Below, piece after piece: positions 1 to 64,000 of a stretch of DNA of 64,000 nucleotides. The notes beneath the pieces were generated by a model. The model saw only the letters and a list, made by a program, of their open reading frames with translations, was not told the origin of the DNA and did not search any database. The position numbers and the translations under genes are program-made. The DNA is from Peptacetobacter hiranonis (lineage in GTDB: Bacteria; Bacillota; Clostridia; Peptostreptococcales; Peptostreptococcaceae), in assembly GCF_008151785.1 (NCBI RefSeq), contig NZ_CP036523.1, forward strand, positions 682,001-746,000. The letters run 5' to 3'. Position 1 is the first letter of the stretch; each line of letters opens with the position of its first letter.

Positions 1-157
1 TATTTCAATAGACGAATCTGTGGATGCATTGATAGCACTTGGTTACACACAGGCTGAAGCAAAAGAAGCTGTCAAGAAAACTAAGAAACCAGGTATGGAA
101 ACAGAGGAAATTATCAGAAAATCACTTACATATTTAATGAAAAATCCTATCAAATAA
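1..157 (+). CDS. ruvA: Holliday junction helicase subunit RuvA, C-terminal end (partial)
   Basis: An open frame enters from the left edge and stops at TAA 155-157. It encodes about 51 residues ending in SLTYLMKNPIK. The text DALIALGYTQAEAKEAV is the usual RuvA domain III (UBA-like helix bundle), the flexible part that contacts RuvB and regulates branch migration. The ruvB frame begins 13 bases later, so this is the normal ruvAB pair. The identification rests on this motif and the neighbour; the tetramer-forming and DNA-binding domains lie outside the window. Confidence 0.88.
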   Translation, partial: ISIDESVDALIALGYTQAEAKEAVKKTKKPGMETEEIIRKSLTYLMKNPIK

Positions 158-170
158 TCTAAAGTAAAGT

Positions 171-1226
171 TTGGATTGTGAGGTAGAGAAGGGAGAAATT
201 GACGAGGAAATGCTAGAAGATTTCGATGAAAATAGAATTATAACGTCTACTATGCAGATGGACGATGTGGAAATTGAGAATAATTTAAGACCTAAAACAC
301 TTGATGAGTATTTAGGTCAGGAAAAGTCAAAAGAGCAGCTTAGTATTTTTATTGAGGCAGCCAGAAGTAGAAATGAACAGCTAGATCACGTACTTTTATA
401 TGGACCTCCAGGTCTTGGAAAGACTACATTAGCGGGAATAATTGCCAATGAAATGGGCGTTAATTTAAGGATAACATCTGGTCCTGCAATAGAAAAGGCT
501 GGGGATTTAGCTGCGATACTAACAAATTTAGAAGAGAATGATGTTTTATTCATAGACGAAATTCACAGAATAAACAGAAGTGTTGAGGAAGTTCTTTATC
601 CTGCGATGGAGGATTTTTGCTTGGATATTATAATCGGTAAAGGGCCATCAGCTAGAAGTATAAGACTTGATTTACCTAAATTCACTCTAATTGGAGCGAC
701 TACTAGACCAGGTATGCTTACAAATCCACTTAGAGATAGATTTGGAGTGATTTGCAAGCTAGACTACTACACAAATGACGAACTTGCTCAGATAGTTAAG
801 AGATCGTCTGGACTTTTAGGTGCTGGTATAGATGATAAATCTGCAGCAGAGATTGCTAGAAGATCACGTGGAACACCGAGAATTGCAAATAGATTATTAA
901 AAAGGGTTAGAGATTATGCTCAGGTCAGAGCAAATGGAGATATCACAGAAGATGTAGCAAAAGATGCACTAGAGCTACTTGGTGTGGATTCTCTTGGGCT
1001 TGACTATGTAGATGAAACTCTTTTAAAAACAATCATCGAGAAGTTTGGTGGAGGGCCAGTTGGACTGGATACACTTGCTGCTTCTATAGGTGAGGATAGA
1101 AATACAATAGAAGACGTATATGAACCGTATCTAATACAATTGGGATTCATAAACAGAGGTGCGAGAGGAAGAATGGCAATGCCAAAAGCGTACAAACATC
1201 TCAATTATCCTATAGGTGAGGAATAG
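171..1226 (+). CDS. ruvB: Holliday junction branch migration ATPase RuvB
   Basis: RuvB is the hexameric AAA+ motor that drives branch migration of RuvA-bound Holliday junctions. Visible features are Walker [10 protein letters not shown] (about residues 79-87), Walker B FIDEIH, the sensor segment GATTRPG, the arginine-finger region PLRDRFG, and a C-terminal winged helix with [15 protein letters not shown]. At 351 aa it is slightly longer than usual because of an acidic N-terminal extension. The start is uncertain: TTG 171 has a poor ribosome site, and ATG 210 or ATG 255 would also leave the family core starting at [13 protein letters not shown]. It lies directly behind ruvA and is followed by a long hairpin element that probably ends the transcript. 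Confidence 0.95.
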
Positions 1227-1231
1227 AAAGA

Positions 1232-1311
1232 AGGGGAATGTACTATCTCATACGTGCTCCAGGCAGTCAAGCTGCATTGTCGCATAGTATGAGATAGCTA
1301 CATTCCCTTTA
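1232..1311. other. Structured hairpin element with CTCCAGGC core, copy 1
   Basis: Just after the ruvB stop, GGGGAATGT and CTATCTCATAC on the left pair with GTATGAGATAG and ACATTCCC on the right, giving a long stem. Its apex (1257-1282) carries CTCCAGGC followed by TGCATTGTCG. The same apex is found behind tgt, behind the GDPD fusion gene and behind secA, while the stems differ. It can act as a bidirectional terminator (CCCTTTAATT tail), but the conserved apex suggests a further role. The function is unknown. Confidence 0.6.
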
Positions 1312-1403
1312 ATTATTTTCTCAAACTATAGAATAATTGAGAAAGTTTGTACTTAGCTAAAAAGTACTAGAAGTATATCTTCGGTAAAATTTTAAATGTT
1401 AAT

Positions 1404-1480
1404 GAGAGGCTACATATAGTACCTAGTTTCAAGTAGTTGAGCTGCATTGTTGCTGGGTTATAATATGTGTAGTCTCCTTT
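1404..1480. other. Structured hairpin element, diverged copy 2
   Basis: GAGGCTACATAT (1405-1416) pairs with ATATGTGTAGTCTC (1463-1476). The apex AGTTGAGCTGCATTGTTGC resembles the apex of copy 1 but has lost the exact CTCCAGGC. It ends in a CCTTTAGTTTT tract. It is probably a decayed relative of the element at 1232-1311. Confidence 0.45.
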
Positions 1481-1529
1481 AGTTTTATATAGAAGCGGAT
1501 TTGAATAATTGAGTTGTTTGTATTTTGAG

Positions 1530-1558
1530 TTGATATTTGTTTTTTTAGATAGTATAAT
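1530..1558 (+). promoter_or_regulatory. Strong sigma-A promoter for a candidate non-coding RNA
   Basis: TTGATA (1530-1535), a 17-bp spacer and TATAAT (1553-1558) form a near-perfect promoter. No substantial open frame follows before the terminator at about 1806-1829, so the transcript is likely non-coding. Confidence 0.7.
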
Positions 1559-1564
1559 TATATT

Positions 1565-1830
1565 ATAGAGATTGATGTTAGATTAATTTGTTTAAAGTTT
1601 TTTATGATTTTGCTTATTTTTCTAATGTTTCATGCTCGATGTTGATATGTCAACGTTTTTAGAGAAGTTTGAAGAGAAAATCAATGTTTTTTGAGGTTAA
1701 AAGTGTAAAAACGCTTGCATGCTCGATAATCGTATTTTTAGCCTAGTGATATCAATGGTTTCAGAGGGTAGGATTTATAAAATTGTTCCCCGTAAGGGGA
1801 TGACGAGAGCCATAGGGCTCTATTTTTTTG
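1565..1830 (+). ncRNA. Candidate non-coding RNA, about 265 nt, family not recognised
   Basis: The interval between a consensus promoter and an intrinsic terminator has no credible open frame. It holds two direct copies of CATGCTCGAT (1631-1640 and 1718-1727), a small hairpin CCCCGTAAGGGG (1788-1799), and a terminator stem AGAGCC/GGGCTCT with a T7 tract (1806-1829). I checked it mentally against tmRNA, SRP RNA and RNase P RNA and found no signature motif. 6S RNA is possible by size but the long closed helix is not evident. Its independent promoter and the roughly 900-bp gene-free gap support a real small RNA gene. Confidence 0.5.
1806..1829 (+). terminator. Intrinsic terminator of the candidate ncRNA
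   Basis: Stem AGAGCC/GGGCTCT with a short loop is followed by TATTTTTTT. The gene-free stretch from here to the queA start is A+T rich and I see no other structure in it. Confidence 0.7.
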
Positions 1831-2155
1831 TCCAAAATTACCACTCCTAAAAGAAAAATAATTCCAAAACAAAATCTAATATATTAATAGAAGAAAGTTT
1901 TTAAAATTTCAGAAAAAAACATCTTCTAAATATTGAAAATACTTGCACATAAAGAAAAATTTACCTGTAAAAAAATATTCAACAAAAGTTTAGTTGATAA
2001 ATTTTAAAGAAACTCAATTTGTAAATATATATGGAAAAAAATTTGTTTTTTTGTTATCATAAAAAGAGTATGCAAAAATAAAATGTCAAATAACAACATC
2101 GGGTTATATACCAGATGAACTATAAAAAATGATTATAAGAAAGGAAGAGAGAGCT

Positions 2156-3181
2156 TTGAAGACAAGCGATTTTAATTTTGATTTACCACAGGAATTAATT
2201 GCTCAGACTCCAATAGAAGATAGATCTGCATCAAGACTTATGGTGTTAGATAAGGAAACTGGAGAGATTGAACATAAAATTTTTAGAGATATCAAAGAAT
2301 ATCTTAAACCGGGTGATTGTCTAGTTTTAAATGATACTAGAGTAATACCTGCGAGATTAATAGGTGAAAAGGTGGACACAGGTGGAAAGATAGAGTTTTT
2401 ACTTTTAAAGAGAAACACAGACGACACTTGGGAGTCACTAGTTAAGCCAGGAAAGAGAGCAAAGATAGGGACTAAGTTCTCATTTGGTGGAGGAAAGTTA
2501 ATCGGTGAAGTAGTTGGAATGGCTGATGAAGGTGCGAGAATTATAAAATTCCACTACGACGGAATATTTGAGGAAATATTAGACGAATTAGGAAATATGC
2601 CACTTCCTCCATACATAACAGAAAAATTAGAGGAAAAAGAAAGATATCAGACAGTTTATTCTAAACACAATGGATCTGCTGCGGCACCAACTGCAGGGCT
2701 ACATTTCACAAATGAATTATTAGAAGAAATAAAGGAAATGGGTGTAGACATAGCATTTGTAACATTACACGTTGGGCTTGGAACATTTAGACCTGTAAAA
2801 GTTGACGATGTACTAAACCATGAAATGCATTCAGAGTTCTACATGGTTACTCAGGAAGCTGCAGACAAGATAAACAAAGCAAAAGAAAACGGAAATAGAG
2901 TAATATGCGTTGGAACTACAAGTTGTAGAACAATAGAATCTGCTGCCGAAGAAGACGGACACATGACAGCAAAGAGTGGATGGACAAATATATTCATCTA
3001 TCCAGGGTACAAATTCAAGGTGTTAGACAACTTAATTACTAATTTCCACTTACCAGAATCTACATTAATAATGCTAGTAAGTGCATTATGTGGAAGAGAG
3101 CACGTGCTAAATGCATACAACGAAGCTATAAAAGAAAGATATAGATTCTTCAGTTTCGGGGATGCAATGTTTATAAAATAA
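2156..3181 (+). CDS. queA: S-adenosylmethionine:tRNA ribosyltransferase-isomerase QueA
   Basis: QueA transfers the ribosyl part of SAM to preQ1 at position 34 of tRNA to make epoxyqueuosine, in the cytoplasm. The text [19 protein letters not shown] is the standard N-terminus, followed by [20 protein letters not shown], the [13 protein letters not shown] signature, [10 protein letters not shown] and a C-terminal [16 protein letters not shown]. The start TTG 2156 is preferred over the upstream in-frame ATG 2129 because AAGGA lies about 10 bases before it and it gives the normal 341-aa length. It is grouped with tgt, the preceding enzyme of the same pathway, with a membrane-protein gene between them. 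Confidence 0.95.
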
Positions 3182-3203
3182 ATTAAACTAGGGGTTGAGG
3201 ATT

Positions 3204-3740
3204 TTGAAGCACAAAAAGAATGGATTTATCTTGAATACGGCATTTGTATTCGAAAAAATTCTTGCGGCGGTTGTATTAATTGCCGTATTTTTGGGAACAA
3301 TAGACGTTCTAAGACTTATCTGGGATACGTATATAGTTCACTTTGAAAATATAATTCAGTATGAGCAGTTAAACGACATGCTAGGGCAGATACTGCTTTT
3401 AGTAATCGGAGTTGAGCTGGTTGTAATGCTTTCATTGCACTTGCCAGGAGCGTTAATCGAAGCACTTCTTTATGCGATTGCAAGAAAAATGCTGTTAATT
3501 CCTAAAAAAGAGGGTATGTTAGAGATATTATTAGGAGTGATAGCAATAGCGGGACTATTCATAATCAAGAAGTACTTGATTGATGAGAGTAAGAATGACG
3601 AGGATCAAAAGACCTTAGATGAACACAAAGTTGACTTTGTTTGTAAGGCGCTTCCTATATTCTGCAGAAACAGAAAAGACAAAAATCACGTGTGCACTTG
3701 TCAGAAAAACGAAGAAAACGAAAAAATTGAAGAAAACTAG
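3204..3740 (+). CDS. PsiE-like small integral membrane protein
   Basis: About 178 aa. There are probably four transmembrane segments in the first 120 residues (ILAAVVLIAVFLGTID, ILLLVIGVELVVML, an amphipathic ARKMLLIP stretch, LEILLGVIAIAGLFII), then a charged cytoplasmic tail with several cysteines (CKALPIFC, HVCTC). The hydrophobic pattern and the block ELVVMLSLHLPGALIEALLYAIARKML fit the phosphate-starvation-inducible PsiE family, whose function is not established. TTG 3204 is chosen because AGGGG sits 9 bases upstream; TTG 3195 is the alternative. It lies 22 bases after queA and before tgt, so it is probably co-transcribed with both. The Cys-rich tail is unusual and could bind metal. Confidence 0.6.
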   Translation: MKHKKNGFILNTAFVFEKILAAVVLIAVFLGTIDVLRLIWDTYIVHFENIIQYEQLNDMLGQILLLVIGVELVVMLSLHLPGALIEALLYAIARKMLLIPKKEGMLEILLGVIAIAGLFIIKKYLIDESKNDEDQKTLDEHKVDFVCKALPIFCRNRKDKNHVCTCQKNEENEKIEEN

Positions 3741-3753
3741 GAATTAGAAATAG

Positions 3754-4908
<1,155 letters not shown>

Positions 4909-4912
4909 AAAG

Positions 4913-4945
4913 AAAGGGCTGCTGCAGATTTTGTAGTAGCCCTTT
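4913..4945 (+). terminator. Terminator of tgt, overlapping a competing long stem
   Basis: AAGGGCTGCTGCA pairs with TGTAGTAGCCCTT and is followed by TTTGACG. The right arm (GATTTTGTAGTAGCC, 4927-4941) is also the exact complement of GGCTACTACAAAATC at about 5069-5083, so the two folds exclude each other. Confidence 0.7.
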
Positions 4946-5083
4946 GACGTAACACAAGTATTCGCTCTCCAGGCTTCAGCGCCCCATCCATTTATGTAAC
5001 ACATTTCAATGTTATGGGGCGCTTGCAGAATTGTCGGTGCGAGCTACTTGTGCTTACGTCTTAAAAAAGGCTACTACAAAATC
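4946..5083. other. Structured hairpin element with CTCCAGGC core, copy 3
   Basis: GACGTAA and CACAAGTA at the left pair with TACTTGTG and TTACGTC at the right (to 5060), and an outer GATTTTGTAGTAGCC/GGCTACTACAAAATC stem encloses it. Inside are CTCTCCAGGCTTCAGC, an internal hairpin GCGCCCCAT/ATGGGGCGC with loop TTTATGTAACACATTT, then TTGCAGAATTGTCGG. The internal hairpin and its loop recur almost unchanged behind secA (16231-16300), which shows that it is a repeated element and not a chance terminator. Confidence 0.6.
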
Positions 5084-5232
5084 ATAGAAGCAGACATTTC
5101 TTAAATTATAATTCGTACATAAACTGTTCAGAGTACGTGGGGAGATTTATCTTTGGTGAATGGTTTTGGAAGGTGGTATTAGGGGAGTTAGGCAGATTGT
5201 TTTTTTTGTTATGATTTATTGTGTTTCTGTAT

Positions 5233-5261
5233 TTGATATATGTATATAAATGCGTTATAAT
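5233..5261 (+). promoter_or_regulatory. Sigma-A promoter of yajC
   Basis: TTGATA (5233-5238), a 17-bp spacer and TATAAT (5256-5261), about 55 bases before the yajC start. Confidence 0.7.
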
Positions 5262-5316
5262 ATTCTTTAGACCTTTGGAGAAAGGGAATATAGTATTTCA
5301 AAAGGAGAGATTAATT

Positions 5317-5640
5317 ATGCCAGCACAGCAGTTAATTATGAGTGTGGTTTTATGGGTAGTAGTATTTGGTGTATTCTACTTCTTATTAATAAGACCACAG
5401 AAGAAAAAAGATAAAGAGCTTAAAGAAATGAGAGACTCTATAAATGTAGGTGATAAAGTTGTTACTATAGGTGGACTTTGCGCTACAGTTGCAAAAGTTG
5501 AAGAAGAAAGAGTTGTACTTGAAGTTGGACCAAACAGAACTAAGATGCCATTTGAAAAATGGGCTATAGGAACTGTTACAGAAAAGAAAGAAGTTAAACA
5601 CGAAATAGCTGATCCAGCTAAAGAAAAAGAAGAAAATTAA
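5317..5640 (+). CDS. yajC: Sec translocase accessory subunit YajC
   Basis: A 107-aa protein with one N-terminal transmembrane helix (LIMSVVLWVVVFGVFYFLLIRPQ, about residues 5-27) and a cytoplasmic domain with the family signature FYFLLIRPQKKKDKELKEM, then GDKVVTIGGLCATV. YajC associates with SecDF/YidC and the Sec channel. The start ATG 5317 is preceded by AAAGGAGA; an upstream in-frame extension to 5221 runs through the promoter and is not likely translated. In related clostridia it is followed by SCIFF, its maturase and secDF; here only SCIFF follows. Confidence 0.93.
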   Translation: MPAQQLIMSVVLWVVVFGVFYFLLIRPQKKKDKELKEMRDSINVGDKVVTIGGLCATVAKVEEERVVLEVGPNRTKMPFEKWAIGTVTEKKEVKHEIADPAKEKEEN

Positions 5641-5643
5641 TAT

Positions 5644-5715
5644 TTTTTATTATGAAGGGGCTTTTAAGAAGTCCCTTTTTTAATGCTTTGAAAAGCCCCT
5701 TCATAATAAAAAGTA
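5644..5715. terminator. Bidirectional terminator behind yajC
   Basis: A long inverted repeat: TTATTATGAAGGGGCTTTT on the left and AAAAGCCCCTTCATAATAA on the right, with an inner GGGCTTTTAAGAAGTCCC hairpin followed by TTTTTT. Confidence 0.75.
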
Positions 5716-5858
5716 TTTTATACAAGGTGGATGGAATCGTAGAATATACAAAGAAGGTAGAGGATTTTTTAAGTGTTTTAAAATATGTGATTATTCTTTA
5801 GATGATTAATTATTTTGTTATTTTTTGGTTATTTATCTAAAAAAAGAGGTGTTAGTTA

Positions 5859-5888
5859 TTGGAAAAGTATAGGTATGTATGTTATAAT
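5859..5888 (+). promoter_or_regulatory. Promoter of the SCIFF peptide gene
   Basis: TTGGAA, an 18-bp spacer and TATAAT (5883-5888). The SCIFF start follows 33 bases later. Confidence 0.55.
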
Positions 5889-5920
5889 TAGAAATAATAC
5901 TATGAATGGAGGACTTTGAA

Positions 5921-6064
5921 ATGTCAAAAAAACATATAAAAACTTTATCAAAAGCTACTTTAAAAAACAGTGCATCTAAAGGTGGATGTGGAGAATGCCA
6001 GACTTCTTGTCAGTCAGCATGTAAAACATCTTGTACAGTTGCTAACCAGGAATGCGAAAGATAA
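5921..6064 (+). CDS. scfA: SCIFF peptide (six cysteines in forty-five residues), RiPP precursor
   Basis: A 47-aa peptide starting MSKKHIKTLSKATLKNSAS and containing six cysteines at residues 23, 26, 30, 34, 38 and 45 (GGCGECQTSCQSACKTSC, then QEC). This is the SCIFF family found across Clostridia. A radical-SAM maturase installs Cys-Thr thioether bonds in it; its biological role is unknown. GGAGG lies 9-13 bases before the ATG. The maturase gene that normally follows immediately is absent: a terminator and a CWB2 gene follow instead, so it must be elsewhere in the genome or lost. The peptide itself looks intact. Confidence 0.92.
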   Translation: MSKKHIKTLSKATLKNSASKGGCGECQTSCQSACKTSCTVANQECER

Positions 6065-6086
6065 TAAATTCTTAATAAAAGAAAAT

Positions 6087-6113
6087 CGGACAGTTATTTG
6101 CTGTCCGTTTTTT
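6087..6113 (+). terminator. Terminator of the SCIFF gene
   Basis: CGGACAG (6087-6093) pairs with CTGTCCG (6101-6107), followed by TTTTTTG. Confidence 0.8.
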
Positions 6114-6137
6114 GTATAAAAAAGGGGGGAATTTAGT

Positions 6138-7055
6138 TTGAAAAAGTTATTATCAACAATATTATCAGCGATGTTAGTTGTATCTATGACAGTGTCTTCT
6201 GCATCTGCGTTGACATTTGTAGAGATAAAGGGGAACAATAGATATCAAACATCTGCGTTAATTGCAGATAAGCAAAATTATACAACTGCTATTTTGGTGA
6301 ATTCTACAAAGAGTATAGCAGATGGACTTAGTGCGAGTGCTCTTGCTGGTGCAGCAAATGCGCCAATTTTATTAGTTAAGCAAAATGAAATTCCAGCAGA
6401 TGTAGAGCTTAGATTAGAATGTACAAATAAGATTTATATAATTGGATCTGAAAATGCAATAAGTAAAAATATTGAGGATAGATTAAAAAAATCTGGGTTC
6501 ATAGTAAGTAGAATCGGTGGAAAAAATAGATATGAAACATCTGTAAATGTTGGAAATGAGGTAAAAAGAGTTAAAGGTGGAGCTTCAGAAACATTTATCG
6601 TAAATGGTACAAAAGGGGAAGCAGATGCGATGAGTATTTCTTCTGTTGCAGCTAGAGATTCAGCACCTGTAATCCTTACTGATGGAAAGACAATATCTGC
6701 AGATGCGAAAAAAATAGTTAACAGTATACCTAACAGATACGCTATTGGACTACAGGGGGTAATGGACGAAAGCCTTGTAGAATCAGTAGGTGCGACAAGA
6801 GTTGGTGGAAAAAATAGATTTGAAACAAATAAGAAGATAATAAACACATTCTACAAAAACGTAGCATCTTATTATCTAAGTAAATCTGATCAGTTAGTGG
6901 ATGCATTGGCTGCATCTCCAATAACAAAATACTCTCCTATAGTTTTAGTTAATAAAAACTCTGATAAGAGTGTATTAAAAGGTGCTCAGAAGATGACTGC
7001 TCTTGGTGGAATAGATAAAGCCACAATAGAAAGCTGTAAAAAAGCAGCTCAGTAA
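6138..7055 (+). CDS. Small secreted CWB2 cell-wall-binding protein
   Basis: 305 aa with a signal peptide (LLSTILSAMLVVSMTVSSASA, residues 3-24) followed by three CWB2 repeats that fill the rest: IKGNNRYQTSALIADKQN, then RIGGKNRYETSVNVGNEV, then RVGGKNRFETNKKIINTFY. CWB2 modules bind the anionic secondary wall polymer and trimerise around it. No extra functional domain remains, so this is a minimal wall-binding unit, possibly a structural or competitor S-layer component. It starts with TTG 6138 behind a strong AAAGGGGGGA site. A terminator follows (7074-7119). Confidence 0.85.
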   Translation: MKKLLSTILSAMLVVSMTVSSASALTFVEIKGNNRYQTSALIADKQNYTTAILVNSTKSIADGLSASALAGAANAPILLVKQNEIPADVELRLECTNKIYIIGSENAISKNIEDRLKKSGFIVSRIGGKNRYETSVNVGNEVKRVKGGASETFIVNGTKGEADAMSISSVAARDSAPVILTDGKTISADAKKIVNSIPNRYAIGLQGVMDESLVESVGATRVGGKNRFETNKKIINTFYKNVASYYLSKSDQLVDALAASPITKYSPIVLVNKNSDKSVLKGAQKMTALGGIDKATIESCKKAAQ

Positions 7056-7073
7056 AAATAATATATAGCTAAT

Positions 7074-7119
7074 AAGAGCCTAAAAGTTTCTACGAGAAAC
7101 ATAAAGGCTCTTTTTTTAT
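7074..7119 (+). terminator. Terminator behind the small CWB2 gene
   Basis: AAGAGCCT and AGTTTC pair with GAAAC and AAGGCTCTT, followed by TTTTTT. Confidence 0.75.
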
Positions 7120-7188
7120 GCCAGCCCCTAGTTGTTGTTATAAATATGTGTATATGTTGTTGTATATATTGGTATTGGTTGGTACAAT

Positions 7189-7263
7189 CTGTCCCAATGC
7201 AATATGACAACTTGTCCCAATGCAACATGACAAACTGTCACTATGCTTATAACAATATGACAG
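7189..7263. repeat. Three direct repeats of TGTCNCAATGCAAYATGACA type
   Basis: CTGTCCCAATGCAATATGACA (7189 on), TTGTCCCAATGCAACATGACA (about 7212 on) and a third, looser copy beginning CTGTCACTATGC and ending AATATGACAG. Each copy is itself a partial inverted repeat (TGTC...GACA). The repeats sit about 200 bases before the LtaS-like gene and could bind a regulator. The rest of the gap 7120-7458 shows nothing else. Confidence 0.45.
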
Positions 7264-7458
7264 TATATTTTTGACAAAAAATGTAAGTGAAATGTAAGTG
7301 ACTAGATTAATTTAAATACTAACCTATATGAATCTAGCAGTCAATTAAAATAGACAAATAACAGAAAGTTGTGTTATACTTATGTTTAAAAAGTTACAAA
7401 TTTGTTAACAATATTAAAAATAATAAAATATGACGATAAATTCATAAAGGAGGGTGCA

Positions 7459-9546
7459 ATGGAAAATAACGATACAAAAGAAGTGGTAAATGAAAATAAT
7501 AGCATAAATAATAAAAATAATTTAGATAATTCCAATAAAAACAAACCTAAAAAAATAAAATTTATAACAAAAGACTCACTAAAAGATTTTACTCTTTGGG
7601 TTGTAGTATCTCTTATACTATTCTTCGTGATGGAGTATTTATCTAGAAGGTCAAGAATAGAAAAAGTAGAAGTGTTCTTAAAAGATAACACTTACGCAAC
7701 AGTTATAAATATATTATTAATACTTGGCATAACAGGGATAATATTCTTTGTAAAGCACAAGAAGGCAGTATTGTGGCTTATTTCATTCCTATTCATCGGA
7801 TTGGCAGTGGTTAGCAGGATGATATTGGAATTTAGAGGGATGCCAGTAGCGTTTATGGACTTGTATGCGCTTCAGGATGGGCTTAGTATAGCATCGAGAT
7901 TTATTAATAAAAAAATGATAATTATAGCAGCTATAGTGATAATACTATTCATAGCTGGATTAATTATTATGTGGAAATTAGATAAGAAAAGCAAAAGATT
8001 TAATGGAATAAGTAACATAATTGCGTGGATGCTTTCGATATTAGTATTTGCAGTGAGTATAGGTCCTATAAAGAAAACAGGTATAATACATAACATAGGT
8101 TGGGATGTCCAGGCTACATATGAACTAAACGGATTTTTATATTCAATCTTAGACTCGTATTTTGGATATCTAAGAAAACCACCAGAAGGATATAGCAAAG
8201 AAGCTATAGCAAAAATAAGAGAAGAAGTTGATAAAAAGGCAGCTGAGGACAAAAGAACAATAAAAACTGGAAAAGATGTTCCTAATGTTGTAATAGTTCA
8301 GCTTGAAGGATTTATGGATCCTACAAAAATACCAAACGTAAACCTTAGTATAGACCCAATACCAAACTTTAGAAAATTAGCAGAAAAGAACACTAGTGGT
8401 TACATGAATGTACCTACTACTGGTGGGGCAACAGCGAGAACAGAATTTGAAGTAATATCAGGGCAAAACTTTGATAACTTATTAAGTGGTGAAATACCAT
8501 ACACATCAATAGTAAAAGAAAAAACTTCAAACTCAATGGCAACAGCATTGAAAAATCAAGGATTTACAGCTCATGCACTGCATAATTTTAAGGGGAACTT
8601 CTATAATAGAAACAAAGGGTTTAAAAATTTAGGATATGATACATTCACATCTGTTGAATATATGAACGGTCTAGAATATACAGCACTTGATTGGCCGAAA
8701 GACTATATCTTAACTGATTATATGAAAAAAGCTCTAGACTCAACAAAAGGAAAAGACTTCATAACAACAGTATCTGTACAGGGACACTCAAACTATCCTA
8801 CAGAAAAAGTTGATGAAGATTATCCTTGTAAAATAACTGGTAACATAGAAGATAAATACAAAAATCAGCTTTACTACTACTGTGAGCAGATAAGAGAAAT
8901 GGACGAATTTATAAAACAGTTTGACGATATGCTGCTTCAGAGAAAGAAAGAAACTGGTGAAGATACAATAGTTTTATACTACGGAGATCATATGCCAAAA
9001 CTAGATTATTTATATGATGGTGAAGAATATCTAAACAGATACGAATCTCCATACACATATTTTGCGACATTTGATATTCCAAAAGAAGAAAATGCAATAA
9101 CTGATGCATTCCAGGCGGGTACAGAATTATTAAAACTAGGTGGAGTGGAATACGGACCTATAGAAAAAGTACATGCATACCTAAGAAATGACAAAGATTA
9201 CCTAAAAAAAGTGCAGCTTGTAGAGTATGATATACTATTTGGTGAAAAATACTACCTAAAAGACAATGAAATACAGAAGAAAAATACCATAAAAATGGGA
9301 ATAGACGATATAAAAATAAATTCTGTAAAAGCTAAAGGTGAAACACTAACTGTTGAGGGACAGAATTTCACGGCAAGAAGCTTTGTATATCTAAATGAAA
9401 AACTATTAGAAACTACAATGGAAAGCCCAGGAAAACTTACTGCCAAACTAAATGGAGAGTTAAAGAAGGGTGATATCATAGTAGTTAAGCAGCTTGGAGA
9501 TCATGATGCCGAGCTTAGTAGTACACCAGAATTTAAAATAAAATAA
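7459..9546 (+). CDS. LtaS-type lipoteichoic acid synthase / phosphoglycerol transferase family protein
   Basis: 696 aa. A charged Asn/Lys-rich N-terminus of about 40 residues is followed by about five transmembrane helices (roughly residues 45-200), then an extracellular sulfatase-fold domain. That domain carries VPNVVIVQLEGFMDP, the catalytic-threonine segment PTTGGATARTEFEVISG (about residue 320), HALHNFKGNFYNRNKGF, and the metal site YYGDHMPKL (about 509). LtaS enzymes build polyglycerol-phosphate chains from phosphatidylglycerol. The last 90 residues (INSVKAKGETLTVEGQNF) look like an Ig/TIG-like extension not usual in LtaS. The start ATG 7459 follows AAGGAGGGTG; a longer frame from 7402 has no such site. 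It precedes a CWB2-GDPD gene by 52 bases, suggesting joint work on wall glycopolymers. Confidence 0.85.
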   Translation: MENNDTKEVVNENNSINNKNNLDNSNKNKPKKIKFITKDSLKDFTLWVVVSLILFFVMEYLSRRSRIEKVEVFLKDNTYATVINILLILGITGIIFFVKHKKAVLWLISFLFIGLAVVSRMILEFRGMPVAFMDLYALQDGLSIASRFINKKMIIIAAIVIILFIAGLIIMWKLDKKSKRFNGISNIIAWMLSILVFAVSIGPIKKTGIIHNIGWDVQATYELNGFLYSILDSYFGYLRKPPEGYSKEAIAKIREEVDKKAAEDKRTIKTGKDVPNVVIVQLEGFMDPTKIPNVNLSIDPIPNFRKLAEKNTSGYMNVPTTGGATARTEFEVISGQNFDNLLSGEIPYTSIVKEKTSNSMATALKNQGFTAHALHNFKGNFYNRNKGFKNLGYDTFTSVEYMNGLEYTALDWPKDYILTDYMKKALDSTKGKDFITTVSVQGHSNYPTEKVDEDYPCKITGNIEDKYKNQLYYYCEQIREMDEFIKQFDDMLLQRKKETGEDTIVLYYGDHMPKLDYLYDGEEYLNRYESPYTYFATFDIPKEENAITDAFQAGTELLKLGGVEYGPIEKVHAYLRNDKDYLKKVQLVEYDILFGEKYYLKDNEIQKKNTIKMGIDDIKINSVKAKGETLTVEGQNFTARSFVYLNEKLLETTMESPGKLTAKLNGELKKGDIIVVKQLGDHDAELSSTPEFKIK

Positions 9547-9598
9547 TTCAAAAACTAAAATTAAACCCAATCTAAAAATAATGTAAAGGAGAAAAATT

Positions 9599-11263
9599 AT
9601 GAGAAAAAAAATAGTAACGCTCACGTTGTCAGCTATAATGCTACTATCCACTATAACCCCAATTAGCGCATTAGAAAAGCTGAGTAGAATTCAGGGGAAA
9701 AACAATTATGAAACAGCAGTAAAAATAGCTGAAGAGAGAAAATTTTCGTCTATAATATTAGTAAATATGGACAATAGTGCAGCCGATGGACTTAGTGCTG
9801 CGGCATTAGCTGGTTGTAAAAATGGCGTGATACTACTTACAAGTAAAAATAGTATTCCTTCAGAAACAAAATCAAAACTAGACAAAGTAACAGACATCTA
9901 CCTAATAGGAAGTGAAAATGCTATATCTAAATCAGTTGAGGGCGATTTAGAAAAAATAGGCAAAAAAGTAACTAGAATAGGTGGAAGTGATAGATATGAA
10001 ACTTCATACAATGTTGCCAAAGAAGTACTAAATGCAGAAGGTACACTTGGTAAAGTATTTATTGCAAATGGTGTAAAGGGAGAAGCCGACGTAGTAACTG
10101 CATCTCCAGTAGCATATAGAGATAAAGCTCCTATACTTTTAACTAACGGAAGTAGCTTAAAAAATAATTTAAAAGAAATTGCAAATGATGCATCTGCAAG
10201 ATATATAGTAGGTGGAACTACTGTGGTAAAAGACTCTGTAAAAAATGGACTAAATAGTACGGATAGAATAAGTGGAAGCAATAGATTTATAACTAACCAG
10301 AAACTTGTAGAAAAATTCTACTCAAATCCAAACGCTTTCAATATAGTTGATACATCAGACTACGCTATAGCGACAATAGCTAGTTCAATAAGTACAGATA
10401 GACCTATAGCACTAGTAGATTATAGGTTTGATCCACTTGTATTAAAAAATGCTCAGAAAATGACTGCAATAGGACATATATCAGACAGTACTATTTCTAA
10501 AGCTATAGGATATTCTGGTGGATTTAATAAATTTAGCTATAATTGGACAAAATACAAATACGTAGCTCATGCATTGGGAGGAGTAGGTGGAAAAACATAT
10601 ACAAACTCACCACAGGCTCTTGAACACAACTACAACAAAGGGTTTAGAGTATTTGAAGTAGACTTAGATTTATCAAGTGATGATGAACTAATAGCTTGGC
10701 ATTCATTTGATAAAGTTAGCTTAAAAGAAATGGGACTACCAGAAAAATACGCCACAAAAAAACCGACATTAGAGGAATTTAAACGTATGAAGCCTTATGG
10801 TAAATACGATACGATGACATTTAAGGATATAATTTATTACATGACAGAATATCCAGACATATATATGATTATAGACTTAAAACAGGCTGAGAATGACAAG
10901 GTTAGAAAACTTTACAAAAAAATTGTAGAAGAAGCTAGCCCAGAAATATTAGATAGAATGATACCTCAGATATATAGAGAAGAACTATACAATGAGATAA
11001 TGAATATATATAATTTCAAATCTGCATCATTTACTTGCTATACTATGAGTAGCATAGATGAAAATAAGATAACAAATTTCTGCGCAATGAATGGAATAAA
11101 AGTTCTTACAATTGACTATAGATTCTTAACATCATCTTTGGTGGAAAAATGTAAATCTAGAGGAATAACATTGTATATGAACACAATAAATGACTCAAAA
11201 GAACTGAACAAATACAAATCACAAGGAGTATATGGATTCTTTACAGACTTCCTTACTCCATAG
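9599..11263 (+). CDS. CWB2 protein fused to a GDPD/PI-PLC-like phosphodiesterase domain
   Basis: 554 aa. A signal peptide (residues 1-24, ending ISA) is followed by three CWB2 repeats (SRIQGKNNYETAVKIAEE; TRIGGSDRYETSYNVAKE; DRISGSNRFITNQKLVEKF). From about residue 318 a second domain begins: YVAHALGGVGG, NSPQALEHNY, FRVFEVDLDLSSDDELIAWH, a later MIIDLK, and a C-terminal YGFFTDF. This follows the glycerophosphodiester phosphodiesterase TIM-barrel pattern, although the usual HRG is HALGG here. The inferred role is a surface-anchored enzyme acting on glycerophosphate-containing polymers or lipids. It sits directly behind the LtaS-like gene and is probably in the same operon. The substrate is not shown by the sequence. 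Confidence 0.8.
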   Translation: MRKKIVTLTLSAIMLLSTITPISALEKLSRIQGKNNYETAVKIAEERKFSSIILVNMDNSAADGLSAAALAGCKNGVILLTSKNSIPSETKSKLDKVTDIYLIGSENAISKSVEGDLEKIGKKVTRIGGSDRYETSYNVAKEVLNAEGTLGKVFIANGVKGEADVVTASPVAYRDKAPILLTNGSSLKNNLKEIANDASARYIVGGTTVVKDSVKNGLNSTDRISGSNRFITNQKLVEKFYSNPNAFNIVDTSDYAIATIASSISTDRPIALVDYRFDPLVLKNAQKMTAIGHISDSTISKAIGYSGGFNKFSYNWTKYKYVAHALGGVGGKTYTNSPQALEHNYNKGFRVFEVDLDLSSDDELIAWHSFDKVSLKEMGLPEKYATKKPTLEEFKRMKPYGKYDTMTFKDIIYYMTEYPDIYMIIDLKQAENDKVRKLYKKIVEEASPEILDRMIPQIYREELYNEIMNIYNFKSASFTCYTMSSIDENKITNFCAMNGIKVLTIDYRFLTSSLVEKCKSRGITLYMNTINDSKELNKYKSQGVYGFFTDFLTP

Positions 11264-11265
11264 GT

Positions 11266-11414
11266 AAAAAGGTGTGAGCATAATTTTAGAAAAAATCTTT
11301 TGTTGAATAATAGCAACCTCCTCTCCAGGCAATCGAGTTGCATTGTCGAGGTCGGTTTGCTATTATCTCAAACAAAAGATGACATTTTCCTGAAATTATT
11401 AGCTCACACCTTTT
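11266..11414. other. Structured hairpin element with CTCCAGGC core, copy 4
   Basis: AAAAGGTGTGAGC and ATAATTT at the left pair with AAATTAT and AGCTCACACCTTTT at the right. An inner stem ATCTTTTGTTGA/TCAAACAAAAGAT and AATAGCAA/TTGCTATT leads to an apex CTCTCCAGGCAATCGAGTTGCATTGTCGAG region (about 11322-11352). It works as a bidirectional terminator of the GDPD gene but shares the conserved apex with the other copies. The rest of the gap up to the next gene shows only a T-rich stretch at 11462-11495. Confidence 0.6.
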
Positions 11415-11636
11415 ATCATATGGAATTAAGGGTCTAGTAAAGAAGAGGTGGACGAAAGGGGATTTTATCCTCTTTTTTTTATTTTCTTTTTTTGCTGTAA
11501 GTGTTGGAAATGCTGGGCATTTTTTCTAAGAGAATAGAAAGTGATAGAGTGTTTTTGATGGATGACATGCTGGTGTTTTATACTTTAATCACAGGCAAGA
11601 GAGAAGCCTGAATAAATTTTAAAGGAGGTAACTAGA

Positions 11637-11864
11637 ATGGCAGTTACAGAATCAAGTAAGGTATCAGTTTTAAGACTGAAATTTGCAGTAGGTGAAACAT
11701 CAGGAGGGGATATAAAGTACAAACGCAAAGATATTAAAAATGTCAAAGCCGATGCAACTAAAGAAGATGTTTACGCAGTAGGTAAAGCACTATCAGATCT
11801 TTTAGAAACAAAAGCTGATGTAATAGCAAAAGTGGATGAAGCTGATTTAGAAAAAAGTATGTAG
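11637..11864 (+). CDS. DUF1659 family small protein
   Basis: 75 aa, MAVTESSKVSVLRLKFAVG, with a middle YKRKDIKNVKADATKEDVYAVGKALSDLL that fits the DUF1659 family. Its function is unknown. DUF1659, DUF2922 and YvrJ genes are commonly found together in Firmicutes, and this is the first of such a trio here. AAAGGAGG precedes the ATG by 7 bases. A tandem of Lys/Asn-poor AAACC-type simple sequence follows in the 288-bp gap to the next gene. Confidence 0.75.
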   Translation: MAVTESSKVSVLRLKFAVGETSGGDIKYKRKDIKNVKADATKEDVYAVGKALSDLLETKADVIAKVDEADLEKSM

Positions 11865-12005
11865 GAAGTGGATTGGGTAAACCTAAACCGAAAACCTAAA
11901 TCAAAAGCTTAAACTGAAAAGCAAAATTAAACCAAAGTAAAATCAAAATCAAACTAAACCAGACTAAATTAAAACAAAATGGATTGAATCAATCCAAACT
12001 AAAAA

Positions 12006-12041
12006 AAGGTAGCGGCTGCCAGTTGAGCAGCCAAGCTACCA
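12006..12041 (+). terminator. Hairpin between the DUF1659 and DUF2922 genes
   Basis: GGTAGC and GGCTGC pair with GCAGCC and GCTACC. No T-tract follows, so it is more likely an mRNA processing or attenuation hairpin than a strong terminator. The surrounding 11870-12140 is A-rich simple sequence. Confidence 0.4.
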
Positions 12042-12152
12042 GATTAAAAATCTATAAACAGATTGCAAAATAAAAAACTAAAAACAAAAGAATAAAAACT
12101 AAAAAACAAAAACTAAAAAAATAAAAAGTTAAGAAAAGGAGATTGAAAAACT

Positions 12153-12377
12153 ATGATAAGAAAAAGACTAGCAATGAAATTTAAAACAGCCAATGGAAAA
12201 GCATTTACTATATCTTTAGATGGGCCAAAAGATGGTGTACAGGAACAGGAAATAAAAAACGCAATGGACTTAGTAGTATCTAAAAAAATCTTTTTAGTAA
12301 ACGACTCAGAAGTAGCCACAACATCAGAAGCAAAAATAATAACTACTGACGAAACAGTTCACGACTTAGTAATATAA
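12153..12377 (+). CDS. DUF2922 family small protein
   Basis: 74 aa, MIRKRLAMKFKTANGKAFTISLDGPKDG, then QEIKNAMDLVVSKKIFLVNDSEV, which matches the DUF2922 pattern. Function unknown. AAGGAG stands 10 bases upstream of the ATG. It lies between the DUF1659 and YvrJ genes. Confidence 0.75.
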   Translation: MIRKRLAMKFKTANGKAFTISLDGPKDGVQEQEIKNAMDLVVSKKIFLVNDSEVATTSEAKIITTDETVHDLVI

Positions 12378-12406
12378 TCTCGTCGGACAATAAGCAGGTG
12401 ATTATT

Positions 12407-12562
12407 ATGGAAGTTGAATTACGGAACATGATAGCAAACGTCGGTTTTCCTATAGCCGTATCAATATTCTTACTGATAAGGATAGAAAATAAACTGAGTA
12501 CACTATCAGAAAGTATCAACGGACTTTCGAAAATAATCGAGAGTGCAGCTCAAAAAAGATAA
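12407..12562 (+). CDS. YvrJ family small membrane protein
   Basis: A 51-aa frame, MEVELRNMIANVGFPIAVSI followed by FLLIRIENKLSTLSES. There is one transmembrane segment (residues 9-25) and a short amphipathic cytoplasmic tail, as in the YvrJ family. The ribosome site is AGCAGGTG. It is the third member of the DUF1659-DUF2922-YvrJ trio and is too short for ordinary gene finders. Confidence 0.75.
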   Translation: MEVELRNMIANVGFPIAVSIFLLIRIENKLSTLSESINGLSKIIESAAQKR

Positions 12563-12666
12563 GCAAAAAAATAAAAAAAGTCAAAAATACAAAATTGATT
12601 AAGAAAATTTTGAAAATTTGTAAAAAAGGCTTTAAAAATATGTAAAAATATAATATAGTATATGTG

Positions 12667-12778
12667 ACAACAGTTTCCCAAAAGCCCGGATTAACATCCG
12701 GGTTTAAGGCTACGAATAATTCTTACTAAAATAATTAAATTTTAAAAGGGTTTCGTATTATGAAACTGTTGTTTTTTT
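12667..12778 (+). other. Structured RNA region or attenuator before the Mor-like gene
   Basis: CAACAGTTTC at the left pairs with GAAACTGTTG at the right over about 100 bases, followed by TTTTTTTATT. An inner hairpin GCCCGGAT/ATCCGGGT follows the left arm. The outer stem with a T-tract is a terminator shape, and the enclosed about 85 bases could carry a regulatory fold. No riboswitch family was recognised. Confidence 0.45.
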
Positions 12779-12850
12779 ATTAACTTTATTTTTTAAAGAA
12801 GCATAAAAAATAGAGGGGAATTATATTAATGTAAAGGGAGTGTATATAGT

Positions 12851-13387
12851 ATGAGCAAGAAAAATGATCAGAAGAATCAGAACAGCATCAAGGACAATGA
12901 TGTTGAAGAAAGCGAAATCGAGGAAAAAGGGGAAGTAGAAGAATTTGAGGAATTCGCTGAAGAGGATTTAAACTATGATGAGGGGATTTTTGAGGAGTTA
13001 GAGTTTGAGAATGAGGAAGCTCAAAAGAAAATGGAAAAATTAAGAGCAGAAAAACTAAAACACAGAAGAGCTTTAAAAAAACTAAAATTCGAAAAGGAGG
13101 ACTTATCTCCTAATGGATTAGACATAGTAAAATTAATTGGATTTAATAACTATGTTAAGCTAGTATTTTTATATGGGGGAACAACGCTTTATCTGCCACA
13201 GCATGAAAAACTAATTGAAAGAAAAAGAAGAGCGTACGTATACGACGTGTACCTAGGATACGGCTCAGATATTAAAAAAACAACTTATGTATTTGGGTTA
13301 AGTGAAAGCACAGTTAGAAGATATGTAGCAGATGAAAGAAAATATCAAATGAACAAGCGGTTAAAAGAAAGAAAAAAACAAAACTAG
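12851..13387 (+). CDS. Mor-like HTH transcription regulator with acidic N-terminus
   Basis: 178 aa. The first 60 residues are very acidic (EESEIEEKGEVEEFEEFAEE) and the next 30 are a basic helix (KMEKLRAEKLKHRRALKKLK). The C-terminal 90 residues fit the Mor/C family DNA-binding domain: VKLVFLYGGTTLYLPQHEKL, then RRAYVYDVYLGYGSDIKKTT and LSESTVRRYV. Mor regulators of phage Mu activate middle transcription; small relatives are widespread in Firmicutes chromosomes. GGGAG precedes ATG 12851 by 10 bases. It is encoded just before secA, separated by a terminator hairpin. Its targets are unknown; the acidic tail could be an autoinhibitory or protein-contact segment. Confidence 0.65.
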   Translation: MSKKNDQKNQNSIKDNDVEESEIEEKGEVEEFEEFAEEDLNYDEGIFEELEFENEEAQKKMEKLRAEKLKHRRALKKLKFEKEDLSPNGLDIVKLIGFNNYVKLVFLYGGTTLYLPQHEKLIERKRRAYVYDVYLGYGSDIKKTTYVFGLSESTVRRYVADERKYQMNKRLKERKKQN

Positions 13388-13463
13388 CAGCTCAAACAAC
13401 TAACCAATCAAAACACAATTAAAATAGACAAACAAACAAGCAAAAGTTAAAACTAACTTTATC

Positions 13464-13530
13464 AAAAGGACATAACAAATTTACTGAAGAAAGGTGTAAT
13501 TTCTGTAAAAATGTTATGTCTTTTTTATGC
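13464..13530 (+). terminator. Terminator between the Mor-like gene and secA
   Basis: AAAGGACATAACA pairs with TGTTATGTCTTTT, followed by TTATGC. The loop is about 38 nt. Confidence 0.65.
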
Positions 13531-13612
13531 ATTTTTTTTGAATTGAGCTATATACAGAAAAGGACAAGTATAATATAATAAAAATAGCACGTTTCAAAAG
13601 GGGGAAATATTA

Positions 13613-16171
13613 ATGTCAATATTAGACAGAATACTTAGCAAATCAGACGAAGCAGAAATAAGAAAAATTAACACAATAGTAGATAAGATAGATGCTCAAG
13701 AAGAAAGATTCAAAGCAATGAGCGACGATGAACTTAAAAATATGACAAACATATTTAAAGAAAGACTAGCAAACGGAGAAACACTAGACGACATATTAGT
13801 AGAAGCATTTGCTGTAGCAAGAGAAGCTTCTTGGAGAGTACTTGGAATGAGACAGTACAGAGTGCAGCTAATAGGTGGGATAGTACTTCACCAGGGAAAA
13901 ATAGCTGAGATGAAAACTGGGGAAGGTAAAACACTAGTTGCCGTAGCACCAGTTTACCTGAATGGTCTAACTGGAGAAGGGGTACACGTTGTAACTGTCA
14001 ACGATTACCTTGCACAGCGTGACCTTGAAGAAATGGGACAGGTATACAACTTCTTAGGACTAACAACAGGGGTAATAATAGCTGATCAGACTCACGAAGA
14101 AAGAAAAGCTCAGTACGAAGCTGACATAATATATGGAACAAACAACGAATTTGGTTTTGACTACTTAAGAGATAACATGGCTAAAAGCAACGAAGAAAAA
14201 GTACAGAAAAAACTTAAATTTGCTATAGTCGATGAGGTTGACTCTATATTAATAGACGAAGCTAGAACACCACTTATAATAGCTGGTCAGGGAGCAGAGG
14301 GAACAGAAATATACAAAGTTGCCAATGCATTCCTAAAAACAATAAAACCAGAAGACTACGACAAAGACAAAAAAGAAAACACAATAGCTTTCACAGAATC
14401 TGGTATAAAAAAAGCAGAAAAATTCTACGGAATAGAAAACATAACTCACATAGAAAACATGGAAATATTCCACGCTATAAACCAGGCTCTTAGAGCACAC
14501 AAAATGATGGACTTAGACGTAGAATACGTTGTAAGAGATGGAGAAATACTAATAGTCGATGAATTTACAGGAAGGGTAATGCAGGGAAGAAGATTCACAG
14601 ATGGACTTCACGAAGCTGTTGAAGCTAAAGAAGGCGTTGAAATAAAAGGTGAATCAAGAACAATGGCTACTGTAACATTCCAGAACTTCTTCAGACTATA
14701 TGAAAAATTATCAGGAATGACAGGTACTGCTAAAACAGAAGAACAGGAATTTGAATCAATATACCACATGAACGTTGTTCAGATACCTACAAACAAACCA
14801 GTACTAAGAGCAGACTTACACGATAGAATATTTAAAACAGAAAAACAGAAATACGCAGCAGTTGTTGAAGAAATAAAAGAAGCTCATATGACAGGACAGC
14901 CAATACTAGTTGGTACTGTATCTGTTGAAAAATCTGAAGAACTATCAGAACTACTTAAAAAACAGGGAATACAGCACAAAGTGCTTAATGCTAAACAGGA
15001 CAAAGAAGAAGCAGACATCGTATCTGAAGCTGGTAAACTAGGAGCTATAACAATAGCAACTAACATGGCTGGTAGAGGTACAGACATAAAACTTGGTGCC
15101 GGAGATAAAGAAGAAGCTCAGAAAGTAAGAGAAGCAGGTGGACTTTACGTAATCGGTACAGAAAGACACGAATCAAGACGTATAGATAACCAGCTTAGAG
15201 GACGTTCTGGACGTCAGGGAGATCCTGGTAAATCAAGATTCTTCGTCAGTGTAGAAGACGAAATAATAAAACTATACGGTGGTAAGACTATAGAAAAACT
15301 TTCTAAAAAAATAACTCCAGACGAACATGGTGGTATGGAAAGTAAACAGCTTACAAAAACTGTAGAAAAAGCACAGAAAACAATAGAAGGTAAAAACTTC
15401 CAGACAAGAAAACAGGTACTTGAATACGACGACGTTATCAACGAACAGAGAAAAGTTGTATATGCAGAAAGAGATAAAGTACTTGATAATGCAGACATAT
15501 CTGAAGAAATACAGAATATGATAAAAGAAAGAATAATGTTTGCTACAGAAACATACCTAAGAGGTAAAAATAGAGATTTCGTAAGATATGTTGCTCACTT
15601 ATACAACGAATTCGTACCATATAACACACTTATCATACCTGGCTGGGCTGAGCTATCTCCAGAAGCTATAGCTAACCAGACTTATGCAATAGTGGAAAAC
15701 ATCTACAATCTTAAAAAGATGTTAATAGGTGAAGACGCTGTTAAAGCAGAAGAAAGAGAAACACTTCTAACTGTTGTCGACAACTATTGGACATACCACA
15801 TAGATTTAATGGATCAGATGAGACAGGGTATAGGACTTCAGGCTTCTGCACAGAAGGACCCAGTTAAAGAATATACTGTTGAAGCTGGTAGAATGTACGA
15901 CGAAATGAATATGAATATCAGAAGAGATACTTTAAAATATCTATTTGGTTTTGCTAGAGAAGCTCTAGGTCAGAAAGAGATAGATATGGATAATATCCAG
16001 ACTGTTAGTGCTGAGGAATATACTCAGGTGGTTGAGCCTGATGAAGCTCAGGTGGAGGCACTTGCTGAGTATCTAAATTCACTAAGTGATGAAGAATATG
16101 CTAAAGTACTTGAGGAATTAGGTATAGATGCAGAACAAGATGAATCTGGAGAATGGAAAATTAAAGAATAA
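13613..16171 (+). CDS. secA: Preprotein translocase ATPase SecA, without C-terminal zinc motif
   Basis: 852 aa. SecA is the ATPase that pushes preproteins through SecYEG. Motifs are MKTGEGKTLVA (Walker A, about residue 103), VNDYLAQRD, GTNNEFGFDYLRDNM, DEVDSILIDEARTPL (DEAD-type Walker B), the preprotein-crosslinking region, TVSVEKSEELS, TNMAGRGTDIKLG, GTERHESRRIDNQLRGRSGRQGD, and the helical scaffold YWTYHIDLMDQMRQGIGL. The C-terminus ends DESGEWKIKE and lacks the CXCX8CH zinc tail seen in many housekeeping SecAs. C. difficile has an accessory SecA2 beside slpA that exports S-layer proteins. The lack of the zinc tail and the setting among CWB2 genes fit such a role here, but SecA1 cannot be excluded. 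RBS GGGGGAAA. Confidence 0.93.
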   Translation: MSILDRILSKSDEAEIRKINTIVDKIDAQEERFKAMSDDELKNMTNIFKERLANGETLDDILVEAFAVAREASWRVLGMRQYRVQLIGGIVLHQGKIAEMKTGEGKTLVAVAPVYLNGLTGEGVHVVTVNDYLAQRDLEEMGQVYNFLGLTTGVIIADQTHEERKAQYEADIIYGTNNEFGFDYLRDNMAKSNEEKVQKKLKFAIVDEVDSILIDEARTPLIIAGQGAEGTEIYKVANAFLKTIKPEDYDKDKKENTIAFTESGIKKAEKFYGIENITHIENMEIFHAINQALRAHKMMDLDVEYVVRDGEILIVDEFTGRVMQGRRFTDGLHEAVEAKEGVEIKGESRTMATVTFQNFFRLYEKLSGMTGTAKTEEQEFESIYHMNVVQIPTNKPVLRADLHDRIFKTEKQKYAAVVEEIKEAHMTGQPILVGTVSVEKSEELSELLKKQGIQHKVLNAKQDKEEADIVSEAGKLGAITIATNMAGRGTDIKLGAGDKEEAQKVREAGGLYVIGTERHESRRIDNQLRGRSGRQGDPGKSRFFVSVEDEIIKLYGGKTIEKLSKKITPDEHGGMESKQLTKTVEKAQKTIEGKNFQTRKQVLEYDDVINEQRKVVYAERDKVLDNADISEEIQNMIKERIMFATETYLRGKNRDFVRYVAHLYNEFVPYNTLIIPGWAELSPEAIANQTYAIVENIYNLKKMLIGEDAVKAEERETLLTVVDNYWTYHIDLMDQMRQGIGLQASAQKDPVKEYTVEAGRMYDEMNMNIRRDTLKYLFGFAREALGQKEIDMDNIQTVSAEEYTQVVEPDEAQVEALAEYLNSLSDEEYAKVLEELGIDAEQDESGEWKIKE

Positions 16172-16177
16172 ATATCA

Positions 16178-16215
16178 TTGGGCTATCGCAAATATTTGCG
16201 GTAGTCCTTTTTTAT
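16178..16215 (+). terminator. Terminator of secA
   Basis: GGGCTATCGCAAAT pairs with ATTTGCGGTAGTCC, followed by TTTTTTATTT. Confidence 0.85.
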
Positions 16216-16225
16216 TTCCACAGCT

Positions 16226-16300
16226 GTTGCTCTCCAGGCTTCAGCGCCTCACACTTTTATGTAACACATTTATAAGTTGTGAGGCGCTTGCATTTGTGCC
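16226..16300. other. Structured hairpin element with CTCCAGGC core, copy 5
   Basis: GCTCTCCAGGCTTCAGCGCC is followed by TCACA, the loop TTTATGTAACACATTT, and TGTGAGGCGCTTGCATTTGTG. The arms AGCGCCTCACA/TGTGAGGCGCT pair perfectly. Loop and flanks are nearly identical to copy 3 behind tgt, 11 kb away. The remaining gap to the next gene holds the promoter at 16364-16392. Confidence 0.6.
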
Positions 16301-16363
16301 TTTTTATATGTTGCATAAATATTCATATTTACTATACTAATATATACAAAAAAACTATATGTG

Positions 16364-16392
16364 TTTACACGAAAATAAAAGAGTGCTATATT
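16364..16392 (+). promoter_or_regulatory. Promoter of the tandem CWB2-Ig genes
   Basis: TTTACA (16364-16369), a 17-bp spacer and TATATT (16387-16392), about 48 bases before the CWB2 gene start. Confidence 0.6.
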
Positions 16393-16439
16393 AAATATAG
16401 GGACATTTTCCTAAAAATACAAAACGGGGGTTATTTGTT

Positions 16440-17615
16440 ATGAACTTTAGAAAGAAAGCAAGCGCATTAGCATTATGTGCAGTATTATTAGGTACTACAG
16501 TAGCACCAGTATCTGCAGCAACTCATGAAAAGCTAGTAGGGAAAGACAGATATGAAACGGCAGCTATGATAGCAGATAAAATGGGAGATTATGAAACTGC
16601 TATATTAGTAAACTCAGATAAGAGTTTATCAGATGGATTATCAGCATCATCACTATCAGGTAAAGAAAATGCTCCAATACTATTAGCTAAACAGAACAAA
16701 CTACCTGAAGCAACAGCTAAAAGATTAGAACAGGTTAAGAAAGTTTATATAATAGGTGGAGAAAAAGCTATAGGTAAAGAAGTAGAATCTAAACTAGCTG
16801 GCAAAGAAATAGTCAGAATAGAGGGAAAAGACAGAATAGATACTTCTAAAAGAGTGGCAGAATTATTAGGAGATTATAAAAAAGCATTTGTTGTTAATGG
16901 AATAAAAGGTGAAGCAGATGCAATGTCAGTTGCAGCAGTAGCAGCTAGAGAAAAAGCTCCAATAATATTAACTAATGGCAAAACAATAAGTGATGTTAAG
17001 AAGGATGCATACCACTATGTAATAGGTGGACCAGAAATAATATCATATGAAATAGATATTTATTTAGACGAACATCTAGATAAAGTAAATGGTGAAGCAA
17101 TATTTGATACTATAGGTGCAGAAAATAGATATGGTACAAATGATATGATTCTTAGAAAATTCTACCCAAGAACATCTAAACTATACTTCACAGAAGGAAC
17201 TAAACTAGTAGACGCATTAACAGTAGCTCCACTAGCTAAAAACAATGGTGTAGTATTCGTATCTGAAAAATCAGATAAAGAATTTTTAAAAGATAGATCT
17301 ACATTAGTACAGGTTGGAGGAGTAAAAGACTCTATAATAAAAGAAATATTCAAAGGTGAAACAACAGAGGATAAAAGCTCACTAAGAATAGAACATGATG
17401 GGGTAGCTATACCAGTAGGGGAAATGATAGGACCTGCTACATTTGACGCAGTTGCAACAGATATAGACGGAACAGACATAAGCCATAAAGTACAGATGGT
17501 TGGAGTAAATCCTAAAGTTCCTGGAGATTACAACGGAAAATTAGTAGTTGAACTAAGTAATGGTAAAAAATTAGAAAAAAATATATTTGTTGAAGTATTT
17601 GCAACAGAGGAATAA
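16440..17615 (+). CDS. Secreted CWB2 protein with C-terminal Ig-like domain (first of tandem pair)
   Basis: 391 aa. A signal peptide (KASALALCAVLLGTTVAPVS, ending SAA near residue 28) is followed by three CWB2 repeats (KLVGKDRYETAAMIADKM; VRIEGKDRIDTSKRVAEL; TIGAENRYGTNDMILRKFY). The last 80 residues (FDAVATDIDGTDISHKVQMV, LVVELSNGKKLEKNIFVEVF) resemble DUF5011/Cry22-type Ig folds. It is a wall-anchored surface protein with no catalytic residues visible. The neighbouring gene 17706-18842 is a close paralogue with a nearly identical signal peptide, so the pair arose by tandem duplication. Confidence 0.85.
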   Translation: MNFRKKASALALCAVLLGTTVAPVSAATHEKLVGKDRYETAAMIADKMGDYETAILVNSDKSLSDGLSASSLSGKENAPILLAKQNKLPEATAKRLEQVKKVYIIGGEKAIGKEVESKLAGKEIVRIEGKDRIDTSKRVAELLGDYKKAFVVNGIKGEADAMSVAAVAAREKAPIILTNGKTISDVKKDAYHYVIGGPEIISYEIDIYLDEHLDKVNGEAIFDTIGAENRYGTNDMILRKFYPRTSKLYFTEGTKLVDALTVAPLAKNNGVVFVSEKSDKEFLKDRSTLVQVGGVKDSIIKEIFKGETTEDKSSLRIEHDGVAIPVGEMIGPATFDAVATDIDGTDISHKVQMVGVNPKVPGDYNGKLVVELSNGKKLEKNIFVEVFATEE

Positions 17616-17705
17616 ATATAAAATAGAGATAAAATTTAAATATAGATTGTAATAAAAATTAATATAAATAATATTACAAAAAACAAAAATATGGAGGTAG
17701 TTATT

Positions 17706-18842
17706 ATGAACTTTAAAAAGAAAGCAAGCGCATTAGCACTATGTGCAGTATTATTAGGAACTTCTATAGCTCCAGTATCTGCAGCAACTCATGAAAAAAT
17801 AGCAGGTGCAAACAGATACGAAACAGCAGCTATGATAGCAGACAAAATGGGAGATTATGAAACTGCTATACTAGTAAACTCAGACAAAAGCTTAGCAGAC
17901 GGACTATCTGCATCATCACTAGCTGGTAAAGAAAATGCTCCAATACTACTAACAAGCAAAGACAACCTACCAGCAGCTACTGAAAAAAGACTAGAAAAAG
18001 TTAAAAAAGTCTACATAATAGGTGGTAAAAAAGCTATAAGTGAAAAAGTAGAAGCTAAACTAGCTGGCAAAGAAATAATAAGAGTAGAAGGTAAAGACAG
18101 AATAGCAACTTCTGTAGAAGTAGCAAAATTAGTAAAAGGTGCTGGAACAGCAGGATTCGTAGTAAATGGATTCACTGGTGAAGCAGATGCAATGTCAGTA
18201 GCAGCAGTAGCAGCTAGAGATAAAGCTCCTATAATACTAACTGATGGTAAAACAATGCCAATAGATCCAGATGTATATCTATACGTAATAGGTGGAGAAA
18301 AAGCAGTATCTGCAGACTTAGAACTAGAAGTTGACGGAGAAAGAATAGCTGGAGAAAACAGATACGAAACAAATGCAGAAGTAATAAAATACTTCTACAA
18401 AAAATCTGGAACAATGTACTTCACTAAAGGTGATGGACTAGTAGACGCATTAACAGCTTCTTCACTAGCTAAAAACGACGGTATAGCATTTGTATCTAAA
18501 AACTCTGACAAAGCTGTATTAAGAAATAGAGGATCACTAATACAGGTTGGAGGAATGAAACAGGACGTACTTGATTCTGTACTTGCAGGAGAAAACCTAG
18601 AAGACAAAGGATACATAAGAGCAGAAAGACCTGACTTAATGAGATTAAAAGGATCTAACATAACTTATGAAGACTTCTATGCACATGCAGGAGATGTAGA
18701 CGGAAAAGACATAAGTGACAAAATCCAGATAGTTGGAGAATATGACGCAAACAAAATGGGTACTTATAATGTAACTCTTGTTGTAAAACTAAGCAACGGA
18801 AAAGAATTAAAACAGCCTGTTGTATTAAATATATATGAATAA
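17706..18842 (+). CDS. Secreted CWB2 protein with C-terminal Ig-like domain (second of tandem pair)
   Basis: 378 aa from ATG 17706, chosen because GGAGGTAG lies 8 bases before it; an in-frame ATG at 17691 overlaps that ribosome site. A signal peptide MNFKKKASALALCAVLLGTS is followed by three CWB2 repeats (KIAGANRYETAAMIADKM; IRVEGKDRIATSVEVAKL; ERIAGENRYETNAEVIKYFY) and a C-terminal Ig-like region (FYAHAGDVDGKDISDKIQIV, NVTLVVKLSNGKELKQ). The first 150 residues are almost the same as in the upstream paralogue and the rest has diverged. It is 90 bases behind the first copy with no terminator between, so the two are probably co-transcribed. Confidence 0.85.
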   Translation: MNFKKKASALALCAVLLGTSIAPVSAATHEKIAGANRYETAAMIADKMGDYETAILVNSDKSLADGLSASSLAGKENAPILLTSKDNLPAATEKRLEKVKKVYIIGGKKAISEKVEAKLAGKEIIRVEGKDRIATSVEVAKLVKGAGTAGFVVNGFTGEADAMSVAAVAARDKAPIILTDGKTMPIDPDVYLYVIGGEKAVSADLELEVDGERIAGENRYETNAEVIKYFYKKSGTMYFTKGDGLVDALTASSLAKNDGIAFVSKNSDKAVLRNRGSLIQVGGMKQDVLDSVLAGENLEDKGYIRAERPDLMRLKGSNITYEDFYAHAGDVDGKDISDKIQIVGEYDANKMGTYNVTLVVKLSNGKELKQPVVLNIYE

Positions 18843-18878
18843 AAGAAACAAATAAAATGAAATAACATAAAATAAACT

Positions 18879-18917
18879 TAGCACCTATATACTATTTGTA
18901 TATAGGTGCTATTTTTT
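18879..18917. terminator. Bidirectional terminator between convergent genes
   Basis: AGCACCTATATAC pairs with GTATATAGGTGCT and is followed by ATTTTTTA. It ends the CWB2 pair and overlaps the 3' end of the convergent hypothetical gene. Confidence 0.8.
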
Positions 18918-19434
18918 AATCATTATAGAAAATACTATCTATATAGTCGTTAAAAGTATCAATAATAGAATCTAGACAATAAAGCAAAGAATCAAACTTA
19001 GAATGAGAACAAAAATTACCTTTTGACAATAGCTCATGCTCATCATCAAAAACTGAGCTATTTAAATAATCAAGTAAATCAATACTCATTATAAGTCGTG
19101 CATCGTACTCTTCGTCTTCATAAAAGTCATTAGAAGCATAATTAGGATCTAGTGCACATCTTTCTTCACGTGATTTTCTCCTATCCTCAAGCACATCAAA
19201 ATCATTTTCTAAAGCATATTTTATATTATTAATTTCTCTTCTTGTAGATTCATCTAAATTTATATAATCATATTGTAAACTTAATACAGGACTAAAGTTT
19301 TCAAGATGAAAATTTACACCATTTAAAGTATCTTTCAAAGAAAAAAATTTATTTCTAACAAGCATTAACCTAACTTTGTTACGTACTGAATTTGAAAAAG
19401 ATGAATAAGCTATACAATTATTATTATCATACAT
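18916..19434 (-). pseudogene. Hypothetical protein, probably 5'-truncated by the IS256-type element
   Basis: 172 aa from ATG 19434, not recognised, rich in Asp, Asn and Tyr (DEDEEYD-like acidic stretches), with no signal peptide. The reading frame stays open upstream of this ATG for at least 15 codons (KFYIPNYLSNKLNRY) right to the edge of the insertion element at about 19480. No ribosome site precedes the ATG. That upstream segment resembles YFLPKYLREKLKSYG in the protein at 20937-21368, so the two may be related copies. I infer that the element cut off the 5' end. Confidence 0.5.
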
Positions 19435-19602
19435 GTACCTATTTAACTTATTAGAAAGATAATTGGGTATATAGAATTTTTTCTGTAAATAAGCCCTCTA
19501 TGGCTTAAACTACCGTTAGGTAGTATAATAGACTTAAAATAATTTATGAATAAATGGCTAACGCCCTTTAAAACATAATATTATTTATTTTGTTGCAAGT
19601 CA

Positions 19603-19637
19603 AGAAAACCAGCTAAAAAAGCCGGCTTTCTTGACTT
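19603..19637 (-). terminator. Terminator of the transposase gene
   Basis: GTCAAGAAAnCC at the left pairs with GGCTTTCTTGAC at the right, with an inner AGCTAAAAAAGCCGGCT arrangement. Confidence 0.6.
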
Positions 19638-19646
19638 TTTTAATTA

Positions 19647-20870
19647 TTACAATCTATCTTCATACATTATTGAAAGTTCTCCATAAATATATCCCCAGTT
19701 TCTAATAGGCATACTCCATTTTTTGCTTATTTTTTCAACTGATAGATATAGTGATTTTTCTAAGGAAATCTTGTTTGGAAAAACAGTTCTTTTTTTATTT
19801 ATTTTTCTAAGCTGCGAATTTACACTTTCAATGGCATTTGTAGTATAAATTACCTTTCTAGTTTCTGGTGAAAATTTAAATATCGGTATAATTGAATCCC
19901 AGTTACTAAACCAAGATTTCATAGAATTTGGATATTTTTCATTCCATTTTTCTGAAGTACGTTCTAAATTAGCTAGAGCCTGTTCTTCATTAATGGCATG
20001 ATATATTGTTTTTAAATCATTAGCAAATTCCTTTCTATCTTTGTATGATACATATTTTAATGTATTTCTAACTTGATGAACAATACATCTTTGATATTCA
20101 GTATTTGGAAAAGCGGAGCTTATCGCTTCTTTTATTCCTGATAGTCCATCAGCACAAACGATTAAAATATCTCTTACACCTCTATTTTTTAATTCATTTA
20201 GCACAGAAAACCAATACTTAGAGCTTTCAGTATCTCCAATATACAATCCTAGAATTTCTTTGTATCCTTCGGAACTTATACCAAGAATTACATAGACAGC
20301 TTTTTTCTTAACAGAACCATTTTCTTTAACAGAGAAATGTATAGCATCTATATATACAACAGGATACACACTTTCAAGAGGTCTATATTTCCATTCTTCG
20401 ATTTTAGGTATTATTTTATCAGTTACATCTGAAATCATTCCTTCAGATAGTTCAAATCCATAAATATCCTCTATTTGAGAAGTTATATCTCTATTACTCA
20501 TGCCTAAAGCATACATATTTATTATTTTTTGCTCTATTTCAGAAATATCCTTTTGTCTTTTTTTGACAATTTGAGGTTCAAAAGAGGAATCTCTATCTTG
20601 AGGAACATCAATTTCGTATTCTCCCATTCCAGATCTAACTCTTTTTGTTTTATATCCATTTCTTGAATTGGTATTTTCACCACGTTCATATTTTTCATAC
20701 CCAAGATGCTCATTCATTTCAGATTCAAGCATCTCTTGAATAGTATCACCTAAAAGATCTTTAAGTGCATCCTGAATGTCTTGAGCGGTTTTAATTTCAT
20801 ATGTTTTAATTAGCTCCGCTATTATGTTTTTCTTTTCTGGATTTAATGGTTCTCTTTTCTTTCTGCCCAT
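19647..20870 (-). CDS. IS256-family (Mutator-type) transposase
   Basis: 407 aa, the normal length. Visible: the N-terminal region LGDTIQEMLESEMNEHLGYE, the linker NSRNGYKTKRVRSGMGEYEI, the DDE core with VVYIDAIHFSVKENG (first Asp), DILIVCADGLSGIKEAISSA (second Asp), the C/H segment CIVHQVRNTLKYV, and TTNAIESVNSQLRKI (catalytic Glu). These are standard for IS256 transposases. GGAGGCGA precedes the ATG. It is not an invertase and is unlikely to drive the S-layer inversions, though it may have brought local rearrangement. Confidence 0.95.
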   Translation of the reverse strand: MGRKKREPLNPEKKNIIAELIKTYEIKTAQDIQDALKDLLGDTIQEMLESEMNEHLGYEKYERGENTNSRNGYKTKRVRSGMGEYEIDVPQDRDSSFEPQIVKKRQKDISEIEQKIINMYALGMSNRDITSQIEDIYGFELSEGMISDVTDKIIPKIEEWKYRPLESVYPVVYIDAIHFSVKENGSVKKKAVYVILGISSEGYKEILGLYIGDTESSKYWFSVLNELKNRGVRDILIVCADGLSGIKEAISSAFPNTEYQRCIVHQVRNTLKYVSYKDRKEFANDLKTIYHAINEEQALANLERTSEKWNEKYPNSMKSWFSNWDSIIPIFKFSPETRKVIYTTNAIESVNSQLRKINKKRTVFPNKISLEKSLYLSVEKISKKWSMPIRNWGYIYGELSIMYEDRL

Positions 20871-20936
20871 AAAAAATCGCCTCCTATGATTAATTTGATA
20901 TTACCATAGAAGGCGATTAAATTTACAGACTTTTTT

Positions 20937-21368
20937 TCATATACTCAGATAATTACTATATTTATCTATATACTCATCACATTCTTTGTTTAAAGTATAA
21001 TAAAAATCTTTAAATTTCTCTCCATATGATTTTAATTTCTCTCTTAAATACTTAGGTAAAAAGTAGTTTCTCTCGTCATTTAAAAAATCTAAAGGTTCAT
21101 TTAGTAGTTGTATTTCTTTAAGTAAATAAATATCATTTGAAAGATTAATTTTATTACGCAAAGAAATCAACTTATTTCTAGTATCCCTTAAACAAAGAAC
21201 ACAAGGTATAACTACATTAGTAGCACTCTCAGACCTTTTATTCATTTTCATCTTCTTAGATTCAATATGTAGTGTAGAAAAGTATGTTATCAATCCACCA
21301 ATGATAACAGATATAATAGTCCAAATCTGGGTTGAATTTTTTGAAAAGAATAATTCAATTGAATTCAT
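20937..21368 (-). CDS. Hypothetical membrane-anchored protein
   Basis: 143 aa, not recognised. There is one N-terminal transmembrane segment (IWTIISVIIGGLITYFST, about residues 16-33), then a basic stretch and a helical, probably cytoplasmic, domain. AGGAGG lies before ATG 21368. The stop codon lies only a few bases from the insertion-element end, so the natural C-terminus may have been altered by the insertion. It is transcribed away from the S-layer control region. Confidence 0.5.
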   Translation of the reverse strand: MNSIELFFSKNSTQIWTIISVIIGGLITYFSTLHIESKKMKMNKRSESATNVVIPCVLCLRDTRNKLISLRNKINLSNDIYLLKEIQLLNEPLDFLNDERNYFLPKYLREKLKSYGEKFKDFYYTLNKECDEYIDKYSNYLSI

Positions 21369-21729
21369 CTTGATTCCTCCTTATAAAATATTTACAAAAT
21401 TATAATAACATAATATTATGTATAATTTCGATGAATTACTAATTATATAGTTACTTATATGAGTTTAGTTTGTAATAAATATGTAAATGAAGGATTATAA
21501 AGGCTTTATAGAGCTCATAATAAGTGCGTATTAATGTAAAAGGGTGATAAATTAACTTGCTTTGTAATAAAAATAAAATAATACTGCAAACACAATCTAA
21601 AAATATGAATAGCTACAAACAAGTAAAATAGCCGTTAGGCTAAAACAAATACCAAAACTATATGAACTATGAGTAAATATAGTGAGAAGTTTTAGAAAAT
21701 CGTAAAAAATAGAATAAAAATGGAGTAGA

Positions 21730-21789
21730 GTTACAAAAAAGTTACAGAGAGGTTACAAAAAATAGAATAAAAGTTACAAAATAGTGACA
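21730..21789. promoter_or_regulatory. Phased GTTACA array upstream of the S-layer promoters
   Basis: GTTACA occurs at 21730, 21741, 21752 and 21773, and GTGACA at 21784. The spacings are 11, 11, 21 and 11 bases, that is one or two helical turns. Such phasing suggests a protein binding cooperatively on one DNA face. It lies about 290 bases before the first S-layer promoter. The gap 21369-21729 holds nothing else that I recognise. Confidence 0.45.
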
Positions 21790-21835
21790 AATATTTAAAA
21801 TTCAGATAAAATAATACAACTTTTGCCGAAAAATA

Positions 21836-21884
21836 AACCTAAGGCGTGAGCCTTAGGTTCTTTTCATCGCTGGGCGATGAAAAG
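21836..21884 (+). terminator. Twin hairpins upstream of the S-layer promoters
   Basis: AACCTAAGGC pairs with GCCTTAGGTT (21836-21859) and is followed by CTTTTCATCG/CGATGAAAAG (21860-21884). The first has a TTCTTTT tail and probably insulates the S-layer promoter from upstream transcription. Confidence 0.55.
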
Positions 21885-22073
21885 TTTACCTTCTGTGACT
21901 GAGGGGGAATGAGCAAAATCAACGGAAAAAAAGTACAAAAAAGAAACGGCGGCGCAAAAAAAGAACGGAAAGGAGAAAAAATAAAAAGAAGAAAAAAACG
22001 AAAAAAATTTTTACTTTTGGGCTGCGCTTACGAATTGATCAGGGGGAGAGGGGAAAAAATTTGGGAAAAAGGG

Positions 22074-22102
22074 TTTACATAAAGAAATTAATCGAGTATA
22101 AT
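22074..22102 (+). promoter_or_regulatory. S-layer promoter P1
   Basis: TTTACA (22074-22079), a 17-bp spacer and TATAAT (22097-22102). It lies wholly in unique DNA outside the leader repeat and reads into it. Confidence 0.75.
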
Positions 22103-22189
22103 ACTAAATACTACAAAGGACATGCGAGAAAAAATAAAAAGTCAATACATAAAAAGTTAAAAAAATGTAACTTTTGTTTTTTAAAACTA

Positions 22190-22218
22190 TTGCATGAGCT
22201 TGGAAAATGTAGTACAAT
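22190..22218 (+). promoter_or_regulatory. S-layer promoter P2, split by the leader-repeat boundary
   Basis: TTGCAT (22190-22195), a 17-bp spacer and TACAAT (22213-22218). The -35 box is in unique DNA, while the -10 box is the first motif of the repeat (which starts at 22212). All seven inverted copies keep TACAAT but have GGCGTC at the -35 position. Confidence 0.8.
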
Positions 22219-22428
22219 AAAAATGTGGAAAAATAATTGCGAAAAAAGAGCAAGAGAATAGAGAAAAAAAGAGAAGAAAAGAATAAAAAAGGAAAACGAA
22301 GGAAAAGGAAAGAATAAGAAAGAGTAAGTGAAAGAAAAGCCATAAGATAACAGAAGAAAAGAGAGAAAAGAAAGCAAATAAAAGCAAGAGCTCTCGTTAA
22401 GAAATCACTGCCCTTAAAAGAAATCTTA
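22212..22428 (+). repeat. S-layer leader repeat, expressed (+) copy
   Basis: 217 bp starting at the -10 box. It is a nearly pure purine transcript (GAAAAAAGAGCAAGAG, GGAAAACGAAGG and so on) with few pyrimidines, forming most of the long 5' untranslated leader of the S-layer mRNA. It is identical over its full length to the reverse complement of 31892-32108, and its first about 139-157 bp are shared with six more inverted copies. Long, unstructured purine-rich leaders would favour mRNA stability. The open frames within it on either strand are low-complexity and not genes. Confidence 0.85.
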
Positions 22429-22514
22429 TATATTTTAGACCATAGTTTTCTAATTTTTTATTTGAAGAAATGAAATAAGTAAAGAGTGTAAAAAAAGAAA
22501 ACGGAGGTAATATA

Positions 22515-24704
22515 ATGAATAAAAAAAGATTGTCAGTAGTAATGGCAGGAGCAATGCTAGCAACTTCAGTAGCTCCAGTATTAGCAGCTGAAACAACAGG
22601 AACAGAAATAGCTTTCGAAAATAAAGCTACATTAAAAGCAGATATATTAGCTAAAATGGCAACTAAAAAAATATCTAACTATCCTATATTTGCTCAGGGA
22701 CATGCAACTACAGGAAATGACTTTGTAGGAAAAAATATAGCTGCAGAAATAAACGGTAATGCAAACACTTTCTCATCAGCATACGGTGTAAAAGTAACTG
22801 GAAAAGATGGAAAAGTTAAAGTTAAAACAACATACAGAGCATCAGAAGTTGAAACTGCAATAGATGCATTAAAAGCTGGAGAAAAAGTTGAAGTATTCGA
22901 AAGAGAAACAGCAGAATTCAAAGGTCAGTTATTACCAGTTAAAGAGGATAAATTACCATCAGTTAACTCATTAACTTCTAAATATGCAGATGCTGTAGAT
23001 TTAAAAGATGCACAGACATTTGCAGACGGTTCTAAAAAAGATATATTAGCAACTGATAAACTAAATGGTAAAGATAATAAATTAGTAACTGATGCAACTT
23101 ATTTAAATAAAGTTGTAACAGTTAAAACAAATAAAGTTGAAGATGTAGAAACAGATAAAAAACATGAATTCACTTTAAAAGATGGTTCTGTAAAAATAGA
23201 TGGTAGACTTCCATTAGATGAAAAAGGTAACTTATTAGATGTTACAAATCTTGAAGATGCAAATAAATTCAAAGAATTTGCACCTTTAACTTCTTGGATA
23301 GCTGCTGATGAGGATCCAGAAAAAAGAGTAGAAACTTTAGTAGATACATATACATTAGGTGAAGAACCAGCTGATGAAACAAAAGAAACATTAAAAATTG
23401 CAGATTTATTTGATGGAATAGCTTTAACAGCAAGAGGAACTGAAATAGTTGCAGACTTAAATAACGCAAGAAAAGCTGCTAAAGCAGAAGGTTTAACAGA
23501 TGCAGAAGCTTTAGTTAGAATAGATACTGTAAAAGAAAATACAACTTCAGGGGTATCAACATTTACAATATCATACTTCAAAAAATCAACTGATAAAAAA
23601 GCTGAAAAAGTTATAACAGTTGTATCTACTGATAAAGAAGAATTAAACGGTTTATATAAACTAATAAATACAGGAAAATTTAATGTTGGTGTAGTAGCTG
23701 GACAGAATAGATACGAAACTTCAGTAAATGTTGCAAAACAGATAGGATTAACAGAATTAAATAAAACTTCAGCTAATAACATAGTATTAGTAAATGGAGA
23801 ATCATTAGTAGATGGATTAGCTGCAGCTCCTTTAGCAGCTGAATTAGGAAGCTACCAGAATGGTGTTGTAGGAACAAAATTAGCTGCTCCATTATTATTA
23901 ACAGAAGCTGGAAAATTACCATCAGCAACAAAAGAATACTTAACAGGATTAGTTGCAAACTTTACTTCAATAGAGAAAAAAGCAGTTAAAGTACATTTAG
24001 TAGGTGGAACAACTGTACTAAATTCTGATTTAGCAAAAGAATTAAAAGAAATGGGATTCACAGTAGTAAGACATGGTGGAGATAACAGAGAAGAAACTTC
24101 AGTAGCAGTAGCAGAAGCTATGTCTGCTAAAACAAAAGCATTTGTAGTAGGAGCAAATGGTGAAGCAGATGCAATGTCAATATCAGCAGTAGCAGCTAGA
24201 ACTAATGCTATAACACCAATAATAGTAGCAAAAGCTGGTGGAATATCAACAGATGCATTAAACTACTTAACAGAAGTAGGAGCAAATGATGTAACAATAG
24301 TTGGTGGAGAAAAAGCATTATCTGCTGAAGAAGAAAAAGAAATAAACGGAGCATTAAATGGTGCAGTAGCAATGAGAATAGCTGGTGCTAATAGATTTGA
24401 AACAAATAATGCTATAATAAAAGAATTCTACAAAAATGCTACTATAGGTAAAGCTGTAGTATCTGTAAAAGATGGTGTTGCTAATAAAAATGAATTAGTA
24501 GATGCTTTATCAGCAGCTAACTTTGCAGCATCAATAGATGCACCAATATTATTAGCATCAACAAATGTAACAGATGCACAGAAATCTACATTATTAAAAG
24601 CTACTTCTAATCCAACTAAAGTAGTTCAGGTTGGTATGGGTGCAGAAAGAACTGTATTAGAAACAATAGCAAACTTATTAGGTGTAACTAATAAAGTTAA
24701 ATAA
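22515..24704 (+). CDS. S-layer protein (CWB2), first gene of the expressed cassette
   Basis: 729 aa. The signal peptide (residues 1-25, LATSVAPVLAAE) is almost identical in all ten S-layer genes here. A variable N-terminal region (26 to about 390) contains a conserved block DLFDGIALTARGTEIVADL (about 296). Three CWB2 modules follow at about 392 (VAGQNRYETSVNVAK), 512 (RHGGDNREETSVAVAE) and 619 (RIAGANRFETNNAI). In C. difficile the CWB2 part anchors and the other part is surface-exposed. Ribosome site ACGGAGG, 8 bases before the ATG. This is the only S-layer leader with complete promoters, so it is the inferred expressed gene, probably together with the next one. Confidence 0.92.
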   Translation: MNKKRLSVVMAGAMLATSVAPVLAAETTGTEIAFENKATLKADILAKMATKKISNYPIFAQGHATTGNDFVGKNIAAEINGNANTFSSAYGVKVTGKDGKVKVKTTYRASEVETAIDALKAGEKVEVFERETAEFKGQLLPVKEDKLPSVNSLTSKYADAVDLKDAQTFADGSKKDILATDKLNGKDNKLVTDATYLNKVVTVKTNKVEDVETDKKHEFTLKDGSVKIDGRLPLDEKGNLLDVTNLEDANKFKEFAPLTSWIAADEDPEKRVETLVDTYTLGEEPADETKETLKIADLFDGIALTARGTEIVADLNNARKAAKAEGLTDAEALVRIDTVKENTTSGVSTFTISYFKKSTDKKAEKVITVVSTDKEELNGLYKLINTGKFNVGVVAGQNRYETSVNVAKQIGLTELNKTSANNIVLVNGESLVDGLAAAPLAAELGSYQNGVVGTKLAAPLLLTEAGKLPSATKEYLTGLVANFTSIEKKAVKVHLVGGTTVLNSDLAKELKEMGFTVVRHGGDNREETSVAVAEAMSAKTKAFVVGANGEADAMSISAVAARTNAITPIIVAKAGGISTDALNYLTEVGANDVTIVGGEKALSAEEEKEINGALNGAVAMRIAGANRFETNNAIIKEFYKNATIGKAVVSVKDGVANKNELVDALSAANFAASIDAPILLASTNVTDAQKSTLLKATSNPTKVVQVGMGAERTVLETIANLLGVTNKVK

Positions 24705-24747
24705 TAAGTATAAACTATATAGATTTAATCAATTTATGTGGAAATAA

Positions 24748-24775
24748 CCTAGTGAGATATAATTATCTCACTAGG
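24748..24775 (+). promoter_or_regulatory. Perfect hairpin between the two expressed S-layer genes
   Basis: CCTAGTGAGATA pairs with TATCTCACTAGG around a TAAT loop. It is followed by an A-run, not a T-run, so it is not a standard terminator for the + strand. It probably sets relative mRNA levels or stability of the two cistrons. No promoter is visible between the genes. Confidence 0.55.
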
Positions 24776-24809
24776 TAAAAAAACTACAAAAAACGGAGGA
24801 AATAAAAGA

Positions 24810-26984
24810 ATGAATAAGAAAAACTTATCAGTTGTATTAGCTGGAGCAATGTTAGCAACTAGCGTAGCACCAGTATTAGCAGCTACAGAAAAAGAATATT
24901 CACTTGATAATAGAGAACTATTAAATAAAGAAATAGTAAGCACAATGAAAACAAAAATGCTTACAAGCAACCCAACTTTAAAAGATGCAACATTTGTAAC
25001 AGAAAATGTAAAAAAATTATTAGTTAACGATGCATCAGCTTACGGAATAAGATTATTAGATGAAAAAGGAAATAAAGTTGAAGGTGCAGAAACTTATATA
25101 GCTACTGAAGCTGCTGTTAAATCTGTTTTAGATCAGGCTAAAGAAGGATATACAGTAGAATTAGTAGAAAGAAAAACAAATGAATTCTATGGAGAACTTA
25201 TACCTGGGGAAAAAATAGAAAAAGGTACAGAAGTAATAAACTACGATAATAAAAAAGATTTCGAAGATATAACAAGTAATAGTGAAATATATAAACAGAT
25301 AGTTGTTGGAACATTAGGTAATACGGAAGGTACTAATAACGTATTATTAGCTTCTACAGGTACATTATCTACAGAAGGAACTGGAGATGAAAAAGTTCTT
25401 TTAGTAAAAACAAATAAACCTGAAGATTTATCAAAACCAGGAGATGGAGATGCAAAAGTTGTAATAAAATTAGCTGGTGGAAGCCAGAAAATAGATGGTA
25501 GATTACCATTAACAGCTGATGGAAAACTTTTAGACTACACTAAAAAATCTGATATAGCTAAATTTGATCATTTCGATACATTAACAACTTGGACAGCATC
25601 TAAAGAAATAAAAGATGAACCAACAGTTACTGCAACATACAAAATGACAGCTGAAGCTAAAGAAGAAAATACTATTAAAGCTGAAGAATTATACGATGGT
25701 GTAGTATTAACAGCAAAAGGAACAGAATTAGCAGCTGAATTAGCAAATGCAGCTAAAGAAACTGGTGAAGAAGTGGCAACTGCGACAAAAGCATTAGTTA
25801 GAATATCAAATAAAGATGGAATAGGTGCTGATAAAGCTGTATCTAAATTCACAGTTACATACTACAAAAATGCTACTACAGCATACAAAACTATAACAAT
25901 ATACTCTTCTAACTACAAAGAAGTAGATGCTTTATATGGAATGTTAACTAATACTGGTTCTTATAAAGTAGGTATAGTAGGTGGAGAAAATAGATACGAA
26001 ACAGCTGTAAATGTAGCTAAAGCACAGGGAATAGTAGCTTTTGAAGATGCTAATGCAGGAGATATCGTATTAGTAAACGGAGATTCATTAGTGGATGGAT
26101 TATCAGCAGCTCCTTTAGCCGCAAGAAAATCAGCTCCAGTATTATTAACAAAAGCAGATTCTCTACCAGAGTCTACTAAAGGATATATATCAAGCTTACT
26201 TTCTAAAAAAACAACAATAGCAAATAAAAAGAAAATAACTGTAACACTAGTAGGTGGAAAATCAGTATTAACTAATTCATTAATAAAAGAATTAGAAGAA
26301 ATGGGAGTAACAGTTAAAAGATTAGGTGGAGATAATAGAGAAGCAACTTCATTAGCAGTAGCAAAAGAAATAAAAGCTGCTGGAAATGAAAATGCAGCAT
26401 TCGTAGTAGGTGGAAACGGTGAAGCTGATGCTATGGCAATATCAGCAGTAGCAGCTAAAACTAATACTCCAATAATAGTATCAAGTGTACATGGTTTAAG
26501 TGAAGATGCTCTTGAATACTTAAAAGAAAATTCAGCAAAAGGCGATGTAACAGTAGTTGGTGGAGAATCAGTAGTATCTAAATCTGAAGAAGAAGCTATA
26601 AACGAATCATTAACTTTAAACAAAGCATCAAGAATAGCTGGAGCAAACAGATTCGAAACAAATGCAGCTATAATAAAAGAATTCTACAAAGAATTCTCTG
26701 GAGATAATGGTGCAAAAGCAGTTATAGTTGTTAAAGATGGTGTTGCTAAAAAATCTGAATTAGTAGATGCATTAGCAGCAGCTAATTTCGCAGCAGCTAA
26801 TAATGCTCCAATAGTATTAGCTACTAATTCATTAAATACAGCTCAGAAAAATGCATTATTAAATATGGATATAGTTGGTAGTGGAACTACTAAAGTTATG
26901 GCTAAAGCAGTTCAGGTTGGTAACGGTGTTGAAAGATCTGTTCTAGAAGCAGTAGCTGGATTATTTGGATTATCAAACAAATAA
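24810..26984 (+). CDS. S-layer protein (CWB2), second gene of the expressed cassette
   Basis: 724 aa. Signal peptide MNKKNLSVVLAGAMLATSV, then a variable region with ELYDGVVLTAKGTELAAEL (about 292). CWB2 modules stand at about 387 (VGGENRYETAVNVAK), 497 (RLGGDNREATSLAVAKE) and 606 (RIAGANRFETNAAI). Ribosome site ACGGAGG, 8 bases upstream. It lies 105 bases behind the first S-layer gene with only a hairpin between, so it should be expressed from the same promoters by read-through. It has no leader repeat of its own, which makes this cassette bicistronic like the inverted one at 27435-31746. A terminator follows at 27006. Confidence 0.9.
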   Translation: MNKKNLSVVLAGAMLATSVAPVLAATEKEYSLDNRELLNKEIVSTMKTKMLTSNPTLKDATFVTENVKKLLVNDASAYGIRLLDEKGNKVEGAETYIATEAAVKSVLDQAKEGYTVELVERKTNEFYGELIPGEKIEKGTEVINYDNKKDFEDITSNSEIYKQIVVGTLGNTEGTNNVLLASTGTLSTEGTGDEKVLLVKTNKPEDLSKPGDGDAKVVIKLAGGSQKIDGRLPLTADGKLLDYTKKSDIAKFDHFDTLTTWTASKEIKDEPTVTATYKMTAEAKEENTIKAEELYDGVVLTAKGTELAAELANAAKETGEEVATATKALVRISNKDGIGADKAVSKFTVTYYKNATTAYKTITIYSSNYKEVDALYGMLTNTGSYKVGIVGGENRYETAVNVAKAQGIVAFEDANAGDIVLVNGDSLVDGLSAAPLAARKSAPVLLTKADSLPESTKGYISSLLSKKTTIANKKKITVTLVGGKSVLTNSLIKELEEMGVTVKRLGGDNREATSLAVAKEIKAAGNENAAFVVGGNGEADAMAISAVAAKTNTPIIVSSVHGLSEDALEYLKENSAKGDVTVVGGESVVSKSEEEAINESLTLNKASRIAGANRFETNAAIIKEFYKEFSGDNGAKAVIVVKDGVAKKSELVDALAAANFAAANNAPIVLATNSLNTAQKNALLNMDIVGSGTTKVMAKAVQVGNGVERSVLEAVAGLFGLSNK

Positions 26985-27005
26985 TTTGTAAAACAAATTA
27001 ATATA

Positions 27006-27036
27006 TTAAGAACCTATCAAATGATAGGTTCTTTTT
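27006..27036 (+). terminator. Terminator of the expressed S-layer cassette
   Basis: AAGAACCTATCA pairs with TGATAGGTTCTT, followed by TTTCTTTTT. Confidence 0.8.
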
Positions 27037-27084
27037 CTTTTTAGGCGTAGCCTTTGAGATAATTATAACTGAATATTTAAAATC

Positions 27085-27148
27085 AAAAATAGACTTGCTT
27101 TTGTAAGTCTATTTTTGTCTATAATTTCAACAAAAAAACATACGTTCT
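27085..27148. repeat. Cassette-end module (inverted copy): terminator plus AACATACGTTCT
   Basis: AAAAATAGACTT (27085-27096) pairs with AAGTCTATTTTT (27105-27116), and AACATACGTTCT follows at 27137-27148. It is the reverse complement of the end module found between defence and S-layer genes in the silent units, as expected if the whole expressed cassette is an inverted unit. GGCGTAGCC just before (27043-27051) is also the inverse of GGCTACGCC at the other ends. Confidence 0.7.
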
Positions 27149-27274
27149 GTCAGGGCGATAAAATAATTTCAAAAAGATTATGATTTAGAATAAAAATTTT
27201 ATAGCCTAATATAAAATCTACAGTAAAAGATTTCTTTAATAGCTAATTATCAATATGTAAACGTAAACATCACA

Positions 27275-27337
27275 AGAACATTTGTTCTTTTTAGGTTATA
27301 TAAACAAAAATAGACTTACAAAAGCAAGTCTATTTTT
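27275..27337. repeat. Cassette-end module of the first - strand cassette
   Basis: AGAACATTTGTT (27275-27286) is followed by the terminator AAAAATAGACTT/AAGTCTATTTTT (27306-27337). The roughly 125 bases between this and the inverted module at 27148 separate the + and - cassettes and hold nothing else recognisable. Confidence 0.6.
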
Positions 27338-27383
27338 GTTTTTTATATAATTTCAACATACTAATTCTATCTATAAAAGAAAA

Positions 27384-27411
27384 AGAGTCTATCAAAAGAT
27401 AGACCCTTTAA
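27384..27411 (-). terminator. Terminator of the first - strand S-layer cassette
   Basis: On the - strand AAGGGTCTATC pairs with GATAGACTCTT and is followed by TTTTC. Confidence 0.75.
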
Positions 27412-27434
27412 TTATTTATTAAAACAAATTTATA

Positions 27435-29531
27435 TTAATTTTCAAGATTTTTTAAGCCTAAAAGTTTAGATACAGATTTTATTACATCTGAATTTAATCC
27501 ATCTCCAACCTGTATTATATGAGTAGCACCTTTAGTTGAAACTGAGTTAGCTTTTACTAAAGCACTTTCCTGAGCTGTTGATAATTTATCTTTAGCTAAT
27601 ACAATTGGTCCACCTAAGTTAGCAGCTGTTAAAGCATCTACTAATTCATATTTACCATTTGTCATACCATCTTTAGCTAAGATAACTGGTCTAGAAACAG
27701 GATTAACTTTACCTACTCCAGCAGTAGCATAATATTTTTCTAATATTTTAGCATTAGTTTCAGTTCTATTAGCACCAGCTATTCTTAAAGCTTCAGCTTT
27801 AGTAGAATCTGTTTTGGCTTCATTTATTTTAGCTTCATCTTCTTTAGAAAATACAGATGTTCCACCAATTATAACTGCATCATTATCTCCCTGTTTTCCT
27901 AAGAATTTTAAAGCATCTTTAGATATTCCACCAGCTTTTGCTACTATTATAGGTTTTTTATCTCTAGCTGCAACAGCAGATATTGCCATAGCATCAGCTT
28001 CACCTTCTGCTCCTACAACAAACACTTCTTTACCTGTAGTAGCACCCTTTGTAACAACTTCAGCTACTTCTAAAGAAGTTTCTTCTCTATTATCTCCACC
28101 TAATCTATTTACTTTGAATCCCATAGTAGTTAATTCATCTTCAAGATTAGATGTTAAAACAGATTCTCCACCTACTAATGTAACTACTATATCTTTTCTT
28201 TCTTTAGAGCTTAAAGCTTCTGTTAATTTATTTAAATAATCTTTAGTTTCTTTTGGAAGTGTATCTGCTTTTGATAGTAATATTGGAGCAGCTACATTTT
28301 TAGCCGTAGCTCCATTGATTGTTGCTGCAAGAGGAGCAGCTGAAAGTCCATCTACTAAAGCATCTCCATTAACAAGAACTATATTTTTATTATCACCATC
28401 TATTTTTGCTCCCTGCTGTTTTGCAACATTAACAGCTGTAGCATATCTATTAGATCCACCAACTACACCAACTGCATATTCTTTAGTATTTAGTATATTA
28501 TATAATGCTTTTATCTCTTTTTTATTAGTTGATGTTACTTTTATAGTTTTTATAGCTTTATCATCTACTCCGTTATATCCTTTTGCGTAGTATTCTACTG
28601 TAAAATGATATACTCCATTTGTATCATCTGATATATCAGATGCATTAGCTTTAGCAAATTTAACTAAATCTTTACCATTATCATTTTTTAAATCATTTAA
28701 TATTTCAGTACCTTTTGATGTTAATATAGTACCATCATATAAATCAGATGCTTTTAAGTTTTCAACTGTTGGATCTTCGTCAGCAACAACATTTACAGTT
28801 TCTATTACTGAAACTGGATTAGCTTTAACCTGTGAAGCTACCCATTTCTGAGTTGTCATAAATCCATCACACTGCTGTATGCTTTCTGTTTTTGCAGGTG
28901 CTAATAAATTATCTCCTGACATAGGCATTTTTGTATTTAATTTAGCATCTCCAACTTTTATAGTTACAGTTTTATTTTTTTCATCGGCATCTAGTGCATG
29001 TAAAGTTATTGTAGCTGACTGTTTGTCAGAAGCAACTTCTATATTTTTTATGAATGTAGCATTATTTAAAGATGTTTTTAATCCTGCTTCATCTTTAAAA
29101 TCAGCTTCAGTATATTTATCTTTTTCATCTGTTCCTAAAGATGTTATTTCAGAACCTGGTATTAATAATCCATGGAAAGAAGTAGTTTCGTACTCAACTA
29201 TTTCTATTTTAGAACCTGCTCCCGCAGCTTTTATTGAAGAAACTATATTAGCTGGATCGTATATTGGGTCAGCTCCATTTATTTTAACACCTATTGAAGA
29301 TGGCATTTTTGTAGCTACATTTGCAACATCAGTTGAAACAAATGGTGCTGCAAATACTATTGGATATCCAACTTTATCTATTTTATTTTCTTCCATTTTA
29401 GTTTTTATAGCTTCAGCATATAATGTTAAATCACTTACGCTAAGAGTTTTTTCTTCCGCAGCCATAACTGGAGCTACTGATGTAGCTAACATTGCACCAG
29501 CCATTACTACTGATAAATTTCTTTTATTCAT
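27435..29531 (-). CDS. S-layer protein (CWB2), second gene of silent cassette A
   Basis: 698 aa from ATG 29531, which follows ACGGAGGAAATGCAATT; a longer frame to 29564 runs through the ribosome site. Signal peptide NLSVVMAGAMLATSVAPVM. The conserved DLYDGTILTSKGTEILNDL precedes CWB2 modules at about 353 (VGGSNRYATAVNVAKQQ), 469 (RLGGDNREETSLEVAE) and 581 (RIAGANRTETNAKI). YATA in place of YETA in module 1 is a small deviation. It has no leader repeat and lies 122 bases behind the gene 29653-31746 on the same strand, so it depends on that gene's leader. Inferred to be silent in this configuration. Confidence 0.9.
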   Translation of the reverse strand: MNKRNLSVVMAGAMLATSVAPVMAAEEKTLSVSDLTLYAEAIKTKMEENKIDKVGYPIVFAAPFVSTDVANVATKMPSSIGVKINGADPIYDPANIVSSIKAAGAGSKIEIVEYETTSFHGLLIPGSEITSLGTDEKDKYTEADFKDEAGLKTSLNNATFIKNIEVASDKQSATITLHALDADEKNKTVTIKVGDAKLNTKMPMSGDNLLAPAKTESIQQCDGFMTTQKWVASQVKANPVSVIETVNVVADEDPTVENLKASDLYDGTILTSKGTEILNDLKNDNGKDLVKFAKANASDISDDTNGVYHFTVEYYAKGYNGVDDKAIKTIKVTSTNKKEIKALYNILNTKEYAVGVVGGSNRYATAVNVAKQQGAKIDGDNKNIVLVNGDALVDGLSAAPLAATINGATAKNVAAPILLSKADTLPKETKDYLNKLTEALSSKERKDIVVTLVGGESVLTSNLEDELTTMGFKVNRLGGDNREETSLEVAEVVTKGATTGKEVFVVGAEGEADAMAISAVAARDKKPIIVAKAGGISKDALKFLGKQGDNDAVIIGGTSVFSKEDEAKINEAKTDSTKAEALRIAGANRTETNAKILEKYYATAGVGKVNPVSRPVILAKDGMTNGKYELVDALTAANLGGPIVLAKDKLSTAQESALVKANSVSTKGATHIIQVGDGLNSDVIKSVSKLLGLKNLEN

Positions 29532-29593
29532 AATTGCATTTCCTCCGTTTTTTAATCTATTCAATACAATCTCTTTTTCTCTATTCTCTTTTT

Positions 29594-29628
29594 ATTTATG
29601 ATACGGGATAAAATCCCGCATCATAAAT
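29594..29628 (-). promoter_or_regulatory. Hairpin between the two genes of silent cassette A
   Basis: TTTATGATACGGGAT pairs with ATCCCGCATCATAAA. In the sense direction it is followed by A-rich DNA, so it parallels the non-terminator hairpin at 24748-24775 of the expressed cassette. Confidence 0.5.
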
Positions 29629-29652
29629 TTTTTTCAAAATATTTATATAAAT

Positions 29653-31746
29653 TTAGTTAGTTATATTTAATGCTTTAGATAATGATTTTATTATTGAGTC
29701 ATTTAATCCTAAACCAACTTGTAGTAAATTAGTATCTGTAGCATCTACAGTAGATTTTAAGTTTAATAGTATAGTTAACTGTTCGTCAGTTAAGCTAGAA
29801 TCGGCTAATACTATAGGTCCACCTAAATTAGCTGCAGATAAAGCATCTATTAGGTCAGTTTTATTATTTACTCCATTTTTAACTAATGTAAGTTTTTTAC
29901 CATCTAATGTCTTAGCAAATTCTTTAAGTATTTTAGCATTAGTTTCAGTTCTATTAGCACCTGCTATTCTTCTTACTCCACTAGTTTTATCCTCTTTAGC
30001 TTCAACTATTTTATCTTCTTCAGCTTTAGTTATAGCTTTTTCTCCACCTATTATTGTAGCATTACCATCCTGATTACCTAAGAAGTCTAAAGCGTCTGCA
30101 GTTAAACCATGTACACTTGATACTATTATTGGAGTTTCTTCTTCAGCTGCAACAGCTGATATAGACATTGCATCAGCTTCTCCATTAGCACCAACTACAT
30201 AAGCTCCTTTAGCTGCAAATCCAGATATAGCTTTTGCAACTTTTATAGAAGTTTCTTCTCTATCATCGCCACCATATCTTGCAACTTTGAATCCCATACC
30301 TTTTAATTCTTTAACTAAAGAATCTGATAATACGGCATCTCCACCTACTAAATTTATTGTTATTTTAGATAAGTTACTTGCTTTTACATTTTCAGTTAAG
30401 TATTCTAAGTATTCTTTAGTTTCTTTTGGTAAAGAATCTGTTTTTGTTAATAATAAAGGCGCATTATTTTTACTAGCTGCAAGAGGTGCTGCTGCTAATC
30501 CGTCAACTAATGATTCTCCGTTTGTAAGAACTACATCATATTCAGTACCGTTTGTAAACTGAGTAACACCTGATTCTTTTGCAACATTAACAGCTGTTTC
30601 ATATCTATTCTGTCCAGCTACTATACCAACTTTATAGCTTTCAGCTTTTAACATATTGAATAGTGCTTTTATATTTGTTGTTTCTGATGATTTTACTACA
30701 ACTTTTTTAACAAGTGTTCCTTTTTTAGATTTATACTGAACATCAAAACTAGTTATACCATTTGCAAGAGTTGTATTTGCAGAAAGAACAACTTTTTTAT
30801 TAGTTTCATCATTTTTTAAGTCATTTAATAACTCTGTTCCTTTTTCAGTAAGAAGAGTTCCATCATATAAGTCAGATACATTGTAGTTAACAACTTCTTC
30901 AACTGGAGCAGATGCTACTATATCTATAGTTTCAACTTTTGTAGCGTCAGCATCTGTTGTATATCCACCAGCCCAAGTACTATCTTTTAAGAATTTAGCG
31001 CATTTCTGTAAATCATCATCATTACTAGCACCTTTATCTAATAGATTCCCTTCTGCATCTACTGGTAAGTTAAGGTCATATTTAACATCTCCAGTTTTTA
31101 TATCAAGTTTTATATTAGTATTTGTATTATTTACATCTGTTAAAGCTTTTAAAACTATAGAACCTTCATTATCTTTAGTACAAGTAATTTCTTTTATAAA
31201 TCTATTTCCACCTTTTAATGTAGAATCATTAAATCCATTAGCTGTTAATTCTGCTTTTGTATATACATTTTTAGTATTTTCAGCAACTGCTTCTGGAGCT
31301 TTTTTAGCAGGTATAACCTGTCCTAAGAAAGTAGTATTTTCTTTTTCTGATATTACTATTTTATCCCCAGCTTTTAAAACACCTGCTTTAATTTTAGTAT
31401 CGATATTATCTGCTGTTAAAACTGTTTCATTTGTTCCACTTACTAACTTTATTTCGTATACAGAATTTAAATATGCATTTGAAGTAGAATCAGTTTTAAT
31501 TTTTGCTAATTTAGTTGCTATGTCTGTTCCTAAATATTTCTGAGCACTAGCATCATTTTTAACTAATACTGAATTAGATGTAAATTCTTTTTCTTCAAAT
31601 TTAGCTTTTATATATTTGTTTAATAAAGCTTCCTGTCCAACAGAATATTCTTTTGTTGTTGCAGTTGTTTCTGCAGCTAATACTGGAGCTACTGAAGTAG
31701 CTAGCATTGCTCCTGCCATTACTACTGACAATCTTTTCTTGTTCAT
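29653..31746 (-). CDS. S-layer protein (CWB2), first gene of silent cassette A
   Basis: 697 aa. Signal peptide MNKKRLSVVMAGAMLATSV, identical to that of the expressed gene. DLYDGTLLTEKGTELLNDL lies before CWB2 modules at about 371 (VAGQNRYETAVNVAKE), 483 (RYGGDDREETSIKVAK) and 592 (RIAGANRTETNAKI). The exposed N-terminal region differs strongly from the expressed protein. Its leader contains the full 217-bp repeat in perfect identity with the expressed copy but without a -35 box. It is the best candidate for the next gene to be switched on, by an inversion of about 9.9 kb. Confidence 0.92.
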   Translation of the reverse strand: MNKKRLSVVMAGAMLATSVAPVLAAETTATTKEYSVGQEALLNKYIKAKFEEKEFTSNSVLVKNDASAQKYLGTDIATKLAKIKTDSTSNAYLNSVYEIKLVSGTNETVLTADNIDTKIKAGVLKAGDKIVISEKENTTFLGQVIPAKKAPEAVAENTKNVYTKAELTANGFNDSTLKGGNRFIKEITCTKDNEGSIVLKALTDVNNTNTNIKLDIKTGDVKYDLNLPVDAEGNLLDKGASNDDDLQKCAKFLKDSTWAGGYTTDADATKVETIDIVASAPVEEVVNYNVSDLYDGTLLTEKGTELLNDLKNDETNKKVVLSANTTLANGITSFDVQYKSKKGTLVKKVVVKSSETTNIKALFNMLKAESYKVGIVAGQNRYETAVNVAKESGVTQFTNGTEYDVVLTNGESLVDGLAAAPLAASKNNAPLLLTKTDSLPKETKEYLEYLTENVKASNLSKITINLVGGDAVLSDSLVKELKGMGFKVARYGGDDREETSIKVAKAISGFAAKGAYVVGANGEADAMSISAVAAEEETPIIVSSVHGLTADALDFLGNQDGNATIIGGEKAITKAEEDKIVEAKEDKTSGVRRIAGANRTETNAKILKEFAKTLDGKKLTLVKNGVNNKTDLIDALSAANLGGPIVLADSSLTDEQLTILLNLKSTVDATDTNLLQVGLGLNDSIIKSLSKALNITN

Positions 31747-31891
31747 TATATTACCTCCGTTTTTCTTTATTTACACTCTCTTTTTATATTTCTTAATTAG
31801 AGAAAAATAGTATTTCTTTAAATAAAAAATTAGAAAAACTTCAGTCATATCTTAAAAATAAGAATAGTTTTTTTGAAATCTACTTTTTCGG

Positions 31892-32144
31892 TAAGATTTC
31901 TTTTAAGGGCAGTGATTTCTTAACGAGAGCTCTTGCTTTTATTTGCTTTCTTTTCTCTCTTTTCTTCTGTTATCTTATGGCTTTTCTTTCACTTACTCTT
32001 TCTTATTCTTTCCTTTTCCTTCGTTTTCCTTTTTTATTCTTTTCTTCTCTTTTTTTCTCTATTCTCTTGCTCTTTTTTCGCAATTATTTTTCCACATTTT
32101 TATTGTACGGAATTTTTCCTTAGCGACGCCCCCCTAAGCCCCCC
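31892..32144 (-). repeat. Leader repeat copy A (217 bp, inverted) plus GC-rich boundary
   Basis: 31892-32108 is the exact reverse complement of 22212-22428. It ends at the -10 box (ATTGTA on this strand). Beyond it lies the boundary block CGGAATTTTTCC then TTAGCGACGCCCCCCTAAGC and CCCCC (to 32144), with GGCGTC where a -35 should be. The A+T stretch 32145-32277 leads to the defence genes. Confidence 0.85.
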
Positions 32145-32277
32145 AGAAAATTATTTTTAAATCGAAAAATAAAAATAAACTATATTTTATGCTTATAAAA
32201 ATCAAAAAATGATATTTTAAATATCTTTTTATTGATTATAAATATAAAAATTGATATATTATAATTAAAAGGGGGCT

Positions 32278-33717
32278 ATGTCAATGATAATAAGAATAGA
32301 GAAAATGGAAATAAATGGGATAAAAAATATAAACCATGGTGAGTTTGAATTTGAAGAATATAAACAAATCTTAAAAGGTAATTTAGATACAGATAAATGC
32401 TCTATGTTGGGTATTTATGGACAGAATGGATCTGGAAAGACAAGTATACTTGAGTCAGTTAAAATTTTAAAGAACATACTACTTGGTCAAAATATAATGG
32501 ATTATATAAAAAAGTATATAACTGAGGATACTGCAACATTAAATACAACGTTCTTTTTAAGTGATGGAGAAAATCACTATTTAGTTGACTACTTAGTTGA
32601 AATGACAGCCGAAAAAAATAACAATCAAGATACTGAACAAAAGTATAATATATTAAATATAGTAAATGAAGATTCAAAGAATAATAATTGCATATATAAA
32701 ATTTCAAAAGAAGAAATGAAAATAAAGGAATTCATTTCAGATAAAGAAGGTTGGGGAAGAAAAGACCTTATTTTTAGATATAATAATGGAAAACTATTCA
32801 AAAAAGTTGCTGATTTGATTGATAAAAAAGATCTTATAGAGCTTGAATATAATAAAAGAGCTATAAATCCAGACAAATCATTACTTTTCAATGACGAGTT
32901 TTTAAGAGTTTTAAGAGAAAATAACATTGAAGAATTAGCAGTATTGTACAATATAGCTGTAACATTGCGTCAGTTTTCTTTTGAAAAGTTATTAATTATA
33001 GAGAGTAGTGTAATAGGAAGTGCAGGTCTAGATATTGGTATGTTACCATTAAATATCTACATTTCTAATGAAAATTTTAAATCATCTGGTGTATTTAATA
33101 TAAATATGTCTGGAAAGAGTATCGTTCCAGAAGAATTATTTAATGTTATAGATATTTCAATAAGAAGAATTTCATTAGTGCTACAAGCTATAGTTCCTTC
33201 TATAAAGTTGGAAATGACTAATATTAAAGAAGAACTTTCTCAAAATGGAGCTAATATGAGAAGTTTTGATATAGTTAGTGTTAGGGATGGAAAAATGATT
33301 CCTCTAGTATATGAATCTGAAGGAATCAAAAGAATAATTTCTATAATGAGTGCAATAGTTGCGGTATATAATGATCCATCAATAGCTTTATTTGTAGATG
33401 AGTTCGATTCTGGAATATTTGAATATCTTTTAGGGGAATTAGTTAAGATAATTTATGAATCAGGAAAAGGACAGTTTGTATTTACATCACACAACCTAAG
33501 AGTATTAGAAATGCTACCATATAAAGCTATTTTATTAACAACAGTAAATCCAGACAATAGATTTATACAGTTTAAAAATATCAAAACTACAAATAATTTA
33601 AGAGAACAATATTTTGCAAACATTCTTTTAAATGGTCAGAGTGAGGTATTATATGAATCTACAAATAACAATAGAATAAAAGTAGCATTAAGAAAGGCAG
33701 GTAAACTTAATGACTAA
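32278..33717 (+). CDS. AAA family ATPase, first gene of a two-gene defence-type module
   Basis: 479 aa. SMC/OLD-like ATPase: N-terminal IRIEKMEINGIKNI, Walker A GIYGQNGSGKTSILES (about residues 43-58), ABC-type C-terminal half with Walker B IALFVDEFDSGIFEYLL (about 370), then GQFVFTSHNLRVLEML. The middle 250 residues are insert-specific. Such ATPases work as sensors or regulators with a nuclease partner (OLD, PARIS AriA, AbiL type). It overlaps the next gene by 8 bases, so translation is coupled. ATG 32278 has GGGGG only 3 bases before; ATG 32284 in the same frame has better spacing. It occupies the defence slot between leader repeat A and S-layer gene 34683-36881. Confidence 0.75.
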   Translation: MSMIIRIEKMEINGIKNINHGEFEFEEYKQILKGNLDTDKCSMLGIYGQNGSGKTSILESVKILKNILLGQNIMDYIKKYITEDTATLNTTFFLSDGENHYLVDYLVEMTAEKNNNQDTEQKYNILNIVNEDSKNNNCIYKISKEEMKIKEFISDKEGWGRKDLIFRYNNGKLFKKVADLIDKKDLIELEYNKRAINPDKSLLFNDEFLRVLRENNIEELAVLYNIAVTLRQFSFEKLLIIESSVIGSAGLDIGMLPLNIYISNENFKSSGVFNINMSGKSIVPEELFNVIDISIRRISLVLQAIVPSIKLEMTNIKEELSQNGANMRSFDIVSVRDGKMIPLVYESEGIKRIISIMSAIVAVYNDPSIALFVDEFDSGIFEYLLGELVKIIYESGKGQFVFTSHNLRVLEMLPYKAILLTTVNPDNRFIQFKNIKTTNNLREQYFANILLNGQSEVLYESTNNNRIKVALRKAGKLND

Positions 33718-34450
33718 GAAAAAGGATGTATTTTTATTAATTGTTGAGGGACCTAGTGATGAAACGATATTGAGTACTATCTTAGATGATATATTTGATT
33801 TGAATAAAATTTTCTATCAAGTTGATTATGGAGATATTACTACTGGAAATACAGATGCCATTAAAGGAAAGAGTATAGATGAAAGAGTTACAAATGCTAT
33901 AAAATTATATATTAAGAAAAATAGATATGGTATTAAAAAGGAAGATATAAAAAAGGTAATATTTTTAACTGATATGGATGGATGTTATTTGTCTGATAAA
34001 TATATATTTGAATCAGATGAAAAATTAAAGTACACGGAAGAAGGCATTTATACAAATAATGTAAATGGTATACTAGAAAGAAATAAGACTAAGAGTAAAA
34101 ATTTGAATAAAATATCAACTGCATCAAGTGTATATAGGAATATTCCTATTGAGGTGTATTATTTTTCTTGTAATATAGACCATGCATTTTTCGGTATGTT
34201 AAATTTAAGTGATTCTGAGAAAGAATTGTATTCAAATGAGTTTGCTGAAGATATGTTAGATAATGTGGATCGGCAGATGAATATTTTGGATAGCCTTTCA
34301 AAACATGGATATGAGTATAAAGCTTCTTGGAATAGTATCAAGGAAGGATTAAATTCAGTAAATAGGTCATCAAATCTTTTAGTATTTTTGATAAATAATA
34401 AGGAGTATTTGAGAGAGGATATAGCTAAAAGGATAGACAGTTGTAGATGA
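33710..34450 (+). CDS. TOPRIM-like (RloB/DUF4435-type) partner of the AAA ATPase
   Basis: 246 aa. The N-terminal LLIVEGPSDETILSTILDDI has the TOPRIM-type glutamate, and VIFLTDMDGCYLSDKY (about residues 83-98) has the D-x-D pair. This places it near RloB/AriB/OLD-type TOPRIM nucleases, though no exact family is recognised. ATPase plus TOPRIM pairs (PARIS, AbiL, OLD/Gabija) are anti-phage abortive systems; that function is inferred. It overlaps the upstream gene (ATG inside the preceding stop region) and is followed by the cassette-end module. Confidence 0.65.
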   Translation: MTKKKDVFLLIVEGPSDETILSTILDDIFDLNKIFYQVDYGDITTGNTDAIKGKSIDERVTNAIKLYIKKNRYGIKKEDIKKVIFLTDMDGCYLSDKYIFESDEKLKYTEEGIYTNNVNGILERNKTKSKNLNKISTASSVYRNIPIEVYYFSCNIDHAFFGMLNLSDSEKELYSNEFAEDMLDNVDRQMNILDSLSKHGYEYKASWNSIKEGLNSVNRSSNLLVFLINNKEYLREDIAKRIDSCR

Positions 34451-34526
34451 TTATCAAGTTTTTAAATATATAGATTTTATATTTAAAAAGATAGAATCTG
34501 AATTATAAAGGATTATATCGGAATAT

Positions 34527-34588
34527 AGAACGTATGTTTTTTTGAGAATTATTGGCAAAAATAGACTTACAAAAGCAAGTCTATTTTT
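34527..34588. repeat. Cassette-end module: AGAACGTATGTT plus bidirectional terminator
   Basis: AGAACGTATGTT (34527-34538) is followed by AAAAATAGACTT (34557-34568) and AAGTCTATTTTT (34577-34588) around ACAAAAGC. This separates the defence pair from the convergent S-layer gene. The same block recurs at 38638, 44382, 50775, 55473 and 60834, and inverted at 27085. Confidence 0.75.
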
Positions 34589-34621
34589 GTCTTTTTTTAT
34601 GGTAATATGGAGGAGGCTTCG

Positions 34622-34652
34622 CCTAAAAAAGACGAGGGAATTGTCCCTCGCC
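34622..34652 (-). terminator. Terminator of S-layer gene 34683-36881
   Basis: On the - strand GGCGAGGGA pairs with TCCCTCGTC, followed by TTTTTTAGGC. Very similar hairpins end the S-layer genes at 39691, 55630 and 60991. Confidence 0.8.
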
Positions 34653-34682
34653 TTGTATGTAAATTTGATATTTACTTTTTAA

Positions 34683-36881
34683 TTATTTAACGTTTGATAG
34701 TCCTAAGAATTCAGCTACTGATTCTAATGTAGTTCTTGCTACACCCTGTCCTATCTGAGTTAATTTAGTGAATTTAGTTGCTTTTTTGTTTAATACAGCA
34801 TTTTTCTGAGCATCAGTTATTTTATCTGTTGCTAATACTATTGGTTTTCCTGCTGCATAGTTAGCTGCTGATAAAGCATCTACTAATTCTGATTTATTAG
34901 ACTGTCCATCTTTAACTAACACTACTTCTTCTATACTAGAAGCGTATTTGTCTATTATTTTAGCATTTGTTTCAAATCTATTTGCTCCTGCAACTCTATC
35001 TACTTTAGTTACAGTTACTTCATCTATTTTATCGTATTCTGCTTTAGATACTACTGATTCTCCACCTATTACGTCTACATTTCCTGTAGCACCACCAGCA
35101 TTAGATTTTATAAATCTTACAGCATTTTTAGTTAATCCACCAGCTTTTGCTACTATTATAGGAGTCTGAGTTGTAGATTTAGATGCTTCTGATGCTATTG
35201 ACATTGCATCTGCTTCACCATTTGCTCCTACTACGAATAATGCATTGTTATCATCAGATGCACTTTTTAGAATTTCTCTAGCTACTTCTAATGAAGTTTC
35301 TTCTCTATTATCTCCACCGAATCTTTCTACTTTGAATCCCATTCCTTTTAATTCGTCTACTAATGATTCACTTAATACTGCTTCTCCACCTACTAAGTTT
35401 ATAGTGACATTTTTTCTAGCTGATACTGCTATGTCTGATACTAAGTTTTCTAAGTATTCTTTTGTTTCTTTTGGTAGTGAATCTGTTTTTGATAATAATA
35501 CAGATGTTCCTGCTGCACCATCTAAAGTTAATTTAGCTGCTAATGGTGCTGCTGCTAATCCATCTACTAATGATTCTCCATTTACTAACACTATATTATT
35601 AGCTGCAGTTGCATTTTTAGCAGCTATTTTTTCTTTATGTTTTTTAGCAACATTAACTGCTGTTTCATATCTGTTAGCCCCTGCTATTATACCTACTTCA
35701 TAGTCTCCTCTTTTTAACATTTTATGTAGAGATACTATTTCTTTTAAATTAGTTGATTTTACAGTTATTACTTTTGATGGTTTATCGTCCTTAGCATTAG
35801 AAACATTATCTTTGTGGCTAGCGAAGTATGTTACTGTAAAGCTTGCTACTCCTGAAGCATCTAGTTTTGTTGGTTCAGCTGATAATTCTACTGTTAATGC
35901 TTTTCCTGTTTCATCACTTATTTTTTTAGCGTTTTCTATATCAGTCTGTATTTCTGTTCCTTTTGCTGTTAATGCTAATCCATCATATAAATCTGATGCT
36001 AATAATGTTTCTTCTTCATGTTTAACTGAATCATCTACCATTTTGTATGCTGATTTAACTTCTGGAGCTGCTGTTATTTCTGCAGATTTCTGATAAGTTG
36101 CTACTTCTGCGAAGTTTACACATTCCTGTATTTTTTCTGTTAATTTTCCTTCTGCATCTAATGGTAAAGAGAAGTTTAATTTGTTAGAATCAGTATTAAG
36201 TTCTATTTTTACATTTTCTTCTTCTTTGTCAGTAAGGCTTTTCACAGCTTCTAATGTTATAGTAGCTCCAGTTTTTGTATCATTAGCTTTTATGCTTTTT
36301 ACAAAAGCATTTTTCTTAGAATCAACTATTTTTGTTGGAGATTTAAAATCATCAACTGTGTATTTTACAGTTCCACCAGTTGCTTCTATCTGAGTACCTG
36401 GTATTATCTGTCCTAAGAATTCTGTTGTTTTTCTTTCTACTACCTGTACTGTCATATCTTTAACAAGTTTTTCGCTTGTTAGTATTGTTTCTATATCAGA
36501 TATTTTATAAGTTATAGTTTTGTCTTTTGCTGAAGATAGACTAGTTATATTAAATCCATCAGCTTTACTTAAATCTATAGCTTTTCCATCTTTATCTAAT
36601 ACTTTTATTCCGTATGCTGATACTTCATCACCTTTAGTCTGACCTGGTATCATTAATGCAGCTACTTCATCTGTTACAAATTTAGAGTCAGAACCAGTAC
36701 CAGAGATTGTTTTATTAGTTGATATTACTTTTGTTTTTGCTAAATCAACTATTTTTTTTGCTAAAAGTGATTTTTCACTTAATTTTGTGTCTTCTGCTGT
36801 TACTTCTGCAGCTAATACTGGCGCTACACTTGTTGCTAGCATTGCTCCTGCCATTACCACTGATAATTTTTTCTTATTCAT
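34683..36881 (-). CDS. S-layer protein (CWB2), silent unit B
   Basis: 732 aa. Signal peptide MNKKKLSVVMAGAMLATSV; DLYDGLALTAKGTEIQTDI in the variable half; CWB2 modules at about 394 (IAGANRYETAVNVAKKH), 513 (RFGGDNREETSLEVAR) and 627 (RVAGANRFETNAKI). Ribosome site ACGGAGG, 12 bases from the ATG. The stretch between the gene and repeat core (36960-37013) is identical to that of S-layer gene 55630-57666, although the two proteins differ greatly in the exposed half. No -35 box precedes its TACAAT, so it is inferred silent. Confidence 0.92.
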   Translation of the reverse strand: MNKKKLSVVMAGAMLATSVAPVLAAEVTAEDTKLSEKSLLAKKIVDLAKTKVISTNKTISGTGSDSKFVTDEVAALMIPGQTKGDEVSAYGIKVLDKDGKAIDLSKADGFNITSLSSAKDKTITYKISDIETILTSEKLVKDMTVQVVERKTTEFLGQIIPGTQIEATGGTVKYTVDDFKSPTKIVDSKKNAFVKSIKANDTKTGATITLEAVKSLTDKEEENVKIELNTDSNKLNFSLPLDAEGKLTEKIQECVNFAEVATYQKSAEITAAPEVKSAYKMVDDSVKHEEETLLASDLYDGLALTAKGTEIQTDIENAKKISDETGKALTVELSAEPTKLDASGVASFTVTYFASHKDNVSNAKDDKPSKVITVKSTNLKEIVSLHKMLKRGDYEVGIIAGANRYETAVNVAKKHKEKIAAKNATAANNIVLVNGESLVDGLAAAPLAAKLTLDGAAGTSVLLSKTDSLPKETKEYLENLVSDIAVSARKNVTINLVGGEAVLSESLVDELKGMGFKVERFGGDNREETSLEVAREILKSASDDNNALFVVGANGEADAMSIASEASKSTTQTPIIVAKAGGLTKNAVRFIKSNAGGATGNVDVIGGESVVSKAEYDKIDEVTVTKVDRVAGANRFETNAKIIDKYASSIEEVVLVKDGQSNKSELVDALSAANYAAGKPIVLATDKITDAQKNAVLNKKATKFTKLTQIGQGVARTTLESVAEFLGLSNVK

Positions 36882-37013
36882 TATCTTTTTACCTCCGTTA
36901 TTTTATCTTTTTTTCTTTTTTACACTCTCTTTTTATTTCTCAATTAGAAAAAATACTTCAAGAAAAAAATTAAAACTTTGGATTTTTCTAAGAATAAGAC
37001 TCTCAATGAAAGT

Positions 37014-37200
37014 TCTCTTTTCTTCTGTTATCTTATGGCTTTTCTTTCACTTACTCTTTCTTATTCTTTCCTTTTCCTTCGTTTTCCTTTTTTATTCTTT
37101 TCTTCTCTTTTTTTCTCTATTCTCTTGCTCTTTTTTCGCAATTATTTTTCCACATTTTTATTGTACGGAATTTTTCCTTAGCGACGCCCCCCATAAGCCC
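37014..37200 (-). repeat. Leader repeat copy B (153-bp core, inverted) plus boundary
   Basis: Core 37014-37166 matches the first 153 bp of the expressed leader. The boundary (37167-37200) reads CGGAATTTTTCC, TTAGCGACGCCCCCC, ATAAGCCC: a variant with one extra A. The following 37201-37346 is A+T rich and should hold the promoter of the ATPase gene, but no strong consensus was seen. Confidence 0.85.
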
Positions 37201-37346
37201 ACCATTCAAATTCGTATAAAACGTGAAATTATCACACGAAATATAAAAAAATTATCTTATAAAATAATAAATTAAGATTAAATTAGAGAAAAAATCTCAT
37301 ATATAATGTATAATTAAGATAAATACAAATAACAGAGGGTGATAAA

Positions 37347-38600
37347 ATGCTAATACAGTTTACATTTAAAAACTTTAGGTCTTTTAGGGATGAGGTCACT
37401 CTAGATCTTTCAGCTACAAGTATAAAAGAGCATGAGGATAGAGTGGTCGAATTTGGAAATGAAAAGTTACTTACAGCTGCAGCTATTTTTGGAGCTAATG
37501 CAAGTGGAAAGTCAAATGTGCAAGAAGCTTTTAAATATATGAATGATTATGTGATAAATTCATTTCTATATGGAGGAGATATAAGCTACAACGATAGAGA
37601 GTTCAATGCACCGACACCATTTTTATTTGATGAAGTGAGTAGAAATCGGGAATCTATGTTTGAAGTTTTCTTTATACAGAAGGAATCTAATAAAGTTGTT
37701 ACATATCAGTATGGATTTTGTATAGATTCAAAAGGGATTTCAGAGGAATGGTTGAGCAAAAGCTACAAAACTAGTCCTGAATTTAAGACTATATTCTACA
37801 GAAATAGAGAGGAAAATGAGCTGGATTTAAGTGGAATATCTGAAAAAGATAGAAATAATATCGAAACAGCACTTGAGCCAGAAACATTAATTGTTTCTCT
37901 AGGTGCAAAGCTTAAGGTTGGTATTTTAAAAAAAATTAGAAATTGGTTTTTAGAGAATAGAATTATAGATTTTGGAAATCCTATCGAAAATTATTTAGAA
38001 TCTAAGTATTTGCCAGAAGGATTTGCAGAAGATCCAAATGTTAGGAAGGATGTAGTGAAGTATTTATCTACTTTTGACGATTCTATAGTAGATTTTGAGA
38101 TAGAAAATATAAATAAGGATGCCATTAAAGTGTTTGCTGTTCATGAAATAAAAGGTAGCGATGAGAGAGTTGCTATTCCATTGAAACACGAATCAGCTGG
38201 AACGTTGAAGATGTTTAATCTTTATAGACATTTGCAGAAAGTTTTAAATGACGGAGGTCTTATTTTTGTAGATGAGCTGAATTCAAGGCTTCATCCGTTG
38301 CTTTTGAGAAATTTCTTACTTAGTTTTTTAAATCCTGAGATAAATAAAAAACATGCTCAAATTGTGTTTACAAGCCATGATTTGTGGGAGCTTTCAAATA
38401 ATTTGTTGAGAAGAGATGAGATTTGGTTTACAGAAAAGGATTCTAATGGAAATTCTACGTTGTATTCGTTAGCCGATTTTAAGACTTCTAGCGGAAAGAA
38501 GATAAGAAATGATGAGAATTATGCTAAAAATTATCTTTTAGGTAAGTATGGAGCAATTCCACATCTTTCTGAGATATCTTTTCATGATGAGGATAAGTAG
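37347..38600 (+). CDS. RloA/AbiLi-like AAA ATPase
   Basis: 417 aa. MLIQFTFKNFRSFRDEVTLD is the typical start of this AAA_15/AAA_21 group; Walker A is IFGANASGKSNVQEAF (about 47-62), Walker B GLIFVDELNSRLHPLLL (about 303), then AQIVFTSHDLWELSNN and a C-terminal GKYGAIPHLSE. AbiLi, the ATPase of the lactococcal AbiL abortive system, has this layout and normally pairs with an AbiLii/RloB gene; none follows here. Instead a type III toxin-antitoxin locus follows after the terminator module. Ribosome site AGAGGGTG. The gene at 42411 is a paralogue with the same C-terminal GRYGAIPF motif. Confidence 0.75.
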   Translation: MLIQFTFKNFRSFRDEVTLDLSATSIKEHEDRVVEFGNEKLLTAAAIFGANASGKSNVQEAFKYMNDYVINSFLYGGDISYNDREFNAPTPFLFDEVSRNRESMFEVFFIQKESNKVVTYQYGFCIDSKGISEEWLSKSYKTSPEFKTIFYRNREENELDLSGISEKDRNNIETALEPETLIVSLGAKLKVGILKKIRNWFLENRIIDFGNPIENYLESKYLPEGFAEDPNVRKDVVKYLSTFDDSIVDFEIENINKDAIKVFAVHEIKGSDERVAIPLKHESAGTLKMFNLYRHLQKVLNDGGLIFVDELNSRLHPLLLRNFLLSFLNPEINKKHAQIVFTSHDLWELSNNLLRRDEIWFTEKDSNGNSTLYSLADFKTSSGKKIRNDENYAKNYLLGKYGAIPHLSEISFHDEDK

Positions 38601-38637
38601 ATACAAAAGGTGATATAATTAAGTAAGTATATAATAC

Positions 38638-38699
38638 AGAACATACGTTTTTTGAAAATTTGTTGGCAAAAATAGACTTACAAAAGCAAGTCTATTTTT
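38638..38699. repeat. Cassette-end module: AGAACATACGTT plus bidirectional terminator
   Basis: AGAACATACGTT (38638-38649), then AAAAATAGACTT (38668-38679) and AAGTCTATTTTT (38688-38699). In this unit the type III toxin-antitoxin locus lies on the S-layer side of the module. The GGCTACGCCT just after (38731-38740) is also a shared cassette-end feature. Confidence 0.7.
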
Positions 38700-38813
38700 G
38701 TTTTTTTGTTTTTTGATGATGAAGCAGGGAAGGCTACGCCTGAAATATAATGCTTACTTGTACTTTTTATTCAATCAATAATATTAAAATATAAAATTTA
38801 TTATTCAATCTAA

Positions 38814-38842
38814 TTGATAAATTAACCTTTGAGTGTTATAAT
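38814..38842 (+). promoter_or_regulatory. Promoter of type III antitoxin RNA 1
   Basis: TTGATA (38814-38819), a 17-bp spacer and TATAAT (38837-38842), directly before the antitoxin repeats. Confidence 0.8.
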
Positions 38843-38848
38843 ATATAT

Positions 38849-39027
38849 AGAAAAAGAAATAGCATCGAATATGATGACGAGTGACTGTTCTGACTCGTCG
38901 GTAAAATAAAAAGTGACAGATGGATGATGTTGTGTGAGAGCAAAGACACAACGGTAAAATAAAAAGTGGCTCGGTGAAGATGCTAAAAATAGAAATTAAA
39001 TAGGATATCGTTCGATATCCTATTTTT
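38849..39027 (+). ncRNA. Type III antitoxin RNA 1: two pseudoknot repeats and attenuating terminator
   Basis: Two 49-nt units with a 53-nt period: 38871-38919 and 38924-38972. Unit 1 has the stem ACGAGT/ACTCGT, the loop bases CTGT and the tail ACAG. Unit 2 has TTGTGT/ACACAA, loop GAGC and tail GCTC. Both share ATGATG at the start and CGGTAAAATAAAAAGTG between stem and tail. In each unit stem and loop-tail pairs change together, which supports an H-type pseudoknot like those of ToxI/TenpI antitoxins. A terminator AAATAGGATATCG/CGATATCCTATTT (38998-39027) stands before the toxin gene and would hold most transcripts as antitoxin, as in known type III systems. Confidence 0.82.
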
Positions 39028-39042
39028 ACGTGGAGAAAAACT

Positions 39043-39531
39043 ATGGCAAGAAATAAAATTGATTTTGACTACCAAATTATGCTACTTTCAGACAAATTTT
39101 TTAATGATTATCCAAAAGATAAGTATCCAGAAATTATTTTAAAAGGAAAAAGAGCGTTTAGCTTTTTTATAATAGAAACAAAATATGATTATTATATAGC
39201 AGTTCCTTTTAGAAGTCAGATTTCTCATAAAAATGCATACTTATTTAAAGAGTCGAGAAGATCTAAATCTAATAAATCTGGAATTGATTATTCAAAAATG
39301 ATAATAATAAGAAATACAGAATATATAGATAAAGAAGCACATGTAGATAAGGATGAGTTCAAGGAATTTCTAGATAATATAGATGAAATAGTTGATAAAT
39401 CTTTACAATATTTAAATGGATATATAAAATATTTATCTTTATCAGATTCTGATAAAGATAAAAGAAAATTTGAAAGAAATTATAGGTATACATCTTTAAA
39501 ATATTTTCATAAAGAATTAGGATTAGAATAG
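39043..39531 (+). CDS. Type III toxin (TenpN/CptN-like endoribonuclease) 1
   Basis: 162 aa. Type III toxins are endoribonucleases held inactive by a repeat RNA that they cut from its own precursor. The protein has ETKYDYYIAVPFRSQISHK, then KSGIDYSKMIII and a C-terminal RYTSLKYFHKELGLE. These segments recur in the second toxin (59999-60475). They resemble the TenpN branch in my memory more than ToxN, but the exact family is not certain. ATG 39043 has GGAG 8 bases upstream, just behind the antitoxin terminator. Such systems cause abortive infection against phages. Confidence 0.75.
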   Translation: MARNKIDFDYQIMLLSDKFFNDYPKDKYPEIILKGKRAFSFFIIETKYDYYIAVPFRSQISHKNAYLFKESRRSKSNKSGIDYSKMIIIRNTEYIDKEAHVDKDEFKEFLDNIDEIVDKSLQYLNGYIKYLSLSDSDKDKRKFERNYRYTSLKYFHKELGLE

Positions 39532-39632
39532 ATTTATATATGAAAATAAAAAAATTATAAAAGGACAGAAATATTTACTTTTAATGAGTATATTTCTGTC
39601 TTTTTTATTTTAAAGCAGAGAAGGCTTCGCCT

Positions 39633-39661
39633 AAAAAAAGACGAGGGAATAATCCCTCGCC
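39633..39661 (-). terminator. Terminator of S-layer gene 39691-41946
   Basis: On the - strand GCGAGGGAT pairs with ATTCCCTCGT, followed by CTTTTTTTAGGCG. Confidence 0.8.
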
Positions 39662-39690
39662 TTGTATGTAAATGTGTCATTTACTTTTTA

Positions 39691-41946
39691 TTATTTAACG
39701 TTTGATATACCGAATAATCCAGCTATTGTTTCAAGAACTGTTCTAGCTGCACCTTCACCAACCTGAGCTACTTTAGCAACTCCATTTACTCTTACTATAG
39801 CATCTTCCTGAGCTGCTGATAAGTTTGAGCTAGCTAATACTATTGGAGCTTTCATTGAAGCAGCATAGTTAGCTGCTGATAATGCGTCTATTAATTCATC
39901 TTTTTTAGCAACTCCGTCTTTAACTAATACTACACCTGTTGTACCAGTTATTTCACCTGTTTTGTAGTATTCTTTTATTATAGCAGCATTTGTTGCCTGT
40001 CTGTTTTCACCAGCTATTCTGTAAGCAGCATTTGTTTTGCTAAGTACTTTGTTTATTTTTTCTTCATCAGCTTTAGATACTACTTTTTCTCCACCGATTA
40101 CTCTTACTTTTGATGTTGAAGCATTTTCTTCTATGTAGTTTAATGCATCTCTTGATATAGATCCAACTTTAGATACTATTATTGGCATTTTTTTGCTTGC
40201 AGCTACGGCAGATACTGACATTGCATCAGCTTCACCATTTCCACCAACAACAAATATACCATCTGTACCTACAGTTAATTTTTTAGCTACAGCTACAGAA
40301 GTTTCTTCTCTGTTATCTCCACCTAATCTCTTAACTGTGAATCCCATATCTTTTATTTCTTTAACTAATTCTTCAGATAGAACTGATTCCCCACCTACTA
40401 GTGTTACTACATAATCTTTTCTATCATTTTTGCTTATGTGAGAAGCTCTTTCTTCTATGTATTCTTTTGTTTCTGTTGGTAATTCATCTGTTTTTGCTAA
40501 TAATATTGGAGCCTGTCTTAAATAATCACTTTTAGCTGTACCAACTTCGTTTAATGAAGCTGCTAAAGGAGCGGCTGCTAATCCATCTACTAATGATGTT
40601 CCGTTTACTAATACTATATTATTATTTAGTATTTTGTCAGTACCACTTGATTTATCAGCTATTTTTAATTCTGCTCCATTTGCTTTCGCTACATTTACAG
40701 CTGTTTCATATCTATTCTGACCAGCTACTATACCAACTTTAAATTCTCCTGATTTTATTAAATCGAATAATGATTTTAATTCAGCTTTATTTGTTGATGT
40801 TACTTTAACAGTTTTATAAACTTCTGAAGTAGTATTTGAAGTTGCTCTCTTATATTCTACTTCGAAATAGTATATACCTGATTTATCATCTACTATATCA
40901 GCATTTTTTAATTTAACTAATGCATTGTTTGCAGTTGCTATTGTTTCGTCTACTTTTTCTGCTGCATTTTTAAGATCTGATAATAATTCAGTTCCTTTTG
41001 ATGTTAATGCAAATCCATCATATAAATCTGAAGCTTTTATAGTTTCAACATTTGCTTTATCAGCAACAACTTTGTAAGAAGTTTTTTCTAAAGTATTACT
41101 TGTTAATAAAGTTGATGTATGATAAGTGTTAACTTTTTTACCAAAGTGATCAAATTTCTGAACTTCATCTGGATTAGTTGCATCTAATAGATTTCCTTCT
41201 GCATCGTATGCTAACTGGAAGTCTAGTTTTTCATCGCCTTCTTTTAATTCTATTGTTTTGTTTTTACCATTTTCATCTAATGCTCTAAGTGTTAATATTA
41301 CACCATCTTTTTTAGAATTTATTGCTATTTTTGTTTCATCAACTATAGCACTTTTTGCTTTTGAAGTCGCTATTAAGGCAGCCTCTTTTTTGAATGTTTC
41401 TTCTAATGCATTTCCAACTGTAACTAAATCAGTTTTAGCATATGTAGCTACTGTCTGATCATCTACAGCTATTGATGTACCTGGTATAACTTCATCATTG
41501 AATTTTGTTGTATCTCTTTTAAATACTTTTAATGTCTGACCAGCTGTCATAGCTTTTATATCAGTTTCTGCATTAGTTATATTATATATTGGCTGACCAG
41601 CTGTTCCAGAATGATTACTAGCATCTTTAGCTACAGTTCCATCAGCATTGTATATTATTATACCATAAACAGATTCTCCAGCTAACATTGCTTTTCCAAC
41701 AGCTTCTTTTACAAATCTAGTATCTCCACTAGTATATGCCATACTATCATCTAATTTATCAGCTATTAAAGCTTTGTTTGTTGATACTTTGTTATCTTCC
41801 ATTAGTTTTTTGATTTCTCTAGTTAATAGAACTACATCACTTAACTGATATTCTTTAACTTCTGTTGTTTCTGCAGCTAATACTGGTGCTACACTTGTAG
41901 CTAGCATTGCTCCTGCCATTACCACTGATAATTTCTTCTTATTCAT
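39691..41946 (-). CDS. S-layer protein (CWB2), silent unit C
   Basis: 751 aa, the longest of the set. Signal peptide as in its neighbours; variable region with FQLAYDAEGNLLDATN and DLYDGFALTSKGTELLSDL. CWB2 modules at about 402 (VAGQNRYETAVNVAKAN), 533 (RLGGDNREETSVAVAK) and 642 (RIAGENRQATNAAI). It is most similar to gene 60991-63198, sharing QKFDHFGKKV and an identical PIVLA-type C-terminus, so the two units are recent relatives. Leader repeat C lacks the part between the gene and the 139-bp core found in the other copies. Inferred silent. Confidence 0.92.
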   Translation of the reverse strand: MNKKKLSVVMAGAMLATSVAPVLAAETTEVKEYQLSDVVLLTREIKKLMEDNKVSTNKALIADKLDDSMAYTSGDTRFVKEAVGKAMLAGESVYGIIIYNADGTVAKDASNHSGTAGQPIYNITNAETDIKAMTAGQTLKVFKRDTTKFNDEVIPGTSIAVDDQTVATYAKTDLVTVGNALEETFKKEAALIATSKAKSAIVDETKIAINSKKDGVILTLRALDENGKNKTIELKEGDEKLDFQLAYDAEGNLLDATNPDEVQKFDHFGKKVNTYHTSTLLTSNTLEKTSYKVVADKANVETIKASDLYDGFALTSKGTELLSDLKNAAEKVDETIATANNALVKLKNADIVDDKSGIYYFEVEYKRATSNTTSEVYKTVKVTSTNKAELKSLFDLIKSGEFKVGIVAGQNRYETAVNVAKANGAELKIADKSSGTDKILNNNIVLVNGTSLVDGLAAAPLAASLNEVGTAKSDYLRQAPILLAKTDELPTETKEYIEERASHISKNDRKDYVVTLVGGESVLSEELVKEIKDMGFTVKRLGGDNREETSVAVAKKLTVGTDGIFVVGGNGEADAMSVSAVAASKKMPIIVSKVGSISRDALNYIEENASTSKVRVIGGEKVVSKADEEKINKVLSKTNAAYRIAGENRQATNAAIIKEYYKTGEITGTTGVVLVKDGVAKKDELIDALSAANYAASMKAPIVLASSNLSAAQEDAIVRVNGVAKVAQVGEGAARTVLETIAGLFGISNVK

Positions 41947-42086
41947 TATCTCTTTACCTCCGTTTTTTCTTTTATTTTCACTCTTTTTTTATTTCTTATT
42001 TTTAGAAAAAAATCAGTCCAAAATAAAAATTTTCAACTTCAGTCTAGGTTTCATAAAAAATTCTTATTTTCAGTTCAAAGAAAGCT

Positions 42087-42261
42087 TTATCTTATGGCTT
42101 TTCTTTCACTTACTCTTTCTTATTCTTTCCTTTTCCTTCGTTTTCCTTTTTTATTCTTTTCTTCTCTTTTTTTCTCTATTCTCTTGCTCTTTTTTCGCAA
42201 TTATTTTTCCACATTTTTATTGTACGGAATTTTTCCATAGCGACGCCCCCCTAAGCCCCCC
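42087..42261 (-). repeat. Leader repeat copy C (139-bp core, inverted) plus boundary
   Basis: Core 42087-42225, the shortest copy, so it defines the minimal shared segment (from TTATCTTATGG to GTAC on this strand). The boundary runs to 42261 (CGACGCCCCCCTAAGCCCCC). A+T-rich DNA follows to the next gene. Confidence 0.85.
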
Positions 42262-42410
42262 TCTCTAAAATTTGGCAGATATAAATAGAAGCTAAATATA
42301 AATTTATATCATAAATTTGCAAAAATATTGCAAAAAATATATATAAAACATAGAAAAAAGTTGAATAATAAGTTATACTAAAATCAAGAAGTAAAAAGGA
42401 GGGAATAACA

Positions 42411-43661
42411 ATGCTTTTAGAATATAGATGTTCAAACTATAAATCTATAAAAGACGAAGTACTATTTTCAATGTCAGCATCATCAGATACAGAGCATTCA
42501 GACAAGTTAATAGATTTTAAAAAGTTAAAAATCAATAAAGCTACAGCAATATATGGAGCTAATGGTTCTGGAAAAAGTTCATTACTAGAATCATGTTTAT
42601 TTTTAACTTCATTAGTTAGTAATAAGCCTAGTCAGCCAGGTGATAAGATATTAGTAATTCCTCATGCACTTTCTGCTATAGATGAGCCAACTGAATTTTT
42701 AATACATTTTGAAAGAAAAGGTATAAGATACGTCTATGGAATATCTGTTACAGAAGATAGAGTAGAGAAGGAGTTTTTATATCATTTCAAAGTTGGAAGA
42801 AAAGCTAAAATATTTGATAGAGCTGGAGAAGAATATACCTTTGGAACTAAGTATAAATCTGATTTAAATAAAGCACTTTCTTTTCAAAAGGAAAATAGAG
42901 TATTTTTAAATACTGCAGCTAACTTCACTAATAATGAAGATATAACTAATGCATTTTTATTTTTTAAAGAGGATTTAGTAGTTAATTCACCTTCTTTTAT
43001 GAATAATTGGAGAGAGTATTCATTTAATATGATAAATAAAAATCCTGAATTTAAGAAAAAAGTTGTCACAGCTTTTAATAATTTAGGAATAGATATAAAA
43101 GATATAAAAACAGAATCATTCAATATACCTTTACACGATGAGTTGGTAGAAAATATTCCAGCAGATATTAAAGAAATAATTAAAAGCTCTATGGGAGAAG
43201 AAAAAACTCTATCTCTTAAAAAAGTTTTATTTGATTATGGAATATTTAGTGTAGATATAGATAGAGAGTCTACAGGTATAAAAAGATTGTTTGAAGTTTT
43301 GTGTCCGCTTATAGATATAATAGAAAATGATAGAGTTTTATTGTGGGATGAAATTGAAATGGGATTACACAGTAGTATTTTAGATACGCTTATAAAGATT
43401 TTCTTAAATGAAAAAGATTCAAAAGCCCAGTTAATATTTACTACTCACGATATAAGTCTATTAAATTTAGATAATTTAAGAAGAGATCAAATCTGGTTTA
43501 CTGAGCTTGATAAGGAAGAGAGAAAGACTGATTTATACTCTTTATTTGATTTTAAGAATATTAGAAAAACAGATAATATCAGCAAAAACTATATAGAAGG
43601 AAGATACGGAGCAATTCCATTTATCAAAACTAATCTTCAATCTATTCAAGAGGAGGTTTAG
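42411..43661 (+). CDS. RloA/AbiLi-like AAA ATPase with HEPN partner
   Basis: 416 aa. MLLEYRCSNYKSIKDEVLFS, Walker A IYGANGSGKSSLLESC (about 47-62), Walker B RVLLWDEIEMGLHSSIL (about 307), AQLIFTTHDISLLNLDNLR and a C-terminal GRYGAIPFIK. It belongs to the same group as 37347-38600. It is followed after 5 bases by a HEPN-type gene and shares its transcript (the AGGAGG of the next gene overlaps the end of this one). ATPase plus HEPN RNase pairs are known abortive-infection designs; the role is inferred. Ribosome site AGGAGGG. Confidence 0.77.
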   Translation: MLLEYRCSNYKSIKDEVLFSMSASSDTEHSDKLIDFKKLKINKATAIYGANGSGKSSLLESCLFLTSLVSNKPSQPGDKILVIPHALSAIDEPTEFLIHFERKGIRYVYGISVTEDRVEKEFLYHFKVGRKAKIFDRAGEEYTFGTKYKSDLNKALSFQKENRVFLNTAANFTNNEDITNAFLFFKEDLVVNSPSFMNNWREYSFNMINKNPEFKKKVVTAFNNLGIDIKDIKTESFNIPLHDELVENIPADIKEIIKSSMGEEKTLSLKKVLFDYGIFSVDIDRESTGIKRLFEVLCPLIDIIENDRVLLWDEIEMGLHSSILDTLIKIFLNEKDSKAQLIFTTHDISLLNLDNLRRDQIWFTELDKEERKTDLYSLFDFKNIRKTDNISKNYIEGRYGAIPFIKTNLQSIQEEV

Positions 43662-43666
43662 ATATT

Positions 43667-44365
43667 ATGAATAATAATCTAGACTTTACAAGAAGAGATA
43701 GTATGGTAAAAGATAGGGTACAGAAGATACCAAAAGCTGTGTCTTTTAGCCACGAAGAGATTAAATCTCACTTCAAAGAGAATATAAAGCATATAGAAGA
43801 TTCTTTAAAAATTTTAGAAAATAATAGTTTAAATGTTGAAGATGCAGCAAATATCCTAAGATCTCAGATAATGTTTTTAGATAGTGCATTAGATTTTTAC
43901 ATGCATGAGATAACTAAATACGGTATGAAGAAAATGTTTGATGGTCAATGGGAGAGAAATGATAAGTATCTTGATTTTAAGATTAGTTTAGATGCATTGC
44001 ATACTATAAGTGAGCTTAATGAGAAGGAATTTTTTAATGATATTATTAATAAGTCTATATCAGCAGAAACTTTTATGGAGTTTAATAGTATTAAAAAGCA
44101 GATTAATATGATTGGATTGGATATTAATGTTATTGCCAGAGCAGCATTTTATAAGAAGGGCGATAGTACAAGTCCGATGAATAAGATGAAGGAATTTTTA
44201 AATACGCTTTATTATAGAAGAAATAGGATTGCCCATCAGTCGGATAGAGATCCTTTGACTAGTGTTAGAAGTGATATTGATGTAGATTTTGTGAAGAGTA
44301 ATATTGATGTAGTGGTTAAGATAGTTTCTGCTATAGATGATGAGATAGAGAAGAAGAATAATTAG
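43667..44365 (+). CDS. HEPN-family (RiboL-PSP-HEPN-like) protein, putative RNase
   Basis: 232 aa, all-helical. The C-terminal YYRRNRIAHQSDRDP (about residues 184-198) contains the R-X4-H motif of HEPN RNases (RNRIAH), and the N-terminal half has a long helix ending SQIMFLDSALDFYMHEITKYG that is typical of the RiboL-PSP-HEPN group. HEPN proteins in defence loci cut RNA when triggered. It is translated together with the AAA ATPase directly upstream and ends before a cassette-end module. Confidence 0.7.
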   Translation: MNNNLDFTRRDSMVKDRVQKIPKAVSFSHEEIKSHFKENIKHIEDSLKILENNSLNVEDAANILRSQIMFLDSALDFYMHEITKYGMKKMFDGQWERNDKYLDFKISLDALHTISELNEKEFFNDIINKSISAETFMEFNSIKKQINMIGLDINVIARAAFYKKGDSTSPMNKMKEFLNTLYYRRNRIAHQSDRDPLTSVRSDIDVDFVKSNIDVVVKIVSAIDDEIEKKNN

Positions 44366-44381
44366 TTTTTGATAAATTATA

Positions 44382-44444
44382 AGAACATATGTTTGTTATA
44401 AATTAAAAGGACAAAAATAGACTTACAAAAGCAAGCCTATTTTT
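44382..44444. repeat. Cassette-end module: AGAACATATGTT plus bidirectional terminator
   Basis: AGAACATATGTT (44382-44393), then AAAAATAGACTT (44413-44424) with AAGCCTATTTTT (44433-44444). The one C/T change in the stem keeps pairing as G-C/G-T. Confidence 0.7.
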
Positions 44445-44472
44445 GTCTTTTTTCTTAAAATAGAAATAAATA

Positions 44473-44508
44473 AGGACTACCAAATTAATTAATATTAATC
44501 TGATAGCC
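44473..44508 (-). terminator. Terminator-like hairpin of S-layer gene 44549-46645
   Basis: On the - strand GGGCTATCAGATTAAT pairs with ATTAATTTGGTAGTCC. The tail is T/A mixed, so efficiency is uncertain. Confidence 0.5.
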
Positions 44509-44548
44509 CCCTCTTATAAACTTATATTAAGTTTTAGTTAGTAAAAAA

Positions 44549-46645
44549 TTATTTGTTTAATCCTAATTTAGTTACTACTGTCTGCATTACTTTTTCAGCA
44601 ACACCTTCACCTATCTGATATACAGTTCTATCTGTTAATCTCTTGTTAGAATTTATTACTAACTGGTTTAACTGTTCATCAGTTATTTTATCTGTTGCTA
44701 ATACTATTGGAGCAGCTACGCCACCTCTTTCAGAAGCAAATAATGAAGCAGTTAAAGCATCTACTAATTCTTCTTTATTTCTCTGTCCATCTTTTGCTAT
44801 TAAGACATTTCCAAAGTTTTTATGATATTTTTTGATTACTAGTGCATTTGTTTCAAATCTATTTTTACCATTTATTCTTGTTACATTTTCCTTATCCATT
44901 AATTCAACTAATTCATCTTCAGTTGATTTAGGAACAACACCTTCTCCACCTACTATTTCAACTTTATTAAAGTCAGATACTTCATTTATACCTACTGTAG
45001 ATAATCCTTTTGTTGATTTTGCAACTACTATTGCTGATTTTTTAGATGCAGCATGTGCAGCTATTGACATAGCATCGGCTTCACCTTCTGCTCCTACTAC
45101 ATAGGCTTTGTCAGTTATTCCTAATTTGTCTGCTACTGCTAATGAAGTTTCTTCTCTGTTATCTCCAGATATTCTCTTAACTTTGAATCCTATTTCTTTT
45201 AATTCATTTGCTACATTCTGAGATACTACAGCTTCTCCACCTATTATTGTTACTGTTATATCTTTTAATTCACCAACTTCATGTTTAGCTATTAATTTTC
45301 TCATGAAATCTTTTGTTTCTTTTGGTAATTTATCTGTTGCTGTTAATAATATTGGAGCTTCTTTTGCTTTAGAGTATGGAGCTGCTGCTAATCCATCTAC
45401 TAATGCTTTTCCATTTATTAATACTAATTCATTAGCTTTATTTTTATTATACTGACCAGCTATATATGTTTCTGCTATTTCTACTGCTGTTGCATATCTA
45501 TTATCTCCTGCTAATTTTTCAACTGAAGCAACTCTTTTAGCTAACCAAGTTTTTAGTGTTTTTATTCTTGGTTCATGTAAAGAATCTCCAACAACTTTAA
45601 TTATAGTTTTAGTTCCATTAGCATCTTTTAATTTAACTTCAAAGTAACGTTCTGTACCTTTACCAGGAGTTACAGAACCAACACTCTGAGTAGTTTTAGA
45701 ATTTCCATCATTTTCAAATGCTTTTATAGCATTCATTAATTCATGTCCCTGATCTGTTAACATGAATCCATCATATAAATCATCTACTTTTACTGTATAA
45801 TTTACATCACTATTTAAAAGTTTTACTTCATGTAATAATACAGATTTTTCACCTGCTATTGATACATTTTTATCTATATCAGTTTTATTTTCTTCCGCTT
45901 TGAAACCAGCTATTTTACCCTGTATAACACTATCATCTAAAGCTGATATATCGTTTCCATCTTTATCTACAGGAGTTTTAAAAACTAATTTTGGTGTTCC
46001 TATAGCACACTCTACTTTATTGAATTCTCCATTGTCATCTTTTGATCCAAGAGTTATTATAACTTTTGTTTCATCTTTATTAACTTCTAAGTTAACTATC
46101 CAACCTTTCTGTACAGCAGCTTTTAAGTTTGTATTTGTTATATCATTATAATCTGAGTTAGCACTAAATAGTTTTACATCTTTAACTAATGCAGCAAAAG
46201 TAGCTTTGTCGTAGTTAACATCTTTTGATTCTCCTTTTTTAGTAGAGAATAAACCACCTTTACCTTCAACGCTACCTAATTCATATACTTTTATAGTGTA
46301 AACTTTAGAATCATCTAAATTTTTTAAAACTTCAACGTTAGAGAATACGTTTATTTTTGTATTTGCAGTTTTATCTGTTACATATTCAGTAGCTGTTTCA
46401 CTACCAACTTTTTTTACTTCTTTTCCATCAGCATCTAATACCTGGAATCTATATACTGATTTTCCTGCTTCTACATCTGTTTCATGATATTTTTTTGTGT
46501 TCATTAACTCTTCTAAGTCATTTATAAATAGACCTATTTTACCATGTGTTGTTTCATCTTTTGTTACCTCAGCAGCTAATACTGGTGCTACACTTGTAGC
46601 TAGCATTGCTCCTGCCATTACCACTGATAATTTTTTCTTATTCAT
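44549..46645 (-). CDS. S-layer protein (CWB2), silent unit D, second N-terminal type
   Basis: 698 aa. Its exposed half belongs to a type different from units A-C: THGKIGLFINDLEELMNTKK, KSVYRFQVLDADGKEV, DLYDGFMLTDQGHELMNAI. CWB2 modules at about 372 (LAGDNRYATAVEIAETY), 485 (RISGDNREETSLAVAD) and 588 (RINGKNRFETNALV). It is a near relative of unit E (50965-53151), and the two share an identical leader extension. The C-terminus is MQTVVTKLGLNK. Inferred silent. Confidence 0.92.
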   Translation of the reverse strand: MNKKKLSVVMAGAMLATSVAPVLAAEVTKDETTHGKIGLFINDLEELMNTKKYHETDVEAGKSVYRFQVLDADGKEVKKVGSETATEYVTDKTANTKINVFSNVEVLKNLDDSKVYTIKVYELGSVEGKGGLFSTKKGESKDVNYDKATFAALVKDVKLFSANSDYNDITNTNLKAAVQKGWIVNLEVNKDETKVIITLGSKDDNGEFNKVECAIGTPKLVFKTPVDKDGNDISALDDSVIQGKIAGFKAEENKTDIDKNVSIAGEKSVLLHEVKLLNSDVNYTVKVDDLYDGFMLTDQGHELMNAIKAFENDGNSKTTQSVGSVTPGKGTERYFEVKLKDANGTKTIIKVVGDSLHEPRIKTLKTWLAKRVASVEKLAGDNRYATAVEIAETYIAGQYNKNKANELVLINGKALVDGLAAAPYSKAKEAPILLTATDKLPKETKDFMRKLIAKHEVGELKDITVTIIGGEAVVSQNVANELKEIGFKVKRISGDNREETSLAVADKLGITDKAYVVGAEGEADAMSIAAHAASKKSAIVVAKSTKGLSTVGINEVSDFNKVEIVGGEGVVPKSTEDELVELMDKENVTRINGKNRFETNALVIKKYHKNFGNVLIAKDGQRNKEELVDALTASLFASERGGVAAPIVLATDKITDEQLNQLVINSNKRLTDRTVYQIGEGVAEKVMQTVVTKLGLNK

Positions 46646-46785
46646 TATCTCTTTACCTCCGTTTTTTCTTTTATTTTCACTCTTTTTTTATTTCCTATTT
46701 TCAGAAAAAAAGCAACCCAAAATAAAAAATTTAACTTCAGTCAAGGCTTCATAAAAAATTTTTCTCTTAAGTTACAAGAAGAAGC

Positions 46786-46979
46786 TTTCTCTCTTTTCTT
46801 CTGTTATCTTATGGCTTTTCTTTCACTTACTCTTTCTTATTCTTTCCTTTTCCTTCGTTTTCCTTTTTTATTCTTTTCTTCTCTTTTTTTCTCTATTCTC
46901 TTGCTCTTTTTTCGCAATTATTTTTCCACATTTTTATTGTACGGAGTTTTTACATAGCGACGCCCCCCTAAGCCCCCAC
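46786..46979 (-). repeat. Leader repeat copy D (157-bp core, inverted) plus boundary
   Basis: Core 46786-46942. The boundary begins CGGAGTTTTTACATAGCGAC, with two changes compared with the others, then GCCCCCCTAAGCCCCC to about 46978. The roughly 100 bases between repeat and gene are identical to those of copy E. Confidence 0.85.
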
Positions 46980-47121
46980 TACGCACTCATGGAAATACAT
47001 TCTTTTTCTTTTTATACTAGATTGCAAAAGAAGTTAATTAAATCAATCTTTTCTATTTTATTAATTGTATTTAGAATGATATAATTAATTAAGGAAACAT
47101 ATTACAAAGGAGGGAGCACGT

Positions 47122-48906
47122 ATGGATATATTTGAACTTATGGACATAGGTGAAAATAGTGAGATAGAATTCAAAAAAGCGAAGAATAGTGTTCCAAAAG
47201 ACTTGTGGGAAACATATTCTGCAATGGCTAACACAAACGGGGGAACGATTGTGTTAGGTGTAGAGGAAAGATTTGACACAGATGAAAAGTTTGATATATC
47301 TGGAGTTGAATCTGTTGAAAAAATGTTAAAAGATTTTTGGAGTACTATAAATGGTAATAAAGTAAATAAAAATATATTAATGGAAGAAAATGTTGAAGTA
47401 ATAAATATAAATCATAAAAAAGTTATAAAGATTGAAATTCCAAGAGCTAGTTATATAGATAAGCCGATATATTTGAATAATAATCCATATAATGGAACTT
47501 ATAAACGAAATTATGAAGGTGATTATAAGTGCTCACAGGATGAAGTTAATGCAATGTTTAGAGATGCATCAGAAAAAGGATTCGATTCTTCAATTTTGGA
47601 GTACTATGATATGGACGATCTTGATATGCCAACTGTGAATCGGTATAGAAATAGATTCTCTGTTATAAATCTTAATCATGCATGGCATAATTTGTCTGAT
47701 GAGGAGTTTCTTATTCAATTAGGTGCTATGGACAAGGATAGAAAGACTAAAAAAGTTTGGCTAACGGTTGCAGGTCTTTTAATGTTTGGAAAAAGTACAA
47801 GTATCAGAAGTTATTTCCCATATTTTAATCTAGATTATCTAAAAATGGTAAATGTGGATGAGGATTTGAGATACAATGAAAGATTTACAATAGATGGAAG
47901 ATGGGAGAGCAATCTGTTTAATTTCTTTACTGTAGTTATAAATAAGTTGTCCGAGGATATTCCAATTCCATTTAAGTTGAATGGAATAACAAGAATTGAT
48001 GACACTTCTGTTCATCGGGCAATTCGTGAAGCCTTTGTAAATGCTATTGTTCATGGAGATTATTCTGTACAGGGAACTTTAAGAATTAAAAAGTTTAAAG
48101 ATAGGTTTGAATTTTATAATCCTGGTTGCTTGAAGATTCCTGTTGCTGATATTTACAAGGGTGGAACTAGTAAATGTAGAAATCCATTTATTCAAAAGAT
48201 GTTTAGAATGATAGGATTTGGTGAAAATATAGGTTCAGGATTTTTCAAGATATTAAAAGCCTGGAAAGAGCAGCAGTGGGCAATTCCTATACTAGAAGAA
48301 AATTTTGCTACAAATGAAGTTGTGCTAAAACTGAACATGATTTCTTTGGTCCCAGAGGTATATATGGGAAAATTGAAAGAGATATATGGAAGTAGTTTGG
48401 ATTTATTGAATGCAGATGAGATAAAAATTCTTGTGACAGCGATAACTGAGGATGAGGTAACTAATGCAAGGATGCAATGTGTTACAAATTTACATCCTAA
48501 TGATATTACAGAGATGCTTAGAAGTATGGTAAATAGAGGATTCTTGATAGAAGAAGGCTTTGGCAGGGGTAAGAAGTATATGATTAATGAGGAATTCTGC
48601 TGTGAAGAGAGTAATTCTGGCTTGGATGTTATAGGAGATGAATCTAAAGGAAATAATGTAGAGAAAAAAGTTGTTTCTTTAGATGATTTAAACTTAAATA
48701 ATGTAAGACTTAGTCGAGTGGAAGAGGATATTTTAAAGATTATAATCAATGACGGATTTACAAGTACTAGAATAAATTCGGAAAAATTAGAAATACCTAA
48801 GCATATAAGTATAAGAGCTTGTAACGATCTTATCGAAAAAGGATTAATAAAAAGAGAAGGATGTAATAGAGCTACAAAATATGTTTTAGTAAATAATAAT
48901 CTTTAA
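47122..48906 (+). CDS. AlbA_2/Schlafen-type ATP-binding protein (RecG-like), unit D
   Basis: 594 aa. The AlbA_2 domain (residues 1-140) has GENSEIEFKKAKNSVPKDLW, MANTNGGTIVLGVEE and YKRNYEGDYKCSQDEV. The central GHKL-type segment has REAFVNAIVHGDYS (about 305), FYNPGCLK and GFGENIGSGFFKI. Two winged-helix segments follow near the C-terminus. Such proteins are described as transcription regulators or helicase-like and occur in defence islands; the precise role is unknown. AAAGGAGGGAG precedes the ATG. A paralogue lies at 53728-55470 and a decayed fragment at 50431-50655. Confidence 0.75.
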   Translation: MDIFELMDIGENSEIEFKKAKNSVPKDLWETYSAMANTNGGTIVLGVEERFDTDEKFDISGVESVEKMLKDFWSTINGNKVNKNILMEENVEVININHKKVIKIEIPRASYIDKPIYLNNNPYNGTYKRNYEGDYKCSQDEVNAMFRDASEKGFDSSILEYYDMDDLDMPTVNRYRNRFSVINLNHAWHNLSDEEFLIQLGAMDKDRKTKKVWLTVAGLLMFGKSTSIRSYFPYFNLDYLKMVNVDEDLRYNERFTIDGRWESNLFNFFTVVINKLSEDIPIPFKLNGITRIDDTSVHRAIREAFVNAIVHGDYSVQGTLRIKKFKDRFEFYNPGCLKIPVADIYKGGTSKCRNPFIQKMFRMIGFGENIGSGFFKILKAWKEQQWAIPILEENFATNEVVLKLNMISLVPEVYMGKLKEIYGSSLDLLNADEIKILVTAITEDEVTNARMQCVTNLHPNDITEMLRSMVNRGFLIEEGFGRGKKYMINEEFCCEESNSGLDVIGDESKGNNVEKKVVSLDDLNLNNVRLSRVEEDILKIIINDGFTSTRINSEKLEIPKHISIRACNDLIEKGLIKREGCNRATKYVLVNNNL

Positions 48907-48920
48907 TTCCAATCTAAAAT

Positions 48921-49040
48921 GTAACGCAAATGCAATAAATGCTGTTTTTGTAACGCAAAATGTAACGCAAATGCAAAAAAGACTATTTATGTAACGCAAA
49001 ATGTAACGCAAATGCTTATTCGTTTGATTTGCGTTGCATA
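48921..49040. repeat. GTAACGCAAA iteron-like repeats
   Basis: GTAACGCAAA occurs at 48921, 48950, 48962, 48991 and 49003, mostly followed by ATG(C), plus an inverted TTTGCGTTGC near 49028. Close pairs are 12 bases apart. The repeats lie between the AlbA_2 gene and the convergent two-gene operon. They may be a binding array for one of the nearby winged-helix proteins. Confidence 0.5.
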
Positions 49041-49080
49041 AATGTAACAATAAAATCTAATTTAATTACAAAAATGATAA

Positions 49081-49145
49081 AAGCCCACTCTTCAAAGTTT
49101 GGCGACGGAGAGAGTGGGCTTAACTCTTCTAAAGAAGAGTAAATA
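49081..49145. terminator. Terminator hairpins between convergent genes
   Basis: AAGCCCACTCT pairs with AGAGTGGGCTT (49081-49121), followed by AACTCTTCT/AGAAGAGT. They separate the AlbA_2 gene from the - strand operon. Confidence 0.6.
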
Positions 49146-49192
49146 TATCATTTTCTATCGAGTCACTTACGTGATTCCTTTTTCTATTTATA

Positions 49193-49690
49193 TTATACCA
49201 TATTTTTATTATCTTCAAAGTTGTCATATTTTGAGTAAATTCTGTAAAACTCATTAACTACAGGTTCCAAACTTCCGTATTTACCAGATTCTTTGATTCC
49301 GTATATTTCATCAACACTATATGGTAAATTACTCAAGCTTTCTCTATTGACAATAACGTAATAGTTAGAAGTGTTTTGAATAGCTTTTGCAAATTCTTCT
49401 GTTTTTACGTAAGATGCGTCCTCATCAAAGAAGATTATGCTATTTTCTGTTTCTTTGATTCTTCTTTCCCAATCATACTCGTCACTAGAAAAAGCTATAC
49501 AAGGATAGTCGCAATCAACTCGTATAAATCCTTGAAGAGTTTTATCCTTCGCAGCTCTTATTAAAGAAAGTAGAACTGTCTTTCCAGTTGCAGAATTTCC
49601 TTCTATTATAGTAATATTTCTGTTTAGTGTAAATTCATAGGTGATTTTGTTAGCAATATTACTAATTTTTACATGAACTTTTCCTTTCAA
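49193..49690 (-). CDS. Small P-loop NTPase of unknown function
   Basis: 165 aa. KVHVKISNIANKITYEFTLN leads into Walker A IEGNSATGKTVLLSLI (about 29-44); Walker B-like NSIIFFDEDASYV lies at about 85. It is a minimal AAA/ABC-like ATPase without a second half. It starts 2 bases after the stop of the gene 49693-50160, so the two form one operon. Functional family not recognised. It occupies the unit D defence region together with the AlbA_2 gene. Confidence 0.6.
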   Translation of the reverse strand: MKGKVHVKISNIANKITYEFTLNRNITIIEGNSATGKTVLLSLIRAAKDKTLQGFIRVDCDYPCIAFSSDEYDWERRIKETENSIIFFDEDASYVKTEEFAKAIQNTSNYYVIVNRESLSNLPYSVDEIYGIKESGKYGSLEPVVNEFYRIYSKYDNFEDNKNMV

Positions 49691-49692
49691 TA

Positions 49693-50160
49693 TTATCCCT
49701 CCAAAAATTTATATCCCTTGTAAGTGAATTCTTTGTTTGTTTTAACTATTGAGCCATCGTTGACGATAAATATTTCATCATCTCCATCTAAGTCAAAGTG
49801 CATTAGATATCTGAGATTGATGGTAATATCTTTATCTTTTGCTATTTTTAGTAAGTATGGAGAGCAGTTATCTCCACAATGAGTCGCATTGAATATCATA
49901 TCTGGATGTTTGTTTATCATAATCAGAGTTTTTACACCACCAGATAGTGTTTGTGGTGGGATTGGTCCAAGTACTGGGCTTTGGATTAGGTTTGGACCTA
50001 TGACATCTGATTTGTCGATTGCTTTTATCATTTCTACGCTGAGTGGATCTGTTATGCAGTCGTCTGTGTGCCGTATGTCAAAGGCAAGTGGAGGATTTTC
50101 TACCACGTTGTATTTTTCTATGTCATCTCTGTAGCTTCTGCTAAATAGTATTTTTAACAT
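49693..50160 (-). CDS. DUF4869-like protein paired with the small NTPase
   Basis: 155 aa. MLKILFSRSYRDDIEKYNVV, PLSVEMIKAIDKSDVIGPNL, ILGPIPPQTLSGGVKTLIMI-like centre (LGPIPPQTLSGG), FNATHCGDNCSPYLLKIA and a C-terminal TNKEFTYKGYKFLEG. I recall this layout from clostridial DUF4869 proteins of unknown function that sit beside a small ATPase. AGGAAA precedes the ATG. The pair is transcribed against the AlbA_2 gene, unlike the other defence-slot genes, which all read to the right. Confidence 0.5.
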   Translation of the reverse strand: MLKILFSRSYRDDIEKYNVVENPPLAFDIRHTDDCITDPLSVEMIKAIDKSDVIGPNLIQSPVLGPIPPQTLSGGVKTLIMINKHPDMIFNATHCGDNCSPYLLKIAKDKDITINLRYLMHFDLDGDDEIFIVNDGSIVKTNKEFTYKGYKFLEG

Positions 50161-50300
50161 AGTTTTGTTTCCTTTCTTTTATTTATAAATATAATTATTT
50201 TTTTCATCTTATTCCTATATAAATTATATCATAATTATATAATGTAGGAAAAAGTTAAAAAAGTATCTCAAAAGTAGCTTTACAAAAAGTAATACCAACA

Positions 50301-50332
50301 AGAACAAATGTTTTTTTGTCCAAAATCATTTA
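50301..50332. repeat. Isolated AGAACAAATGTT motif
   Basis: AGAACAAATGTT followed by TTTTTGTCC resembles the cassette-end motif but has no terminator stem behind it. It may mark the end of an older module that was lost. The rest of 50161-50430 shows only A+T-rich DNA. Confidence 0.4.
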
Positions 50333-50430
50333 TTAATACTCTATAAATTCCAAAATAAACATAAAAAAATGATATAATTAACATAGACTACACAAATAAA
50401 CAAAAATACCTATCTAAATAAAGATAATTG

Positions 50431-50655
50431 AGGATTAAAAAATTTAAAGATAGGTTTGAATTTTATAATCCTGGTTGCTTAAAGATTCCTATTAATGATA
50501 TTTACAAGGATTTACTACAAATAAGATTAATACATAAACTTTAGTAATTAGTTCGTATAAGAGTGTTAGATATTGTAATAATCTTATCGAAAAAGGAGCT
50601 ATTAAAAAAGGAGGTAAGGGCAGAAATGTCAGATATACTCTAGTTAATTAATAGT
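50431..50655 (+). pseudogene. Decayed fragment of an AlbA_2/Schlafen-type gene
   Basis: 50431-50510 closely matches 48086-48160 of the intact gene (FKDRFEFYNPGCLKIP region). 50551-50650 encodes NNLIEKGAIKKGGKGRN followed by VRYTLVN and a stop, matching the C-terminal winged helix of that gene. The central part is deleted and the frame broken. It is a remnant of a second module that once filled this slot. Confidence 0.7.
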
Positions 50656-50774
50656 TTATGCAACAGTTATTAATTAATCGTTTGATTTATGCAAGGATTA
50701 TGAAATGATTAGAAATTAATCGTTTGATTTATATTACAAAAATGGAACGTAAAATATTATTAGATTTATTATGC

Positions 50775-50836
50775 AGAACATATGTTTTTTTGAAAATTAT
50801 TGGCAAAAATAGACTTACAAAAGCAAGTCTATTTTT
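50775..50836. repeat. Cassette-end module: AGAACATATGTT plus bidirectional terminator
   Basis: AGAACATATGTT (50775-50786), then AAAAATAGACTT (50805-50816) and AAGTCTATTTTT (50825-50836). Confidence 0.75.
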
Positions 50837-50909
50837 GTCTTTTTTTGTGGGAAAATGATGAAGGCTACGTCTAAAAAATTTAATTAAATTATTTTTATTA
50901 TTATAAATG

Positions 50910-50940
50910 AAAAAACGAAGGCTATTTAGCCTTCGTTTTT
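50910..50940 (-). terminator. Terminator of S-layer gene 50965-53151
   Basis: AAAACGAAGGCT pairs with AGCCTTCGTTTT around ATTT; T-tracts on both sides allow either direction. Confidence 0.85.
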
Positions 50941-50964
50941 ATATTATAAATAATTGAATCAAAA

Positions 50965-53151
50965 TTATTTATTTAATCCTAATTTAGTTACTACTGTTTC
51001 CATTACAGATCTAGCAACACCATTACCTATCTGGTATACAGTTTTAGCAGAAGTTTTATCTGCATTTAATACTAGCTGATTTAACTGTTCTTTAGATATG
51101 CTATCAGTAGCTAATACTATTGGAGCTGATGGATTTGTTGCTGAATTTGATGATGCAAATATTGCTGCTGGTAATGCATCTATTAATTCTGATTTGTTTC
51201 TAGTTCCATCTTTTGCTATTAATGCATCATTAAATCCTTTGTGGTATTTTTTAATTACTAATGCATTTGTTTCCTGTCTATTTTTACCATTTATTCTTGT
51301 TACTTTTGTTTCATCATCTATTAATTCTTTTATTGCATCTTCATTTTCTTTTGGAAGAACACCTTCTCCACCTACTATTTCAACTTCAGTAAATTCAGAT
51401 ACTTCATTTAATCCTACTGTTGATAAACCATTTGCTGATTTTGCTACTATTATTGGAGTAGTCTGGAATCCTGCTGTTGAAGCATCTTTATCTCTAGAAG
51501 CTTCTGCTGCTATAGACATAGCATCTGCTTCACCAAATGCACCTACTACGTATGCTTTTGCAGTTGTTCCTATTTTATCTGCTACTGCTAATGAAGTTTC
51601 TTCTCTGTTATCTCCAGATATTCTCTTAACTTTGAATCCTATTTCTTTTAATTCATTTACTACTGACTGAGATACAACAGCTTCACCACCTACTATCGTT
51701 ACAGTTATAGCTTTGTTATTTAAATCTCCAACCTGTTTTTTAGCTATTAATTCTTTCATGTAAGTTTTTGTTTCTTTAGGTAAAGAATTTTCAGCTGTTA
51801 ATAATATAGGAGCACCCTGTTTTTTAGCGTATGGTGCTGCTGCTAATCCATCTACTAATGCTTCACCATTAACTAATACTAATTCAGAGTTTTCATCCCA
51901 AGAATACTGGCTAGCTCCAGCTAAATATGTTTTAGCTATTTCTACAGCTGTTGAATATCTGTTATCTCCTGCTAATAATTCAACATCAGCTTTTCCAGCT
52001 TTTAACCAATTTTTTAGAGTAGTTATTCTATCTACATGTAAAGAGTCTCCTAAAACTTTAACTACATGTTTTGTTCCATTAGCATCTACTAATGTAACAT
52101 TGAAATAACGTTCTGTACCTGTACCAGAAGTTATATTAGTGTCAACATTCTGAGTAGTTTTAGAATTTTTGTCGTTTTCAAATGTTCTTATAGCATTTAA
52201 TAATTCATGTCCTTTTTCTGTTAACATGAATCCATCATATAAGTCATCTACTTTTACAGTATAATTTACATCTCCATTTAATACTTTTACTTCGTGTAAT
52301 AATACAGCATTTTTACCAGCTATTGATACAGGAGTCTGTGAATCTGCTTCTTTAGCTACTTCAAATCCAGCTATATTACCCTGTACATATTCTTTAGTTG
52401 TATTGAATTTTGTATAGTAATTTGATTCATTCGCATCTGCAATTACATTACCTTTTGCATCTACAGGTCTTGCAAATGTTAATTTGTCTGTTCCTACTGC
52501 ACATTCTATTTTGTTGAATTCATCTCCAGTCTTAGATCCAAGAGTTACAACAACTTTAGAATCATTATCTTTTACTTCTAAGTTAGTTACCCAACCTTCT
52601 TTTACAGCTTTAGATAAACCTGCATAATTTTTTATAGCCTGGTCTTTGTCAGAAGATGCTTCTGTATAAGCTTTAGCATCTGCTACTAATTTAGCAAAGT
52701 CATCAGCTTTATATTTTATATTTGAACCAACTTCTTTTTCTGTAGAGAAGTATTCTCCATTTTTTTCTATACTTCCTAATTCATAAACTTTTACAGTATA
52801 GTTATTGTCTATTTTATCTGTTTCATTTAATTTTTTTAGAACATTTGCATCATCGTATACATTTATAACAGTTTTTCCATCTTTTAAAGTATAATCTTTT
52901 GATGTTGCACCAGATATTGTAACATCTTTTCCGTCTTTGTCTAATATAGAGAATCTATATACTGATTTTCCTGCTTCTGCATCTGTTTTATGGTATTTTT
53001 TTGTTTCCATTAATGCTTCTAAGTCATTTATGAAAAGTCCAAGTTTTCCATGTGTTGTTTCGTTGTTTGTAACTTCTGCTGCTAATACTGGCGCTACACT
53101 TGTTGCTAACATAGCTCCTGCCATTACTACTGATAATCTTTTCTTATTCAT
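50965..53151 (-). CDS. S-layer protein (CWB2), silent unit E, second N-terminal type
   Basis: 728 aa. Close paralogue of unit D (THGKLGLFINDLEALMETKK, KSVYRFSILDKDGKDV, DLYDGFMLTEKGHELLNAI) with small insertions spread over the exposed half. CWB2 modules at about 387 (LAGDNRYSTAVEIAKTY), 502 (RISGDNREETSLAVAD) and 617 (RINGKNRQETNALV). Signal peptide with KKRLS as in the expressed gene. The exposed parts of D and E diverge by many substitutions and indels while leader and signal sequence are identical, which suggests diversifying selection. Inferred silent. Confidence 0.92.
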   Translation of the reverse strand: MNKKRLSVVMAGAMLATSVAPVLAAEVTNNETTHGKLGLFINDLEALMETKKYHKTDAEAGKSVYRFSILDKDGKDVTISGATSKDYTLKDGKTVINVYDDANVLKKLNETDKIDNNYTVKVYELGSIEKNGEYFSTEKEVGSNIKYKADDFAKLVADAKAYTEASSDKDQAIKNYAGLSKAVKEGWVTNLEVKDNDSKVVVTLGSKTGDEFNKIECAVGTDKLTFARPVDAKGNVIADANESNYYTKFNTTKEYVQGNIAGFEVAKEADSQTPVSIAGKNAVLLHEVKVLNGDVNYTVKVDDLYDGFMLTEKGHELLNAIRTFENDKNSKTTQNVDTNITSGTGTERYFNVTLVDANGTKHVVKVLGDSLHVDRITTLKNWLKAGKADVELLAGDNRYSTAVEIAKTYLAGASQYSWDENSELVLVNGEALVDGLAAAPYAKKQGAPILLTAENSLPKETKTYMKELIAKKQVGDLNNKAITVTIVGGEAVVSQSVVNELKEIGFKVKRISGDNREETSLAVADKIGTTAKAYVVGAFGEADAMSIAAEASRDKDASTAGFQTTPIIVAKSANGLSTVGLNEVSEFTEVEIVGGEGVLPKENEDAIKELIDDETKVTRINGKNRQETNALVIKKYHKGFNDALIAKDGTRNKSELIDALPAAIFASSNSATNPSAPIVLATDSISKEQLNQLVLNADKTSAKTVYQIGNGVARSVMETVVTKLGLNK

Positions 53152-53291
53152 TATCTCTTTACCTCCGTTTTTTCTTTTATTTTCACTCTTTTTTTATTTC
53201 CTATTTTCAGAAAAAAAGCAACCCAAAATAAAAAATTTAACTTCAGTCAAGGCTTCATAAAAAATTTTTCTCTTAAGTTACAAGAAGAAGC

Positions 53292-53484
53292 TTTCTCTCT
53301 TTTCTTCTGTTATCTTATGGCTTTTCTTTCACTTACTCTTTCTTATTCTTTCCTTTTCCTTCGTTTTCCTTTTTTATTCTTTTCTTCTCTTTTTTTCTCT
53401 ATTCTCTTGCTCTTTTTTCGCAATTATTTTTCCACATTTTTATTGTATGGAATTTTTCCATAGCGACGCCCCCCTAAGCCCCCC
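53292..53484 (-). repeat. Leader repeat copy E (157-bp core, inverted) plus boundary
   Basis: Core 53292-53448. The last bases read GTAT instead of GTAC, still leaving TACAAT as the -10 on the - strand. The boundary ends in GCGACGCCCCCCTAAGCC and CCCC (53484). Confidence 0.85.
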
Positions 53485-53486
53485 AC

Positions 53487-53700
53487 AACCTAAACAGAAT
53501 CGATTCACTTTTAATCGACTAATTAAAAACTATATAAGCTCTAAATCGAATCGAAATCTATAAAACTCCAACTAAAGTGAATCGATTAAGTTAAAAATTG
53601 AAAAAAACTACCTAAAAAGGCGATAACTGTGATAAAATAGTATTAAAATCAATCTAAATCCAATCGATTAAAAAACTAAAATAAATCGATTGGATTAATA
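53487..53700 (+). promoter_or_regulatory. AATCGATT palindrome cluster before the unit E AlbA_2 gene
   Basis: AATCGATT or ATCGATT cores occur near 53497, 53580, 53662 and 53685. The first two form a large inverted pair (GAATCGATTCACTTT with AAAGTGAATCGATT). The last two form another (ATCCAATCGATT with AATCGATTGGAT). They frame the likely promoter (TGTGATAAAATAG region) of the gene at 53728, so they are probably operators, perhaps for its own winged-helix product. Confidence 0.5.
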
Positions 53701-53727
53701 TAAATTTTAGAAAAGGAAGTAATAGGT

Positions 53728-55470
53728 ATGGATATAGATAAATTTTTTGAAAATGGAGAGAGAGAATGTAAAGAAGCAGCAGATAATTTACCTAGAGATT
53801 TGTGGGAGACATATTCAGCATTTGCAAATACTCGTGGTGGAACTATTTATCTTGGGATAAAAGAGAAAAATGGTAAGTTTTTAGTTTCTGGTGTAAACAA
53901 TGCAGATAAAGTGATTAAGGAATTCTGGGATAATTTGAATAATAATAAAAAAGCTAGTATGAATATTCTTTCTGATAATGATGTAAGCGTTGAAAAGATA
54001 GATGGAAAAGATGTTATAAAGATATTTGTTCCTAGAGCAGACAGAAGACAAAAACCAATATTTATAGGTGATAATCCATACAATGACAATAAGCATTCTG
54101 GAACTTTTAGACGAAATCATAGTGGAGATTATAAGTGTAATAAGCAAGAAGTTGATAGAATGATTGCTGATTCTAGTGATATTTCTCAAGATAGTGTTAT
54201 TTTAGAAGGTTTTGGTATTGAGGATTTGAATGTTAAGAGTGTAAGAAGTTATAAAAATAGATTGGAAAGCAAGAATCCCAACCATCCATGGCTGGATTTA
54301 GATATGAAGCAGTTTTTATATAAGATAGGTGCTTATGGGAAGAATAGAGCTACAGGCGAGGAAGGAATTACTTATGCAGGACTTTTAATGTTTGGGGAAG
54401 ATAGAGAAATTACAGATGAGTTTCCTAAGTATTTTTTAGATTATAGAGAAAAGTCAATGGACTCAAATATAAGATGGGAGAACAGGGTTACATCTAATAG
54501 TGGACTTTGGAGTGGCAATATTTATGATTTCTATTTTATGATTGTAAATGAGTTGACTATGAATTTAAAGGTTCCATTTAAGATTGTAAACGGCATTCGT
54601 CAAGATAGTACTCTTTTACACGAAGCGATTAGAGAAGCTCTTGCAAATACTTTAATTCATGCAGATTATAGAGTTGAGCGAGGAATAGTTGTTGAAAAGG
54701 GAGATAATTATTTTAAGTTTTCAAATCCAGGTACATTGAGAGTATCTTTAGAGGAAGCTGTAGATGGTGGTATCAGTGATCCAAGAAATGAGAATATTTT
54801 TAAAATGTTTAATTTATTAGGGATAGGAGAGAGAGCTGGCTCTGGTATTGGAAAGATTGCTAAGATTTGGAATGACGAAAATTGGATAAAACCACAGTTA
54901 AAGGAAAGTTTTTCACCAGATAGAGTAGAGCTTGTATTAAGTATGGTTTCAGCAGATGAGAAAGTTGGCAATGAGAATGCTGATGATGATGTTACGAAAT
55001 TAGATAAGAAATCTTTGATTGATGAGATTTTGAGTGAGTTTTCAAGAGAAGAGATAGATATTATATTAATCACAATGCTTGAAGATACTGTTAATAATTC
55101 ATATTTGCAGCAGGTACTAGGAAAAGATTCAAAATATATTTCTAAGATTTTGAAAAAGATTGTAGCTAAAGGTGGTTTAGAGGTATCTGGTACTGGAAGA
55201 GGTACAGAGTATAGTCTTTCTAATGATGTTAGAGATAGGATTGGTCTAGAAAATGTTGAGATAGGTGGTTTTAAGAGAGAGAATTTGAGTAAGGATGAGT
55301 CTTTGGTGATGGATTTTGTTAGTAAGAATGGTTACGTTACTACAAAGTTGGCTATTGAAATACTTGATATGAATAAGTCAAAGGCAAGAAAGGTTTTTGA
55401 TTTGTTGGTTGGTATGGGTAAGTTGGAAAAGATAGGTTCTGGACCAAAGACTAGGTATATTTTAAAGTAG
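53728..55470 (+). CDS. AlbA_2/Schlafen-type ATP-binding protein (RecG-like), unit E
   Basis: 580 aa. AlbA_2 domain with NGERECKEAADNLPRDLW, FANTRGGTIYLGIKE and FRRNHSGDYKCNKQEV; GHKL-like REALANTLIHADYR (about 310), FSNPGTLR and GIGERAGSGIGKIAKI; two C-terminal winged helices (LQQVLGKDSKYISKILKKI; TTKLAIEILDMNKSKARKVF). It has the same architecture as 47122-48906 but the identity is only moderate, so they were acquired or duplicated long ago. Ribosome site AAAAGGAAG. It stands alone in its slot. Confidence 0.75.
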   Translation: MDIDKFFENGERECKEAADNLPRDLWETYSAFANTRGGTIYLGIKEKNGKFLVSGVNNADKVIKEFWDNLNNNKKASMNILSDNDVSVEKIDGKDVIKIFVPRADRRQKPIFIGDNPYNDNKHSGTFRRNHSGDYKCNKQEVDRMIADSSDISQDSVILEGFGIEDLNVKSVRSYKNRLESKNPNHPWLDLDMKQFLYKIGAYGKNRATGEEGITYAGLLMFGEDREITDEFPKYFLDYREKSMDSNIRWENRVTSNSGLWSGNIYDFYFMIVNELTMNLKVPFKIVNGIRQDSTLLHEAIREALANTLIHADYRVERGIVVEKGDNYFKFSNPGTLRVSLEEAVDGGISDPRNENIFKMFNLLGIGERAGSGIGKIAKIWNDENWIKPQLKESFSPDRVELVLSMVSADEKVGNENADDDVTKLDKKSLIDEILSEFSREEIDIILITMLEDTVNNSYLQQVLGKDSKYISKILKKIVAKGGLEVSGTGRGTEYSLSNDVRDRIGLENVEIGGFKRENLSKDESLVMDFVSKNGYVTTKLAIEILDMNKSKARKVFDLLVGMGKLEKIGSGPKTRYILK

Positions 55471-55472
55471 AT

Positions 55473-55534
55473 AGAACGTATGTTTTTTGAAATTTTATTG
55501 GCAAAAATAGACTTACAAGAGCAAGTCTATTTTT
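55473..55534. repeat. Cassette-end module: AGAACGTATGTT plus bidirectional terminator
   Basis: AGAACGTATGTT (55473-55484), only 2 bases after the AlbA_2 stop codon, then AAAAATAGACTT (55503-55514) and AAGTCTATTTTT (55523-55534). Confidence 0.75.
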
Positions 55535-55570
55535 GTCTTTTTTTGTGGGGAAAATGAGGAAGGCTACGCC

Positions 55571-55600
55571 TAAAAAAAGACGAGGGAATTATCCCTCGCC
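55571..55600 (-). terminator. Terminator of S-layer gene 55630-57666
   Basis: On the - strand GGCGAGGGAT pairs with ATTCCCTCGTC, followed by TTTTTTTAGGC. Confidence 0.8.
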
Positions 55601-55629
55601 TTGTATTTAAATGTGTTATTTACTTGTAA

Positions 55630-57666
55630 TTATTTTAATCCTAATTTAGATGCTAATACTTCTACTACACTTCTTTCTACACCTTTACCAACCTGATATA
55701 TAGCTGTTGCCTGGCTTGAAGTAGATAATTCTATTTCATTTATCTGTTCATTAGATAATTTATCTGTTGCTAATACTATAGGAGAGCCCTGAGATCCAGC
55801 TATTGTTGAAGCTGCTAAAGCGTCTACTAACTGAGTTTTATTAGCTATACCATCTTTAGCTACTATTATAGCTTTAGTATCCATTTCAGTTGTTCCGTAG
55901 TATTTTTTGATTATAGCTGCATTTGTAGCTTTTCTATCTTTACCAGAAACTCTTTCTACTAAAGCATTACCATTCATTTCATCTAATGCTTTGAATTCTT
56001 CATTTGTTATCTGATTAGTTCCACCTATTATTGTTATAGCAGCACCTTTTAAATCATATATAGTATCTTCTGATAATCCACCAGCTTTTGCTACTATTAT
56101 TGGAGCTTTAGTTGCTGTTGTAGAAGCAACACCTGCTATAGACATAGCATCTGCTTCACCATTAGCTCCTACTACAAAAGCTTTTGTTAAATTAGGGTTT
56201 ACTTTTCTAGCAACTTCCATAGAAGTTTCTTCTCTATTAGATCCACCAACTCTTTCAACAGAGAATCCCATTTCTTTTAATTCATCAGAAACATTTTTTG
56301 AAAGAACTGAAGTTCCACCTACTAAATGAACTGTTACATTTTTCATAGATGAAGAAGCTAAATCTTCAGTTAATTTTTTTAGATAGTCTTTTGTTGCTTT
56401 TGGTAATGAATCATTTTCTGATAATAGTATAGGAGTAGAATTTCCTAATGTTTTAGCATATGGAGCCGCAGCTAATCCATCTACTAATGCTGTACCATTT
56501 ACTATTACAACATCTTTAGCATTTGCATTTCCTGTTAATTTAAAATCTTTTCCAAAAGCTTTTTTAGATATAGAAACAGCTGTTTCATATCTGTTATCAC
56601 CTGCAACAACGTCAACAGTTGGATTCTGAGTAGCTAACCATCCAGCAAGTTTTTTAGCCTGTGCTTCATTAGTTCCTCTTACTGTATATTCGTGTTTATT
56701 ACCATAAGAGTCATTGAAGTTTATTTTAAATGTAGTTATACCTGTAGTAGGATCTTTAACAACAGAGTTTGCAGCTGCTAAAGTTATTTCAGTAGTTCCA
56801 TCTGCTGCAAATATTCCTGATTTAGCTGAAGATTTTTCTTTTAATGCATCTAATATTTCCTGTCCTTTATCAGTTAACATTAATCCATCATATAAATCTG
56901 ATACTAATAAGTTGTTTTCTGCATTTGCTACTATTTTTATTTCAGCTATTTTTTTATTTGGTATATCCTGACCTGCTTCTACTGTTCCTGCTTTAGGAGC
57001 AAAACTCACAACATCAGATATAGCAACTTCATTAGTGCTAGGAGATGCTTTTACAGCTGATGCTGCATATTTAACACCATCTTTAGTTAATACGTTATCA
57101 AAATCAACAACTGCATCTCCAACTTTATAAGTTAATACTATGTTTGCTCCTGTGTTTACATCTGCTGATTTTAATGTTACAACTAATTCTTTTGCGTCTT
57201 CATCATAAGCAGCATCTTTTACAAAAGTATAAGCTTTTAATTTATTTATAGTAGTTGTATCTTTTAATTTTGTTTCGTCAAATACTTCTCCTGTAGTAGT
57301 TACATTTCCATCTGATGTAGAGTAGAATTTACCATCAACTTCTCTGTGTCCATCATCTAATATATATATTTTATCTCCAGCTTTTAAGCTAGCTAAATTT
57401 ATACTTGAAACATCTTTAGTTTCACTAGCTATTGCTGTAGTGTTTGATGATGATATAGAATATATAGATTTTCCTGCTAATGTGTTATTCTTATCAGTTG
57501 AAACAAATTTTTTTGTTTCTAAAAAGTTGTTTAAACCTGCTCTTAATACACCTAACTGATCTACTCCTATTTCATATTTCTGTACAGAATCTGCTGCTAA
57601 TACTGGAACTACTGATGTAGCTAGCATTGCCCCTGCCATTACCACTGATAATTTTTTCTTATTCAT
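55630..57666 (-). CDS. S-layer protein (CWB2), silent unit F, third N-terminal type
   Basis: 678 aa, the shortest. The exposed half is distinct: EIGVDQLGVLRAGLNNFLET, KSIYSISSSNT, DLYDGLMLTDKGQEILDAL. CWB2 modules at about 347 (VAGDNRYETAVSISKKA), 465 (RVGGSNREETSMEVAR) and 568 (RVSGKDRKATNAAI). The leader extension and ribosome site are identical to unit B although the proteins are not, showing that leader and coding parts have been reassorted. Inferred silent. Confidence 0.92.
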   Translation of the reverse strand: MNKKKLSVVMAGAMLATSVVPVLAADSVQKYEIGVDQLGVLRAGLNNFLETKKFVSTDKNNTLAGKSIYSISSSNTTAIASETKDVSSINLASLKAGDKIYILDDGHREVDGKFYSTSDGNVTTTGEVFDETKLKDTTTINKLKAYTFVKDAAYDEDAKELVVTLKSADVNTGANIVLTYKVGDAVVDFDNVLTKDGVKYAASAVKASPSTNEVAISDVVSFAPKAGTVEAGQDIPNKKIAEIKIVANAENNLLVSDLYDGLMLTDKGQEILDALKEKSSAKSGIFAADGTTEITLAAANSVVKDPTTGITTFKINFNDSYGNKHEYTVRGTNEAQAKKLAGWLATQNPTVDVVAGDNRYETAVSISKKAFGKDFKLTGNANAKDVVIVNGTALVDGLAAAPYAKTLGNSTPILLSENDSLPKATKDYLKKLTEDLASSSMKNVTVHLVGGTSVLSKNVSDELKEMGFSVERVGGSNREETSMEVARKVNPNLTKAFVVGANGEADAMSIAGVASTTATKAPIIVAKAGGLSEDTIYDLKGAAITIIGGTNQITNEEFKALDEMNGNALVERVSGKDRKATNAAIIKKYYGTTEMDTKAIIVAKDGIANKTQLVDALAASTIAGSQGSPIVLATDKLSNEQINEIELSTSSQATAIYQVGKGVERSVVEVLASKLGLK

Positions 57667-57797
57667 TATCCTTTACCTCCGTTATTTTATCTTTTTTTCT
57701 TTTTTACACTCTCTTTTTATTTCTCAATTAGAAAAAATACTTCAAGAAAAAAATTAAAACTTTGGATTTTTCTAAGAATAAGACTCTCAATGAAAGT

Positions 57798-57985
57798 TCT
57801 CTTTTCTTCTGTTATCTTATGGCTTTTCTTTCACTTACTCTTTCTTATTCTTTCCTTTTCCTTCGTTTTCCTTTTTTATTCTTTTCTTCTCTTTTTTTCT
57901 CTATTCTCTTGCTCTTTTTTCGCAATTATTTTTCCACATTTTTATTGTACGGAATTTTTCCATAGCGACGCCCTCTAAAGCCCCC
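57798..57985 (-). repeat. Leader repeat copy F (153-bp core, inverted) plus boundary
   Basis: Core 57798-57950. The boundary reads GCGACGCCCTCTAAAGCCCC, the most changed of the set, ending at about 57985. Confidence 0.85.
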
Positions 57986-58064
57986 ACAGAGATATTTCAA
58001 AAAGGTATTATTTGTGATAATATAATAATTAATTGGATAAATCATAAATAAAGGGAGTGTTCTA

Positions 58065-59924
58065 ATGATAAAGGAAAATAATATTGAATATATGAGAAAA
58101 AGTATAGTCGAATATATTAAAGATTACTCTAGTAAAAAAGCATTGCTAATAACAGGAGAATGGGGAATTGGTAAAACATATTCAATTAAGAAAATCTTAA
58201 TTGATAATCCCCCAAAAGAGTATATTTCAGATTATGGAAGACCAATAATGCTTTCATTGTTTGGAATAGATAATATAGAAATATTGGATAAATCTTTAAG
58301 TATGAATAATATATCATTAAATTACGATTTAAAAACAGAAGAAAAATTAAAATTTTTATCAGATGGAATTAATAAAACATTTAACACTATTAAAAAATTA
58401 TCAAACAAAAAAATTTTAAAAAATTTTGATTTCAATATTGATTTAAGTAGTATAGCAAGTTTTATAAAATATGATAAATCGATTATTATTCTAGATGATT
58501 TAGAGAGATGTAATATAGATTTAAAGGAACTATTTGGTTTTATAAATAATCTAGTAGAGAATAAAAGTTGTAGGGTCATAGTAATAGCAAATAAAGAAAA
58601 AATTGAGAATAAAGAATATTTTGAAAATCATAAAGAAAAAGTATTTGAAATTGAATTGGAATTTAAAAATAATTTTGATATAGTATGTTCTGAGATTATA
58701 AATAATTTTTCTAATGGAAAAAATGGAATTATAAGTTTCTTAAATAATAGAATAGATCTTATAAAGCAAATATTTGATATTAATAATTCTAAAAACTTTA
58801 GAATTTTAGAATTTGCTATACATGTATATGGCAAAATCTTTGAAATAATAGACGAGATATCTATAAAAAATATTTCTAATAATTATTCTACTGAAAAACT
58901 AGAGGAAAAGAAATATTATTTAAAAGAGGATGTTTTAAAATATACAATTGATGCAGCTATAAAAATAAAAACAAATTATAAATATCTATATGAATCGAAT
59001 AGAGAATCTTTTATAGATGAAGGTGGTATACAAGAATATAGATATGCAATAGGACAAAATAATATATATTGTGATAATAAATATTATTTTGTTGATAAAT
59101 ATATTAAAACTTATCTTATAGATGAATATAGTATAAAAGAAAAATTAATAAATATGATAAAAAATCACGATAGTAGAATGGAATTTGAAAAAAATAGACC
59201 AGGCAAATTAGGTTTATTTGAAGTATTAGAGGATGATGAATTAAAAAAAGTTCTAAAAGTACTGGAAGAAAATTTATCTAAAAATACTAATATAGATATT
59301 GATATTTATGGCATGATAATAGCTGATTTAGATAGATTACTAGAAGAAGGATATCCATTAGATGTAAACAAGTATTATACTCTATTTGAGGAAAATATAA
59401 AAAAGATTAAAAATGATATAGAGAATGGTAAATTTAATAAAAAAAGAATACTTATAAATGTAGGAATAGAATTGGAAGATGACAAATTAAAAGAATTATA
59501 TGATTCTATAGTAAATTTAAATAAAATTATTGAGCGGAGAAGAGTGTCTATAGATTCTATGCTTAATAAGATTGATTTATCTAATGAAGAAATAAGATAT
59601 ATAGAATTGTATAAAGTTTATTTATCTGAGCACTCTTCTGAAGAGATTGTTCAAAAGATACTTAAATCAAGTAATATGCAGGTTTTTAACTTTATTTGCA
59701 ATTTAAAAAAAGTATTTCCAGTTGGAGATGTTCAAGGTAATCAAGCATATGCAATTTTAAATATAAAAAATGTGTATGAAAAGGATAAAGAAATTTTAGA
59801 AGAGATAAAGTATTTATTAAAAAAAGAAATTGATAAGAAGGATACAAATATAAAAATTATAAACATAAGGAATTTGATAAAAGCTATTGATGCTATTCTA
59901 GAAGAATATAATAAAAGCATATAA
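58065..59924 (+). CDS. KAP-family P-loop NTPase
   Basis: 619 aa, A+T-rich and Asn/Ile/Lys-rich. KALLITGEWGIGKTYSIKKI holds Walker A (about 27-46), and SIIILDDLERCNIDLKELFG (about 140-159) is the KAP-type Walker B followed by a helix. The second half is an all-helical region without known domains. KAP NTPases occur as membrane-linked or defence-associated STAND-like sensors; no transmembrane insert is evident here. GGGAG precedes the ATG. Codon use is more A+T-extreme than in the flanking S-layer genes, which supports separate acquisition. It fills the unit F+1 defence slot together with toxin-antitoxin 2. Confidence 0.65.
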   Translation: MIKENNIEYMRKSIVEYIKDYSSKKALLITGEWGIGKTYSIKKILIDNPPKEYISDYGRPIMLSLFGIDNIEILDKSLSMNNISLNYDLKTEEKLKFLSDGINKTFNTIKKLSNKKILKNFDFNIDLSSIASFIKYDKSIIILDDLERCNIDLKELFGFINNLVENKSCRVIVIANKEKIENKEYFENHKEKVFEIELEFKNNFDIVCSEIINNFSNGKNGIISFLNNRIDLIKQIFDINNSKNFRILEFAIHVYGKIFEIIDEISIKNISNNYSTEKLEEKKYYLKEDVLKYTIDAAIKIKTNYKYLYESNRESFIDEGGIQEYRYAIGQNNIYCDNKYYFVDKYIKTYLIDEYSIKEKLINMIKNHDSRMEFEKNRPGKLGLFEVLEDDELKKVLKVLEENLSKNTNIDIDIYGMIIADLDRLLEEGYPLDVNKYYTLFEENIKKIKNDIENGKFNKKRILINVGIELEDDKLKELYDSIVNLNKIIERRRVSIDSMLNKIDLSNEEIRYIELYKVYLSEHSSEEIVQKILKSSNMQVFNFICNLKKVFPVGDVQGNQAYAILNIKNVYEKDKEILEEIKYLLKKEIDKKDTNIKIINIRNLIKAIDAILEEYNKSI

Positions 59925-59945
59925 TTTTGATATTAAAGAATATAT

Positions 59946-59981
59946 AAAAAATAGACCTGTTTAAGCAAGTCTATTTTTTAT
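59946..59981. terminator. Bidirectional terminator between the KAP gene and toxin 2
   Basis: AAAAAATAGACCTG and AAGTCTATTTTTT pair around TTTAAGC. It is a variant of the cassette-end terminator but without the AGAACRTATGTT motif; that motif appears at 60834 instead. Confidence 0.65.
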
Positions 59982-59998
59982 TGTAATTTATTGATTTA

Positions 59999-60475
59999 TT
60001 ATATACCTAATTCTTTATGAAAATATTTTAAAGTTGAGAATTTATATTTATTTCTAAACTTATTTTTCCCCATTTTCTTTATACCAGAGATATGATTTTT
60101 ATAATCATCTATATAGTCGTTGATTTCAGTTGCTATTGTAACTATATTTTTTACCAATATTGAATTCTCATCATAATCTATCTTTGAAACCTCTCCAATA
60201 TAATTTGAATCTTCTATGATTAATATTTTAGAGTAGTCAATTCCAGATGTTCCAAATTTATTTCTTTTGCAACCTTCAAATTTAAATGAATTTTCATGTT
60301 TGATATTTGTCCTAAATGGAGCTGCAACAAAACAATTATATCTAATTTCAAATAATATAAAATTATATGGTCTACCTTTTTTAACTTCTATTTCAGGATA
60401 TTCTTTTTTATTATATTTTTCAAAGAAACTATCATTTAATTTTCTAATTTCATAATCAAAGACTGTTTTAGACAT
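59999..60475 (-). CDS. Type III toxin (TenpN/CptN-like endoribonuclease) 2
   Basis: 158 aa from ATG 60475, which has GGGAGA 6 bases upstream; longer frames run into the antitoxin region. It has FEIRYNCFVAAPFRTNIKHE, then TSGIDYSKILIIED and a C-terminal KFSTLKYFHKELGI. The IDYSK and TLKYFHKELG segments match toxin 1 (39043-39531), yet overall identity is modest. The antitoxin RNA lies directly upstream on the same strand with its own promoter. It reads against the KAP gene, so it is an independent locus inside this defence slot. Confidence 0.75.
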   Translation of the reverse strand: MSKTVFDYEIRKLNDSFFEKYNKKEYPEIEVKKGRPYNFILFEIRYNCFVAAPFRTNIKHENSFKFEGCKRNKFGTSGIDYSKILIIEDSNYIGEVSKIDYDENSILVKNIVTIATEINDYIDDYKNHISGIKKMGKNKFRNKYKFSTLKYFHKELGI

Positions 60476-60504
60476 ATGCATTCTCCCAATATATTTTTGC
60501 AAAA

Positions 60505-60675
60505 TAAAAGGTGCTAAAATATTAGCACCTTTGTTTGCTTGTGTCATCACTTCGGTCACTATTTTATATTAACTTCGTGTCAGAACCGTCACACGACATC
60601 TTCGCTTGAGTCACTATTTTATATTAACTTCGTGTCAGAACTCTCACACGACATCTTTTATGACACATTTTCTAT
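60505..60675 (-). ncRNA. Type III antitoxin RNA 2: two pseudoknot repeats and attenuating terminator
   Basis: Two units of about 49 nt with a 55-nt period (plus-strand positions 60608-60656 and 60553-60601). On the - strand each has TCGTGTGA, a loop, TCTGACACGAA, then GTTAATATAAAATAGTGA. Loop and tail covary: GAGT with ACTC in one unit, CGGT with ACCG in the other, so each can form an H-type pseudoknot. A terminator AGGTGCTAA/TTAGCACCT with a TTTTATTTTG tail (60508-60531) precedes the toxin. Confidence 0.82.
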
Positions 60676-60681
60676 ATACTT

Positions 60682-60710
60682 ATAATAGCATTATTTTTAG
60701 TTTTTTTCAA
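60682..60710 (-). promoter_or_regulatory. Promoter of type III antitoxin RNA 2
   Basis: On the - strand TTGAAA (60710-60705), a 17-bp spacer and TATTAT (60687-60682). Confidence 0.7.
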
Positions 60711-60833
60711 GTGTTTACAAGCAGTAATTAGATTTATTAATAAACTTACATTCTACTAATTTTAAAATATTAGGAAATTAGTGTTTTTTATAATATAAAA
60801 TTTAATAGTAAATACTTATTTGTTTTATTCTAC

Positions 60834-60895
60834 AGAACGTATGTTTTTTGAAAAATTATTGACAAAAATAGACTTACAAAAGCAAGTCTATTTTT
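60834..60895. repeat. Cassette-end module: AGAACGTATGTT plus bidirectional terminator
   Basis: AGAACGTATGTT (60834-60845), then AAAAATAGACTT (60864-60875) and AAGTCTATTTTT (60884-60895). Confidence 0.75.
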
Positions 60896-60930
60896 GTATT
60901 TTTTTGTGGCAAAATGGAGGAGGCTACGCC

Positions 60931-60961
60931 TAAAAAAAGGCGAGGGAATTATCCCCTCGCC
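60931..60961 (-). terminator. Terminator of S-layer gene 60991-63198
   Basis: On the - strand GGCGAGGGGAT pairs with ATTCCCTCGCC, followed by TTTTTTTAGGC. Confidence 0.8.
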
Positions 60962-60990
60962 TTGTATGTAAATATGTTATTTACTTTTTA

Positions 60991-63198
60991 TTATTTGTTT
61001 GATATGTTGAATAATCCAGCTATTGTTTCTAATAATGTTCTATTAGCACCTTCACCAACCTGAGCTACTATTCCCTTAGTTGCTGGTACAGCTGTAGCCA
61101 TATCTATATTTAATAAGTTATTTTTCTGTTCATCTGTTATACCTGATGTTCCAAGTACTATTGGAGCTTTTATTTTTACAGCGTAGTTAGCTGCTGATAA
61201 TGCATCTACTAATTCAGATTTTTTAGCTACACCATCTTTTACAAGTACTATACCTTCAGCATCTGTACTAGAAGCTGAGTAGTATTCTTTTATAACAGCC
61301 GCATTTGTAGCCTGTCTATTTTTACCAGATATTCTGTAAGCCGCATTTGTTTTAGCAAGAGCTTTATTTACTTTTTCTTCTGATTCTTTAGAGAATACAC
61401 TTTCTCCACCTATTATTCTTACTGTATCTGTTGAAGCTTCATCTTCTAGGTAAGATAATGCATCAGAAGATATTGTATTTGTTTTAGATACTATTATTGG
61501 AGCTTTTTTATCAGCTGCTACTGCTGATATTGACATAGCATCGGCTTCACCATTTCCACCTACAACAAATGTAGTAGTAGAAGCTGGCATTTTTTCAGCA
61601 ACTTTTACAGAAGTTTCTTCTCTATTATCTCCACCTATTCTTTTTACTGAGAATCCCATATCTTCTAATTCAGATACTACTTCATCTGATAATACAGCAT
61701 AACCACCTATTAAAGTTACAGTTACTTTATTTAAATTTTTAGCTGCTATTTCAGAAGATAATTCTTTTAAGTAATCTTTTGTTGCTGCTGGTAATGAATC
61801 TACCTGTGATAATAATATTGGAGCTGCCTGTTTACCAGTACCATTAACTGTTGCTGCATATGGAGCTGCTGCTAATCCGTCTACTAGTGCTTCACCATTT
61901 ACTAATACTATATTATTAGTTTTATTTGTATCTGCTGCATCTGCTAATACTGTTCCAGCTGCTTTTGATACGTTAACAGCCGTTTCATATCTATTTGCTC
62001 CAGCTACTATACCAACATTGAAAGTACCTTTCTGTAATAATTTATGTAAAGATTTTAATTCATTTTCATTTGTTGATCTAACAGTTATAGTTTTGTAAAC
62101 TTCTGACTGTTTATCTCCTGTTACTTTTTTGTATGTAACTGTAAATTTATAATATCCATTTGCATCAACAGTACCTGTAGTTTTTGCTAACTGAACTAAA
62201 GCATTTGTTGGACTTTCTATTTCTTCTTCGGCTTTATCTGCTGCATTTTTAAGGTCAGCTAATATTTCAGTACCTCTTGCTGTTAATGCAAATCCATCAT
62301 ATAAATCTGATGCATTTAATGTTTCATCTTCATTTTTATCAGCAACTACTTTGTAAGTAGCACTTAATGTTTTATCATTAACTTTTTTAGATTTATTGTA
62401 TGCAGTAACTTTTTTACCAAAATGATCGAATTTCTGTATCTGAGAAACATCTGTTGTATCTATTAAGTTTCCATCTTTATCATAAGCTAACTGGAAATCT
62501 AATTTTTCATCTCCATTTTTTAATGCTATAGTTTTTTCTGTATTATTTTCATCTAAAGCATTAAGAGTTATAATAACACCATCTTTATCGTTGTTTACAG
62601 CTATACTTTTTACTAATTTACTTAAAGCATTACTAGTCTGTTTTCCTTTTAATTTAGCTTCATTTTCGAAAGCTGTAGCTACAGCACTAACATTTACTAA
62701 TTCTGCTGTTGTATATTTGGCAACTGTTGAATCTGTTACAGTTATAGGAGAACCTACTATTATTTCTCCACCGAATTTTTCAGCAGTTCTTTTATAAACT
62801 TTTATAGATTCACCTGGATTTAAACCATTTATTAAAGTAACTGCAGCATCAACTTTATATTCTGCAGGATCTTCAACACCATTAGTTCCAACTTTTGCAA
62901 CTCCATAAACTGATATTTTATCAGCTTTTGCGTTGAATATTTCTTTAGCTAAATCTAAAGATACAAATTTAGCATCATCAGTTGCAGGTATAGCAACACC
63001 ATCAGCTATTACATCAGCTATTAAAGCTCTATTTGAAGAAACCATTTCTGTTTCCATTAATGTTTTAACTTCGTTTGCTAATAATTTTTTCTGACTTACT
63101 GTATATTCTTTTGCAGTTGTTTCTGCTGCTAATACTGGTGCTACTGAAGTTGCTAGCATTGCTCCAGCCATTACTACTGATAATTTTTTCTTATTCAT
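60991..63198 (-). CDS. S-layer protein (CWB2), silent unit G
   Basis: 735 aa. The exposed half is related to unit C: SSNRALIADVIADG, FQLAYDKDGNLIDTTD, QKFDHFGKKV, DLYDGFALTARGTEILADL. CWB2 modules at about 393 (VAGANRYETAVNVSKAA), 511 (RIGGDNREETSVKVAE) and 621 (RISGKNRQATNAAV). The leader extension (63240-63406) is unlike that of unit C, so coding and leader history differ. It is the last complete S-layer gene in the window; the array seems to continue to the right. Inferred silent. Confidence 0.92.
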   Translation of the reverse strand: MNKKKLSVVMAGAMLATSVAPVLAAETTAKEYTVSQKKLLANEVKTLMETEMVSSNRALIADVIADGVAIPATDDAKFVSLDLAKEIFNAKADKISVYGVAKVGTNGVEDPAEYKVDAAVTLINGLNPGESIKVYKRTAEKFGGEIIVGSPITVTDSTVAKYTTAELVNVSAVATAFENEAKLKGKQTSNALSKLVKSIAVNNDKDGVIITLNALDENNTEKTIALKNGDEKLDFQLAYDKDGNLIDTTDVSQIQKFDHFGKKVTAYNKSKKVNDKTLSATYKVVADKNEDETLNASDLYDGFALTARGTEILADLKNAADKAEEEIESPTNALVQLAKTTGTVDANGYYKFTVTYKKVTGDKQSEVYKTITVRSTNENELKSLHKLLQKGTFNVGIVAGANRYETAVNVSKAAGTVLADAADTNKTNNIVLVNGEALVDGLAAAPYAATVNGTGKQAAPILLSQVDSLPAATKDYLKELSSEIAAKNLNKVTVTLIGGYAVLSDEVVSELEDMGFSVKRIGGDNREETSVKVAEKMPASTTTFVVGGNGEADAMSISAVAADKKAPIIVSKTNTISSDALSYLEDEASTDTVRIIGGESVFSKESEEKVNKALAKTNAAYRISGKNRQATNAAVIKEYYSASSTDAEGIVLVKDGVAKKSELVDALSAANYAVKIKAPIVLGTSGITDEQKNNLLNIDMATAVPATKGIVAQVGEGANRTLLETIAGLFNISNK

Positions 63199-63406
63199 TA
63201 TCTCTTTACCTCCGTTTATCTTTTTTCTTTTTTACACTCTTTTTTTATTTCTTAATTAGAAAAAAGAAATCTAAGATAAAAAAGACAAACTTCGGATTGG
63301 AAAGTTTTACAAGTTTTAATTTATCTTACAGATAATTTTTATTTGTAAATAAGATTTATTTAAATTCTTATTCAAGAAATTTTAGGAAGTTTCTAAAAAG
63401 ATAAGT

Positions 63407-63596
63407 TCTCTTTTCTTCTGTTATCTTATGGCTTTTCTTTCACTTACTCTTTCTTATTCTTTCCTTTTCCTTCGTTTTCCTTTTTTATTCTTTTCTTCTC
63501 TTTTTTTCTCTATTCTCTTGCTCTTTTTTCGCAATTATTTTTCCACATTTTTATTGTACGGAATTTTTCCATAGCGACGCCCCCCCTAAGCCCCCC
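63407..63596 (-). repeat. Leader repeat copy G (153-bp core, inverted) plus boundary
   Basis: Core 63407-63559, then CGGAATTTTTCC, ATAGCGACGCCCCCCCTAAG, CCCCCC (to 63596), with one extra C in the first run. Confidence 0.85.
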
Positions 63597-63730
63597 GACG
63601 CAAACTCAAAAGTATAGATACCGTTTAACTTAATTTAAAGCAACTCTAAATTAAAACGATACAATTTAATTATCTGAATATAGATAAATTAAAAAATAAG
63701 TAAAGATTTTTTATTGTAAATGAAATATAC

Positions 63731-63758
63731 TTGAACTTTTCTTGAAATTTGATATAAT
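63731..63758 (+). promoter_or_regulatory. Promoter of the GACA-repeat gene
   Basis: TTGAAC (63731-63736), a 16-bp spacer and TATAAT (63753-63758), 55 bases before the probable start codon. Confidence 0.6.
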
Positions 63759-63813
63759 AAAATATATAATATTTGAAATAAATCAAAAATGGTGAAAGGT
63801 GTTGACAATCAAG

Positions 63814-63894
<81 letters not shown>

Positions 63895-63936
63895 GTATGC
63901 CTTTTTTGATGAAAAATTTAATAAAATTGATAATAG

Positions 63937-63984
63937 AGGACACAGAAATACCCAAAAACTAAATGGGAAACTGTGTCCTTTTTA
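63937..63984 (+). terminator. Terminator behind the GACA-repeat ORF
   Basis: AGGACACAG (63937-63945) pairs with CTGTGTCCT (63971-63979), followed by TTTTATTAT. It closes a complete small transcription unit starting at the promoter 63731-63758. Confidence 0.7.
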
Positions 63985-64000
63985 TTATATATTAAAATGA

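Follow-up and report, generated by a model that had tools for sequence, protein, structure and literature searches.

The window, by which we mean the whole stretch of 64,000 nucleotides analysed here (positions 682001-746000 of the closed 2.52-Mb genome of Peptacetobacter hiranonis), contains ten genes encoding SlpA-like S-layer proteins, two on the forward strand and eight on the reverse strand. The reading frames of all ten are intact (678-751 codons), and eight of them, one forward and seven reverse, are preceded by a long leader. Upstream of the S-layer genes lie a secA paralogue (13613-16171), which is found near genes for smaller CWB2 proteins, and a gene encoding a Mutator/IS256-type transposase (19650-20870), placed between these CWB2 genes near secA and the expression site described below. 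Genome-wide, the CWB2 domain (PF04122) was matched 106 times in 2.5 Mb, which represents a very large repertoire of cell wall proteins.

The S-layer proteins have a signal peptide and three CWB2 repeats (three separate stretches matching PF04122), the architecture of SlpA-like proteins. They also match NF033435 over their full length with 186-226 bits and, as these scores are below the equivalog cut-off of 650, we refer to them as SlpA-like rather than as SlpA proper. The proteins encoded behind the eight leaders share only 22-37% identity in the exposed N-terminal half, compared with about 55% in the wall-binding CWB2 part, a contrast that would be expected for a varied surface. In nearly all pairwise comparisons of the genes dN was lower than dS.

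The expression site carries gene A (22515-24704, forward strand), encoding a protein of 729 aa with three CWB2 repeats that matches PF04122 and NF033435, followed after 105 nt by the leaderless SlpA-like gene B (24810-26984, forward), so that both form a two-gene cassette. A mirror image is found on the reverse strand, where the leaderless gene C (27435-29564) is placed behind the gene of the nearest silent cassette, D (29653-31746). A+B (22515-26984) and D+C (31746-27435) are therefore symmetrical two-gene cassettes that face each other, with a terminator cluster between them. Further along the reverse strand are the S-layer genes of cassettes E (34683-36881), F (39691-41946), G (44549-46645), H (50965-53151), I (55630-57666) and J (60991-63198). 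The seven genes of cassettes D to J are all intact, all inverted relative to gene A and all predicted to lack a promoter; the forward copy is predicted to be expressed and the other copies to be silent.

Six gaps between the silent cassettes (32278-34450, 37347-39531, 42411-44365, 47122-48906, 53728-55470 and 58065-59924) are occupied by divergent, forward-strand genes resembling anti-phage genes. These encode AbiLi/AriA-like AAA ATPases, a RiboL-PSP-HEPN protein, Schlafen AlbA_2 proteins and a PDC-S49 protein, and the array has the appearance of a defence island interspersed with S-layer genes. Downstream of cassette J there is a perfect (ACAG)13.8 tract (63834-63888) close to where a possible reading frame begins, which makes it a candidate for phase variation by slipped-strand mispairing.

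The expression site

Two promoters were recognized upstream of gene A. The initial annotation had mentioned a second promoter, P1, as a back-up, and this is indeed present (TTTACA-17-TATAAT, 22074-22102, forward), with 11 of 12 consensus bases and conserved in a Peptacetobacter MAG upstream of its S-layer gene. It is stronger than P2 and is located about 115 bp upstream of it. The -35 box of P2 is TTGCAT (22190-22195, forward) and its -10 box is TACAAT (22213-22218, forward), separated by 17 bp. TTGCAT has only three of the six bases of the -35 consensus, and a generic promoter scan did not return P2. Given this weakness, conservation is the better argument for P2. The genomes used for comparison, one per species, were that of Peptacetobacter hominis and the MAG. 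In the latter, downstream of secA, the sequence TTGCATGAGCGTAGAAAATGTAGTACAATAAAAATGTGGAA has both P2 boxes identical, and in the homologous place P. hominis has TTGCAA-17-TATTAT, so that a TTGCAT or TTGCAA box with 17-bp spacing occurs in the three species. This conservation supports the assignment of P2 as a putative promoter.

Just 5' of the P2 -35 box there is an inverted repeat, AAAAGTTA-N8-TAACTTTT (22152-22175, forward), which is nearly invariant in the three Peptacetobacter species and, judging from its form and position, may be a binding site for a regulator. A search of positions 21400-32400 against Rfam returned no known RNA. Just upstream of P1 lies a four-run G-rich motif (22042-22073), quadruplex-like with one loop of 9 and the only one in the window; two adjacent G-runs are also seen in the left arm of each silent copy. 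The motif recalls the G4 found upstream of Neisseria pilE, a likeness that is possibly a coincidence.

The repeat block and its left edge

All eight leader copies were aligned at base level, in register at TACAAT, which starts at 22213 in the forward copy and, in the silent copies, at the higher coordinate of each reverse-strand block (32107, 37165, 42224, 46941, 53447, 57949 and 63558). From TACAAT onwards the forward copy is 100% identical to the silent copies over unbroken stretches of 138, 152, 152, 152, 156, 156 and 216 nt. The expression-site block can thus be placed at 22213-22428, a purine-rich (80%) leader whose first 138 nt (22213-22350) are identical in 8/8 copies and whose 216 nt are identical to those of the nearest silent copy, in cassette D (31892-32107). 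The shortest identity, 138 nt, is with cassette F (42087-42224), and the five others reach 152-156 nt: E (37014-37165), G (46786-46941), H (53292-53447), I (57798-57949) and J (63407-63558). The G that precedes TACAAT is common to seven of the eight copies and is replaced by A in cassette H. The block was absent from the genome-contig and phage collections searched, and a protein search of viral contigs likewise gave nothing.

The seven silent copies share a left arm of their own, about 38 nt upstream of the -10 box (GGGGGGCTTAGGGGGGCGTCGCTATGGAAAAATTCC), which is G-rich. It occupies 32108-32144 in cassette D, where no -35 box is present, and extends to about 37199, 42261, 46977, 53484, 57985 and 63596 in cassettes E to J, respectively. 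At spacers of 15-19 no silent copy has a -35-like hexamer, the matches to TTGACA being at most 2/6. Left of TACAAT, the similarity of the expressed arm to the silent arms is within the range of shuffled sequence (p 0.29-0.84), while the expressed arm matches that of the related MAG at p = 2e-4. A degenerate homology upstream of the -10 box (GCT.TGGAAAA) was considered and rejected, as anchored alignments were no better than shuffles. Hence the initial annotation was right in stating that the shared sequence starts at the -10 box with the -35 box fixed outside it, and the upstream homology between expressed and silent copies that would have contradicted it is not seen beyond shuffles.

The edge separates the expression site from the silent family, and it is not an edge of every copy. 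In the MAG, homology to the expression site crosses the position of the edge with no interruption, which suggests that the expression site has the ancestral arrangement and that the edge belongs to the silent family. Since one left arm is common to the seven silent copies, the edge represents one event and not seven coincidences. The statement that its position is too exact for a chance limit of homology is therefore weaker than was claimed: any position downstream of the -35 box would keep the silent copies inactive, and selection requires only this. An independent replicate of the edge was sought in P. hominis and in the MAG, where no leader-sharing copies were found; a paralogue on MAG contig C53 has only the stretch around the start codon in common. 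Nor was a comparable cassette array found in the assembled parts of these two genomes, in both of which the contig ends inside an S-layer gene.

Exchange of S-layer genes

Concerted evolution is evident in the block. None of its columns varies (0/138), whereas the left arms of the silent copies have 8/30 variable columns (Fisher p = 4e-7), or 4/22 when the G-runs of these arms are left out (p = 3e-4). As the homologous leader of the MAG is about 20% diverged, with indels, this identity is unlikely to result from purifying selection on the leader alone. Moreover, the homogenisation ends exactly where homology to the expression site ends, which suggests exchange between the silent copies and the expression site and not among the silent copies. 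Over about 300 nt, from TACAAT in the direction of the ribosome-binding site, copies E and I show complete or almost complete identity, and yet they have different left arms and coding regions.

We consider it likely that the S-layer (SlpA-type) of P. hiranonis switches by homologous recombination at this one expression site, with the seven silent intact genes as the reservoir. The fixed site, formed by P1, the operator-like dyad and the P2 -35 box, would drive whichever S-layer gene follows the recombination block. Recombination of the expression-site block with an inverted silent block would invert about 10-41 kb, gene conversion probably occurring as well, and would put another S-layer gene behind the promoter; in every recombinant the promoter at the expression site would remain complete. 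As the seven silent copies are all directed towards the expressed one, the 9.9-41 kb between them would be inverted, not deleted. We infer that switching occurs, that homology drives it and that it has a role in escape from phages or immunity.

What such an event would do to P2 follows from the position of the edge. Because the block begins between the -35 and -10 boxes, the silent copies keep an orphan -10 box and stay off. Because all eight copies have the same -10 box, a crossover at any point of the 138-216 bp block would not separate -35 from -10; it would change only the downstream gene, the promoter being neither built nor broken. The interpretation in the initial annotation, an on/off rule by promoter assembly, thus holds in one part: there is a single fixed site, the silent copies have no -35 box, and the expectation that expression depends on location at the only -35-bearing site is supported. 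The assembly itself is not supported, as the -10 box is inside the identical block and a crossover there would not move it, and disassembly would require a crossover exactly at the left edge, where there is no dyad and for which the locus has no recombinase gene. P1, which lies completely outside the repeat and would drive whichever gene is brought to this site, is together with the P2 -35 box part of the fixed expression site, and its presence makes the outcome of a gene exchange still less dependent on P2.

The orientation of the silent copies was examined with a Markov model of free inversion, under which no more than 7 of 128 orientation patterns are accessible; that with all copies inverted is among them, with a probability of 1/7 (14%). 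We consequently dropped orientation as a proof against reciprocal inversion: being a permitted state, it fits inversion and is also compatible with gene conversion. A purely non-reciprocal conversion of the Neisseria pilE kind, in which silent donors are copied in and their orientation stays constant, would account for the single orientation of the silent copies and for the leader shared by E and I in front of different genes. Related terminator blocks at the 3' ends of the cassettes could supply the downstream homology, and the four-run G-rich motif lies close to the expression site. We nevertheless regard conversion alone as unlikely, given that identity between the coding sequences, over more than 1 kb, is only 40-60% and leaves little homology in which tracts could end, and that the uniform orientation is also permitted under inversion.

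It is quite unlikely, in our opinion, that the inversion is site-specific, with a RecV-like tyrosine or serine recombinase acting in trans and cutting at or near GTACAAT; the left arms would then stay with their loci and P2 would formally be re-assembled in each event. The sharp left edge common to the copies and the conserved silent-type left arm would suit such a mechanism, and two short tyrosine recombinases (182 and 193 aa) are encoded elsewhere in the genome, just as recV of Clostridioides difficile is not near cwpV (PMC2784873). However, no dyad with half-sites beyond those of shuffled sequences was found at the edge or in the block, the locus has no PF00589 or PF00239 recombinase gene, the repeats of cwpV, with 21 bp, are far shorter than the 138-216 nt of perfect identity, and an exchange of the site-specific kind does not make flanking sequences alike. 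The locus accordingly has neither the half-sites nor the nearby recombinase by which Hin-, RecV- or Xer-type systems are recognized.

There may also be no switching at all, the genes being a static family of paralogues through which the leader has recently spread and the edge between -35 and -10 being accidental. The fact that no switched strain has been seen (one genome per species), the absence of the array from the assembled parts of two related genomes and the single event behind the shared edge agree with this, but we find it very unlikely, for the block is perfectly homogenised between two diverged flanks and the seven promoter-less copies have remained intact over about 700 codons, with dN below dS nearly always. 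A recent burst of duplication could be the source of the identical blocks, although the left arms and the genes are diverged. In a more speculative direction, to which we give little credence, the locus might hold a recombination system directed to the edge at the -10 box, where the G-rich arm would mark donors and exchange would start at TACAAT, and the array would move S-layer types in step with the linked anti-phage genes as a combined island of receptor variation and defence.

Related systems and significance

Switching by homologous recombination at one expression site would resemble several known systems. In Lactobacillus acidophilus a silent gene has no promoter, two promoters are found at the expression site and inversion exchanges slpA and slpB (Boot 1996, cited in PMC6015585, PMC4902306 and PMC7858073). 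Promoter-less silent S-layer genes and two promoters at the expression site are found here also, but L. acidophilus has one silent gene on a 6-kb segment whereas the present locus has seven over about 41 kb; in addition, the -10 box is part of the shared block here, and the cassettes are separated by anti-phage-like genes. The sap locus of Campylobacter fetus has several silent genes and a single promoter, and transcription is confined to the gene that adjoins this promoter (Dworkin and Blaser 1996; PMC3887049); its inversion is RecA-independent (Ray et al. 2000, cited in PMC5634654). Both loci have several silent S-layer genes and one site to which rearrangement brings, or here would bring, a new gene; in C. 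fetus, however, the promoter is on the invertible segment, whereas P1, the -35 box and everything upstream are fixed here. The S-layer proteins of L. acidophilus and C. fetus belong to families different from the SlpA-like family of P. hiranonis. Features of the slp and sap systems that are present in this locus are one promoter-bearing copy with intact promoter-less paralogues sharing a 5' block, and inverted orientation of the expressed relative to the silent copies (7/7).

The SlpA of C. difficile, which is described as a phage receptor (PMC10100898), is a related type of protein and its cassettes similarly combine a variable exposed part with a conserved wall-binding part. The cassette types of C. 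difficile vary between strains, whereas about eight variants are here in one genome; in the parts of the C. difficile literature examined, a silent SlpA repertoire within one genome is not described. The cwpV gene of C. difficile is switched on and off by RecV through inversion of 195 bp between 21-bp repeats, acting on transcription termination (PMC2784873). It resembles the arrangement proposed here in that the DNA inversion concerns a gene for a cell wall protein and does not include the promoter, but it involves no exchange of cassettes. The literature searched contained no report on S-layer switching in P. hiranonis. New features are a repertoire of this size in the family, a block edge that falls within a promoter, and the interleaved anti-phage-like genes.

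The locus suggests a simple design rule, by which homology that ends just downstream of a -35 box would leave the donors untranscribed while recombinants keep an intact promoter. If switching is confirmed, P. hiranonis would be a gut commensal of the C. difficile family with about eight SlpA-like types within one genome, a repertoire of the type of protein that serves C. difficile phages as receptor, placed beside anti-phage-like genes. It would then offer an accessible system in which to relate S-layer type to recognition by phages and by the immune system.
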